Shown piece after piece: positions 1 through 64,000 of a DNA stretch of 64,000 nucleotides; position 1 is the first letter of the stretch, and the number at the start of each line of letters is the position of its first letter. Source of the stretch: Notolepis coatsorum. Its lineage: Eukaryota; Chordata; Actinopteri; Aulopiformes; Paralepididae. The translations under genes were made by a program, and so were the position numbers. Where the stretch lies: the NCBI GenBank assembly GCA_963971535.1, contig OZ020585.1:22132005-22196004 (forward strand). The letters run 5' to 3'. The notes below the pieces were generated by a model. It was not told where the DNA came from and did not search any database. It saw only the letters and a program-made list of their open reading frames with translations.

Positions 1-437
1 CAACTGCGATTTGTCCTCTTAAGCAACCAAAAGCCCATAGCTGTGACTTATTTGAATCAAGATACTGTCGAGAGCGATTAAGAGAACGTTTACACTTTGG
101 TTCAGGCTTACAGCTCAAATGGATCCTAATGTGTTACAATAATTTATGAAGCATTAAGAGGCCCTTTAAGTAGGCTGATAGAAATTGATTTCTCGTCCTC
201 GAGTGATTCAGAAAGTGCCCTATGATCGCAGTTATGAGATGGCCTATTGATCGCTGTAGAGTAGAGCAATATGATAGGGCCATCATGTGGGCTGATAACC
301 ACACTTGTGATGGAACCACAAGCAGCTACGAGTCGAATATCCTTACAATACTTGATAGATGAACTATTAACAGATAGCAGGGTGCGCGCGCCGTGGCCAT
401 GCATAGGAAGCCAATCACACGGGTGAACCAGACTCAC

Positions 438-507
438 CCTTCCCTCCGACACAGAGCTTTTTCTGCGTCTCTGCCAAATCCTTCTCCACCTTTGCCAGTT
501 TGGCAAC
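438..507 (-). CDS. SLC4A1AP: SLC4A1AP coding exon 8 (last in window)
   Basis: Encodes [20 protein letters not shown] then GGK, matching the coiled-coil start after SLVAKL in kanadaptins. Acceptor ATTAAG|GTT; donor AAGG|GTGAGT. Nothing further of the gene is visible between 1 and 437, which should be the next intron. Confidence 0.82.
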
Positions 508-3500
508 CTTAATGAAAAACAAACACGTCGTTAGCCTCAAACAATCCACAGCGATGGTCTTGCTTCGCCATATAGGATACAAATAAAAATAAACATTTAA
601 CGGACATTTGAACAAAACATCATGAGCACTTTTGCCCCCGAGATGACACTTAGCCACCTAGCGCTTTATATAAATCACAAAGAATATATCCACTATTAAC
701 ACTTTGAGTGCCAGCCACGGCATAATTCGTTATTTCATGCCAACCGTTCAGTGCCAGGAACGAGATATGCAGTTTTTTATTATCAATTTCCATTCATTTT
801 TCATCAATCTAGCCTCATGTTACCAGTGGGGATCTGTCTGAACTCGAACAGGGAGAATACCGGCCCCTATCGTCTCTCCGGATGGGCCCCACCGTTCATT
901 GTAAACAATGATGCATGTAGTTACTGTGTGTTGTTGTAGCCACCGGTTAATTCGCGATTTTTTATTAGTTTGTCATGACAAACCAATTACATAATCCAAC
1001 ATATGTGTAAAGAAACAACATATTCCAGTTAACGGTATATTTTTTTAATGATTCGTTACGGCGAAATCAATACTTCCATTTGTATAAATTGCGTTAAGCA
1101 GAATTTAGTATTCCTGCCTGGCTGAGGAGCTTGTCGCGGCTCATGCGCATGCACACGCTCAGCCAATCAGAGCAACGCGGCAGGGCTTGTTGCTTGCCGA
1201 AAGGATACAAGCAACCCGGCAACCTGTTCCACAAGTGGGAACTGAACCCAGGACCTTCTTGCTGTGAGGCGACAGTGTTAACCACTGCACCACCATGCCA
1301 CCTATTACTGTAGGTGTTGTGAAGGGCCAGATTAAGCCGAATATATATATTTATTTATATATATATATATTTAATTGTATTTGTATATTCTCTAATATTC
1401 CCTGATGTCCCTTGTATATTCCTTGTACAATATGCATTGAATATCCATTCTAGCCTACTGAACATCCCATAATAGTCTCCATTCTACTATTGGTCGAGAC
1501 CTTGGTGCCAGGCTGCCATACCCCTCAGACCCAGTTCAAACGTACCGCTCCACATGTACGAACAAGTCCTAGTTCCGCGTAGGAATCTGGCTACCGCACC
1601 ACTAATGGGACTATTTGTTCATAGTGCGTATATATACTGCGCTACTAAAGTAGGACTTTCTTTTCAGTCCAGTTTCTTACCCTCCAATAGAGTCACAGAC
1701 GTAAAGCCTCCCCGCGACGCCACGTGTGGGAGTAAGGCCAAGTTCGCCTACCATCGGTATTGAGACATCGTGTATATTAATATTTGAATAGTCATATTTG
1801 GCACTATATCGTCGAGTTGGACGTAGTCTATTAAGCTAATAATAGTCTGTTAATATATAGTGCTTCGTGCGGTGAGAATACTACCGTAGTCAGTACCCCA
1901 TCGTTTCGGGCAGAGAACTGGCTGCTTACCCAGGGTGGTTGACCCCATGTGAAGCTGCACCCGAGGAGCCCCAGAGCCGACGAGCGAGTGGACCTGTATA
2001 CCGGATTATTCTACCGACGACAGCCCGCCTTCCCAGGCACGGATTATGCTTTGTATACTTTGATTATTCCATGGATAAAGACCCCCGACACTGCCGTGTG
2101 TTGGAACCCCCCCCCCTGGAGAGGACGCAAGGTGAGGAGACGCTCTGCAAGACGAGGTCGCTTCACGTCTCTCCCCCGTGGACCGGAGAGAGCCGGCCCA
2201 CAAAGAGTCCACCTGCTTTCATCTGTGGTCCAAGGATCGCCGGCGCATTGAACGGCACTACAGTGGGTTCACCTGGGATACCCTTGGCCGGACGAGGCAG
2301 CCGGATTCTACCCCCCCCCCCTCCTACTCCTGTCGGCTTACAAGCGACCGGATTAACCCCCTCTAGTGTATCTAGTATATAATCATTAAAGTATCATTGC
2401 TGTTATTCCTTAACTATTCCAGGTCGTATATTTACCACCTGCGCCTTCAGAGATTGGACATTATCTATTGATATACCGACGAATACTCTTTGCCATAAAA
2501 GTGCATACTATTTCAATTCATAAATGTAATTAAGTGATTAAGTGCTTGTTCTACACACCATCGCTGTGTAGAAATAAAGACCTGTTTCGACTTCGTACAT
2601 TTGTGTTGGATCCGTTTCATCTACGTGAGAGTGTTTATGATAATATATTTATGCCGTGTACTGGGTGGCCGAATATTAAGTACAAAGGTAGTGGTAGTAA
2701 GTATCATATCTAGTAATACAGTCAGGGAATTGTACCCCTCAGTTACAGTAGGGCTGCAGCTATCAATTATTTTAGTAATTGAGTATTCTACTCGCTATTC
2801 CATCGATTAATCGAGTACTCGGATAAGAAATAGCTTTTGCATTAAAAGAGCAATAGTAAATATAGAAGAGAAAATAAGAAATGTTTCCCGTCTGAAGCCA
2901 CGAAGAGAATTGTGCAGAGTTCCTTTCTGTCTGTAGTAGACTATGACGATGTGATTTATTAAAAAAAAAAAATAATGATATGTTTTTGTAGATTTTTATT
3001 GCGTTTTTACTACCGGGCAGTCCGGTAGGGAGAGAGGGAGAGGAGGAAATGGGATACAGAGCAGGGGAAGACAATTCAGCAAAGAATGCCGGGTCTGGGA
3101 ATCGAACCCGGATCGGCCGTGCCGCGGGGGGGGGGGGGGGTTGCAGACAGGTTTCTTACCAGTGAGTCGTAGGTGTCGGGCCGCTCATCGACCTTCCCTG
3201 CCTTCTTCATGCGCTCCTGCCTCTTCTTCTCCACAGCGCCGGTACGATCCAAGAAGGTGTCGTCGTCACTATCATAGTAGTCTTCGTCCTTCCAGTTCTT
3301 CTTCTTACGCTTACGGGACACTGGGGGGGGGGGGGGGGGGGGGTGTTAGAATAGACACTGGTACATTACAGCACTATTGGCAACTGCAAACCTCATTTAC
3401 CAATACACAGAATCCGATGTCAACTACACTGTGAGCAATGACTTGGGGAGGGAGTGCTAGTTTAAAGAGGAAAGGATGATGTTGTTGTGGGGTTAGCAAC

Positions 3501-6500
3501 ATCAAGCGGACATCCATAATTTAATTTTTTTTGTTGAAATCACGACACCTCCGGGAGGCTCGACGACAGTGAAAACTCTTAACAAAACCGACAGCCCCTT
3601 CAAAGAGAGGTTCTAGCGGTTAAATTTAGCAAAAAACCTTCCCATTGACCCATGTCAACGGCGACGGTTGTGATTGGATGATCAAGAAAAGAGGGCGTGG
3701 GTTTGAGGTAGGTGAGTTGGATTGGACAGCCCACCTGCTTCCTGTCTCAGAAGCCCGCGGGCCTCCAGGATGCGGCAGGCCTCCAGGGAACACTGGATGG
3801 CTGCGTCTTTCTTCTTCCCCGTGTGGGTCACCTCGGCCACCAGCTGCCTGCCCAGGGCGTCGTCCACTGGGAGCCTGGGAGAGAGAGAGGGGGGGGGGGA
3901 CATGAATGATGGGATACATCATACAGAAATTATAAAAAGAAAGTAGAGCACGCACACGGTAAGCAGGTGCAGGACACACGGAAAATAAAGTCCACACACT
4001 GTTGAGACTTGCTCTGAATGTTCAGTGAGAGATCAATGTTTGGATCACATAAGATCCCGGAGAAGATCCTTAGGGGATCGAAACGTTGATCTCTCAATAA
4101 AACATACAGTGGGAGGAAGTGTGCAGACCATTCATTTTGATACATCATTCAGACACGTCGGGTTGAGAACCGGAGAGGTTAATCATGGTTGATACAAAAT
4201 TATTGTTAAAACATTGCTAGAGTTCAGGATCTTAAAGGCCAACTTGCAGGTTGTATTTTTGTTCAATAAACAATGTGACTAGGGCAACGGTGACTTTCAT
4301 GAAGAGGGGAAAAAATTTGACCAACTCCCTTCCTGGTTGTTGCGCACCCCCCCTACTGTTGGTCCGAGAGGCCGGAGAGTACATATTCATAGTCTACAAA
4401 CTGTCCCTTACTGGAACCGTTTGGCAGGAGCAGAACTTGGTGTCCTGTGTCCTCATGAAGAGCTATGTTTGTTTGTCACTTACTTTATTCTGCAGAGCCA
4501 GGTGCCATGGTTTTGGTCTTCATACTCCAGCTCCAGCTCCTCCCCTGGGATGGAAGACACACAGTGAGTGGTTCACAACTAAATAACTTATTTGAAGATT
4601 CAGAAATGCAGAACTGGATGTGCAAAAAAAAATTACAATAGGAACAAAAATCATATTACAATGTTTGTGAATGTTTTATCATATGATACAAGTAGTGATA
4701 GCCTATTTTTCTTTTCTAGACAACGTTTTTCTCCACACTAACAAAATGTGCTATTTTCTTTTTCTAGGCTAATGTTTGGGGTTTGCTTGGTTTTAATATA
4801 GTGAAAGATTTTCTCTGATACACACCTTGATTTCTAGATGAAGGATTCTGTACCAGAATATCTTCTTAAGCTGGCTGTCTGAAAGACCTCTTGCAATTTG
4901 GAAATTGCTGTAGTCATTATTGTGATTTAATTTTTACATTTTAAGACAGCCCTATTCCCAATACATTCAAATTCAACTTCAATATCGAGTTATTTCAAAA
5001 TAACTAAAGGAAGCAAGGCATCAAAGCCTAAAGATCGTGTAATGATGGTGTAATAGTGGTTAAGCCCATTGCTCATTCTTCTTTGAACTAAAACAAGACC
5101 CATCCAGGTTAGCGGAGACCTGACCTTCTCTGTCGTAGAAGCCCTGCAAAGCCTTCTTGGGGTCTTTAAGGTAGGCGGCCTCCTGGTCTTCTTGGAACTC
5201 TGTCGCGAAGGGGTTCTCCTCGTTCTCATCCTCCTCTGGAGCAGCCTCCTCAGCTGCAGGATGATAGAGAGAGAGAGAGAGAGAACAGAGCAGAGCGAGA
5301 TGGAAGATTGCAGACGTTTTTTGTTTAAAAGGGGGAGGCTCTAGAATTGTACAAGTTGATCCTATTAATAATCACAGATCAAGTTAGGACATTCAGAATA
5401 CAACAAGTTCTGAGAAATTAGCACCGATCTCCTTTTAGCATTTCTTAGCAATATAAGGGCAAGTCAATGGTGTTTGAAGCAAACTTCAAAATGATCTAGT
5501 TAGTTACCAATAGGATGGGATCTAGCTTTTGAATGTACATTGCATGGATTCCATATACAGCCATATAGATCACGCAATTCAGTTTCTAGGAGGGATTCTC
5601 CTCTGCAACATTCTGAATCGGCATGCTGCTCGGCATGTACTCAACATTCTGAATTGGCGTGTAATCAACATTCTGAATCTGAACTGGCACGCTGCCCGGC
5701 GTGTAATCAACATTCTGAACTGCCACGCTGCTCGGCGTGTAATCAACATTCTGAATCTGCATGCTGCTCTGCGTGTAATCAACATTCTGAACTGGCACGC
5801 TGCCCGGCGTGTAATCAACATTCTGAACTGGCACGCTGCTCGGCGTGTAATCAACATTCTGAACCGGCACGCTGCTCGGCGTGTAATCAACATTCTGAAC
5901 CGGCACGCTGCTCGGCGTGTAATCAACATTCTGAATCTGCATGCTGCTCGGCGTGTAATCAACATTCTGAATCGGCACGCTGCCCGGCGTGTAATCAACA
6001 TTCTGAATCGGCACGCTGCTCGGCGTGTAATCAACATTCTGAATCGGCACGCTGCTCGGCGTGTAATCAACATTCTGAATCGGCACGCTGCTCGGCGTGT
6101 AATCAACATTCTGAACTGGCACGCTGCCCGGCGTGTACTCAAACATTAGATCGGTGCCACTGCAACTTGAGGTCAACTCTTGCCATATACTCTCAAATTC
6201 CTTTGGACGGTTTGTGCCAAAACATACAGCATATTTAATGAAAAATATATATTTTCCACAAGATTCATACAGAGCACATTTGTGTAGCCCTACCATCAAC
6301 CCAATAAACAGCAGGATGAACTATCCCATTCTGTCTTCTCTCATACCTTTTCTATCCTGTTCTCTGTGTTCTCTCATACCTATTATATCCTGTTCCGTGT
6401 TCTCTCATACCTATTCTATCCTGTTCTCTGTGGTCTCTCATACCTATTCTATCCTGTTCTCTGTGTTCCCTCATACCTATTCTATTCTGTTGTGTTCTCT

Positions 6501-8652
6501 CATACCTAATCCCCAAGAGCAGCCAGAATCTTCACTCGTCTTCTTTCGATTGTCACTTTTCTCCTCTCCCTCCTTCTCTTCCTCATCATCGCCATCAGAG
6601 CCTTCTCCCATCATTCTCTTCTCTAGCTCTGCCCTCTGCTTCCGGGCACGCTCCCGCAGCTCTGTGACCGTCAGATCAGACTCCGCCTCCTCGTCAAACT
6701 CGGGACCCTGTGGAATAATAGTATAATCAAGAGTTAGCCTCGACTAAGAGATGCCCTAGATCTGAGATCTTAAAAAGAACACACCGACATTATGGGAAAC
6801 GTGCTTACAGTCTTCTCCAGTCAGACACGAAGATAAACACCAATTTCCTATCTGTGCCTTCAGTAGAAAGCACAGAGAACACTAACATTAACACCTATCC
6901 CAGAGTTTTAAGCGAGGCTAGTGGTCCGTATCCGCTTCCATTAATTTGTGCTTAGCTAGGCCAGCTTGCAGCCGGATAGCTTTCTATTGAGCGCACATAG
7001 AGGAAATTGGTATCTATCTTCTTGTCAGACTCTGGAGAAGACATTTCCCATGATGGCGGGTTCCTTTAAAGCTGCATTGTGTACAAAGAAAAGTCCCACA
7101 TAAACATTAGGAAAATGCTTAGCACTTTCCAGTTATTTTCAACCTAGATATTATTTGATCATCTGGTATCATACATTTTCAGAACAAAACCGTGTAAATT
7201 GGACCAGGTATGACTCATGAGTGCTCCGATGAGTGGCTGTGTATTTCTGGTTGCTTGAGATGTCAGCAGCTCAACAGGACAACTGTGCAACAGTCAACAT
7301 ATCTCCTGAAAAGCATAATGTGTATTTTTTAACTCCAAAAAGACACTTTAAGGACATATTTAGGGCTTTTGGTCATATTCTTTGTTGCACAGTTGCCCTG
7401 TTGGATGAAGCTGGGAGAGAGCTGCTGCCAACTCAGGCCCAGAACCCCCCCCCCTAACATTCATCAAGTAGACTCATGATGACTCGTCAGATAGGTAAAT
7501 GTTCTTTCCCAAAAGTCCATATCACAGAAATGCTTCACCTGTAGGACAAAAAGCCTTGTGCTCCCTCCAAACTTGAGGACGTGCCCGACACGAAGTCTGG
7601 TGTAGGTCTTGGGTGGGACCTTGTTCTTGTTTACAAAGGTGCCATGCGTGCTGCCCAGGTCGTGGATGTAAAATCCAACCTCTTCTCCTCCGACAGACTC
7701 CTCTTCTCCAGCCTGCTGCCCACGATACTGTATGACGGCGTGGTACCTGGAGATCGAGGGATGCTCCAAGGCCACATCGCACACGGGTAAACGGCCGACC
7801 ACAAAGTAACTTCTCTGTGTGAGAGGGACCTGAATGAATGAATGAATGAATGAATACTTTATTTAACAGATTGCAGAATGGGTACAATACAAGGCTCAAT
7901 ACACACAATTGTTAAGGGGATGCAGACCAGAGAAAGACGTTTGTCTTGTTTACATCAGGGTGCCCCATTTTCAATTCATAGTGACATTTATGACATACAC
8001 AACATACATGACATTTATGGCATAGGGACATACATGATACAGGTATTTAGTACTGTTCAGTACTGTTTAGTACCTTATCAACTATGGTCCCGTTCTTGAG
8101 GATTTCGAGGGCGTAGGGGATGTCAGTTGTCACGCCACCCCACAGGGGCTCTGTGTATGGGAGAGAAGGGTGAGGTTTGAACTTCCCTATGGCTGGAAGT
8201 ACTCTGGGTTTGACCTCTTGCCTGGTCTCGACAGGAGGAGCACCAACCCTCTCCTCCTCGTCAGAACATGTCTCCTCCTCTTGTGCCGTTTCGGGTGTTT
8301 TGTTTTCTAAAATGTCTTCAGTAACGTCGCCCCTCGGAGTGTCTGGGGTTGCTGCTCCGCCGCTGCTGCTTTGTGGTTTGAGTGGTTCTTCTTTGACATC
8401 GCATGGTTCCTTTTCGGTGACGTGCTTGTTGATGGACGGAACAGCACCGCGTCTGACGGCGAAGGACGGTGCTGCAAAAAGAGCAGGTTTCTTGAAAGTA
8501 TTTTCTTCTTGTTCGCTACTCGTCACGTCTTTCTTTTCACGTTCACCCCCGTTCTCAGCACTCGCATCCTCGCCTGTTTCCACCGCAGTGTCCATTATTT
8601 CTTCCTCCGTATCTTTCTCACGCAATTCTGACTGCGAAGAGGAGGTCGCCAT
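438..8652 (-). CDS. SLC4A1AP: Kanadaptin, N-terminal ~544 residues, eight exons (3' end off window)
   Basis: Nuclear protein first described as a possible adaptor for the kidney anion exchanger AE1 and later found mainly in the nucleus. Coding exons on the minus strand: 8652-8074, 7829-7539, 6707-6506, 5253-5125, 4544-4484, 3874-3735, 3320-3160, 507-438. All junctions are GT-AG and the reading phase stays consistent through every one. Domain order: acidic low-complexity N-terminus (1-150); conserved [15 protein letters not shown] motif; FHA phosphopeptide-binding domain about 203-290 with G205-R206, S220-R221, H223 and N260; acidic linker; dsRBD-like region (401-467) including [17 protein letters not shown]; then the [20 protein letters not shown] block. 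The start (AAAAATGG context) has a good Kozak and no better upstream ATG. Kanadaptins are usually 740-800 residues, so roughly the last third is missing to the left. The gene is divergent from SUPT7L. Confidence 0.95.
893..1190 (+). repeat. Dispersed repeat shared with 60213-60545 (inverted)
   Basis: The block starting CACCGTTCATTGTAAACAAT and ending in the CATGCGCATG/CCAATCAGAGC end is found again, reverse-complemented, near 60213-60545. It shares the CTCTGATTGG terminal motif with the foldback elements at 31701 and 33652. Probably a DNA transposon with long inverted ends. Confidence 0.6.
1206..1312 (-). repeat. tRNA-derived SINE head fragment
   Basis: On the minus strand it reads GGTGCAGTGGTTAACACTG...AGGTCCTGGGTTCAGTTCCC, with tRNA-like A and B boxes of the same type as the SINE at 41570. 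It is truncated and not a functional tRNA gene. Confidence 0.65.
1315..2747 (+). mobile_element. Solo LTR, family A, 5-bp TSD GTAGG
   Basis: Starts TGTTGTGAAGGGCCAGATTA and ends CCCCTCAGTTACA (TG...CA). It is flanked by the perfect 5-bp duplication GTAGG at 1310-1314 and 2748-2752. An opposite-strand relative lies at 52498-53672 with the same ends. No gag-pol is present on either side, so this is a solo LTR, probably Gypsy- or Copia-like by TSD length. The frames inside it are not convincing genes. It lies in SLC4A1AP intron 7. Confidence 0.82.
2749..2850. mobile_element. hAT-like terminal fragment
   Basis: Starts TAGGGCTGCAGCTATCAATT and is rich in ATCGATTAATCGAG dyads, like fish hAT MITEs. 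The opposite terminus was not found. Confidence 0.4.
2990..3125 (-). repeat. tRNA-derived SINE fragment next to SLC4A1AP exon 7
   Basis: Minus strand reads CCGGGTTCGATTCCCAGACC...GCCCGGTAG, with a B-box/T-arm-like segment followed by a CT-rich body as in common fish SINEs. It is truncated and lies just downstream of the exon 7 donor. Confidence 0.5.
3160..3320 (-). CDS. SLC4A1AP: SLC4A1AP coding exon 7 (basic/acidic conserved block)
   Basis: Encodes [20 protein letters not shown], then [20 protein letters not shown] and [14 protein letters not shown]. This is the most diagnostic kanadaptin block and includes a basic cluster. The acceptor is preceded by an uninterrupted run of about 21 C; donor CTG|GTAAGA. 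Confidence 0.95.
3321..3734 (-). other. SLC4A1AP intron 6
   Basis: The intron holds a G run at its exon-7 edge (poly-C tract in the sense strand) and otherwise unclassified sequence. No exon or RNA gene was recognised. Confidence 0.7.
3735..3874 (-). CDS. SLC4A1AP: SLC4A1AP coding exon 6, dsRBD-like core
   Basis: Encodes [20 protein letters not shown] followed by [20 protein letters not shown] and LLRQEA, the helix-rich part of the dsRBD-like domain. The acceptor follows a poly-C/CT tract; donor GCAG|GTGGGC. Confidence 0.94.
3875..4483 (-). other. SLC4A1AP intron 5
   Basis: No exon recognised. At 4040-4100 there is a motif of the form GAAGATCCTTAGGGGATCGAAACG, typical in style of repeat-element termini, but I could not assign a family. 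Confidence 0.6.
4484..4544 (-). CDS. SLC4A1AP: SLC4A1AP coding exon 5 (61 nt)
   Basis: Short exon encoding [20 protein letters not shown]. It begins the dsRBD-like region; the HGTWLCR motif matches the family HSTWLCR. Acceptor CCCAG|GG; donor ATAAA|GTAAGT. Confidence 0.9.
5125..5253 (-). CDS. SLC4A1AP: SLC4A1AP coding exon 4
   Basis: Encodes [20 protein letters not shown], then the highly conserved [17 protein letters not shown]. It enters and leaves in phase 1. Acceptor CTGCAG|CTG; donor GAAG|GTCAGG. Confidence 0.93.
5606..6146. repeat. 36-bp minisatellite, ~15 copies, in SLC4A1AP intron 3
   Basis: A tandem unit of the form CAACATTCTGAATCGGCACG + CTGCTCGGCGTGTAAT, period 36 bp, with a few units shortened or lengthened. 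Because 36 is a multiple of 3, several frames on both strands stay open and translate into 12-residue repeats, but nothing supports translation. It lies in intron 3 (5254-6505). There are no spacers, so it is not a CRISPR array. Confidence 0.95.
6342..6506 (-). repeat. ~33-bp minisatellite carrying repeated 5' splice-site copies
   Basis: In the sense direction of SLC4A1AP, each unit contains the donor-like sequence TAG|GTATGAG. Copies begin (as CATACC on the plus strand) at 6501, 6472, 6439, 6406, 6375 and 6342, with spacings of 29-33 bp. The first is the real exon 3 donor. Confidence 0.85.
6506..6707 (-). CDS. SLC4A1AP: SLC4A1AP coding exon 3 (acidic/coiled linker)
   Basis: Encodes [20 protein letters not shown] through DSGCSWGL, 67 codons plus one base. 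It matches the ELTVTQLKELRKQ-type segment after the FHA domain. Acceptor CCACAG|GGT; donor TTAG|GTATGA. The donor lies at the edge of a minisatellite that repeats the same donor sequence. Confidence 0.9.
6774..7065. mobile_element. TTAA-flanked MITE in SLC4A1AP intron 2
   Basis: Inverted ends of the form AAAGAACACACC...ATGGGAAA and their diverged complement, flanked by TTAA at 6770-6773 and 7066-7069. TTAA duplication is typical of piggyBac and Kolobok elements. The ends resemble the hairpin MITE at 39007-39625, suggesting one family. No coding capacity. Confidence 0.6.
7539..7829 (-). CDS. SLC4A1AP: SLC4A1AP coding exon 2, FHA domain (residues 194-290)
   Basis: Begins [19 protein letters not shown] and ends [10 protein letters not shown], in phase 0 at both ends (97 codons). 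It holds the complete FHA core: the GR turn, the SRYH motif and the STHGTFVNK loop. The acceptor CAG directly abuts a (TCAT)n LINE tail on the intron side. Confidence 0.95.
7830..8073 (-). mobile_element. LINE 3' end forming all of SLC4A1AP intron 1
   Basis: This 244-bp intron aligns along its length with the 3' end of the LINE copies at 32595-32932 and 34546-34883. From the donor it reads GTACTAAACAGTACTG; then come the GTATGTCATAAATGTC part, the AATTGAAAATGGGGCACCCT part, AATAAAG, and (TCAT)n ending in the acceptor TTCAG. Both splice sites lie inside or at the edge of the LINE sequence. Confidence 0.8.
8074..8652 (-). CDS. SLC4A1AP: SLC4A1AP coding exon 1 (residues 1-193)
   Basis: Starts [14 protein letters not shown] and ends GTIVDK. 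It is rich in Glu, Asp, Ser and Thr and then enters the conserved [21 protein letters not shown] segment. The donor is AAG|GTACTA. The long plus-strand frames over this exon are shadows. Confidence 0.93.
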
Positions 8653-9289
8653 TTTTATTTGGTGCGACTGTTAAACCTGTCCGCCGTCTCATTGAAGCAA
8701 AATGCCGTGTTTTTAAATGAGGGTTTTATGGATATATATATATGGGATGTATATGATATATCACATTATAAAATACTATAATAATAAACAAAATGCTCGA
8801 AATCCTCTCATATTTCCTCTATTTAAAAATGTGAGATAATCTGTTTTTGCGGAACTGTCCAACTCAGTTACATTTTCACAGGGACATTTTTAGGAGACGG
8901 ACGATAAGATATCCGCGACGTTTGTAACCGTTTCACGTTCAGCGACCGTTTCCAGTGCTGTGAGTGTTTGAGTTGTTATTGTACTTGGAGTCACTTGTAT
9001 AGTATATAACCTGATATTAGCCACTTTAGACACACCCACTTGTTTGTTGGCTTTGTGTTCACTTCTATTGTGCTTCATTCCTAAGCGTCAGTTAATTCAC
9101 ACTGTATAAACAACCTGTAACGCACAGCGTATTGAAACAACTGTCTGTTTTTAGACTAAAATAGTTACAATGCAAAGTAGCGCCATTATATTCTCAACCA
9201 CACACACATTGAACAGGAGATGATGTGGTGAAGACTGATGCTCACTCTTTCTCCCTCTCCCCTCCTCCTTTCTCCCTCCTCCCCGCCCT
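8653..9289. promoter_or_regulatory. Upstream region of SLC4A1AP, probable half of a divergent promoter
   Basis: SLC4A1AP and SUPT7L are head-to-head neighbours in other vertebrates, so the SUPT7L promoter is expected here too. A possible non-coding SUPT7L first exon could end at the donor-like GTGAGT at 8960-8965, but no transcript evidence exists. The region ends in a pyrimidine-rich tract (9240-9289) holding the left target duplication of the foldback element. Confidence 0.4.
9282..9289. repeat. Left 8-bp target-site duplication CCCGCCCT
   Basis: CCCGCCCT directly precedes the terminal ACTGCGGTCAAG and is repeated exactly at 26790-26797, after the mirrored terminus. Confidence 0.9.
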
Positions 9290-9661
9290 ACTGCGGTCAA
9301 GTGAGCCGTCTTTTGCTTTTGCGTGGTCAAGTGAGCCGCTCTTGTTTTTCGAGTGCGCGATTAGTTCCAGGTTTACGGTAATGCATTAAAACAAGTCTGG
9401 GACGCTGTTGTAATGAACCGACGTGACTTTTGAACACAGTCTCACAAGTAGATCTTACAGAAATACTTAATAAGACATTGAATGCGCATCGAATCAATAG
9501 GACGTTTAGTCTAATCAATAGGACGTTTCGTATGTGCAGTATTATTGAACATCGAATCAATAGGACGCGCAGTATATTCGATCACTAAACTAAAGCTACA
9601 GACAATTCCACAGAGGAACACTTCCGGTGAGGATTTCAAAGTAAAGGATGGCATGTGGTTC
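9290..9661 (+). repeat. Left 372-bp terminal inverted repeat
   Basis: Mirrors 26418-26789 at the same length with a few mismatches. It contains GGTCAAGTGAGCCG twice (9295-9308 and 9325-9338, 30 bp apart) and AATCAATAGGACG three times (9492, 9513 and 9555; spacings 21 and 42 bp). Such clustered terminal and subterminal motifs look like transposase-binding sites. Confidence 0.9.
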
Positions 9662-12600
9662 ATTTCTATTATTTCATAAGTAGTTTATTACACTGCCATG
9701 TTTGTACTTAATACTTCTCAAGACTACTTGCACAAATAATATTAACTACTTTTACTGTGTACTTTGAGTAATTTGAGTTTCAACGTCCTTTTTATAGAAC
9801 AATGAGTATTTTCGACTAACTTTGATGTGGGATAAAAAAAGATTTTCCCATAAGCACTTTATGAAACTGCCATGGTTGTACTTAGTACCTCTTAGACTAC
9901 TTGTACAAATTATATGAAATATTTTTACTGTGTACTTTTTGAGTAATTTGAGTTTCAAAGTCCTCAGAATCAGCATTTTCGACTAACTTTGATGTGGTAT
10001 AAAAAAAGATTTTCCCATAAGCACTTTATGAAACTTCCATGGTTGTACTTAGTACCTCTTAGACTACTTGTACAAATTATATGAAATATTTTTACTGTGT
10101 ACTTTTTGAGTAATTTCAGTTTTAAAGTCCTCAGAATCAGCATTTTCGACTAACTTTGATGTTGGATAAAAACAATTCTTCCCATAAGCACTTTATGAAA
10201 CTGCCATGGTTGTACTTAGTACCTCTTAGACTACCTGTACAAATTATATGAAATATTTTTACTGTGTACTTTTTGAGTAATTTGAGTTTCAAAGTCCCCA
10301 GAATCAGCATTTTCGACTAACTTTGATGTGGGATAAAAAAAGATTTTCCCATAAGCACTTTATGAAACTGCCATGGTTGTACTTAGTACCTCTTAGACTA
10401 CTTGTACAAATTATATGAAATATTTTTACTGTGTACTTTTTGAGTAATTTCAGTTTTAAAGTCCTCAGAATCAGCATTTTCGACTAACTTTGATGTGGGA
10501 TAAAAAAAGATTTTCCCATAAGCACCTTATGAAACTGCCATGGTTGTACTTAGTACCTCTTAGACTACGTGTACAAATTATATGAAATATTTTTACTGTG
10601 TACTTTTTGAGTAATTTGAGTTTCAAAGTCCCCAGAATCAGCATTTTCTACTAACTTTGATGTGGGATAAAAAAAGATTTTCCCATAAGCACCTTATGAA
10701 ACTGCCATGGTTGTACTTAGTACCTCTTAGACTACGTGTACAAATTATATGAAATATTTTTACTGTGTACTTTTTGAGTAATTTGAGTTTCAAAGTCCCC
10801 AGAATCAGCATTTTCGACTAACTTTGATGTGGGATAAAAAAAGATTTTCCCATAAGCACCTTATGAAACTGCCATGGTTGTACTTAGTACCTCTTAGACT
10901 ACGTGTACAAATTATATGAAATATTTTTACTGTGTACTTTTTGAGTAATTTGAGTTTCAAAGTCCTCAGAATCAGCATTTTCGACTAACTTTGATGTGGT
11001 ATAAAAAAAGATTTTCCCATAAGCACTTTATGAAACTTCCATGGTTGTACTTAGTACCTCTTAGACTACTTGTACAAATTATATGAAATATTTTTACTGT
11101 GTACTTTTTGAGTAATTTCAGTTTTAAAGTCCTCAGAATCAGCATTTTCGACTAACTTTGATGTTGGATAAAAACAATTCTTCCCATAAGCACTTTATGA
11201 AACTGCCATGGTTGTACTTAGTACCTCTTAGACTACCTGTACAAATTATATGAAATATTTTTACTGTGTACTTTTTGAGTAATTTCAGTTTCAAAGTCCC
11301 CAGAATCAGCATTTTCTACTAACTTTGATGTGGGATAAAAAAAGATTTTCCCATAAGCACTTTATGAAACTGCCATGGTTGTACTTAGTACCTCTTAGAC
11401 TACTTGTACAAATTATATGAAATATTTTTACTGTGTACTTTTTGAGTAATTTCAGTTTTAAAGTCCTCAGAATCAGCATTTTCGACTAACTTTGATGTGG
11501 GATAAAAAAAGATTTTCCCATAAGCACCCTATGAAACTGCCATGGTTGTACTTAGTACCTCTTAGACTACGTGTACAAATTATATGAAATATTTTTACTG
11601 TGTACTTTTTGAGTAATTTGAGTTTCAAAGTCCCCAGAATCAGCATTTTCTACTAACTTTGATGTGGGATAAAAAAAGATTTTCCCATAAGCACCTTATG
11701 AAACTGCCATGGTTGTACTTAGTACCTCTTAGACTACTTGTACAAATTATATGAAATATTTTTACTGTGTACTTTTTGAGTAATTTCAGTTTCAAAGTCC
11801 CCAGAATCAGCATTTTCGACTAACTTTGATGTGGGATAAAAAAAGATTTTCCCATAAGCACCTTATGAAACTGCCATGGTTGTACTTAGTACCTCTTAGA
11901 CTACGTGTACAAATTATATGAAATATTTTTACTGTGTACTTTTTGAGTAATTTGAGTTTCAAAGTCCCCAGAATCAGCATTTTCGACTAACTTTGATGTG
12001 GGATAAAAAAAGATTTTCCCATAAGCACCTTATGAAACTGCCATGGTTGTACTTAGTACCTCTTAGACTACCTGTACAAATTATATGAAATATTTTTACT
12101 GTGTACTTTTTGAGTAATTTCAGTTTCAAAGTCCCCAGAATCAGCATTTTCGACTAACTTTGATGTGGGATAAAAAAAGATTTTCCCATAAGCACCTTAT
12201 GAAACTGCCATGGTTGTACTTAGTACCTCTTAGACTACCTGTACAAATTATATGAAATATTTTTACTGTGTACTTTTTGAGTAATTTCAGTTTCAAAGTC
12301 CCCAGAATCAGCATTTTCTACTAACTTTGATGTGGGATAAAAAAAGATTTTCCCATAAGCACCTTATGAAACTGCCATGGTTGTACTTAGTACCTCTTAG
12401 ACTACTTGTACAAATTATATGAAATATTTTTACTGTGTACTTTTTGAGTAATTTGAGTTTCAAAGTCCCCAGAATCAGCATTTTCGACTAACTTTGATGT
12501 TGGATAAAAACAATTCTTCCCATAAGCACTTTATGAAACTGCCATGGTTGTACTTAGTACCTCTTAGACTACCTGTACAAATTATATGAAATATTTTTAC

Positions 12601-15600
12601 TGTGTACTTTTTGAGTAATTTCAGTTTCAAAGTCCCCAGAATCAGCATTTTCGACTAACTTTGATGTGGGATAAAAAAAGATTTTCCCATAAGCACCTTA
12701 TGAAACTGCCATGGTTGTACTTAGTACCTCTTAGACTACGTGTACAAATTATATGAAATATTTTTACTGTGTACTTTTTGAGTAATTTGAGTTTCAAAGT
12801 CCCCAGAATCAGCATTTTCTACTAACTTTGATGTGGGATAAAAAAAGATTTTCCCATAAGCACCTTATGAAACTGCCATGGTTGTACTTAGTACCTCTTA
12901 GACTACTTGTACAAATTATATGAAATATTTTTACTGTGTACTTTTTGAGTAATTTCAGTTTCAAAGTCCCCAGAATCAGCATTTTCGACTAACTTTGATG
13001 TGGGATAAAAAAAGATTTTCCCATAAGCACCTTATGAAACTGCCATGGTTGTACTTAGTACCTCTTAGACTACGTGTACAAATTATATGAAATATTTTTA
13101 CTGTGTACTTTTTGAGTAATTTGAGTTTCAAAGTCCCCAGAATCAGCATTTTCTACTAACTTTGATGTGGGATAAAAAAAGATTTTCCCATAAGCACCTT
13201 ATGAAACTGCCATGGTTGTACTTAGTACCTCTTAGACTACTTGTACAAATTATATGAAATATTTTTACTGTGTACTTTTTGAGTAATTTCAGTTTCAAAG
13301 TCCCCAGAATCAGCATTTTCGACTAACTTTGATGTGGGATAAAAAAAGATTTTCCCATAAGCACCTTATGAAACTGCCATGGTTGTACTTAGTACCTCTT
13401 AGACTACGTGTACAAATTATATGAAATATTTTTACTGTGTACTTTTTGAGTAATTTGAGTTTCAAAGTCCCCAGAATCAGCATTTTCGACTAACTTTGAT
13501 GTGGGATAAAAAAAGATTTTCCCATAAGCACCTTATGAAACTGCCATGGTTGTACTTAGTACCTCTTAGACTACCTGTACAAATTATATGAAATATTTTT
13601 ACTGTGTACTTTTTGAGTAATTTCAGTTTCAAAGTCCCCAGAATCAGCATTTTCGACTAACTTTGATGTGGGATAAAAAAAGATTTTCCCATAAGCACCT
13701 TATGAAACTGCCATGGTTGTACTTAGTACCTCTTAGACTACCTGTACAAATTATATGAAATATTTTTACTGTGTACTTTTTGAGTAATTTCAGTTTCAAA
13801 GTCCCCAGAATCAGCATTTTCTACTAACTTTGATGTGGGATAAAAAAAGATTTTCCCATAAGCACCTTATGAAACTGCCATGGTTGTACTTAGTACCTCT
13901 TAGACTACTTGTACAAATTATATGAAATATTTTTACTGTGTACTTTTTGAGTAATTTCAGTTTCAAAGTCCCCAGAATCAGCATTTTCGACTAACTTTGA
14001 TGTGGGATAAAAAAAGATTTTCCCATAAGCACCTTATGAAACTGCCATGGTTGTACTTAGTACCTCTTAGACTACGTGTACAAATTATATGAAATATTTT
14101 TACTGTGTACTTTTTGAGTAATTTGAGTTTCAAAGTCCCCAGAATCAGCATTTTCTACTAACTTTGATGTGGGATAAAAAAAGATTTTCCCATAAGCACC
14201 TTATGAAACTGCCATGGTTGTACTTAGTACCTCTTAGACTACTTGTACAAATTATATGAAATATTTTTACTGTGTACTTTTTGAGTAATTTCAGTTTCAA
14301 AGTCCCCAGAATCAGCATTTTCGACTAACTTTGATGTGGGATAAAAAAAGATTTTCCCATAAGCACCTTATGAAACTGCCATGGTTGTACTTAGTACCTC
14401 TTAGACTACCTGTACAAATTATATGAAATATTTTTACTGTGTACTTTTTGAGTAATTTGAGTTTCAAAGTCCTCAGAATCAGCATTTTCGACTAACTTTG
14501 ATGTGGGATAAAAAAAGATTTTCCCATAAGCACCTTATGAAACTGCCATGGTTGTACTTAGTACCTCTTAGACTACGTGTACAAATTATATGAAATATTT
14601 TTACTGTGTACTTTTTGAGTAATTTGAGTTTCAAAGTCCCCAGAATCAGCATTTTCGACTAACTTTGATGTGGGATAAAAAAAGATTTTCCCATAAGCAC
14701 CTTATGAAACTGCCATGGTTGTACTTAGTACCTCTTAGACTACCTGTACAAATTATATGAAATATTTTTACTGTGTACTTTTTGAGTAATTTGAGTTTCA
14801 AAGTCCCCAGAATCAGCATTTTCGACTAACTTTGATGTTGGATAAAAACAATTCTTCCCATAAGCACTTTATGAAACTGCCATGGTTGTACTTAGTACCT
14901 CTTAGACTACCTGTACAAATTATATGAAATATTTTTACTGTGTACTTTTTGAGTAATTTCAGTTTCAAAGTCCCCAGAATCAGCATTTTCGACTAACTTT
15001 GATGTGGGATAAAAAAAGACTTTCCCATAAGCACCTTATGAAACTGCCATGGTTGTACTTAGTACCTCTTAGACTACGTGTACAAATTATATGAAATATT
15101 TTTACTGTGTACTTTTTGAGTAATTTGAGTTTCAAAGTCCCCAGAATCAGCATTTTCGACTAACTTTGATGTGGGATAAAAAAAGATTTTCCCATAAGCA
15201 CCTTATGAAACTGCCATGGTTGTACTTAGTACCTCTTAGACTACGTGTACAAATTATATGAAATATTTTTACTGTGTACTTTTTGAGTAATTTGAGTTTC
15301 AAAGTCCCCAGAATCAGCATTTTCGACTAACTTTGATGTGGGATAAAAAAAGATTTTCCCATAAGCACCTTATGAAACTGCCATGGTTGTACTTAGTACC
15401 TCTTAGACTACCTGTACAAATTATATGAAATATTTTTACTGTGTACTTTTTGAGTAATTTGAGTTTCAAAGTCCTCAGAATCAGCATTTTCGACTAACTT
15501 TGATGTTGGATAAAAACAATTCTTCCCATAAGCACTTTATGAAACTGCCATGGTTGTACTTAGTACCTCTTAGACTACCTGTACAAATTATATGAAATAT

Positions 15601-16367
15601 TTTTACTGTGTACTTTTTGAGTAATTTCAGTTTCAAAGTCCCCAGAATCAGCATTTTCGACTAACTTTGATGTGGGATAAAAAAAGATTTTCCCATAAGC
15701 ACCTTATGAAACTGCCATGGTTGTACTTAGTACCTCTTAGACTACGTGTACAAATTATATGAAATATTTTTACTGTGTACTTTTTGAGTAATTTGAGTTT
15801 CAAAGTCCCCAGAATCAGCATTTTCTACTAACTTTGATGTGGGATAAAAAAAGATTTTCCCATAAGCACCTTATGAAACTGCCATGGTTGTACTTAGTAC
15901 CTCTTAGACTACTTGTACAAATTATATGAAATATTTTTACTGTGTACTTTTTGAGTAATTTCAGTTTTAAAGTCCTCAGAATCAGCATTTTCGACTAACT
16001 TTGATGTGGGATAAAAAAAGATTTTCCCATAAGCACTTTATGAAACTGCCATGGTTGTACTTAGTACCTCTTAGACTACCTGTACAAATTATATGAAATA
16101 TTTTTACTGTGTACTTTTTGAGTAATTTCAGTTTCAAAGTCCCCAGAATCAGCATTTTCGACTAACTTTGATGTGGGATAAAAAAAGATTTTCCCATAAG
16201 CACCTTATGAAACTGCCATGGTTGTACTTAGTACCTCTTAGACTACGTGTACAAATTATATGAAATATTTTTACTGTGTACTTTTTGAGTAATTTGAGTT
16301 TCAAAGTCCCCAGAATCAGCATTTTCGACTAACTTTGATGTGGGATAAAAACAATTCTTCCCATAAG
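9662..16367 (+). repeat. Left satellite arm, ~40 monomers of 167 bp
   Basis: The CTTTGATGTGGGATAAAAAA landmark recurs every 167 bp (for example 10321, 10488, 10655). The outermost monomer is diverged; inner ones are nearly identical. Marker variants (GTTGGATAAAAACAATTC) sit at 10161, 11163, 12499, 14837 and 15505, at 6, 8, 14 and 4 monomer spacings, so monomers are organised in multi-monomer blocks. Confidence 0.95.
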
Positions 16368-16378
16368 GTGCTTATGGG
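16360..16378. repeat. Inversion centre of the satellite palindrome
   Basis: CCCATAAG (16360-16367), a 3-bp spacer GTG, then CTTATGGG (16371-16378). The orientation of all monomers flips here, leaving essentially no loop. Confidence 0.95.
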
Positions 16379-19300
16379 AAAATCTTTTTTTATCCCACAT
16401 CAAAGTTAGTCGAAAATGCTGATTCTGAGGACTTTGAAACTCAAATTACTCAAAAAGTACACAGTAAAAATATTTCATATAATTTGTACAAGTAGTCTAA
16501 GAGGTACTAAGTACAACCATGGCAGTTTCATAAGGTGCTTATGGGAAAATCTTTTTTTATCCCACATCAAAGTTAGTAGAAAATGCTGATTCTGGGGACT
16601 TTGAAACTCAAATTACTCAAAAAGTACACAGTAAAAATATTTCATATAATTTGTACACGTAGTCTAAGAGGTACTAAGTACAACCATGGCAGTTTCATAA
16701 GGTGCTTATGGGAAAATCTTTTTTTATCCCACATCAAAGTTAGTCGAAAATGCTGATTCTGGGGACTTTGAAACTGAAATTACTCAAAAAGTACACAGTA
16801 AAAATATTTCATATAATTTGTACAAGTAGTCTAAGAGGTACTAAGTACAACCATGGCAGTTTCATAAGGTGCTTATGGGAAAATCTTTTTTTATCCCACA
16901 TCAAAGTTAGTAGAAAATGCTGATTCTGGGGACTTTGAAACTCAAATTACTCAAAAAGTACACAGTAAAAATATTTCATATAATTTGTACACGTAGTCTA
17001 AGAGGTACTAAGTACAACCATGGCAGTTTCATAAGGTGCTTATGGGAAAATCTTTTTTTATCCCACATCAAAGTTAGTCGAAAATGCTGATTCTGGGGAC
17101 TTTGAAACTCAAATTACTCAAAAAGTACACAGTAAAAATATTTCATATAATTTGTACACGTAGTCTAAGAGGTACTAAGTACAACCATGGCAGTTTCATA
17201 AGGTGCTTATGGGAAAATCTTTTTTTATCCCACATCAAAGTTAGTCGAAAATGCTGATTCTGGGGACTTTGAAACTGAAATTACTCAAAAAGTACACAGT
17301 AAAAATATTTCATATAATTTGTACAGGTAGTCTAAGAGGTACTAAGTACAACCATGGCAGTTTCATAAAGTGCTTATGGGAAGAATTGTTTTTATCCAAC
17401 ATCAAAGTTAGTCGAAAATGCTGATTCTGAGGACTTTGAAACTCAAATTACTCAAAAAGTACACAGTAAAAATATTTCATATAATTTGTACAGGTAGTCT
17501 AAGAGGTACTAAGTACAACCATGGCAGTTTCATAAGGTGCTTATGGGAAAATCTTTTTTTATCCCACATCAAAGTTAGTAGAAAATGCTGATTCTGGGGA
17601 CTTTGAAACTCAAATTACTCAAAAAGTACACAGTAAAAATATTTCATATAATTTGTACAAGTAGTCTAAGAGGTACTAAGTACAACCATGGCAGTTTCAT
17701 AAGGTGCTTATGGGAAAATCTTTTTTTATCCCACATCAAAGTTAGTCGAAAATGCTGATTCTGGGGACTTTGAAACTCAAATTACTCAAAAAGTACACAG
17801 TAAAAATATTTCATATAATTTGTACACGTAGTCTAAGAGGTACTAAGTACAACCATGGCAGTTTCATAAGGTGCTTATGGGAAAATCTTTTTTTATCCCA
17901 CATCAAAGTTAGTCGAAAATGCTGATTCTGGGGACTTTGAAACTGAAATTACTCAAAAAGTACACAGTAAAAATATTTCATATAATTTGTACAGGTAGTC
18001 TAAGAGGTACTAAGTACAACCATGGCAGTTTCATAAAGTGCTTATGGGAAGAATTGTTTTTATCCAACATCAAAGTTAGTCGAAAATGCTGATTCTGAGG
18101 ACTTTGAAACTCAAATTACTCAAAAAGTACACAGTAAAAATATTTCATATAATTTGTACAGGTAGTCTAAGAGGTACTAAGTACAACCATGGCAGTTTCA
18201 TAAGGTGCTTATGGGAAAATCTTTTTTTATCCCACATCAAAGTTAGTCGAAAATGCTGATTCTGAGGACTTTAAAACTGAAATTACTCAAAAAGTACACA
18301 GTAAAAATATTTCATATAATTTGTACACGTAGTCTAAGAGGTACTAAGTACAACCATGGCAGTTTCATAAGGTGCTTATGGGAAAATCTTTTTTTATCCC
18401 ACATCAAAGTTAGTCGAAAATGCTGATTCTGGGGACTTTGAAACTGAAATTACTCAAAAAGTACACAGTAAAAATATTTCATATAATTTGTACAGGTAGT
18501 CTAAGAGGTACTAAGTACAACCATGGCAGTTTCATAAAGTGCTTATGGGAAGAATTGTTTTTATCCAACATCAAAGTTAGTTGAAAATGCTGATTCTGAG
18601 GACTTTGAAACTCAAATTACTCAAAAAGTACACAGTAAAAATATTTCATATAATTTGTACAGGTAGTCTAAGAGGTACTAAGTACAACCATGGCAGTTTC
18701 ATAAGGTGCTTATGGGAAAATCTTTTTTTATCCCACATCAAAGTTAGTCGAAAATGCTGATTCTGGGGACTTTGAAACTCAAATTACTCAAAAAGTACAC
18801 AGTAAAAATATTTCATATAATTTGTACACGTAGTCTAAGAGGTACTAAGTACAACCATGGCAGTTTCATAAGGTGCTTATGGGAAAATCTTTTTTTATCC
18901 CACATCAAAGTTAGTCGAAAATGCTGATTCTGAGGACTTTGAAACTCAAATTACTCAAAAAGTACACAGTAAAAATATTTCATATAATTTGTACAGGTAG
19001 TCTAAGAGGTACTAAGTACAACCATGGCAGTTTCATAAGGTGCTTATGGGAAAATCTTTTTTTATCCCACATCAAAGTTAGTCGAAAATGCTGATTCTGA
19101 GGACTTTAAAACTGAAATTACTCAAAAAGTACACAGTAAAAATATTTCATATAATTTGTACAGGTAGTCTAAGAGGTACTAAGTACAACCATGGCAGTTT
19201 CATAAGGTGCTTATGGGAAAATCTTTTTTTATCCCACATCAAAGTTAGTCGAAAATGCTGATTCTGGGGACTTTGAAACTGAAATTACTCAAAAAGTACA

Positions 19301-22300
19301 CAGTAAAAATATTTCATATAATTTGTACAGGTAGTCTAAGAGGTACTAAGTACAACCATGGCAGTTTCATAAAGTGCTTATGGGAAGAATTGTTTTTATC
19401 CAACATCAAAGTTAGTCGAAAATGCTGATTCTGAGGACTTTGAAACTCAAATTACTCAAAAAGTACACAGTAAAAATATTTCATATAATTTGTACAGGTA
19501 GTCTAAGAGGTACTAAGTACAACCATGGCAGTTTCATAAGGTGCTTATGGGAAAATCTTTTTTTATCCCACATCAAAGTTAGTCGAAAATGCTGATTCTG
19601 GGGACTTTGAAACTCAAATTACTCAAAAAGTACACAGTAAAAATATTTCATATAATTTGTACACGTAGTCTAAGAGGTACTAAGTACAACCATGGCAGTT
19701 TCATAAGGTGCTTATGGGAAAATCTTTTTTTATCCCACATCAAAGTTAGTCGAAAATGCTGATTCTGAGGACTTTGAAACTCAAATTACTCAAAAAGTAC
19801 ACAGTAAAAATATTTCATATAATTTGTACAGGTAGTCTAAGAGGTACTAAGTACAACCATGGCAGTTTCATAAGGTGCTTATGGGAAAATCTTTTTTTAT
19901 CCCACATCAAAGTTAGTCGAAAATGCTGATTCTGAGGACTTTAAAACTGAAATTACTCAAAAAGTACACAGTAAAAATATTTCATATAATTTGTACACGT
20001 AGTCTAAGAGGTACTAAGTACAACCATGGCAGTTTCATAAGGTGCTTATGGGAAAATCTTTTTTTATCCCACATCAAAGTTAGTCGAAAATGCTGATTCT
20101 GGGGACTTTGAAACTGAAATTACTCAAAAAGTACACAGTAAAAATATTTCATATAATTTGTACAGGTAGTCTAAGAGGTACTAAGTACAACCATGGCAGT
20201 TTCATAAAGTGCTTATGGGAAGAATTGTTTTTATCCAACATCAAAGTTAGTCGAAAATGCTGATTCTGAGGACTTTGAAACTCAAATTACTCAAAAAGTA
20301 CACAGTAAAAATATTTCATATAATTTGTACAGGTAGTCTAAGAGGTACTAAGTACAACCATGGCAGTTTCATAAGGTGCTTATGGGAAAATCTTTTTTTA
20401 TCCCACATCAAAGTTAGTCGAAAATGCTGATTCTGGGGACTTTGAAACTCAAATTACTCAAAAAGTACACAGTAAAAATATTTCATATAATTTGTACACG
20501 TAGTCTAAGAGGTACTAAGTACAACCATGGCAGTTTCATAAGGTGCTTATGGGAAAATCTTTTTTTATCCCACATCAAAGTTAGTCGAAAATGCTGATTC
20601 TGGGGACTTTGAAACTGAAATTACTCAAAAAGTACACAGTAAAAATATTTCATATAATTTGTACAAGTAGTCTAAGAGGTACTAAGTACAACCATGGCAG
20701 TTTCATAAGGTGCTTATGGGAAAATCTTTTTTTATCCCACATCAAAGTTAGTAGAAAATGCTGATTCTGGGGACTTTGAAACTGAAATTACTCAAAAAGT
20801 ACACAGTAAAAATATTTCATATAATTTGTACACGTAGTCTAAGAGGTACTAAGTACAACCATGGCAGTTTCATAAGGTGCTTATGGGAAAATCTTTTTTT
20901 ATCCCACATCAAAGTTAGTCGAAAATGCTGATTCTGGGGACTTTGAAACTGAAATTACTCAAAAAGTACACAGTAAAAATATTTCATATAATTTGTACAG
21001 GTAGTCTAAGAGGTACTAAGTACAACCATGGCAGTTTCATAAGGTGCTTATGGGAAAATCTTTTTTTATCCCACATCAAAGTTAGTCGAAAATGCTGATT
21101 CTGGGGACTTTGAAACTCAAATTACTCAAAAAGTACACAGTAAAAATATTTCATATAATTTGTACAGGTAGTCTAAGAGGTACTAAGTACAACCATGGCA
21201 GTTTCATAAGGTGCTTATGGGAAAATCTTTTTTTATCCCACATCAAAGTTAGTCGAAAATGCTGATTCTGGGGACTTTGAAACTCAAATTACTCAAAAAG
21301 TACACAGTAAAAATATTTCATATAATTTGTACACGTAGTCTAAGAGGTACTAAGTACAACCATGGCAGTTTCATAAGGTGCTTATGGGAAAATCTTTTTT
21401 TATCCCACATCAAAGTTAGTCGAAAATGCTGATTCTGAGGACTTTGAAACTCAAATTACTCAAAAAGTACACAGTAAAAATATTTCATATAATTTGTACA
21501 GGTAGTCTAAGAGGTACTAAGTACAACCATGGCAGTTTCATAAGGTGCTTATGGGAAAATCTTTTTTTATCCCACATCAAAGTTAGTCGAAAATGCTGAT
21601 TCTGAGGACTTTAAAACTGAAATTACTCAAAAAGTACACAGTAAAAATATTTCATATAATTTGTACACGTAGTCTAAGAGGTACTAAGTACAACCATGGC
21701 AGTTTCATAAGGTGCTTATGGGAAAATCTTTTTTTATCCCACATCAAAGTTAGTCGAAAATGCTGATTCTGGGGACTTTGAAACTGAAATTACTCAAAAA
21801 GTACACAGTAAAAATATTTCATATAATTTGTACAGGTAGTCTAAGAGGTACTAAGTACAACCATGGCAGTTTCATAAAGTGCTTATGGGAAGAATTGTTT
21901 TTATCCAACATCAAAGTTAGTCGAAAATGCTGATTCTGAGGACTTTGAAACTCAAATTACTCAAAAAGTACACAGTAAAAATATTTCATATAATTTGTAC
22001 AGGTAGTCTAAGAGGTACTAAGTACAACCATGGCAGTTTCATAAGGTGCTTATGGGAAAATCTTTTTTTATCCCACATCAAAGTTAGTCGAAAATGCTGA
22101 TTCTGGGGACTTTGAAACTCAAATTACTCAAAAAGTACACAGTAAAAATATTTCATATAATTTGTACACGTAGTCTAAGAGGTACTAAGTACAACCATGG
22201 CAGTTTCATAAGGTGCTTATGGGAAAATCTTTTTTTATCCCACATCAAAGTTAGTCGAAAATGCTGATTCTGAGGACTTTGAAACTCAAATTACTCAAAA

Positions 22301-25300
22301 AGTACACAGTAAAAATATTTCATATAATTTGTACAGGTAGTCTAAGAGGTACTAAGTACAACCATGGCAGTTTCATAAGGTGCTTATGGGAAAATCTTTT
22401 TTTATCCCACATCAAAGTTAGTCGAAAATGCTGATTCTGAGGACTTTAAAACTGAAATTACTCAAAAAGTACACAGTAAAAATATTTCATATAATTTGTA
22501 CACGTAGTCTAAGAGGTACTAAGTACAACCATGGCAGTTTCATAAGGTGCTTATGGGAAAATCTTTTTTTATCCCACATCAAAGTTAGTCGAAAATGCTG
22601 ATTCTGGGGACTTTGAAACTGAAATTACTCAAAAAGTACACAGTAAAAATATTTCATATAATTTGTACAGGTAGTCTAAGAGGTACTAAGTACAACCATG
22701 GCAGTTTCATAAAGTGCTTATGGGAAGAATTGTTTTTATCCAACATCAAAGTTAGTCGAAAATGCTGATTCTGAGGACTTTGAAACTCAAATTACTCAAA
22801 AAGTACACAGTAAAAATATTTCATATAATTTGTACAGGTAGTCTAAGAGGTACTAAGTACAACCATGGCAGTTTCATAAGGTGCTTATGGGAAAATCTTT
22901 TTTTATCCCACATCAAAGTTAGTCGAAAATGCTGATTCTGGGGACTTTGAAACTCAAATTACTCAAAAAGTACACAGTAAAAATATTTCATATAATTTGT
23001 ACACGTAGTCTAAGAGGTACTAAGTACAACCATGGCAGTTTCATAAGGTGCTTATGGGAAAATCTTTTTTTATCCCACATCAAAGTTAGTCGAAAATGCT
23101 GATTCTGGGGACTTTGAAACTGAAATTACTCAAAAAGTACACAGTAAAAATATTTCATATAATTTGTACAAGTAGTCTAAGAGGTACTAAGTACAACCAT
23201 GGCAGTTTCATAAGGTGCTTATGGGAAAATCTTTTTTTATCCCACATCAAAGTTAGTAGAAAATGCTGATTCTGGGGACTTTGAAACTGAAATTACTCAA
23301 AAAGTACACAGTAAAAATATTTCATATAATTTGTACACGTAGTCTAAGAGGTACTAAGTACAACCATGGCAGTTTCATAAGGTGCTTATGGGAAAATCTT
23401 TTTTTATCCCACATCAAAGTTAGTCGAAAATGCTGATTCTGGGGACTTTGAAACTGAAATTACTCAAAAAGTACACAGTAAAAATATTTAATATAATTTG
23501 TACAGGTAGTCTAAGAGGTACTAAGTACAACCATGGCAGTTTCATAAGGTGCTTATGGGAAAATCTTTTTTTATCCCACATCAAAGTTAGTCGAAAATGC
23601 TGATTCTGGGGACTTTGAAACTCAAATTACTCAAAAAGTACACAGTAAAAATATTTCATATAATTTGTACAGGTAGTCTAAGAGGTACTAAGTACAACCA
23701 TGGCAGTTTCATAAGGTGCTTATGGGAAAATCTTTTTTTATCCCACATCAAAGTTAGTCGAAAATGCTGATTCTGGGGACTTTGAAACTCAAATTACTCA
23801 AAAAGTACACAGTAAAAATATTTCATATAATTTGTACACGTAGTCTAAGAGGTACTAAGTACAACCATGGCAGTTTCATAAGGTGCTTATGGGAAAATCT
23901 TTTTTTATCCCACATCAAAGTTAGTCGAAAATGCTGATTCTGAGGACTTTGAAACTCAAATTACTCAAAAAGTACACAGTAAAAATATTTCATATAATTT
24001 GTACAGGTAGTCTAAGAGGTACTAAGTACAACCATGGCAGTTTCATAAGGTGCTTATGGGAAAATCTTTTTTTATCCCACATCAAAGTTAGTCGAAAATG
24101 CTGATTCTGAGGACTTTAAAACTGAAATTACTCAAAAAGTACACAGTAAAAATATTTCATATAATTTGTACACGTAGTCTAAGAGGTACTAAGTACAACC
24201 ATGGCAGTTTCATAAGGTGCTTATGGGAAAATCTTTTTTTATCCCACATCAAAGTTAGTCGAAAATGCTGATTCTGGGGACTTTGAAACTGAAATTACTC
24301 AAAAAGTACACAGTAAAAATATTTCATATAATTTGTACAGGTAGTCTAAGAGGTACTAAGTACAACCATGGCAGTTTCATAAAGTGCTTATGGGAAGAAT
24401 TGTTTTTATCCAACATCAAAGTTAGTCGAAAATGCTGATTCTGAGGACTTTGAAACTCAAATTACTCAAAAAGTACACAGTAAAAATATTTCATATAATT
24501 TGTACAGGTAGTCTAAGAGGTACTAAGTACAACCATGGCAGTTTCATAAGGTGCTTATGGGAAAATCTTTTTTTATCCCACATCAAAGTTAGTCGAAAAT
24601 GCTGATTCTGGGGACTTTGAAACTCAAATTACTCAAAAAGTACACAGTAAAAATATTTCATATAATTTGTACACGTAGTCTAAGAGGTACTAAGTACAAC
24701 CATGGCAGTTTCATAAGGTGCTTATGGGAAAATCTTTTTTTATCCCACATCAAAGTTAGTCGAAAATGCTGATTCTGGGGACTTTGAAACTGAAATTACT
24801 CAAAAAGTACACAGTAAAAATATTTCATATAATTTGTACAAGTAGTCTAAGAGGTACTAAGTACAACCATGGCAGTTTCATAAGGTGCTTATGGGAAAAT
24901 CTTTTTTTATCCCACATCAAAGTTAGTAGAAAATGCTGATTCTGGGGACTTTGAAACTGAAATTACTCAAAAAGTACACAGTAAAAATATTTCATATAAT
25001 TTGTACACGTAGTCTAAGAGGTACTAAGTACAACCATGGCAGTTTCATAAGGTGCTTATGGGAAAATCTTTTTTTATCCCACATCAAAGTTAGTCGAAAA
25101 TGCTGATTCTGGGGACTTTGAAACTGAAATTACTCAAAAAGTACACAGTAAAAATATTTCATATAATTTGTACAGGTAGTCTAAGAGGTACTAAGTACAA
25201 CCATGGCAGTTTCATAAGGTGCTTATGGGAAAATCTTTTTTTATCCCACATCAAAGTTAGTCGAAAATGCTGATTCTGGGGACTTTGAAACTCAAATTAC

Positions 25301-26417
25301 TCAAAAAGTACACAGTAAAAATATTTCATATAATTTGTACACGTAGTCTAAGAGGTACTAAGTACAACCATGGCAGTTTCATAAGGTGCTTATGGGAAAA
25401 TCTTTTTTTATCCCACATCAAAGTTAGTCGAAAATGCTGATTCTGGGGACTTTGAAACTGAAATTACTCAAAAAGTACACAGTAAAAATATTTCATATAA
25501 TTTGTACAAGTAGTCTAAGAGGTACTAAGTACAACCATGGCAGTTTCATAAGGTGCTTATGGGAAAATCTTTTTTTATCCCACATCAAAGTTAGTAGAAA
25601 ATGCTGATTCTGGGGACTTTGAAACTCAAATTACTCAAAAAGTACACAGTAAAAATATTTCATATAATTTGTACACGTAGTCTAAGAGGTACTAAGTACA
25701 ACCATGGCAGTTTCATAAGGTGCTTATGGGAAAATCTTTTTTTATCCCACATCAAAGTTAGTCGAAAATGCTGATTCTGGGGACTTTGAAACTGAAATTA
25801 CTCAAAAAGTACACAGTAAAAATATTTCATATAATTTGTACAGGTAGTCTAAGAGGTACTAAGTACAACCATGGCAGTTTCATAAGGTGCTTATGGGAAA
25901 ATCTTTTTTTATCCCACATCAAAGTTAGTCGAAAATGCTGATTCTGGGGACTTTGAAACTGAAATTACTCAAAAAGTACACAGTAAAAATATTTCATATA
26001 ATTTGTACAAGTAGTCTAAGAGGTACTAAGTACAACCATGGAAGTTTCATAAAGTGCTTATGGGAAAATCTTTTTTTATACCACATCAAAGTTAGTCGAA
26101 AATGCTGATTCTGAGGACTTTGAAACTCAAATTACTCAAAAAGTACACAGTAAAAATATTTCATATAATTTGTACAAGTAGTCTAAGAGGTACTAAGTAC
26201 AACCATGGCAGTTTCATAAAGTGCTTATGGGAAAATCTTTTTTTTATCCCACATCAAAGTTAGTCGAAAATACTCATTGTTCTATAAAAAGGACTTTGAA
26301 ACTCAAATTACTCAAAGTACACAGTAAAAGTAGTTAATATTATTTGTGCAAGTAGTCTTGAGAAGTATTAAGTACAAACATGGCAGTGTAATAAACTACT
26401 TATGAAATAATAGAAAT
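16371..26417 (-). repeat. Right satellite arm, ~60 inverted 167-bp monomers
   Basis: The same monomer reverse-complemented. The GAAGAATTGTTTTTATCCAA variant recurs near 17369, 18037, 18538, 19371, 20208, 21885, 22719 and 24389. Spacings correspond to 4, 3, 5, 5, 10, 5 and 10 monomers, giving a repeated 15-monomer (about 2.5 kb) higher-order unit in the outer half. Confidence 0.95.
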
Positions 26418-26789
26418 GAACCACATGCCATCCTTTACTTTGAAATCCTCACCGGAAGTGTTCCTCTGTGGAATTGTCTGTAGCTTTTGTTTAGTGGTCG
26501 AATATACTGCGCGTCCTATTGATTCGATGTTCAATAATACTGCACATACGAAACGTCCTATTGATTAGACTAAACGTCCTATTGATTCGATGCGCATTCA
26601 ATGTCATATTAAGTATTTCTGTAAGATCTACTTGCGAGACTGTGTTCAAAAGTCACGTCGGTTCATTACAACAGCCTCCCAGGGTTGTTTGAATGCATTA
26701 CCGTAAACCTGGAACTAATCGCGCACTCGAAAAACAAGAGCGGCTCACTTGACCACGCAAAAGCAAAAGACGGCTCACTTGACCGCAGT
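26418..26789 (-). repeat. Right 372-bp terminal inverted repeat
   Basis: Reverse complement of 9290-9661, including the paired terminal motif and the three subterminal CGTCCTATTGATT copies. The largest difference is a patch around 26670-26700. Confidence 0.9.
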
Positions 26790-26797
26790 CCCGCCCT
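26790..26797. repeat. Right 8-bp target-site duplication CCCGCCCT
   Basis: Exact copy of 9282-9289. It is followed directly by a LINE tail (GATGTAAACAAGAC). Confidence 0.9.
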
Positions 26798-26923
26798 GAT
26801 GTAAACAAGACAAACGTCTTTCTCTGGTCTGCATCCCCTTAACAATTGTGTGTATTGAGCCGTACTGTATTGTATTTGTACCCATTCTGCAATCTGTTAA
26901 ATAAAGTTTTCATTCATTCATTA
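26796..26923 (+). mobile_element. LINE 3' tail upstream of SUPT7L start exon
   Basis: Reads CTGATGTAAACAAGAC...CATTCTGCAATCTGTTAAAT, ending in (CATT)n, the same 3' end as at 7830, 28613, 32595 and 63826. It is truncated at its 5' side. It lies a few bases before the putative acceptor of the SUPT7L start-codon exon. Confidence 0.8.
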
Positions 26924-26966
26924 ATTCTGTCTAGACCCGTGAGAGCTTGAACCTCCCTGTGTCGCC

Positions 26967-27391
26967 ATGATGCGTTACTGGGGTGAGATCCCTGGGCCTG
27001 CGGGCGCCCCGCCCAGCCGCAGCTCCTTTGACCTGCTGCAGCGTGAGTTCCGCTCGGTGGAGATGCAGGACCCTCCCTTGCACCAGCCCTCGGCACAGCG
27101 CCCTCGACCCACCACCATGTTGGACATCCCCTCCGAACCGTGCAGCCTCACCATCCACACCGTGCAGCTGTGCCAGCATGCCCGCCGCCTCCGAAGCCTG
27201 CTGGCCCAGGTTCAGGGTCAGGGCTCTGCGCCCTCCGAGGGGGGCGGCAGACTGGAGGAGGCCGACACCCACCTGCCCCTATGCCCGCCCACGCCGCCTG
27301 CCATGCCAGACGACCTGCTGCCACAGGACAGCAAAGCCCCACGACAGCCGTTTCAGCTCCGCCACAGTGACCCTGAGAGTGACTTCTATAA
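26967..27391 (+). CDS. SUPT7L: SUPT7L coding exon 1 (start exon)
   Basis: Encodes MMRYWGEIPGPAGAPPSRSS through SDPESDFYK. Donor TATAA|GTGAGT. The likely splice acceptor is TTCTGTCTAG ending at 26934, so the exon would start at 26935 with 32 bases of 5' UTR. Confidence 0.94.
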
Positions 27392-30300
27392 GTGAGTACT
27401 ACTAGCTGTCGAAGTGTCCTTGAGCAAGACACTTAACCCCTAACCACTCCCAATGAGCAGGTTGGAACCTTGCACACACCACTGTCGGTGTGTGAATGTA
27501 AGGCATAAGTTGTTGAGCGCCTTGGATAAAAGCAGTATATAAATGCAGTCCATTTTGGTGCTTGCCGTCTTTGTGATATTTGAATACAGACCTTTACAAT
27601 GGCATCCCAGACATACGTTTATCAACCCACAATGTAGCCCAATATGAGAGTGGACTGAGGGTGAGCTGTAGCAGAGCTCATTAATTCCATGTCTCCTGTA
27701 ATAGCCTACTTGTTTGTGTGGTGGTCCTCCACAGTTAGCCTAGATTTCCCAAATTTACATACACGTTCTTTTAGCTGAACAGTGAACACTACTAACTACT
27801 GAAGACTATCTTCTTTCAACTTGTTTCAAGATCTATAGGCGACAATTTGACCATTTAGGGTCTTTTGATAAATCACTGTTAAAAACATACATGGATACAC
27901 CACCCAAAATTGTTCAATATTACACTTACTGTACACTTACTGTAGATTTCTGTATATTTTCTATTAGAATGTATATACATAACATAGGAAATGTGAATCC
28001 TGGACCGTATTTTATTATTATTATTTTATTCTTAAGTTTATTTTATTCTTTATTCGTAGGCAATTTTTTTGTTATTCTTATTCGTGACTTTGTTTTGTCT
28101 ACCTAAATGTTTACTGTGAGCGATTTGTAGTGCCAAATTTACCTCGGGATGATTAAGGTATTTCTATTCTATTCTATTCAACTAGAGGAGATGGTCGATG
28201 GGTGTAGTTTGTTCTGCAAGAGAAAATAACTCTTCATACCAGGAGGTGGCAGTAGACTGTATTCGTTAGGGATGCACCGATCCCACCTTTTTACTACCAA
28301 TACAGAGTTTTGACCCATTACTTTTAATGAACAGTATAGACTTGGACTAGGGCTGGGCGATATGGCCTGCCGCCTAAATATGATATCATGATATTTTCTG
28401 ACCTTTCGGCGATACACGATACACATCACGATGTTTTTCTTTTTTACCCCAAACAATTCATTATGAGGCTTACCAAGACAGTATTTGAGTTTGCAAGCTA
28501 ACATTAAAGACAAAATAAAATACCCATGCATTTAGCATTTTTATATTAGATTTAGATTATTAGATTATATATTGCATATGAGATATTATATGATTTAGAT
28601 ATGAAATATGATGAATTGAAAATGGGGGACCCTGATGTAAACAAGACTAAAGTCTTTCTCTGGTCTGCATCCCCTTAACAATTGTATGTATTGAGCTGTA
28701 CTGTACCCATTCTGCAATATGTTAAAGTTTTAAATCAATCAATCAATAAATAGCATTTTAGCATTTTTATGAAACTACTGTATACATGTATGTCTCTAAA
28801 TGTTTTGATGAATTGAAAATGGAGGACCCTTATGTAAAAAAGCCGAAAGTCTTTTTCTGGTCTTCATCCTCCTGTACTGTATTGTACCCATTCTGCAACC
28901 TTTTAATACAGTTTTCATTCATTCTGACGGAAACATAATCATTTTGATTGACAGTCGAGTCTGCCAATGATGTCACACCGCTTGCACCCGCCCTGCTGTT
29001 CTTAGCACCAATCGGCAAGCATTATTAGTTTTTGACTTCCTGAATGTCCCGTGTGCTGAACATCAACAAAGCTACTAACGTTAGCTCCCCGCGGCCGTCG
29101 AGTAGGAGACCAGTGCTTCACAGGATGACTAAATGAGGCATAATGATTTTACTACAACGAATGTTATAATAAAAGCCTTTCCATACATCTGTCTGATTGA
29201 AAACTTTATTAACAGACCGCGGAATGGGCATATCTCAGCACAGGCTGAGATATGAACGAGTAACGTGTGGACAGATTGACGCGACACAATCCTCTTGGGC
29301 AAAACATCACGATATCCACGATACGTTGAAAAAGTGTATCGTTAATGAACTGTACCCGATATTTATATAATATCGTCATATCGCCCAGCCCTAACTTGGA
29401 CCATCATTATACACAAACTATTGAGATATAGAAAACATTTTCTCCACTAAAGAGAGTTAATGTGTCAGAAATGCAGCAAATCAAGTCACGTTGATTTCTG
29501 TCATGTTAGAGGTGTTTCTTGGTATTGGATTTTAGTATCGGGGAAACTCAGATAATATGTTATTTTAGCCTTTTATCGAACCGATATCACTGTCTGTATC
29601 GATGCATCCCTAGTACTCATTTTCGAAAAAGCAAACTGGGAGAGCGTGCATCATGGGAAGATATTTGCCCTATTCACTTCGCCGCCATATTGGTCGAGTC
29701 TGATGTTATGTGAGGTACGGATGCAGAAGTGCATCATTCACTTCAATGTTAAAACATAAAATAGAAATGCCACTTTAGACTAAACAACAGGCAGAATACA
29801 CTAATGTAATTACAAGCTCTTTATTACTTGACTCAGATTGTTTTTCACCGCCATCGTTTTTGTCATCGGCTCATGGAAATGCATTCATAGCGATCTACAC
29901 TATGATGGCGGTGAAGTGGCAAATTCTGTTTCATAGGTCAACTGACACCTGACTATTACTAAATATATGCTGCTTCTTAGGTCTACTGACAGTGACACCT
30001 GACTTTTTGGGGCGACAGTGGCTCGGGAGGTTGATCAGTCGTCTGGTAATCCGGAGGTTCCCACTTTGATTCCCGCTCCGCCCCGGGTAGCACGTCGAAG
30101 TGTCCTTGAGCAAGACACTTAACCCCTAATTGCTCCCGATGAGCAGGTTGGCACTTTGCATGGTTGCCTCTGCCGTCTGTATGTGTGAATGTGTGAGTGA
30201 ATGGGTGAATGTGAGGAACAAAATTGTAAAGCGCTTTGGATAAAAACGGCATATAAGTGCACCATTTACCATTTACACGTCTATTACTATGTATGCAGAC

Positions 30301-33300
30301 CTATACATCAGACCTCTCCGGAAAGGAACTGTTCTTGAACTTCCAGATTGTGTGTGGTGAACGTACACACTGTTATTTGCTGTCTTCGGACTTCATCAAT
30401 CAAAAAGCCATTAGCCTCCATTTTCCTAATGACCATATTATTATTATACCTAGACCCTACCAATCAAACAGTTTAAATGCACTGCAAGAGAGAGAAAGAC
30501 CATCTGCACCGCATGGAATTAGATAAAAATAAAACGTATAATAATAATGTGGAAAAAGTATTAAACACCAGTTGCAGCAGAAAAACATTTCCTCAGTAGC
30601 ATTGCCTATGTTCCTGACATTGTGGACACTCTCCTGGCCGACTACTTCCAGCAAATACGCTGCCGATTCAACATGTATATATGCATGATATATCGCAATA
30701 TTTTGCATGGCAATATTATATCGATACACTTTTCAATATTAAAAAAAAAACTTTGCTTGACTCCCATAAAATGATTGGCTTGAGTTGAACAGACTGAAAA
30801 CATTATCTTACTAGCTAAAACAGGTTATGTATATATATATTTTATTGCAGATCTTGACGATGTCCCCAAAGTGGGAACAAAATTTGCAGTTGAAAAATGG
30901 TAATAATAGGGATATTCGATATTGGCTTTTTTACCGATATTGTCCAACTCTTAATTTCCGATACCGATATATGCAGGGTTTCAGCTCGGAACACGGCAGA
31001 ATCTGCACCTGGCTCGCTGATAACAAACTATCATTACACCTGGGTAAAACAGGGTCCATTCTCTTCGGTTCAAAAAACAAACTCCGCAAGACCGACGGCT
31101 TCTTAGTTACAGTGGGTGACAATATTGTAGGGCTGTACCGAATGCTTCGAAGCTTCGATCATAATGTTGACATTAGAATTCTAAATCAACATTAAATTTT
31201 TTTTTTTTTATTAAAAAAAATTCTATCCAATCTGTTTAAACCAATTGGGGTATTCTTCACAGTTGCAGTTAAAGATTAGGCTACACTAATATTATAATAT
31301 TTTACTATAAGACGTCACCATCACTTTCATACCAACCGTGCCCTTATTGGATTATTTATGTTGACGAAACTGATGAGTTATATTCATTAAAGAAAGTTGA
31401 TTTAATAAAAGAAAAATACTCATTTAATCAGATTAAGCACTTTATTCAAATTGAGGATTTAGTTAAAAAAAAAAAACTTTTTAAGTAATTTTTTTTTATA
31501 GACATTCGAAGCTTCGTTCGAATACTTCAATCGAAGCTTCGAATGTTAAAAAATGACAACGTTATCACTACCCACCTTCAAAACCTCTCTAAAAGAGCAC
31601 CTACGGGAGACTGCAATTCGAAACTGGCCCCTGTAAATGTCCAAACCCAACCCCCTCCAATGTACAGTTTCCCCGCCTACCCAACCCCACCCACCCAACC
31701 GCGTGTAGCCTTTTTCCAACGCGTCTGTGTTTCCGGGTTCCCGTTTTGCGCTCTGATTGGCCGCTGACCTACGCTAGTACGCCCCCCTCGCTATGAGCGT
31801 AGCAGCACTGTAACAGAACGCTCCGTGTTCATAGCCATTCATCTCTAAAGCGAACCACTATTTGTAAAAGCCACAACCACGTTACCATATTTGTACATAT
31901 TGTGTATACAACGTGAGCGCTAACCACTATTTGTAAAAGCCACAACCACGTTACCATATTTGTAATAATGTAAATCATTGTGTCGTTGTACATATTGTGT
32001 ATACAACGTGAGTAGCTAACGTAGCTTAGCTTAGCGTGATAGCCACCGTTCTCGAAACCTAACAATGCCCGATCTAAAATGGTTCTCTCCTCTTTGTATA
32101 CCTTTGTCCTCACAAGTATTCTGCCAGGGAACTTATGGACACGACAATAGTAGTAGTTATAAGGTGTTTGAGCAGGACGGACGCTGAAGGCGATACGATA
32201 GCCCCTTTAGCTGCACTAACGCTGTTGTTAGCTTACATGCTAACGTGAATGGGATCGAGCATAGCATTGCGGCTAGGCTAGCTACCTAGTACCGCTAGTT
32301 GAATGGATAAACGTTATTTAACATTGCAGAATGTTATTACTTATTACTATTGTCGTGTCCATAAGTTCCCTGGCAGAATACTTGTGAGGACAAAGGTATA
32401 CAAAGAGGAGAGAACCATTTTAGATCGGGCATTGTTAGGTTTCGAGAACGGCGGCTCATAGCGAGGGGCGTACTCGCGGAAGCAGCTGTTCGATTTCAAC
32501 GTCCGTCCTCCTGCTACGTTCATAGCAAGGGGGGCGTACTAGCGTAGGTCAGTGGCCAATCAGAGCGCAAAACGGGAATCCGGAAACACCCAACCACCTC
32601 CAATGTACAGTTTCCCCCCCATCCCACCTACCCAACCTCCTCCAATGTACAGTTTCTTCCCCCTCAAATGTATATACTCTCTTTTAGACTCTTTTTGTAC
32701 TCACAAACAGTACTGTATATTTGTAGATCTGGTATGTCATAAATGTCTAGATGTAACAGTACTGTCTATCTGTATGTCATATATGTTATGATGAATTGAA
32801 AATGGGGGACTCTGATGTAAACAAGACGATAGTCTTTCTCTGGTCTGCATCCCCTTAACAATTATGTGTATCGAGCTGTACTGTATTGTACCCATTCTGC
32901 AATCTGTTAATAAAATTTTCAATCAATCAATTCCCCCCCAAAAAAACTGAATAATTTCAAGTAATTAACATTACATATCTCTTGTCGTGGAATTAACACA
33001 ACATTATGCATACTTTTGACAATAAATAAAATAAGAATTTGTTCTTACTTGCTTGCCTGGGTAAATAAAGGTTAAATAAATGTCAAAAATAATAATAATT
33101 TGAAAACCGATAATTTCCCATATTACATTTGAATGCCAATATCGGTCGGCCGATAATATCGGACATCCCTAGTAATAAACCACAATATCTCGCAATATCA
33201 CGATATTTCAATATCCTGACTCCTCTAGTGATTGCCACCCCTAGCAGAAACCCACCGTGCATGGCCGTCTACCACAGAGACACGGTGAAAACTACGGGAG

Positions 33301-36300
33301 ATTATGGGGGATTATCATCGACACTCGGTCAACAAGTCTTGGGTAAACAGTTGACTTGGTGTTGTGTGTCAGGACCTTTATCTACACTGACACTTCAAAT
33401 TGAGGATTTAGTTAAAAAAAAAAAAACTTTTTAAGTAATTTTTTTTTTATAGACATTCGAAGCTTCGTTCGAATACTTCAATCGAAGCTTCGAATGTTAA
33501 AAAATGACAACGTTATCACTACCCACCTTCAAAACCTCTCTAAAAGAGCACCTACGGGAGACTGCAATTCGAAACTGGCCTCTGTAAATGTCCAAACCCA
33601 ACCCCCTCCAATGTACAGTTTCCCCGCCTACCCAACCCCACCCACCCAACCGCGTGTAGCCTTTTTCCAACGCGTCTGTGTTTCCGGGTTCCCGTTTTGC
33701 GCTCTGATTGGCCGCTGACCTACGCTAGTACGCCCCCCTCGCTATGAGCGTAGCAGGACTGTAACAGAACGCTCCGTGTTCATAGCCATTCATCTCTAAA
33801 GCGAACCACTATTTGTAAAAGCCACAACCACGTTACCATATTTGTACATATTGTGTATACAACGTGAGCGCTAACCACTATTTGTAAAAGCCACAACCAC
33901 GTTACCATATTTGTAATAATGTAAATCATTGTGTCGTTGTACATATTGTGTATACAACGTGAGTAGCTAACGTAGCTTAGCTTAGCGTGATAGCCACCGT
34001 TCTCGAAACCTAACAATGCCCGATCTAAAATGGTTCTCTCCTCTTTGTATACCTTTGTCCTCACAAGTATTCTGCCAGGGAACTTATGGACACGACAATA
34101 GTAGTAGTTATAAGGTGTTTGAGCAGGACGGACGCTGAAGGCTATACGATAGCCCCTTTAGCTGCACTAACGCTGTTGTTAGCTTACATGCTAACGTGAA
34201 TGGGATCGAGCATAGCATTGCGGCTAGGCTAGCTACCTAGTACCGCTAGTTGAATGGATAAACGTTATTTAACATTGCAGAATGTTATTACTTATTACTA
34301 TTGTCGTGTCCATAAGTTCCCTGGCAGAATACTTGTGAGGACAAAGGTATACAAAGAGGAGAGAACCATTTTAGATCGGGCATTGTTAGGTTTCGAGAAC
34401 GGCGGCTCATAGCGAGGGGCGTACTCGCGGAAGCAGCTGTTCGATTTCAACGTCCGTCCTCCTGCTACGTTCATAGCAAGGGGGGCGTACTAGCGTAGGT
34501 CAGTGGCCAATCAGAGCGCAAAACGGGAACCCGGAAACACCCAACCACCTCCAATGTACAGTTTCCCCCCCATCCCACCTACCCAACCTCCTCCAATGTA
34601 CAGTTTCTTCCCCCTCAAATGTATATACTCTCTTTTAGACTCTTTTTGTACTCACAAACAGTACTGTATATTTGTAGATCTGGTATGTCATAAATGTCTA
34701 GATGTAACAGTACTGTCTATCTGTATGTCATATATGTTATGATGAATTGAAAATGGGGGACTCTGATGTAAACAAGACGATAGTCTTTCTCTGGTCTGCA
34801 TCCCCTTAACAATTATGTGTATCGAGCTGTACTGTATTGTACCCATTCTGCAATCTGTTAATAAAATTTTCAATCAATCAATTCCCCCCCAAAAAAACTG
34901 AATAATTTCAAGTAATTAACATTACATATCTCTTGTCGTGGAATTAACACAACATTATGCATACTTTTGACAATAAATAAAATAAGAATTTGTTCTTACT
35001 TGCTTGCCTGGGTAAATAAAGGTTAAATAAATGTCAAAAATAATAATAATTTGAAAACCGATAATTTCCCATATTACATTTGAATGCCAATATCGGTCGG
35101 CCGATAATATCGGTCGGCCGATAATATCGGACATCCCTAGTAATAAACCACAATATCTCGCAATATCACGATATTTCAATATCCTGACTCCTCTAGTGAT
35201 TGCCACCCCTAGCAGAAACCCACCGTGCATGGCCGTCTACCACAGAGACACGGTGAAAACTACGGGAGATTATGGGGGATTATCATCGACACTCGGTCAA
35301 CAAGTCTTGGGTAAACAGTTGACTTGGTGTTGTGTGTCAGGACCTTTATCTACACTGACACTGCTAAAATCAAAGAACCAGTGGAAAACACTGGGTTCTG
35401 GGTCCTGGTCCCACATCCATCAACTTACTGTACGGTGGTAAATTTTAGTTTTAGCTGGGGATATACATCAGAGCTAGACTTTCAGTCGAGCAAGGAGAAC
35501 GCAACGCATGATTCCCTCCCTCCCTCTGATCACTCTCCCCCTCCTCCCCCCTCAGGGGTAAAGGTGAGCCCGTCACAGAGCTGGGCTGGACGTCCTGCAG
35601 GCAGCTCCTCTACCAGTCCGTGGCCACTGTCCTGGCGCACGCCGGCTTCGAGTCGGCCCAGGAGAGCGTGCTGGAGACCCTGACCGACGTGGTCCACGAG
35701 CATTACCTGCGCCTGAGCCGCCTGCTGCGGGTGGCGGTGGACCGCGAGGCGCGCCAGGGGGCCAGCCCCTTCCCGGACGTGGTGGAGCAGGTGTTCCACG
35801 AGGTGGGCATCGGCAGCGTGCTGGCCCTGCAGCGCTTCTGGCAGGTCCGCATCAAAGACTACCACAGCTACATGCTCCAGGTGACCATTTAACCACTCTT
35901 TTTCTTTGGGGGGGGGGGGGGTTGAAGCTTCAATCACTGCCATAGTAAGTAAGTGTTTTTATTCATATTATGTTTTTATTTATACTTTTATACTAAGAGT
36001 TCATGCGCTAAGTCTGTTCAGATGAGGACCGGTGCTACTCGGATAAGGACCACATAGTCATCAAAAAGGAAGGTACTGGAGACGCGGATCATCTTTAGAA
36101 AAATATTTAATAAGGTGCGAAGAAATTTGTTTCAACACAAATGTGTCTTCTTCAGAGTGATCATCACTCATCACTCTGAAGAAGACGAGTTTATATAGCA
36201 CCTTTTCCAACGATGTTGCAAAGTGCTTCAGATGATACAGAAATAATACATAAAAAAATATCGCATAAGATAAGAATATAAAAATCTGCAAAATACAAGA

Positions 36301-38531
36301 GGATAAAAACATTGCAGTACAATCTGCAGGCTTTGTTTGTAAAGAATGTTTTTTTTGCAGTCAATTGGCAAACAAAACAATGAAAAACCGCAACTAACTT
36401 TGGTGTGAAAGTACCCTGAATACATACATGCATGCAGACAATACATGTATACACAAGTATTAGCTGAAAGTGCTTATACATACAATGGGCTGACTGAATG
36501 AAACCAGCCTGGGACCAGCTTGGCATGTATTTATTTTCTTTCCTGTTCCCCTTAATGGGGCATGTCACCCATTTTAAGAATTCATATGTTCTTTCTGTGC
36601 CCAAGGACGGTTCAGTCAGTATTTGTGAACATACACCACTCTAGGCATCAGAGAGAGAAGCCTCCAAGTGGTGATGTAACTGGGATGTAAAATCTGAGGC
36701 TGCTCCATAGACACTGAATGGGGCTCTGACCTTATGAGGCCATAAGATGTTTTGTGTTTGAGCTCTTACACCCAATGTAAACCTTTTGAGTGTTCTACCA
36801 ACATTTTGAAAGATGTGAAAGTTGTACTTTAGTTATGGCTAAAGTACAAGATATGATATTCCTTTATTTTGTCATCATCTTAAATTCTTCTCAATGAATT
36901 CCATTCAGATCAAGTGGAGGGATAAATATAAACATTATTGACATATTTCAGAGTCAGAACTGTAGAGTAGGTAGTTTGCTTTTTAGAAGGAATCTCGATA
37001 TACTAGAGTAGCCAAGAGTCAGCCTGCCAGTGGTGATAACGTGGAGTTGGCCTCCCTTTAGTCTTAGCCCTTTATTTTCCTCCTCTGTGCTCCCTATGCT
37101 GGATACCTGCTCTGTCGATGATGCAAGAATCTGAGCTCATTCTACTTGAACTTGTTGTAATTCACTCTGCAATCTGCATAAAAGCTTGTGCTAAACTAGA
37201 AACCCAGTGTGCAAAACATTAGGCATAAAAATAATATTGTTTGTTTCCTGTTGGTTGTCAGTTAAGGCCATGGGTAGGTAGGGAATTTATTTTATTTTTT
37301 ATTTTATTCTTTCCCACGGCGACTATGGATAGGGAATTTCTTTATTTAATTAAAATGTTCACAACAACATGGATGCATGTACTCTGCCAGCATATTTAAT
37401 ATCCATAATACTAAAGGTTTGACTAAGATTTCTATGAAACGTTATAAAAAAAAAAAAAAATGATATATATATATATATTTTTTAAACTCATAACATATAT
37501 TGGGTCGCACCTAAATCGGCAGGGTCGGTCGGCAACCGGAAACAAACCATTATTTTTTTAGGCCTTGGGTATCTACGCATAGTATTATGTCCCCCCCCCC
37601 TTTCCACAATCCATGTTTTCAGGTGCAAAGATCTTATCTTTAACTTGTCTCCTCACAATATATACAGTACCTCCTTTTTTTTGATGAAGTGGATTTAATG
37701 AATAAAATCAATGGGGATTGTTGTTTTCACCTAGTCTGCGAATTTCATGAAAACGACAAATGTTTATACCACTTTTAACCCTGCATTAAATAATCCTTTA
37801 TATTGTAAAGGACACACTCGGAAACGTTTATCTTTTGTCATGAAAAGCAATGTGCTAATGTAATCTGTCTGATGTACATAATGTACATAGATATTCATGT
37901 GAAGAGCAAATAATGCAAATAAACTCTAAATTCTGTGTGCATCATGCAGGGTTCGCACAAGGTCCTTAAACTCATTGGGGGCCAAACAGCAGAGGGCCCT
38001 GATGGCCCTTCAGCGCCAGTGCTTTATCCAATGTAGGATAGGACTTACTTGCGAGTGCTTATAATATATCAAATATAATATCAATAGATCTAAATAACAC
38101 GTTGGTCGTCAGTAGGGCTGTCTTAAATACTTCGAAGCTTCGTTCGATGGCACAAGCTTCAAACATTAAAAAAAAAATCGAAGTTTAAAAAAAAAAAAAA
38201 ATTTACTTCGATTTGCGCGTGTGTGTGTGTGTGTGAGAACTACCCATCCCAGTTAGGACAGCCGAATCCCGTCCAATCTTTCGCCGTCGACTAAAGACTC
38301 ACTTCTTCAACCATTATCTGAAATGATTAACAAAAAAAAAAAAAAAAAAATCTAACCATGACTAACCTTACTGTCATGCACTTTTCCTAATAAACTAACC
38401 TACACTGTAACATGCAACACTTTGATAAACATTGTTACTCAGCTGATAGAGTTGTACCCTTCTTGCTGTCTTGTCGTACAGAATTTGTAAGTCGCTTTGG
38501 ATAAAAGCGTCAGCTAAATGACTAAATGTAA

Positions 38532-38570
<39 letters not shown>

Positions 38571-41500
38571 TGCGCGCATGGGGCCATTGGGTGGGGCCGG
38601 GGGACAAATACACTGGAGGAAAGTAACCCAGCTCAGCACTGCCCAAATTATATCATCACTATTGCCTGTTTGAAGGATATCATCCTCAAATACATATACA
38701 CCTACATGCCTTGTAGAATTCCACACATAAGAAAGAAAGATACTGGGATGAATAAACAAAATAGGAAATAAAATTTAGATAAGGTGCTACTGAGATGTTT
38801 TAGTGAGTTCTTTGTTTTTTTGTGGAAGTTGCCCTTCTTAAAAATGCATGAACATTCACTGATAATTGGTCTGTAGTGGAGTCTACAAGGTCTACATTGC
38901 CGGACCATGTAGAATCCAGACCTTGTAGACTGACATAATTCTGTGCATAGTTTAGTCTACACAGGCCATATTTCAAATAATCAAAATCTTACTTCATTCA
39001 TCTTAAAGGGGAACTCCAACATTTTGGGAAATTAGCTTATTTAACATCTTCCCTGGAGTTAGACAAGAAGATACATACCTTTTTTGTCTCTGTGCGTGCA
39101 TTTTAGCTTTGGGAATAGACGCTCCGTTAGCATAGCTTAGCTTCATCACTGGAAGTGAGGCAGGACAGTAGCCTTACAGTGCCTTACAGTGTATTGCAAG
39201 GTCTGACATTGACCAAATTTGATATGCATGACCTTGGTGGGCTCTAGGTCAACTCCTGAAAAGGGGGTCAATGTCAGACCTTGCAATCAAAAGTTAGGGG
39301 GCGCACTGAAATTATGGCAAGGGTTATTAGCCCCCTAACTTTTGATTGCAAAGTCTGACATTGACCCCCTTTTCAGGAGTTGACCTAGAGCCCACCAAGG
39401 TCATGCATATCAAGTTTGGTCAATGTCAGACCTTGCAATACACTGTAAGGCACTGTAAGGCTACTGTCCTGCCTCACTTCCAGTGATGAAGCTAAGCTAT
39501 GCTAACGGAGCGTCTATTCCCAAAGCTAAAATGCACGCACGGAGACAAAAAAGGTATGTATCTTCTTGTCTAACTCCAGGGAAGATGTTAAATAAGCTAA
39601 TTTCCCAAAATGTTGGAGTTCCCCTTTAAATATTCTTGATTTGGGGGATTGGTAGTTCCCATGAAATCTGAAGTTGTTCAAACGACAACAGCGATCCACC
39701 TTGAATTAAATCACACAGCCGAGTGAAACCTTGTTGGCTCAGTCACGAAAGGGGCTACTTAATTAATTAATCCAACCCACTTTATTTATAGAGCACATTT
39801 AAAAACAACAAAGTTTATGAAAGTGCTGTACAAGTCCCACAACATAAGATAAAAAAAATAAAAAAAAATAAAAAAAAAATATATATTTTATTTTTATTTT
39901 TCTTTTCTTTTATTTTATTTTTTTTCGAAGCTTCGAATTAAAATCGAAGCTCGGCCCCGAAGCTTCGATTGCCAAAAAAAGCTTCGAAGGTCAGCCCTAG
40001 TCGTCAGTGAGTTGCTTCCAGTCAACATGCACGAAACAGATAATTTTTTCATACATACATTTCCGTTTTATACCGTGATAAATATGAATATATTTCTAGA
40101 GCGTTCTGTCTCATCTCAATAAACTCCAGCAAATCGAGCTTCAATGTATTTTGTTAGAAATCGTGCCATTTGTCGCTTGATTTATGAATCGTTTTCAAAT
40201 AAACGCTAGATTATCGATATTATATGTGTCATCATGCGCGAACAGAAGCGGGGTCTGAAAAATCGCTTCTCCGTACTTTGGTCGGTGCGACACACACACG
40301 CTCAAATGGCGGTGAAAGAAACATCGGATTAACCCCAGATTCTTAACAAAGTCCTTACCTCACATCTGATGTAGTGCAAAAAGATTAATCCAATTCCTGA
40401 TCGCCATTCCAAATATTGATCGTGTTTATTGATCCAACGTTATATGTCCAAAACACATAAAATGAGTGTCCCCAGTCCATCTGTTATAACGATACTGCAT
40501 GCCCGAGAAGTAAAACCTGGACCGGACTTCTTAGATCGATGCACAGCCCCAGCCAGAGGGATTCCAATGATGTGCAATACCATCCGGGAGACGTTAGGCG
40601 GCGGTATTTGCCATTTGCAAGCTCAGACCCATTCCCAATGATAACGTCAGGCTGGATGGATGAAAAATGAATGGATATAGATAATAAAAGAAATATCGAT
40701 TAAAACCCGAGATATCTCGGGTCTTGGCGCCCAGAGCATGGCGAGTTAACCCGAGATATCTCGGGGTTGGCCTCCAAAGGGTTAGTGCTTGATCTTTTAC
40801 AAAAAAAACAGCAAATTTTTTAACAAGGTGCTTAAAAAGTCCTTGAAATTCAAATCAACCATTCACATTTGAATGTTTTGTTCATCTATGATCAAATTGT
40901 TCTGAATCAAGAAATCCTTGAAAGAAAATAAATCTGATGAGTCGCTGTCTCGTGCGCTCCTACTGCTTTTCCTCATTTCTTCGCATGTGATGATCTAGCT
41001 TGCTCTAGCTGGCAAGCAGGCCAAGAAGATGCTTAAAAAAAACAGGATTTAAAAGTGAATTGTATCCTTCGAGTGACATCCTTGAAAATGAAAAACAGTG
41101 CTTGGAAAAGTACTTAAAAGTTCTTGAATACAATTTTGCAACGTCTGTGGGAACCCTGGCCATATAAACGCTCCTCTCACAACACCCAGGTCAGCAAGGA
41201 GCTGTCGGAGGAGTACGAGCGGCTAGTGAACCCGGAGAAGGCCCTGGAGGACTCCAAGCCGCCCAGGATCAAAGAGGAGCCCATGAGCGACATCTCCTTC
41301 CCCGTCAGCGAGGAGCCCGAGGCCGACCTCGCCTCCGGGGACCAGGCGCTGCCCATGGGGGTGCTGGGGCCCCACGGCGAGAGGCTGCAGGCACCGGGCC
41401 TGGAGGGTGAGCACTCGCCACACGCCTCAGGTTAGCATTCATATTCAAGCCTGTCCAATACATGCATGACTAATAATGATGGTATTGATGTGGACCTGGG

Positions 41501-44500
41501 GGGAAACTGGGGAAATATATAACATTCTTCTTATTTTTGACAATAATTGTTTTAATTTCCCCTTAAATTGGCACAGTGGTTAGCACTGCTGCCTCACAGC
41601 AAGAAGGTCCTGGGTTCGAACCCCAGCAGAGGGCCTTAATGTGTGGAGTTTTTGCATGTTCTCACCATGTTCGTGTGGGTTTCCTCCGGAGTCTCCGGTT
41701 TCTTCCCACACCATAAAGCACCAGTAAAGCATGTTAGGCAGGGACTACAGATGAAAACTAGCTCATTAGCTAATTCTGGCACATTTACATTTATGTGGAA
41801 ACTGAAGATGTTGATTAATGTGCACTGTCCCTAAAATCATCAATCATCAAGTAATTGATTGTAAATAATGAACTAGTCTTACACAAAGTCTTTGCACTCT
41901 GGTTGGATGCCAAACTTGCATTGTACTGTACTTGTGCTGTATAATGACTACATTTGAATTAGGGCTGGGCGATATGGCCAAAAACGTTATCGCGATAAAA
42001 TAATTTTCATATCACTCGATATCGATAATTATCGTCGATATACACAAAATAATTATTTCTGTCAAGTTTAATGAACTTCTCATGCCCGGCACCGGCGGGC
42101 TATTAATAGATAGACTAACTTTTTTTGCTGCGGTAGAACGAAGACGTCACTACGAGACGAGTTGGAGAGCCGTCGCGTGTCGAGCCAACCCTTTGAGAAG
42201 CTTTGTGGTCCCGGCTTGAATTCTCCATGAATGTGTCCATATAAATCCAGTTTGTTAGATCCAACTGTACTGTCTTAATGTTTCTTGTGATTATGGGTGA
42301 TTTCCGACCGCCAAAACAACTGAATGTCTCGTCTCGAGTTGATGTCGTCATCAGTCCGCGCACCTTCTTCTAACGCAGTAACTGCCCTGGGCCCAGTGCA
42401 TAGATTATTATATTCCACCAGGGGGCAACCTACCGCCACTGGGTCATATGCATTATAAGAATGGAACTGTGTAGATTTCATTCACGGACGGTTCTTGCTG
42501 CATCCAAATTTAGAATAAAGAGTGTAAAAGCAGACACTAGCGTTTGTTGCTGCGAGGTACTTGCATAGGTAGTTGCATCAGTTCCAGGCGCAGCACGAAC
42601 TTCAATGGTTCTTGTTTGTGGCTGTCGGCTAACGCCACCACTCCTTTCCGACTGAATGCGTTTGCATTCGGTGTACTCTAATGAGTGATAAACGTTTAGG
42701 TGATAGAACATGTTTGTTGTGTTCCCCGTTTTTGTTAGCACCGGTCGTCGACACAGTTTGCAGCGAACGCTGCTCTGATTTTTGTCCGACTTTAAAAAGC
42801 CAAAATGTGTCCATACTGCCGACGTCGAAACACCTTTCTTATTAACAATTTCCTCTACATTTGAGGCGCTAAGGCTTGCGGTGGCCGTAGGCGTAGGGTT
42901 GTCATCTCCTCCTCCTCCTCTTGAGAGAGTCAACAGCTTCAAGTACCTCGGAGCCCACATATCCGAGGACTTGAAATGGACCATACACATTAACAGTGTG
43001 GTGAAGAAGGCACGACAACGCCTCTACTTCCTCAGGCGCCTAAGGAAGTTCCAAGTCAGCCAGAAGATCCTTAAGAACTTCTACTCATGTACAATAGAGA
43101 GCATCTTGACCGGCAACATCACCTCCTGGTTTGGGAATAGCACTGCAAAAGACCAAAGCAGACTACAAAGAGTGACACGTTCAGCCGAACGCACAATTGG
43201 AGGGGGGCTCCCCACCCTCCAGAACATTTACTACAAGCGTTGCAAGGGGAAGGCTAAGAGAATTATTAAGGACTCGAGCCACCCGAACAACTGCCTCTTT
43301 GAACTGCTGCCGTCAGGCAAGCGATACAGGAGTCTCAAGGCGAGCACAGAAAGACTCAGAAGTAGCTTCTATCCCCAGGCCATCAGGCTGCTAAACGAAC
43401 AATGAATGAACACTACACAACAACAACCACCAAACACACATAGCACACACATCCACACGCACACACTCACTTTAAACAAACACACTGTAGCACCCACTAC
43501 ACACACTTTATAGCACACACCCACTTTAAACAAACACACTGTAGCACCCACTCCCCACACTTTATATTTATGGATGAAGGATTGCACTACAACTCGTACA
43601 CCTTACTGTAAATTGTACCTAAAATTGTACCTCATCCCATTTCTGCTTTGCACTAGATAGTACTGTACATTAGTACACTGCATAGTTGTGTATTGTATAT
43701 TATATGGTAACTCAGAACATTGTACATATGTCTATACCGAACAACTGTGACCTCATTTTCTTCTTCTAAATTCATGCTATATTATGTTATTATGTTATTT
43801 GATACTATCTTGTCTAGCACAGTCTCTGGAGCGTAACAGTAAGAAGCATTTTGTATGAAAGTATTCTGTACTTCTGTATGACAACTATTAAAGAACTTGA
43901 ACTTGAACTCCTTCGCTGTCGCCATCTCCTTCACTGGAATTTCCATGCATTTTCCTAACTAAAGTTGCTAAACTAATCTCCTCGGAAATCGAAACCAAAA
44001 CAGTAGCACATCTGGAGCTGTGGTGCGTAAGCGCGTCATCACGTAATGTAGCTCTATTCCTGATTGGTTGTTAGTGCGTGTGCTGATATCCAAGCTTGGA
44101 AAATCGATATATCGAAACTTTGCGACCACGTTTCATGTTTATTTCGAGGAAATAATTTATCGCGATAATTATCGTTATCGTTTTATCGCCAAGCCCTAAT
44201 TTGAATCTAATCTAAAGTATTATATAAAAAAGAAGCAGTGAAGCTAGACCAGCACTCTCAGGTTCAAGAATTGAATGGCAGCCTGAAACAAACATGTTTC
44301 GGAATTACATATTCCTTCTTCAGTGTTATAGCAAGCTATAACACTGAAGAAGAAATATGTAATTCCGAAACATGTTTGTTTCAGGCTGCCATTAAATTCT
44401 TGAACCTGAGAGTGCTGGTCTAGCTTCACTGCTTCTTTTTTATATAATACTTAATGGGATTTCAGCACCCAGTGTCGAATCTTGAGAGCGCGGTCTAACT

Positions 44501-45782
44501 TGACAATCTAATCTAAAGTGCCATGCCTGTATGCGGCCACTAGGGCAGAGTTGTGCTACCGGTGAGTGCTGACTAATCCACTCCAAGGGTATGTTCATAA
44601 ATTCTTTCTTGATTTAAGAGAATATTGTGGTCGACTGTATCGAAAGCTAACGTCAAGTAATACTTGTAGTATTGATGTTAGGTCGGAGTCAAGACAAGAC
44701 CAAGCAATAGATGATTAGTCACTTTAGCAAGCATCATAATACAAAGTGTATTGTATTGGTTCTATTGGACACTGGACAGCATTGTATTGTTAGCCCCCCT
44801 GACTGGCCCTGTTGGCTTGGCTTCTGGTTGTTGTAGCTCCATGTAGGGCTGGGCGATGAATCGGAATTCGAATTCATGATTTAGGATGATGTTTAAAAAT
44901 GAAAATCGATTTTCACGTTCTTTTTTCTTTTTTTAAGAGTCGCCTTTTATTTTACAAAAAGTGGTGTTTGGTGAAAATTAGATTTTTTTTTTTTTTTTTT
45001 TTTTTTTCAATAGGGAAATTCATTCTTGTTTGATGATCAAGAGGCACCTTTTATTTGTTTTAAGTGAAGTTTGGTGAAAAAGCAAGTTATTGCACTATTA
45101 ATCCCAATACTAGGGACATTCATCTTAAAGTAAAATGTTATATATATATATCTTTTTGTAAGTGAATATTGGTGAAAGTTAGGTTTGCACTTCAATCCCA
45201 ATAGGGAAATTCATCTTGGTTTGATAATGTTTTTGTGTAAAATAAAAACAGCTTATTTGAATGATTTCCTTGGCGTTTCTAGTTTTTAAGAAAAAAATCG
45301 ATTAAAATCGTAAATCGGATGTGGTGTGAAAAGATCGGAGATAAAAATTTTTGGCCATATCGCCCAGCCCTAGCTCCATGACATGCTAACAATTAGCTTC
45401 CTGGCATTATCTGTGTTCACAAGAATAACTAAGTAACCCTGCTAAGTGTCTGAAAATGACTACTAACCCTGTTCTCTCTCCCTCTCGGCCAGGCGGAGGT
45501 GGGGCCAGCGCCTCTCCCCTGTGGCCCCAGGTGAAGATGGAGCCCCAGGATGGAGAGGAGGGCCAGGGCCCCGGCCACCACCACCACCACGGGGTCCTGG
45601 GGGGCGACGTGTTCGAGGAGGGGGACCCCATGTCCACTATCAGCGAGTCTGGAGGAGCCATGGCGCCCTCTCCCGGAGGAGCAGCCTCGGACGGCAGCTA
45701 CGCCTCGCACTCGCCTGACTCTCTGATGAGCACCTCGCCGGTCTTCAACCAAAGGTCCAGGAAACGTGCCAAGAAGATGTGA
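26967..45782 (+). CDS. SUPT7L: SUPT7L, SAGA/STAGA core subunit, complete CDS in four exons
   Basis: STAF65-gamma, a structural subunit of the SAGA/STAGA histone acetyltransferase coactivator in the nucleus. Coding exons: 26967-27391, 35556-35880, 41190-41430, 45493-45782. Junctions join in phase to give 426 residues (human about 414). Conserved blocks: RYWGEIP at the N-terminus, TMLDIPSEPCSLTIHTVQL, FQLRHSDPESDFYKGKGEPV, a histone-fold (bromo-associated) domain about 150-230 containing AHAGFESAQESVLETLTDVV and FPDVVEQVFHEVGIGSV, IKDYHSYMLQ, IKEEPMSDISFPVSEEPEAD, ASGDQALPMGVLG, and the C-terminal SSPVFNQR-like STSPVFNQRSRKRAKKM. An ATGATG start with G at -3 is used. The partner gene SLC4A1AP is divergent, with the 17.5-kb foldback element between them. 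Confidence 0.95.
27401..27545 (+). repeat. Truncated V-SINE-like element
   Basis: Contains GTCGAAGTGTCCTTGAGCAA and GCGCCTTGGATAAAAGCAGT, the body and tail of the SINE seen complete at 30008-30271. It starts about 10 bases after the SUPT7L exon 1 donor. Confidence 0.7.
27546..28258. other. SUPT7L intron 1, unassigned part
   Basis: AT-rich sequence with no exon, RNA gene or clear repeat terminus recognised. Confidence 0.5.
28348..29393. mobile_element. hAT element (inner) with perfect 8-bp TSD ACTTGGAC
   Basis: Ends TAGGGCTGGGCGATATGGCC and ATATCGCCCAGCCCTA. ACTTGGAC is duplicated at 28340-28347 and 29394-29401. It carries LINE 3' tails in both orientations (28613-28745, 28806-28925 and a fragment near 29193-29240). 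Non-autonomous. Confidence 0.88.
28613..28745 (+). mobile_element. LINE 3' tail copy
   Basis: ATTGAAAATGGGGGACCCTG ... TCTGGTCTGCATCCCCTTAA ... (ATCA)n, matching the other tails in the window. A more diverged second tail follows at 28806-28925. Confidence 0.8.
30008..30271 (+). repeat. V-SINE-like tRNA-derived SINE
   Basis: tRNA-like head with GTGGCTCGGGAGGTTGATCA and GGAGGTTCCCACTTTGATTC, the body GTGTCCTTGAGCAAGACACT, and tail AAGCGCTTTGGATAAAAACG. A second copy is at 62064-62292. Confidence 0.8.
30976..31128 (+). mobile_element. LINE ORF2 fragment
   Basis: Translates as ICTWLADNKLSLHLGKTGSI and LFGSKNKLRKTDGFLVTVGD, nearly the same as the LINE at 57447-62035 (opposite strand). It resumes at about 31565-31640 (KEHLRETAIRNWPL stop) after a hAT-type insertion. 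Confidence 0.8.
31129..31548. mobile_element. hAT-like insertion inside the LINE fragment
   Basis: Starts TAGGGCTGTACCGAATGCTT and is rich in CGAAGCTTCG dyads like the hAT element at 38113-39999. Its right terminus is truncated. Confidence 0.55.
31701..32586. mobile_element. Foldback element in LINE 3' UTR, copy 1
   Basis: The long arms TGTTTCCGGGTTCCCGTTTT ... and their complement fold across a ~190-bp centre around 32160-32345. It is flanked by a 9-bp direct repeat CACCCAACC (31692-31700 and 32587-32595), although the host LINE UTR is itself repetitive. An internal ~69-bp block around 31850-31970 is duplicated in the left arm. Confidence 0.75.
32595..32932 (+). mobile_element. LINE 3' UTR and tail, copy 1
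   Basis: Contains CTCCAATGTACAGTTTC, GTACTCACAAACAGTACTG, GGTATGTCATAAATGTC, AATTGAAAATGGGGGACTC and ends (TCAATCAA). It is the longest 3' UTR of this family in the window, and its tail matches all shorter copies. Confidence 0.85.
33652..34537. mobile_element. Foldback element, copy 2 (from the tandem duplication)
   Basis: Same element as at 31701-32586, carried along by the 1.95-kb duplication and offset by 1951 bp. Confidence 0.75.
34546..34883 (+). mobile_element. LINE 3' UTR and tail, copy 2
   Basis: Duplicate of 32595-32932 within the second tandem copy. Confidence 0.85.
35556..35880 (+). CDS. SUPT7L: SUPT7L coding exon 2, histone-fold domain
   Basis: Encodes GKGEPVTELGWTSCRQLLYQ through IKDYHSYMLQ. 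Acceptor CCCCTCAG|GGG after a long CT tract; donor CTCCAG|GTGACC. It contains the whole histone-fold region that pairs within SAGA. Confidence 0.95.
35881..38104. other. SUPT7L intron 2, first part
   Basis: A poly-G run near 35910, unclassified repeat-like sequence around 36060-36250 with CTCTGAAGAAGAC motifs, then mostly unique AT-rich sequence. No exon or RNA gene recognised. Confidence 0.5.
38533..38576. repeat. TG microsatellite
   Basis: About 20 TG units ending in GCGCGTGCGCGC. A shorter TG run lies near 38218-38236. Confidence 0.9.
39007..39625. mobile_element. Full-length hairpin MITE flanked by TTAA
   Basis: Starts AGGGGAACTCCAACATTTTG and reads as a near-perfect palindrome across 619 bp, centred near 39320. 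TTAA stands at 39003-39006 and 39626-39629, as for piggyBac and Kolobok elements. Non-coding. Confidence 0.88.
40008..41123. other. SUPT7L intron 2, last part
   Basis: Contains a dyad pair CCCGAGATATCTCGGG near 40707 and 40750, probably from a decayed DNA element, and sequence reminiscent of the repeat at 54768-55190. No exon recognised before 41190. Confidence 0.4.
41190..41430 (+). CDS. SUPT7L: SUPT7L coding exon 3
   Basis: Encodes VSKELSEEYERLVNPEKALE, then PRIKEEPMSDISFPVSEEPE and ADLASGDQALPMGVLG. Acceptor ACACCCAG|GTC; donor CCTCAG|GTTAGC. Confidence 0.94.
41570..41850 (+). repeat. tRNA-derived SINE
   Basis: tRNA-like head GGCACAGTGGTTAGCACTG and TCCTGGGTTCGAACCCCAG (A and B boxes), the common GTGTGGAGTTTTTGCATGTT body, and an (ATC)n-like tail near 41840. 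The head could be mistaken for a tRNA gene, but the acceptor stem does not pair and the SINE body follows. Confidence 0.8.
42483..42917 (-). pseudogene. hAT transposase N-terminus with BED zinc finger (truncated)
   Basis: Encodes SAVWTHFGFLKSDKNQSSVR then CKLCRRPVLTKTGNTTNMFY and HLNVYHSLEY. The W-F pair, the CxxC pair and the HxxxxH pair are those of a BED finger. Its beginning probably continues beyond the LINE insertion near 43920-43960 (MEIPVKEMATAKE). The catalytic hAT domain is absent, so the element cannot move itself. Confidence 0.75.
42918..43910 (+). mobile_element. Non-LTR retrotransposon 3' fragment (ORF2 C-terminus and UTR)
   Basis: An open frame to 43404 encodes FKYLGAHISEDLKWTIHINS, VVKKARQRLYFLRRLRKF and LLPSGKRYRSLKASTERL, the conserved C-terminal part of LINE ORF2 after the reverse transcriptase. 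The UTR runs to a TTGAAC repeat. It is a different family from the LINE at 57447 and is inserted in the hAT BED region. Confidence 0.82.
44215..44452. repeat. Near-perfect 238-bp hairpin
   Basis: Arms starting AAGTATTATATAAAAAAGAA fold around GTTATAGCAAGCTATAAC at about 44334, so both strands give almost the same translation. A 15-bp direct repeat AATCTAATCTAAAGT (44204-44218 and 44505-44519) flanks the 44219-44504 segment. Confidence 0.85.
44844..45372. mobile_element. hAT MITE with perfect 8-bp TSD GCTCCATG
   Basis: Ends TAGGGCTGGGCGATGAATCG and ATATCGCCCAGCCCTA. GCTCCATG is duplicated at 44836-44843 and 45373-45380. The interior is AT-rich and non-coding. It ends about 120 bp before SUPT7L exon 4. 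Confidence 0.88.
45493..45782 (+). CDS. SUPT7L: SUPT7L coding exon 4 with stop
   Basis: Encodes GGGASASPLWPQVKMEPQDG through DSLMSTSPVFNQRSRKRAKK M, then TGA. Acceptor CTCGGCCAG|GC. A run of five His precedes the conserved GVLGGDVFEE. Confidence 0.95.
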
Positions 45783-45947
45783 GATTTCCCTGTCCCCAGC
45801 TTTATTGATTGATCTCTTAATCGATCTGTAATAATCAATGGAGGAGAGACAATGGACACCCTGGTTGTTTTTAGTTTATTTCAACATGGCTGTCCCAAGG
45901 TGGTTTGCTGTAATGGAAGTATATTTGAGGGGGAAATAATCCAGACA

Positions 45948-45953
45948 AATAAA
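45948..45953 (+). terminator. SUPT7L polyadenylation signal AATAAA
   Basis: AATAAA 166 bases after the stop codon. Others occur around 46540. Which is used cannot be told. Confidence 0.5.
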
Positions 45954-46083
45954 GCACTTGAATAGTTGAACTGTAACAACATGGCATTAGTCTCGTACGG
46001 TCGTACCTCACCTGCAACTCACTTCTGAGTTATGTACAACTTCAGCCTACGTCCAACAGTGGGATTCATCGTCTTCATCATTT

Positions 46084-46945
46084 CGGAACACGTTGCTTTT
46101 AAACATGACCGTCATACAGGCTGAATGGGACGGTCTTTAAAAGAAGGACCTGTATCCACACCCATACAACTATTGATAAAACTGGCGCTGGACCAAAAAA
46201 CAAGTCAACGTGAAGAGGAAGTAATGTCCACACACAGTATACTGCAGTCCAGAGCTTTATTAGCCAACCCCAAATCAAATCCACCTGATGAAGCCCTTCC
46301 TGGGCGAAACAATGCTGTGTAGGATAATAACGCACGGGACAGCAGTGTGCTTTGTGGACGTTCCTTTTCTTCGTCCCCAGAGGGACCTTCGATGAGACAA
46401 AAGAACTGAAGCCATACGGACAAATTTCAATAACATTAGTATTTTTTTCTTTTCTGTTCTTTTTCAGGATTATGTAACCTAGTGTATATGAGTAAAAATG
46501 TTATGACTAAATAGATGTTTGGGTTTAATGTCCAATAAATAAATGTCCTTTTGAACGGCATCACAGCCTGCAGTCACACAAGTTTCAGTCATGAATATTA
46601 TGATCTCTGCCCCCCCCCCTCTCAATAGGCAATTTTATTATAGCCATGAAAACTATATTAATTACATTTGATCAATTAAATATAGTTACAAAAAGTACAA
46701 GACTCTTATTCTACGTAGTTTATAACTGGAAAAGTCAATATCAACTTTTATATATTTTCTGAGGGCTGCTGATGGAAGTAGCCATCACATCTTCTGGTCT
46801 CTGATTATGTCACAACTTAGGCAATTCGTGTCCATTCAAGAGCCCAGGTTCCTCCGACTTGGACACCTGACATGGGAGAATGTTTAAGTGATACTTCCTG
46901 GCCGGAAATAACATATCCGATTATTCTGACATGAATGCACAATTA
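46084..46945. other. Region after SUPT7L without gene
   Basis: Contains a CTGATGAAGCCCTTCCTGGG ... CGAAACAATG motif typical of repeat-element arms, and otherwise nothing I can assign. Confidence 0.4.
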
Positions 46946-47158
46946 GTGCACAATTAGTCTGCATTCTGGTGTGTTGGCATTTTTCAGATATACCCAATAT
47001 ATATTTCCAAACAGGAAGGTTTTATGTCTGCTTTTAAAAGTCATTAGTGTTGTTGGATCACTTCTCAGATACTCTGGAAGTCTTTTCCACAAAGGTAGAG
47101 CATAATTAATAACTACGAAATCAGCTTCACCAGATTTAGTTTTCACTCAGTTCACTTC
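46946..47158 (-). mobile_element. Probable LINE ORF2 C-terminal remnant
   Basis: Minus strand encodes NYALPLWKRLPEYLRSDPTT LMTFKSRHKTFLF, resembling the LWNSLP...FK..LKTFLF end of fish LINE ORF2 proteins. Short and truncated. Confidence 0.5.
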
Positions 47159-47289
47159 ACTTCATATCTTACAAGCCTGTCGGAGAAGTATCTTGGAGCT
47201 GTAGGCCATTCAATGATGTAACTTATATACACTGGCAGCCCGTGTAGTCTTCTAAGAACTTGTGTAATGTGTTCTACTTCCTTAGTCTT

Positions 47290-48240
47290 TGTTAACTCAT
47301 TCTTCGCCATTCACATATATATACGTGTTTGCTCACCAACCGTTGAACGCCAATCACGTATACGTTATTTGGTCCGTTTTCCTTTTTTTCAATTTTAATA
47401 TTCTATTCTGTCTCACGGACCTCTATGTTACTGTTGAAAGCCATACTGAGACCCCGAGAGTGCAATACCGGCCAGATCCTGCTAGGTGGCAGTATCGCCT
47501 ACCCTTTGAAACCCTGTTCAAGACTGTGTGTCACATCTAATGTCGTCCGGGCGGAGAATTTAGACCAAGCCAAGTGAATCGCTTGATGCAAGCACTTTGA
47601 AGCACGTCCAGGACACTCGATGCATGCGTTGTGCCAGATTATGTCGGGGACCCGATGGACATCAATACTGGAAATCGCGATCAGACAATTGGAATATTCT
47701 TTTTGGAATAACCCCGATCAAAGGTAAGGACTATATGACATCAATCCTACTTTGATCCAACAATGATTTCACATCGATCCAGCTGATCAACGTATGTAGT
47801 ATTAAAAAATAATGCCCTTGCTGATGATAAGAGCATAAAAAAATGACCCCCCCCCCCCCCCTTTTATGCATTCATGATGAAACATAATACCTATTATATA
47901 CCTTTGATTTGGAAATAGTAACGTGTCCAGGCGAGCAACGCGAACGCCTTTAGCTAAATTCACATATCGCTCCATAACACAGTTTCCAGGAATTAGCCAG
48001 GATCACTCTAAAACTATACAATATTCACCACGGGATAACACGCAAACGTATACATGAAACAATTTATTATAATTTTTTGTACATGTTGGACGAGGGATAG
48101 TTACTGTCAAATGAGCCATAGTATTGTCTCCATAGCTATAATATAGATATAGCCCTGCAAACACAGTGAAAATGCCTATATTTTAAAGCGTGGCACATTT
48201 ACTACAGGATGAGGATAATAGCCGGCACTCAAAGTGTTAA
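47290..48240. mobile_element. Possible TTAA-type DNA element relic
   Basis: TTAA precedes CTCATTCTTCGCCATTCAC, and TTAA follows CCGGCACTCAAAGTG. The CACTTTGAGTGCC end recurs near 697 and, diverged, near 54772. Inverted ends match only weakly, so this is tentative. Confidence 0.35.
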
Positions 48241-48493
48241 AGGTGCCATAGATAGGATTCAGCCACTAGCTGTCGCACTAGAGCACCAGCATGTTATTTA
48301 TCCAATCAGGTGAATTCCACATGGGGAAATGGGAAGTATAGGGGATACATGTAAACAACATTCATTTGGGAAACGCCACATGTTTAAATAAAATTTAATA
48401 AAGCAAGGGGGGAAAGCAATACTTTTATTACGCACCTTTCTAAAAGCTCTGGATGTATTATTAAAAAATTACTCTTTAACATTTGATCTATAG

Positions 48494-48966
48494 GGCGGCT
48501 AAGTGGCGCAGTGGGCAAGGCGCTCACCACTAATGCAGGAGACGCTGGGTTCGAGCCCAGCTCTCTGCGTTGCTAACAGCTTGGCTGGTCGCTCATACTA
48601 ATACAATTGGCAGTATTAGGGGGTGGGAAGCTGGTGGGTGGGGATCGGATGTTGTGGACAGCGACTCCTACAGGTCGGTTGGTGCGCCTGCGCAGCAGAA
48701 TCACGAAGCGATGGGGGCGGCGTGTCCCTCCCACGCAGACCCCCGCCGCTGAGAGATCGCGCTGTGCAGGTGAAAAGATGCGACGGCTGCTTCCTCAAGT
48801 ACCGGAGGGGATACGTGATGTAAGGCTTCGTCCACATTGTAGCCGGCTTGTGGGAGGCATGGCCTAACAGCGTTCGAGACAGGGGATGGTAGAATTGGAC
48901 GATACGAAATTGGGATGGGAGAAAAAATAGAAAATGGGAGCAAAAGTAGATCAAAAAAGAAAAAAA
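48494..48966 (+). repeat. tRNA-derived SINE with 16-bp TSD
   Basis: Head GGCGGCTAAGTGGCGCAGTG and GCTGGGTTCGAGCCCAGC (A and B boxes), a GC-rich body and an A-rich tail. It is flanked by the perfect direct repeat AACATTTGATCTATAG at 48478-48493 and 48967-48982, typical of LINE-mediated insertion. A related copy is at 59881. Confidence 0.9.
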
Positions 48967-48982
48967 AACATTTGATCTATAG

Positions 48983-50573
48983 CACTAGCGGCTGAATTCT
49001 GAATAAGCTGTAAGGGGACATTATATATAATTTCAACAGTTTTATACGACTTCCTTGAGTCTGTGGAACATTACGTCTTTTGCAAAGAAACACTGTTTCT
49101 GTGTATAGCACGCACCAGGCTTTTTTAACCTTTACAAACTGGGTGGTACATCAGGTGAGCAGTGTTCCTGGCTCCGAAAAGCACAGCTAGTTGCGGGACA
49201 AGCAATTGTGAACAGCTTGTTTAGTTTTGTTAATGTGAAGACTAAACCCTGGCCCTAGTTTAACTTTGGGCACAAGCTCTCCGAGGAGTGTGTTGCACTG
49301 CCCCCGCACTTTGCTCAGCCCAGTGACAAGCAGCCGTGGTGCAGCACAGACCATTGGAACTAATGGGTTTCAGAGCGTGGCGCCGTGGCGTCCTATGTGA
49401 GGCACATTACACAGAACCATCTGGGAAGTCGTCCTTTGAAACTGGATTAGGACCGACACTAAATACAGAAACAAAATAGTCCCTGCCTTGAAGGTTATAT
49501 TATTATGACTATAAATTATGTTATACACAAATGTAAGACTGGGCAGACATCCATCCATACATTCTGGGTCTATGAGGTGCTTGGCATTAAAAAAAACGTT
49601 TTTATTTTATTTTGACTGCCAATATAGGCTTTGATGTACAACACTGACTAATGTTAAATGTTGATACATCGCCCAGCCCTACATCATGGCTAAATCTCTG
49701 TGATCTCTCGCCACAGTATTTTCACGGTTCCCTGTGTGGAGTCTTTACACGTCTCCCAGTTTGCCACAACAATGTACCAAGTTTGCACCTTTCAGAGACG
49801 CAACAACTTGACATACCTGTCATCCCGCACGCCGCTGTGCTAAATTAGCATCTGTTTCGCTAATGGAGTAGAATGCTGTGAATGCTGCACTAGGGGTGAT
49901 TAGAGCACGGTTGTCTGTGTAAAAAAAAGGGGACATCAATCCAGGCTTAATGGCAAATTAATTACGGTATGCACAGAATGCATGCTAAATGAGCAAGCTA
50001 TTTGAATTCCTATGATTTAGTTTTGTGTCTCTTTTTGTTTAGTCAATTAGGTCGGTAATTGTCTATGAGCCACCTGGAAAACTCAGACTGAGAGGATCAC
50101 ATGTTGTGGTTCATGCAGTAGGCTATATTGTGATATTGGCTTTCCGTTGTAATTTTGGAAAGTGTGTTTGATTTGCACTGCAACGTGTCTGTGTGAATAT
50201 CAGTTTGATACGACATGTAGAGATGACACGTGTTCACCACCCCCAGTGTTGGAACACTTTGGCCTTACTGTGTAGATAGGAAGGGCAAGGGAACACACCA
50301 ACATTATGGACAAGAAGATGGATACCAATTTCCTCTCTGTGTTCAGTAGAAAGCTCTTGTTGCGTTTATCTGATAATCTTCAATAATGAAAGGTGGAATT
50401 CATCTTTCAGAGGTTTAGTCAAAACTGAACAAGCAATAGTAGAAACAGGAAAAAGAATATGTTGCAAGGAAAAAAGTACATTGCAACGGGCAGAATATAC
50501 AGTAGCGTGGAGACGCCAAGACATTCTGGCCAGAACGGAGAAAACAAGCGTCTTATATATCGTTACTGGGCAT
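48983..50573. other. No gene recognised
   Basis: Mostly unique-looking AT-rich sequence. A TACATC...CGCCCAGCCCTA hAT-style end lies near 49667-49682, and a copy of the ACACACCAACATTATGGACA MITE end near 50294. Confidence 0.45.
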
Positions 50574-50905
50574 TAGGGCTGTCCCCGACTAAGGATTTGG
50601 ATAGTCGACTTTGATTGGCCGAAATTAGCCGATAGTCGACTATTAGTCGACTATGAAAAAAGAATTTGAAAAAAGAAAAAGTATAATTTTTATTTTATCA
50701 TTGCATTTGGGCTGTGGGGGGTGCTTAATGTCTGAACGAGTCGACGGAAGGCTTCTTGTCCTCTGCGAAAGCATGCAATAAAAAAAAAAGATAAATAATA
50801 TTATTATTTTATTTAAATTTTTTGCATTCGACTAAGAGGTTGGCAGTCGACTACGGCTCCTTTCGATCGATTAGTCGACTATTCGACTAATAGTGGTCAG
50901 CCCTA
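50574..50905. mobile_element. hAT MITE, TAGTCGACTA-rich
   Basis: Starts TAGGGCTGTCCCCGACTAAG and ends AGTGGTCAGCCCTA, with many AGTCGACT dyads near both ends. The flanking 8-mers do not match well, so the duplication has decayed or one end is shifted. Confidence 0.7.
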
Positions 50906-52497
50906 CCGGGGAAGCTATCAACTTTGGTAAATTCTAAACCAATGATTGGCTTTTCAGAAAATAGTAGCAGAGAAACAAGACTAAACAAGGTCATAGATTT
51001 AGAATTAAGGGATGGTCTAGAATTTCAGCTGAGTTAGACAGTTCTTCGTTTTAGAATACATACTCTTGTCTCCTGCCTCAACAGGTGACATTCCTTGTGT
51101 GAGCACAAACAGAATAGCCAAAGTCTCACGCTAGCCTAGCTTAGCACAAATGAATGGAAGCGGATCGGACCAGCTAGCTGTTGGCCAAAATCACCTCTCC
51201 CGGAGTTTTAAACTAGGCTAGTGGTCTGTATCCTCTTCCATTAATTTGTGCTAAGCTAGGCTAACCAGGCTACAGAGAAACTTACTATCTCCTTGCGAAA
51301 CGCATATCGTGACTGAGTTTAAACCGGTGGAGATCTAGGATTGACATTATTGTCCCCCCCTAGTTTGCGTGAATGTGTTCGTATAGGAGAGAACTTTCTC
51401 ACTTGATCAAACCTTTTCAAGGACCCAGCGATTCCTTCATTGGGGCCTGGTGCCTTATATGAATCACATAATGTGGGAAACCCTACAGACTATTGATCTC
51501 AATTTAGATTTCTCGCCGTTTGTTTTTCTATTTTCGCCACAGGTCTCGGCACACGCGCCACGACACATTGAGACCCTCCGGTTTGTCAACTGCTTTTTTT
51601 AGTTGCTCGGCGTTAAGGGGAGAAAGGTGTAATTAAAAGTGTCGAGATGGTTTTGGGGCATGGGGGGGTTCTCCTTGAGTGCGGGCCACTGGGTGGTGGG
51701 GAACGGGGAAAGTGACTTACCACCAATGATTAATTACCTCTGTGGGGAAAGTCCTTAATGTAGCGCCATGAGTTTAATCTCTTACCCAGTTGGAGAGCGG
51801 AATGGGAAGTAGGTAAGGTTAATTTAGTGTGAACCAGCGAGGATGCTGCTTGAGGCTTCCCCATATGCTGTCTTAAACGATGAAGATAAGTCACCCATAA
51901 AGAACATATTCCTGAAAGAATGTAATCATTCCTTCTCTCACTTTTATTTTAGAGCTCTTGTTTATCTGTAAACCTTAATATATTTCCACCAACTGCTAGA
52001 CTCGTATATCTGTACTCTCATAATTGCTGATACCATGACTTCCAAGAGATACGGATACTGAGGATTCATATCAGAACTGTTCCATTTATTACAATCATCA
52101 TCAATGAGTACTACTTTACAACTCCTGGTGGAACCGTGTAATGAATTACGACCAGAGATGATGATATCAGGGGAAAGATGAATTGGTAAACATATGGCTT
52201 GTGACAGATACAGAGTGTTCCTCGCGCTGCCGTTATTTGCCATTTCACTGCGCCACAGATGAACGACTTGATTGCACAGCAGTATCAGCCTCTCTCGGTC
52301 TGAATCAATAATGGATCCTTTCCTCCTCAGGAGAAATTTGATCAAATGTGTATACAATGAGGAGAGGTTTATTTATTTAAAAAATATATATATATCTTGT
52401 CAAAAGTCCATCCGTCTTCAGGTTCACTGATGGTGTTGTGGGAACCATCTGAAAATATGACCACGATTTCCAGGCTCCAGTAACAGAAGATTCCTAT
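50906..52497. other. No gene recognised
   Basis: Contains a decayed MITE around 51110-51290 with GCTAGCCTAGCTTAGCACAAAT and its inverted counterpart, related to 6890-6960. The rest is unassigned. Confidence 0.4.
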
Positions 52498-53672
52498 TGT
52501 AACTGAGGGGTACAATTCCCTGACTGTATTGAGAGTATGGTATTATTAAACCACTACTTAGTTATGTACTTTAATCACTGGCCATACAGTACATGAATAT
52601 ATCTGGTGAACACCCACACAAGAATACGGCAATGACACAAAGTTCTAGTTAGAGGGATTTATTATTATTAGATCAAGCAACGGTAGGTTACAGATTGAGA
52701 ATTATACTTGCGCTTGTAAGGCGAAGAACACTTAAAGTAGGTCAAGAGCGTAAGTCCATGAGAATAGTAAGATGGGTATAAACTGACGCCACCTGTAGCA
52801 TAGCAATTACATAAGGCACACTAGTACCAGCTGGAGACACTGGGGGGTTCCCTCCGGGTGTAAGCCGGCAGGGTAGAGGAATGTTCGGGTGCAAAGTCTG
52901 GGTCAACGCGGAATAAAGAAGCTCCAGCTACGGGAGTCGGTGCAGTACTCCCTTGATCCGTAGACAAAGCAACAGCTATAATCCAGTATGCTCGACAGCA
53001 TGGATGAAAGCTAGCCAGCCTCCTCCTAGAGGCGGGCTCGAGGGATGCTCCTCACTGGGTAGATCCCACACGATAGTGGGGTAGACGGTTCTCTGCTCCA
53101 GCAGTCACTGTACCAAAGCAATATAATCCAACCAGAAAATGGTTCTGCATTCGCCGGTGTAGATTCTCCTGTGCACTATCCGTCACATTAAACTAGGTTG
53201 AACTTGACGTTACTTCAACAAACTATGATACTTTACTATCCTATTCGCACATGTTCTAAGTGCTCTATTTAGACGCAAGGTTGCTCACTTCACTTGGTCG
53301 TTGACTCGTGGTGAAGGCTTTACTAGTAATGAACGAACAAACTGCTGTTTCCACCTGCGCCGTATTTATACGTAAGGTGAATTATCTAGTGCCAACCTCA
53401 GTTCTGTCTCGTATTACTGCGCAAACCTGGACATGTTGAGACATGCCTTGGCGTTGCCTTTGAACTTGCCATTGGGGGTATGGTCGTTGGCACCTAGGGG
53501 TCGCTGTCCAATAGGAGAACGAATATTATGGTCTGGTTTGTACCCAGGTAAAGGGATATTCCGTGTATATATACAAAGAATATACAAGGGATATCAAACG
53601 ATATACAAATATTATACAAGGGATCTCAAGCAGTAAATATATATATTCGGTTTAATCTGACCCTTTGTAACA
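52498..53672 (-). mobile_element. Solo LTR, family A (opposite strand), 5-bp TSD CCTAT
   Basis: Plus-strand ends TGTAACTGAGGGGTACAATT and ACCCTTTGTAACA are the reverse complement of the ends of the LTR at 1315-2747. CCTAT is duplicated at 52493-52497 and 53673-53677. The interiors have diverged and the lengths differ (1175 against 1433 bp). Confidence 0.82.
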
Positions 53673-54088
53673 CCTATGTTAAAGGGTTAATAAAGCGTAG
53701 ATCATGCTAAGGCTTTTTTCATTAAATATGTATTATTTAAGATTGATTGATTGATTGCTGGTATCGGTATCGGTGAGTACACGTAAAATCTATGCTCCGA
53801 TCCCATATGACGTAATTTATCAACAAGACGCGGTATTTCCTGCTGAGAGTGAGCATTATAAAACAAACGTGTTTTTAATCAACCGTGAATTAAAGTGTCA
53901 ATGCTGTTTGTCATTTTAACAGCAGATACTTTCTTAAATGCCATCGTCCCGACAGAGCGGTGTTGACGGGGAGCTCTGATGTGTTCGCTTGCTGGTGTTA
54001 GCATTAGCTGAAGAGCTAGCTGAAAAGCTAGTTTTAGCTAGTTAACGTTACCTTGGCTAAAGTTGGAGCTATTCATAATCTAGCAATA

Positions 54089-54142
54089 ATGGCTGCAGAT
54101 CTGCAAGCAAAGTACAGCAAGTTGGCAAAGGAGTATTCCAAG
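54089..54142 (+). CDS. PPP1R21: PPP1R21-like first coding exon
   Basis: ATG starts MAADLQAKYSKLAKEYSK, then donor AAG|GTAAAT. This matches the N-terminus of PPP1R21 (MASAELQGKYQKLAQEYSK followed by LRAQNQ in human), a coiled-coil protein of the endosomal FERRY complex. The exon ends in phase 0, as expected before LRAQNQ. No following exon was found up to 64000. It lies between hAT-family fragments at 53757 and 54656-54747, so it could be a real gene start with a long first intron or an exon copied into a transposon. Confidence 0.65.
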
Positions 54143-54655
54143 GTAAATCACCTTTTCACCAGTAACGTTACATTCTTTCCATCTAGCTCACGTTAACTGG
54201 TTAACCTAAGTGTCATCACTGATCGACCTCTCCCACACATGCACGCAATTAATGACATAATGCAGACAGCCATACCGGTGACAATGTTTAGCTTTTAGTG
54301 CCAAAGGATAAGAGTCTGAGGCGGAGTCTCAAAAGAGAATGTTGAATATTTATTGTGCATTAAAAATCACAACAGAGCCTCTGCTACTAGCTAACTGAAC
54401 CGGAGCAGGCTGGATAGGAAGTGCAACAACGTAAACGTCCGTGCGGAACCAATGTCCCAACAACCTTTCCGTGGGTGAACTCATTGAGCATAGTTGTCGA
54501 TTAATGATACTAATACTAATCCATACAATTACCTGTTGAATAAATACCATTACGTTCTAGTTATTACTAAAAAACAGTATAGCTGTAAAAAAAATATATA
54601 TAATTTATGATTTATATAATATAACTTATTTAATTAAATTTTATGTATGCACTCA

Positions 54656-54747
54656 TGGTATCGGATCAGTATCGGTATCGGCCGATACCCAAAGCTTAGG
54701 TATCGGAATCGGATCAGGAAGAAAAAAATGGTATCGGAACATCTCTA
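54656..54747 (-). mobile_element. hAT terminal fragment (GTTCCGATACC family)
   Basis: The minus strand starts TAGAGATGTTCCGATACC and continues with repeated CCGATACCGATAC motifs. A matching inner part, GGTATCGGTATCGGTGAGTA, is at 53757. The LINE-tail piece TACAATACAGTACAGCTC follows at 54748. Confidence 0.6.
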
Positions 54748-54770
54748 TACAATACAGTACAGCTCAATAC

Positions 54771-55340
54771 TTAACACATTGGGTGCCATGCAGTATGCCC
54801 ATCTTTACCACTCTCTGCCAGTGCTGTAAGCATATGGAGTGGCTCACCTTCTTTGCAGGGCTATAACTTTTTAAATATTATAGCTATATCGACATTACTA
54901 TGGCCCATTCAACATCGGGTATCTATCGTTCCGGATGTGGGAACGTTATTTTTCCATTCATACATTGTCGTGTTAGTATACCGTAGAGAATATAAGTATG
55001 TTTTTAGACTGTATAGCAGTAATTCCTAGAACGCGCGCTATAGGCCCCAACGCGTATTATACATTATCAATTGGCGTTTCGTCCCTATACACGCTATATT
55101 AAAATTTTCAAATGCATATGATCGCTATACATTATGCTCCATCATGCGTGAAGGAAAGGGGGGGGGGGTCGTTTATGATTCCTTGATTGTCACTAACGGC
55201 TTTCTTTAGTAAGACACCATACGTTGAGAACTGTTCTTAACGAGCATCATAGTAGTACAGTAAATCTGCGACGGCAAAGGAGGAGGAATAAGGACCGCAC
55301 ATTAGAATAGTTTTATTTATTGATTTCTACGTTGAGATTA
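54771..55340. other. No gene recognised
   Basis: Begins TTAACACATTGGGTGCCATG, like a TTAA-element end. Contains a poly-G run near 55160. Confidence 0.4.
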
Positions 55341-55452
55341 GACTTTAAAGGGGGTTCCGGTTTGCGACGTTCTGGTGAACAGCCACATGAAAGAGCTCCC
55401 GGTCGGTGAATATCAAGAAAAGGAAGTAAAATAATTCAAAGTGAAATAAAAA

Positions 55453-55821
55453 GTGACAATTCAAGGATATAAGAGAGGAGGAGGGTTGAACACGAGAAAA
55501 GGCGAGAGAAAAGCGACCCCAGAAGGAGTACAAATGGTGGCGCTGGAGATGATTCAGACTAGCATGCCGCAGTGGGCAGCTAGCATACAGGCTAACATAC
55601 AGGCCAACATCCTGCAGATCGCCCAGGACATGCGGGCTAGCACACGGGCTAAAGAGCTAGCTAACCAAGCTTTCCAAGCTAACATACGGGCTATCCAAGC
55701 TGGCACGCGGGCCTGGCTGGAGAAGAAGCTGCAAGCTAACATGGAAGTCAACACGAGGAATACAACGCAGCGGGGGATACAAGCTAACGGGGTGTTGGAC
55801 CGCAGCGGGGCCTGGCTGTAG
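55453..55821 (+). CDS. Unrecognised helical ORF with QAN-type repeats, probably repeat-derived
   Basis: A 122-residue frame: MTIQGYKRGGGLNTRKGERK, then QANIQANILQIAQDMR, AFQANIRAIQAGTRAWLEKK and LQANMEVNTRNTTQ, a likely amphipathic helix. The 100 bp around 55710-55800 is repeated at about 55810-55900 with an in-frame stop at the joint. A GGGGGTTCCGGTTTGCGACG lead-in near 55350 suggests a retroelement 5' region, so this may be an ORF1 remnant. Function unknown. Confidence 0.35.
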   Translation: MTIQGYKRGGGLNTRKGERKATPEGVQMVALEMIQTSMPQWAASIQANIQANILQIAQDMRASTRAKELANQAFQANIRAIQAGTRAWLEKKLQANMEVNTRNTTQRGIQANGVLDRSGAWL

Positions 55822-56740
55822 AAGGAGCTGCAAGCTAACATGGAAGCTAACACGAGGAATATGACGCAGCAAGTGATACAAGCTCGTTCGGGAGAGATGA
55901 AACGGACGGCCCCCAGGGGAGGGACGGGGGGGCGCTGGATACAACCGGATCAACCAGGACTCGGGCACCCAGGTCGGCCGGACCATCCACACACAAGATG
56001 CAGGCGCGGAGGTCGCCCGGGCCGGCCAAGATACGAACACGGAGGCTACACACACCAACCGAGATCCGAGCACCGAGACCAACCGGACCAGCCAGAACTT
56101 GAATAACGAGGTTTCACACACCAAGCAGGACTCGAGCACTGAGGTCATACACACCGACCAAGATTCAATACCATTATGCATATAATGTGATAGTGAATGG
56201 ATTCGAGACACACTGCAGACAACACACAGACCACTGGGGGACATATAATACAAATAACACGTACTAGACTAAACTGTAGAAACACACATGACGCACAACT
56301 AAGCATATTATTTGATAGTGAATGGAGGTTATGACTCGAGACACAATGCAGATAACACACAGACCGCTGGGAATACAGATAAGGTAAATGCATTAGTTGG
56401 GGAGGTTTGGACTTGATTCGGGACATATAGTACAAATAACACTCACTAGACTAAACTGTAGACAATAGCACCCAGGACACACAAATAGGATGACAGGGAA
56501 CATGGGGAATCGCATTCGGAGACCGGACTGGGAGCTCTGGAAATGTACTAACATAAGATAAAAATTCAAATAAAATGTTGGACAATAATAGGGACATTGG
56601 AGAATCCCCATTGGGGATATCTACGTCGTTATAGGAGGGGCCCTCTCCAGGAGAGCCTTACCCCTCCAACTCGCCATTTATGTTCACTTCATTTTTCTTA
56701 TTGTGTTGTTAGTTTAGTTTTTCATAAATATATGCGGTGA

Positions 56741-57260
56741 TGTCGGTGACATGGGAGGTACAGAGGTGGGCAGGCTGGGTTCAGTCGGGGGGGAGGGGCC
56801 ATCGTTCCGGCGGTTCGACCCGGGGGGGGGGGGGGGGCCTTGCGTGTTGTGGGATTGGTGTGGGGGGGTGGGGTTTCCTGGGGCCCTCGGATGCCGTAGC
56901 CTGGGCGGTCGGGTCACCGGGCCGGGGGGGCACCGGGCTTCGGGTCGCGGGGGGTCGCGGGATCATTGAGGCGTGGTGCTTTGGCCTTCTGCGGGTCTGG
57001 GCGTGGGGTCCTCGGGGGCCTGGCGGTCGGGCGGGGGCGGGTGGGAGCTCTAGGTGCTCGGCTACGCGCATGGTGGACCAGGATATGGGGGTGTTCTGTT
57101 TCTCGGGGAGGAGGGCGGGAGGGAGGGGTTTCTCTCAGGGGGATCAGAGCGGCTGGGCTCTGCCCGGCGGGGTCCTGTGTGTTGGGGGGTCGTGGGCGTG
57201 GGGTGGGGCTCTCGGTGACATGGGAAATAGCGGGCTTGGCTCGGTGGGGGGGAGTCCCCT
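56741..57260 (+). repeat. Strongly G-rich strand block
   Basis: About 500 bp with dense runs of G on the plus strand (including a run of about 17 at 56822-56838) and few on the minus strand. Long frames here on both strands are by-products of composition. Confidence 0.85.
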
Positions 57261-58894
57261 ATCCTTTCCTCTACTGGGCTGGCCCAATTGATTCAAGGGA
57301 CCCGTGTCACCGGGGGCCCGGCGACGCGCGCATCGACCTGGGATATGGGGGGCTCCTATGGGCTTAGCTTGGATTATCGACGAAACCTTACTTGGTCCCA
57401 AGAAGAGGGTCTCGTGTATTATTGGGTTAGGACATTTACTGTACATTGGAGGGGGTTGGGTTAGGACATTTACAGGGGCCAGTTTCGAATTGCAGTCTCC
57501 CGTAGGTGCTCTTTGAGAGTGGTTTTCAAAGTGGGTAGTGATTCACATTCCTTTACAGCTGTGGGTAGGGCGTTCCACATTGAAGTGGCATAATTGCGAA
57601 ACGTGTTTAGTCCCTTGTTTGAGCCGAATCTGGGTTTAACATGATTTGTGGAGCTCCCTCTGGTGTTGTGGTATTCACTGACCGTTGGGAAGTATTTTGA
57701 CATGTACATGGGTACCTTAGTCGTGTACTCGTGTACTGTATCTTGTAGACCAGGCCCATTGCAAGTTGCTGTACTCTGTCGTCTACTCTAAGCCATCCTA
57801 GGTTGTCAAAGTGGGCAGGGGTGAGGTGGGTTCTAGGAGTAAGGTCAAGCAGTAGTCTGACCAGTTTGTTTTGTGATGTTTGTAATTTAGTTTTTAGCGC
57901 CTTTGAGGTGCTTTGGTACCATGAGGTGCAAGCATAGTCGTACCGTTGAATGAGTGCTCCTGCCAGAGTCTTCAGGGTATTCTTGTTTACCAGAGAGGAG
58001 ATCCGGTACAAGAATCTAGTTCGTTGGTGGATGCCATTTTGTCACAGGAAAGATTTGCCTCTAGGATGGAACCTAGGTATGTAATTTCATCTTTCCTTGT
58101 GACAATATTGTCACCCACTGTAACTGAGAAGCCGTCGGTCTTGCTGAGTTTGTTATTTGAACCGAAGAGAATGGACTCTACTTTACCCAGGTGTAATGAT
58201 AGTTTGTTATCGGCGAGCCATATGCAGATTTTGCCTAGTTCCGAGCTGAGGTTTTTTTTCAACCTGTAACTTGTTCTTGTCAGAGACCAGCAGGGCTGAG
58301 TCATCCGCGAACAGGAACAAGTTGCAGTCACAAGCTGATGACATGTAATTTGCATAAATTAGGAACAATAGCTGTCCTAGTATGCTTCCTTGTGGAACAC
58401 CACAGCTCACTGGGAGGGGGGGGATAGGGTACCGTTTATCTCCACCATCTGTTATATTTCGTATAGCTTTGCGCTCTGCTCTATTGGAACTGTCCCTTTA
58501 ATCATATGCTATCATGAAAACTTTCAACCACATGCACGCTCCTCACCTGCCTGGCCACACCCACATCCGCTCACACATAAGCGGGGCCATGGCCATACTA
58601 CCAGCTCCTTCCCTACTTTCACCACCGTGAAGTCCGTGTATAGCACCTCTTCAAGATCAGTGCTGAAATAGTTAGTTAGTTATAGGAACTGTGTTGGCAT
58701 TGTCTTTTGTTTTTCCCTCTCTCACTAATTTACGGGAGAAAGAAAGGAAAAACCACCGGAGAGTCTAGAGGATTATTCTGACCTCCACCGGCGCTTCACA
58801 TTCGAGCTTCCTCGGTGCATAGTGGTGCCAGCGTTGCTCTCCGGCTGTGCAGCTGGATACTATTGCCGCGAGAGGCAGTCGGCTGGCCCAGGGA

Positions 58895-58985
58895 GTTTCA
58901 GAGCCTCCTCAGAGAGTTTCAGAGCCTCCTCCTCAGGGAGTTTCAGAGCCTCCTCAGAGAGTTTCAGAGCCTCCCTCTCAGTGAG
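58895..58985 (+). repeat. Short tandem repeat GAGTTTCAGAGCCTCCTC
   Basis: Four units of about 18-21 bp, alternately spaced, inside the 2.6-kb insertion. It gives a repetitive FRASSESFRASS-type frame, not a credible gene. Confidence 0.85.
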
Positions 58986-59880
58986 AGAGCCTCCTCGGAG
59001 GAGCCTTCTCCTCAGAGTCTTAGCCTACTTAGTCCAATTGTTACATGAACCTTTTTCAATTGTTTTACTCACGTTGAGGTCTCTCTGGGAAAACTGCTGT
59101 CTTCCCCTCTTACATAAAGAGCAGAATTGATGCGGTTGTTATTCCCAGGCTCGTCGTATAAGAGCCTGTGTCTGTGTCTCTAGTACCGGCTTCCTGCTGC
59201 TCGTCCCAGACAGCGAGGGGAAACATTGTGGGGCTCTTTCTTGTTAGAAATTTGCTGTCACTGTTCTCTGGTTTTTTACGAGCATACACGCTGTTTCATA
59301 AATCAGCGTTTGGTGTTACGAGGCCGATCAGCGCTGGCCCAGGGTGTTTTTCAATGATTGAATCCGCTTTTTGGGACCGCCGCGCCTTGGTTGCCCAACA
59401 TCATAAAAACGGCGTTTTTTTATGCGGTCGGCTGGGAAGGAGATTTTTGTCTCTACCGAGCGCCAGTGCACTAGGTTAGACTCGAGGACTTGCGTACATC
59501 TCCGGGGGGAGATGACGGAGTAGATCAAACATTGGCAGGGGGGTTTCATGCCTGTTAGGTGGGCCACCGGGAGCGGTGCGTTCACGTACTGACCGTCTTG
59601 GTGGCACCCTCTGTGATGTTTTGGATCGACACGCGTACCTACCCCCCTCTTAGGACTGGGGGCGGCAGCGTGACAAGGGCATGGGACTTGTCCTGGTCGC
59701 GCCGGACCGGATCAGTTTAACCCGTTGTCCGCCGGGGCGCAGACAAGTTCTGTTACTCCGAAGGACCCTGAGCTTTTCCGGGGGGAAAATGCCTGGGCGG
59801 GCCGGACGTCACAGGGGTTGATGTCATGAATGTGTGTGTATAGATGCCACTATTAGTTGCCCTTAACAGTGGTGTGCATT

Positions 59881-60212
59881 GGGGCAGCTAAGTGGCGCAG
59901 TGGGCAAGGCGCTCGCCACTAACGCAGGAGACGCTGGGTTCGAGCCCAGCTCTCGGCGTTGCTACCAGCTTGGCTGGTCGTTCATACTAACACAATTGGC
60001 AGTGTTAGGGGTGGGAAAGCTGGTGGGTGGGGATTGGACGTTGTGGACAGCGACTCCTACAGGTCGGTTGGTGCGCCTGTACAGCAGAATCAGGAAGTAA
60101 CAGGGGCAGCGTGAGCCTCCCGCGCGTTACTCCTCGCCACTGAGAGATCGCGCTGTGCAGGTGAAAAGATGCGACGGCTGCCTCCTCGTGTACCGGAGGG
60201 GACACGTGTATG
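59881..60212 (+). repeat. tRNA-derived SINE, 3' truncated
   Basis: GGGCAGCTAAGTGGCGCAGT and GCTGGGTTCGAGCCCAGCTC, the same family as 48494-48966. It is cut off at about 60212 where the foldback-family repeat begins. Confidence 0.85.
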
Positions 60213-60545
60213 CTTTCCGCAACGCAGTTGTGTTTCCGCGTTCCCGCTTTGTGCTCTGATTGGCCGAGCGCGCGCATGCGCATGAGCCGCGACAAGCCCT
60301 TCAGCCAGGCAGGAATACTCAGCTCCGCTTAACGCAATTTATACAAATGGAAGTATTGATTTCACCGTAACGAATCATTAAAAAAATATACCGTTAACTG
60401 GAATATCTTTACACATATGTTGGATTATGTAATTGGTTTGTCATGACAAACCAATAAAAAATCGCGAATTAACCGGTGGCTACAACAACACACAGTAACT
60501 ACATGCATCATTGTTTACAATGAACGGTGGGGCTAATCGAAAGGA
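60213..60545 (-). repeat. Foldback-family dispersed repeat
   Basis: Contains TGTTTCCGCGTTCCCGCTTT and CTCTGATTGG, shared with the arms at 31701. The rest is the reverse complement of 893-1190 (TTGTTTACAATGAACGGTG). Confidence 0.65.
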
Positions 60546-60692
60546 CTGGACACGGACAAGTTAAACTAACCTAAAGTTAGTTGTTCACCAACAATCTACA
60601 GACGCAAACAAACACAGAACCGGACTGTTATATTAAATTAATTGATTGCTGTTTAACTTGTCCGTGTCCAGTCCTTTCGATTAGCCCCACCG
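60527..60692. mobile_element. Small MITE with ~40-bp inverted ends
   Basis: CGGTGGGGCTAATCGAAAGG ... AAGTTAAAC and its complement at 60651-60692. Non-coding. Confidence 0.7.
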
Positions 60693-62063
60693 TCACTGGT
60701 TCTCCAGAGGCCTAACCTGAAGACCTCATTTAGCTCTCACTGCTTCACTTGTTGTTTTGGCTTGTTCTCTTTTGCCTATGTGCATTATTTTGATATCTGG
60801 AACTTTGGAGTCTGGTGCACCCACCTCCCCATCTTTTTGTCCATTTAAATTAGCTGTGCAAATAAATATTGTTATTTTTGATAACTCGTGTCTTGTCCTG
60901 TACGTTCAATGCCTAAACGAGCCATATTGTAGGATTGAACGTAACAGCCCCAATTATGTGTGAGCGGATGTGGGCGTGGCCAGGCAGGTGAGGAGCGTGC
61001 ATGTGGTTTAAAGTTTTCATGATAGCATATGATTAAAGGGACAGTTCCAATAGAGCAGAGCGCTCGCTATACTCGTATAACTAGGGTTATAGGATAACCT
61101 TCGTTCTCTCCCCTCCAGGTAGGATTGCATCCAGCTCACTGATAGACTATCAAAACCAATTGCTTTTAGCTTGTCAATCAGAATGGAGTGATTGACAGTG
61201 TCGAAGGCCTTTTGTAGGTCCAGCATGACCATGCCGCAGTATTTGCCCGCGTCCACCTCTTGTTTGATGGTCGTTCAAATAGAGAAGGCATGTGTCAGTG
61301 GAGTGGGATGTTCTGAAGCCAGATTGGAATTCGTAGATTAGATTTTTTTCCGCGAGGTACTTTTCGACCTGTTCGTATACTATTTTTCCCATGACTTTCG
61401 AAATGGAGGTAAGAATAGAAACAGGGCGGTAGTTGCCTGGGTCTAATTGGCTGCCCTTTTTGTGCAGGGGGGTTACTCTCGCAATTCTGAAGTCTTTGGG
61501 TATGTGTCCCTGTTTTATGGAGAGGTTTATTATGTGTGTGATGACTGGGGTGATGGCGGCTGCTGAGTCTCTGAGGAATTTGGAGGGGATATTGTCATGG
61601 CCAGTGGCCTTGTTAGGTTGGAGGGCGCTCAGTTTTTTGAGTACCTCAGCTGTTGTTACCATTTCTAGTTTGAAATCGTCTTTGCGGACCCCTAGGTTAT
61701 TGTAGTAGGCTATGATGTGTTCTACCCCAAAATGCCCTGAGTGGGGAGGGTAGTTTATTTACTAGTGTTGTCTGTGATGAGCGTGTTGTCCGTCTTTATG
61801 TTTATGTTTGAAAATCTGGTTTTACGTTTTTTACTGCAGCCTAGTTGATTATTGAGTAATTTCCAAAGTTCACAGGGTTTATTTTAGTTTTCCTCAGTTT
61901 TGTCATTGATTCAATAATTTTTTGCAGTTTTGATCATGGAGTTTACGTAATTTCTTAGTCTGTTTTTTTTGTTGGCGAAGTAGAGTCCGATCCATGCAAC
62001 ATTGACAAAAAATGGACTTGCAGTGTGGATGTAGAGAACACACAACATGATAATACATGTTGA

Positions 62064-62292
62064 GGCGACAGTGGCCCGGGAGGTAGTGCAGTCGTCTGGT
62101 AATCCGGAGGTTCCCGGTTTGATTCCCGCTCATCCCGGGCAGCGTGTAGAAGTGTCCTTGAGCAAGACACTTAATCCCTAACTTCTCCCGATGAGCAGGT
62201 TGGCCCCTTGCATGGTTGCCTCCGCTGTCGGTGTGTGAGTGAATGGGTAAAATGTGAGGAACAAATTGTAAACCGCTAGATAAATGCACGAT
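62064..62292 (+). repeat. V-SINE-like tRNA-derived SINE
   Basis: GGCGACAGTGGCCCGGGAGG, GGAGGTTCCCGGTTTGATTC and AGTGTCCTTGAGCAAGACAC, the same family as 30008-30271. Confidence 0.8.
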
Positions 62293-62538
62293 TTAGCATT
62301 TCTTTAATTTAATACACTCACAGTCTAATGTCACTGGATCATTGCATAAATCTGGTCTTTTGTTGGAAAGAAGCAGCATCTTCTACTGTTCTCTCTACCG
62401 TCTGACATATTTTGGAGTCTGCATCAGTCTATTGTTTTAAACTGAGGATAAGTACAGAATTTAGCCCTGTGTCATATTCACTGATGATTGTGTGATTGAT
62501 AAGAGGCCTCTCACCTCAATTCATGCTTTCACACCAGG

Positions 62539-62760
62539 GCCCTCATTCATCAATAGTGTGCATAGAACATTTCTATTTCCACACGTAAGCACGGAATGTA
62601 GAACTAGTGTACGCACAGGGAAGTCGGGATTCATCACACGGTGCGTACGCAGGCTCTATGCCCCTCCGTGTTGATGAATACCACTTTGTTCTACCGTCAA
62701 TGCTCGTGCATGATTATCCATATATGGTCATGAAAATGAGGAAACACCCCCCATGGGATG
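62539..62760. mobile_element. Possible Harbinger-like element end
   Basis: GGGCCCTCATTCATCAATAG resembles the GGGCC...TATTCATCAA termini of fish Harbinger MITEs. The other end was not found. Confidence 0.35.
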
Positions 62761-63825
62761 TGAAATAATGGACTGACCCGAGCGGAACCCTGAGAAACTC
62801 CACGAAGATTGTTCACTGCTGTCGAACCAAGAAGACACTATCGCGTATTATGGGATAAATAATAAAAGGCGGACTTGTAAACGGTGATGTCAGATATCAA
62901 CGGCTCCCTAAGACCATTGCTGCAATTCTGCCTGGAAAGCTCAGAATACTAATAAAGACCGTTCGTTGACCACTGTTTGGCGTTGGTTGTGTGTCATTAT
63001 AACCGTGCTGTAATATGAATGCCTTTATTAGTTGTGTTCGATTGGCTATATGATTTTTAGAGGCATCTATTTTGTTGTCGGCTAATAAAGACCGCGCTGG
63101 AATATGACTGCCTTTTCCCGTGTTGTTTGATTGATACCCAGGGATTAAAGTTCTCCTCAATTCTATTCCAAATCGCGATGGATCTCCCGTCAATTTTCTA
63201 CCTGCTGCATATGATTTCTAGAGGCATACTACAATCTATTTTGATGTCAGTATTGGGTAGCCTATATAAACAATAATAGAGAGCATATACAAGAACAATG
63301 AATCTCACTGCATGTATGATGTAGGCATGCCTTTCAATACATGAACTTGAATTCCATCATGTTTGTGTGCGGGACTCACAAGGCTGTTGTCACAATGGGT
63401 GGTACCGGTACAGTAATAATTACAGTCCACACAATATCACGATCCATGCCATAGCCTATGTTCTATTAGGACATGATCTGTGACGACAAATGTTCTAGAA
63501 TGTTTGATTAAGATATCATACTCTGACAGCATGCCTATGAGCAACAAAAACGCGAACTTGAATCCCATCATATACATAGTCTGTCCACTATCTGCATGGT
63601 GTCATTGCAATTCTATTCTTTCTATTTCTATTTCTATTCTTATTGCTATTCTTTCTTATACAGTAAAAAGGGGGAAGAACACTATATTCATATGACTTAT
63701 TCTGCTTACAGCTTCGAAATTCCACTTGTTTCGTTTAACGTAAAGCCTTTTAAATATAATCAAAACGTTCCCGTGTTTCGGCGGTCTGTGCGCAAAATAA
63801 TAACGAGTTGAGCTTTATGATTTAT
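62761..63825. other. No gene recognised
   Basis: AT-rich sequence. Around 62930-63130 a short segment (AATAAAGACCG...) is repeated in diverged form. No exon or RNA gene recognised. Confidence 0.4.
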
Positions 63826-63970
63826 GATGAATTGAAAATGGGGGACCCTGATGTAAACAAGACGAAAGTTGGTCTGCATCCCCAATTAACAATTGTATGT
63901 ACTGAGCTGTACTGTACTGTACCCATTCTGCAATCTGTTAATAAACTTTTCAATCAATCAATCAATCAAG
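63826..63970 (+). mobile_element. LINE 3' tail copy
   Basis: GATGAATTGAAAATGGGGGA through GTTAATAAACTTTTCAATCA and (ATCA)n, the same family as at 32595. Confidence 0.85.
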
Positions 63971-64000
63971 CTACGCGGAGCGCAGTCAGTCAGTAGCCTA

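Follow-up and report, generated by a model that had tools for sequence, protein, structure and literature searches.

A 167-bp satellite array in Notolepis coatsorum as the palindromic body of a probable foldback transposon

We analysed a stretch of 64,000 nucleotides from Notolepis coatsorum (assembly GCA_963971535.1, contig OZ020585.1, positions 22,132,005 to 22,196,004), here called the window. A long palindromic satellite array lies in it between an FHA-domain gene and a gene resembling SUPT7L. The features are listed below, by window position and strand.

7464..8652, minus strand: exons of the FHA-domain gene, presumably kanadaptin/SLC4A1AP, with the ATG at about 8652
9282..9289, no strand: left 8-bp target-site duplication (TSD), CCCGCCCT, by direct reading; the family ends start directly inside it
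9290..9667, plus strand: left terminal inverted repeat (TIR), 378 bp, of the alpha haplotype but for two private differences
9668..16367, plus strand: left arm, in which a divergent edge monomer is followed by further 167-bp monomers, about 40 in all
16368..16370, no strand: turnaround (palindrome axis), ATAAG-GTG-CTTAT
16371..26411, minus strand: right arm, in the opposite orientation, with about 60 monomers and segmental duplications inside it
26412..26789, minus strand: right TIR, 378 bp, beta haplotype
26790..26797, no strand: right TSD, CCCGCCCT, by direct reading
26794..26927, plus strand: 3' end of a dispersed LINE-like repeat adjoining the insertion, with at least 39 further matches besides the window
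26934..27395, plus strand: first coding exon of the SUPT7L-like gene (STAGA complex 65 subunit gamma), ATG at 26967, acceptor placed by eye

The sequence CCCGCCCT can be read directly at both borders, with an element of 17,500 bp between the copies. The probability of a chance 8-mer match at one given end pair is 1.5e-5. A third copy of this 8-mer occurs in the window at position 28987. The TIRs extend for 378 bp, up to the start of array homology, and differ by 8 mismatches between left and right. The sequence-only reading had also bounded the array by inverted ends, for which it gave 372 bp; the ends are present, and the length is corrected here. Outside the TSDs, inverted homology of the flanks is absent (10/60 matches). 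With a 403-bp query that opens with the TSD, 40 places were scored. The match begins at base 7-9 in 38 of them; of the others, one is the window and one starts at base 2. In the other copies the family end thus begins just inside the TSD. The TIRs also carry short direct repeats.

With TRF the array has a 167-bp period and 97% matches: 40.0 copies span 9685-16367, and 60.0 copies in the opposite orientation span 16362-26394. An HMM monomer count of the window likewise gives 40 + 60, with a single orientation switch. In the palindrome, two arms of 6,567 nt are 98% complementary, and only the 3 nt at 16368-16370 separate them. The full arms are unequal in length and differ in monomer order, and the longest exact direct repeat in the right arm is 1,821 bp. 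All 43 stop-to-stop frames of 120 aa or more lie outside the element, and no gene was seen within it. Duplicated borders, about 100 satellite monomers, a loop-less palindrome and the lack of genes had all been described from the letters alone, and all are borne out. A segment shared by TIR and monomer was not identified by local alignment (score 19 forward and 21 reverse; shuffled mean 21, maximum 34).

We searched the window's own assembly (3.42 Gb) for related elements. The terminus recurs, as an earlier proposed search could now establish: its outer 21 bp are found exactly at 311 places (151 + 160; control 0 + 0). Among the first 100 of the 311 places listed, there are 30 inverted end pairs within 60 kb, and 29 of these pairs span 1.8-30.9 kb. 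The pair L057/L058, with a span of 57.6 kb, is probably two unrelated ends and is counted among the 34 elements for which both ends were compared. A perfect 8-bp TSD was identified in 19 of these 34 elements, all 19 distinct, and flanks elements of up to 24.6 and 30.9 kb (sizes by ends). Imperfect TSDs comprise one of 9 bp and five at 7/8. The 9 elements that lack an acceptable TSD (4 at 6/8, 5 at 5/8 or less) point to ectopic exchange, decay or mispaired ends. The exact 21-mer is absent from L063 (one base differs), which has a TSD match of 6/8 and alpha/alpha ends. By haplotype, 14 elements have alpha/beta ends, 9 alpha/alpha, none beta/beta, and 11 other combinations. The beta haplotype of the window's right end is complete in 11 other elements, occurs with a deletion in L009 and in part in L013, the right end of which is mixed (bbbbbbaa). 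The outer 19-mer without the following T occurs at only 5 places, and no divergent cousin class appeared among them.

Arrays were read in 18 elements. A single orientation switch is present in 16, and the palindromic array is absent from the other two (L010 and L012). In 8 of 15 elements the array starts at element position 391; in the remaining 7 the start is shifted by a few bases, by insertions or by decay. Array lengths range from a few monomers up to 100. Edge monomers are conserved between elements, whereas interiors differ. The longest exact run shared among 15 elements, none with a common centre, is 785 bp, and deep array content is thus mostly element-specific. About 7,050 monomers are expected genome-wide. 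Exact monomer matches number 6,151 places, and the first 100 listed form three clusters, each at a family terminus.

The centre of the palindrome can be used to find siblings. A 38-mer spanning the window turnaround occurs at 2 places in the genome. The second and only further locus, on another contig (C45), is an element of 10,486 bp with the TSD GAATTGGC. Its two ends, two edges and centre all match those of the window element and have the same orientation; the TSDs of the two elements are intact and different. The ends differ at 2/390 and 1/390 positions, and there are exact common runs of 1,139 and 1,119 bp, the latter crossing the centre. The sibling is shorter than the window element by exactly 42 x 167 bp. 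A second centre, a 36-mer of L013, was identified at four loci, C43 and C46 among them. Exact runs of 915, 910 and 747 bp are common to the siblings L013 and L072, which differ in both arms, and in the copy on C4 this centre is inverted relative to the ends. The centre of L019 is private to that element. All 13 of the 13 centres compared differ, 7 with 2-7 nt of overlap and 4 with 5-1,158 nt of filler. Siblings share 64-86% of single monomers, and elements of the same lineage with different centres 47-65%, so this measure only weakly discriminates siblings from other lineage members. The ends and the satellite edges thus occur together at different chromosomal places, and the centre occurs with them in both of the shared cases that were tested.

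We also looked for empty sites, a check suggested by the earlier reading. The 24.6-kb sibling interrupts the end of a dispersed LINE, and uninterrupted paralogues of this LINE end provide related empty sites. An empty site for the window insertion itself was not found in the genome.

Based on centre sharing, separate TSDs and the related empty site, we infer that ends, edges and centre travel as a unit. The window element is very probably a non-autonomous foldback transposon with satellite DNA as its body, and the family indicates that satellite DNA can travel in this form. The sequence-only reading had held that array and termini inserted together. Support for this comes from the second locus with the window's centre, ends and edge monomers and a TSD of its own, and further from the L013 centre at four loci, the identical, distinguishable end pair in 14 of the 34 elements, and the related empty site of the 24.6-kb sibling. 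Expansion of the satellite in place had been rejected in that reading, and we give it, with unrelated flanking repeats as the inverted ends, almost no credence: a tandem array exists, and nothing more specific favours this view, whereas identical ends at 311 places, 8-bp TSDs, shared centres and the recurrent array start at position 391 are against it. Ends that match by chance are rejected as well. Long near-perfect palindromes are hard to assemble, and the structure might be a fold-over of one arm. Such an artefact is very improbable, however, given a right end of another haplotype than the left (one complete in 11 other elements), arms of unequal length and different monomer order, a centre that recurs at a second locus, and flanks that differ from each other while both carry the TSD.

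Copying of centre and array between existing elements by gene conversion or ectopic recombination, without transposition, seems unlikely. Mixed haplotype ends such as that of L013, the inverted L013 centre in the C4 copy and the 9 of 34 elements without an acceptable TSD are in keeping with such exchange. Gene conversion could spread a centre, yet it leaves separate TSDs unexplained, and the window element and its C45 sibling match at ends, edges, centre and orientation with TSDs that are intact and different. A possibility to be taken seriously, although we lean against it, is that only small foldbacks (ends plus a few monomers) transposed, and that the long arrays grew locally afterwards. 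Local growth would fit the range of array sizes, the whole-monomer difference between the window element and its C45 sibling, the differences in both arms of L013 and L072, the segmental duplications of up to 1,821 bp in the window's right arm, and conserved edge monomers around different interiors. However, the window element and C45 sibling have interior runs of 1,139 and 1,119 bp in common in addition to ends and centre, and L013 and L072 have exact runs of 915, 910 and 747 bp. At least several monomers per arm moved with the ends, the exact number not being fixed by the shared runs. Arrays quickly change in size in steps of one or more whole monomers, and the centres are frequently rebuilt.

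Movement of the satellite-bearing foldback may occur via a transposase from a putative autonomous element, which would bind the ends, cut out the whole palindrome and paste it elsewhere with duplication of 8 bp. Unequal exchange or replication slippage, in the course of each move or following it, would add whole 167-bp monomers to the array or remove them. The near loop-free centre may sometimes break and be rejoined with microhomology or filler, giving a new centre for a lineage, and recombination between arms could flip the centre relative to the ends. Satellite arrays of kilobase size would in this way be dispersed over the chromosomes, at this locus into the 5' region of the SUPT7L-like gene. 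It is conceivable, but in our view somewhat unlikely, that the satellite exists mainly as a transposon body and that mobility builds it, each move or its repair breaking the centre and copying the arms by template switching. If so, transposition would both disperse and amplify the satellite, and the 167-bp family would be mobile and lack a heterochromatic home. The family bears on how satellites enter chromosome arms and on the ability of long arrays to jump. Shared and private centres are molecular tags with which movement, array growth and centre breakage can be traced separately. A gene for a transcription coactivator subunit here has a near-perfect 17.5-kb palindrome in its 5' region, which is also a natural test of the effect of such DNA on a promoter.

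The closest known systems are Tetris and Galileo of Drosophila, compared with which the window element is unusually large and loop-less. Classical FB of D. melanogaster and the sea urchin elements also have long, internally repetitive inverted ends, but probably shorter repeat units and arms than the family here. Both are cited as foldbacks in PMC4079207, where Tetris of Drosophila virilis is described as a non-autonomous foldback with 220-bp tandem repeats in long TIRs (and in satellite-like arrays), TSDs of 8-10 bp and no autonomous copy found. The family here is alike in its tandem-repeat arms, TSD size and lack of a found autonomous copy. According to the same source, Tetris has TIRs of up to 1,735 bp, a middle domain, three structurally complete copies and a 37-bp segment common to TIR and repeat. 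In contrast, the family here measures 1.8-31 kb by ends, the elements read consist largely of array and have no middle domain, and such a shared segment was not found. According to a suggestion by the authors of Tetris, transposition may have been disrupted by larger arrays (PMC4079207). Galileo, a P superfamily element, has foldback-like ends with internal tandem repeats variable in number, as here; the sources (PMC3573991; PMC3688188) give repeat units of about 210 bp in one group, TIRs of up to about 1.26 kb, at most three repeats, 7-bp duplications and a known transposase, with many copies lacking it. The family here differs in having up to about 60 monomers per arm and an 8-bp TSD.

Tandem repeats are also carried and spread by the Xenopus MITEs miDNA4 and Xstir and by Helitrons (PMC12628747), but there the array lies inside the MITE or Helitron, and an inverted palindromic array is not described in the portion of that paper at hand. 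The 172TR/pvB370 arrays of the D. virilis group are dispersed in chromosome arms, with one de novo insertion of a 1.5-kb array, and terminal inverted repeats or a palindrome are not named in the accessible part of the source (PMC10783647). A literature search found no vertebrate satellite foldback of comparable build, although one could still be in print, and a literature text search gave no match to the end and monomer sequences in published text.

The family is placed among the foldbacks by long TIRs that account for most of an element, inverted arms that contain tandem repeats, and TSDs at independent insertions (19/34 perfect at 8 bp, all different). Helitrons have neither TSD nor TIR, and a Helitron assignment is not supported, as both are present here. 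The 8-bp TSD would be compatible with hAT elements, which have the TSD consensus nTnnnnAn. However, T occupies position 2 in 6/19 and A position 7 in 4/19, and a hAT assignment is not supported by the consensus. In a hAT domain search, 150 of 10,698 candidates were scored and 48 lie on contigs with listed termini; none of these 48 falls within the 30 listed end pairs, and one lies 3.4 kb outside a pair. Zisupton/KDZ elements would also be compatible, as Zisupton makes 8-bp TSDs according to PMC12730594. The KDZ domain PF18758 gave 0 matches in the genome, and likewise 0 in all 14 control genomes. An autonomous copy with a transposase, which the earlier reading had expected to be worth seeking, was not identified at 10 of the 40 unpaired listed ends (L023-L028, L065-L068), at L010 or at L071. 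Judged by eye, these loci contain nothing but further array and frames that belong to retroelements, are repetitive or have no assignment. The unpaired ends L024, L027, L028 and L066 are bordered on the outside by one common flank; they seem to be copies of a different repeat that takes a family end along with it.

The element under study and the genes nearest to it are as follows:

9290-26789: the element, 17,500 bp, flanked by two copies of CCCGCCCT (a direct reading)
Coding start 170 bp beyond the right target site duplication (TSD): SUPT7L-like gene, first coding exon
About 630 bp left of the element: FHA-domain gene, directed outward

The element ends in 378-bp inverted repeats, with 8 mismatches between the two. 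Inward of both is a tandem array of a 167-bp monomer; the left arm contains 40 units and the right arm 60 inverted ones, and orientation switches once. The palindrome has 6,567-nt arms that are 98% complementary and separated by a spacer of 3 nt. The predicted single-stranded DNA fold of a 141-nt piece at the axis has an energy of -64.9 kcal/mol (z -20.7 relative to shuffled sequences). The sequence-only reading had described about 100 satellite monomers between 372-bp inverted repeats; this is correct overall, with small numerical differences.

We searched the 3.42-Gb genome to which the window belongs. With a 403-bp end query, the 40 matches scored out of 500 candidates have identities of 99-100%. 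Of these, 38 start at query base 7-9, where the TSD ends inward; the remaining two are the window itself and one place from base 2. The outermost 21-mer has 311 exact matches (151 forward, 160 reverse), and its reversed control has none. Among the first 100 listed places of this 21-mer we identified 30 inverted pairs no more than 60 kb apart, counting the window; 29 listed pairs span 1.8-30.9 kb, with a mean of 11.3 kb (a 57.6-kb pair is omitted). Both ends were compared in 34 elements: the window element, the other 29 pairs listed (with the 57.6-kb pair among them), three from the 403-bp query and one found via its centre. A perfect 8-bp TSD is present in 19 of the 34, and every one is distinct. 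The others have 9 bp (one element), 7/8 (five), 6/8 (four) or at most 5/8 matching positions (five). No strong TSD consensus was found when the perfect duplications of family elements were compared.

Other forms of family sequence were also identified. At L065:8830-9001 is a 172-bp palindrome made of two inverted ~90-bp copies of the outermost family ends and nothing else. No TSD is evident around this minimal MITE-like relative. Four loci (L024, L027, L028 and L066) have unpaired ends with a nearly identical outside flank, and thus a family end seems to have been transported within another dispersed repeat. LINE-like reverse transcriptase frames occur within or beside the ends at L018, L020, L022 and L071. 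Thus, LINEs have inserted into the family.

The turnaround, where monomer orientation switches, is the basis of the decisive test of whether the array moves with the ends. In 13 elements compared, it falls at 13 different monomer positions. A genome search for a 38-mer spanning the axis of the window element gave exactly two sites; the second is inside a 10,486-bp element on contig C45 with TSD GAATTGGC. The ends of these two elements differ at 2 and 1 per 390 sites, their first monomers match at both sides, an exact run of 1,119 bp extends over the centre, and their lengths differ by exactly 42 monomers. The centre of a second element, L013 (with 5 nt of filler), is present at four loci. L072, on contig C4, was the one read of the three others; its arm lengths differ from those of L013, and exact common runs reach 915 bp. 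The L019 centre has no second locus in the genome, i.e., it is private. Two of the three tested centres are therefore common to elements on different contigs. Such common centres are evidence that array and ends travel together. Single monomers held in common are less telling (64-86% for siblings with a common centre, 47-65% within a lineage when the centres differ, and only 1-4% for L071).

The pairing of end haplotypes agrees with the centre evidence for joint movement. The left (alpha-type) and right (beta) ends of the window element differ at eight sites; two are private to its left end and six are the alpha/beta distinction in the family. Alpha/beta pairs occur in 13 of the 34 elements, or 14 including L009, in which the beta end has a deletion. 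Nine are alpha/alpha, none beta/beta, and 11 older, mixed or broken. The alpha/beta pair is passed down through many insertions. With respect to the alpha and beta ends, the common centre is flipped in L072 compared with L013, from which we infer inversion via exchange between arms.

Array dynamics were read from barcodes of monomer variants. Edge monomers are conserved, and interiors are fast-changing with local segmental duplications (an exact one of 1,821 bp is in the right arm of the window element). The longest exact run common to any of 15 elements with different centres is 785 bp. Given conserved edges and short common runs, turnover by whole monomers seems to be faster than mutation of the ends. 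Arrays were read in 18 elements, and 16 of them have a single orientation switch; the exceptions, L010 (two monomers) and L012 (six), have one orientation only. By a tolerant monomer walk, 13 centre junctions include seven with overlaps of 2-7 nt and four with filler of 5-1,158 nt. The junctions resemble products of end joining after palindrome breakage: a break at the centre, followed by joining with overlap or filler, would form a new centre. The window centre falls on a short inverted repeat of the monomer (ATAAG, 3 nt, CTTAT). In L017, at element bases about 2,840-4,000, more than 1.1 kb of unrelated DNA, with a minisatellite in it, lies between the arms at the centre.

No empty allele for the window insertion was found among 40 scored of 1,191 candidates when the joined flanks were compared with the genome. 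The only matches were the two flanks at the window locus and copies of the LINE-like 3' end that forms the right flank. An element on contig C21 (24.6 kb measured by its ends; TSD TTAACAAT) sits in another copy of this LINE-like end. Its joined flanks align through uninterrupted copies, among them those in the window (26794-26920, 94.5%) and at L007 (96.9%) and, without gaps, places in L020, L022, L052 and L068.

We recognised no transposase frame within the family loci read. hAT domains are plentiful in the genome; none of 48 hAT matches on contigs with listed ends is inside a listed end pair, and one is 3.4 kb outside. A KDZ domain search gave no matches, in this genome or in control genomes. 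Target duplications of 8 bp are compatible with several transposon superfamilies. The element behaves like a foldback transposon and has the structural features of that class. Closest to it in kind are Tetris, with terminal inverted repeats to 1,735 bp, TSDs of 8-10 bp and three copies of complete structure (PMC4079207), and Galileo, with terminal inverted repeats to about 1.26 kb (PMC3573991). Unlike these, the family is distinguished by its size, lack of a middle domain and dominant satellite; how often it has inserted and the centre evidence for joint travel of array and ends also set it apart. Thus, the family is a variant of the foldback kind.

A 45-mer of the monomer has 6,151 exact places in the genome. 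Across 16 elements, 444 of 509 monomers retain it, which gives an expected total of ~7,050 monomers (1.2 Mb), or about 45 for each end pair. The first 100 listed places are all on contig C1 in three clusters, two between listed end pairs and one beside a lone listed end; satellite blocks separate from ends may occur beyond these 100.

The first coding exon of the SUPT7L-like gene has matches to chains annotated as STAGA complex 65 subunit gamma (1e-52), and a putative splice acceptor seems, by eye, to precede it at 26934. We take the FHA-domain gene to be kanadaptin. Given the gene positions on both sides, the element lies either between the two head-to-head genes or within the first SUPT7L-like intron. 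The order of the genes points to a vertebrate. Elsewhere in the window, a 36-bp unit is repeated 15 times at 5606-6147, with several frames remaining open on each strand. A 1.95-kb tandem duplication (31445-33394 and 33394-35362; 98.8% identity) includes identical open frames. A ~629-bp palindrome at 39003-39629 (96%; ends TTAAAGGGGAACTCC...GGAGTTCCCCTTTAA) resembles a TTAA-ended foldback MITE and, judged by eye, has no relation to the 17,500-bp element; a second small foldback is a near-perfect 238-bp palindrome (44215-44452; 97.5%). The open frame at 42478-43023, which encodes a BED zinc finger (PF02892), is probably a transposon remnant.
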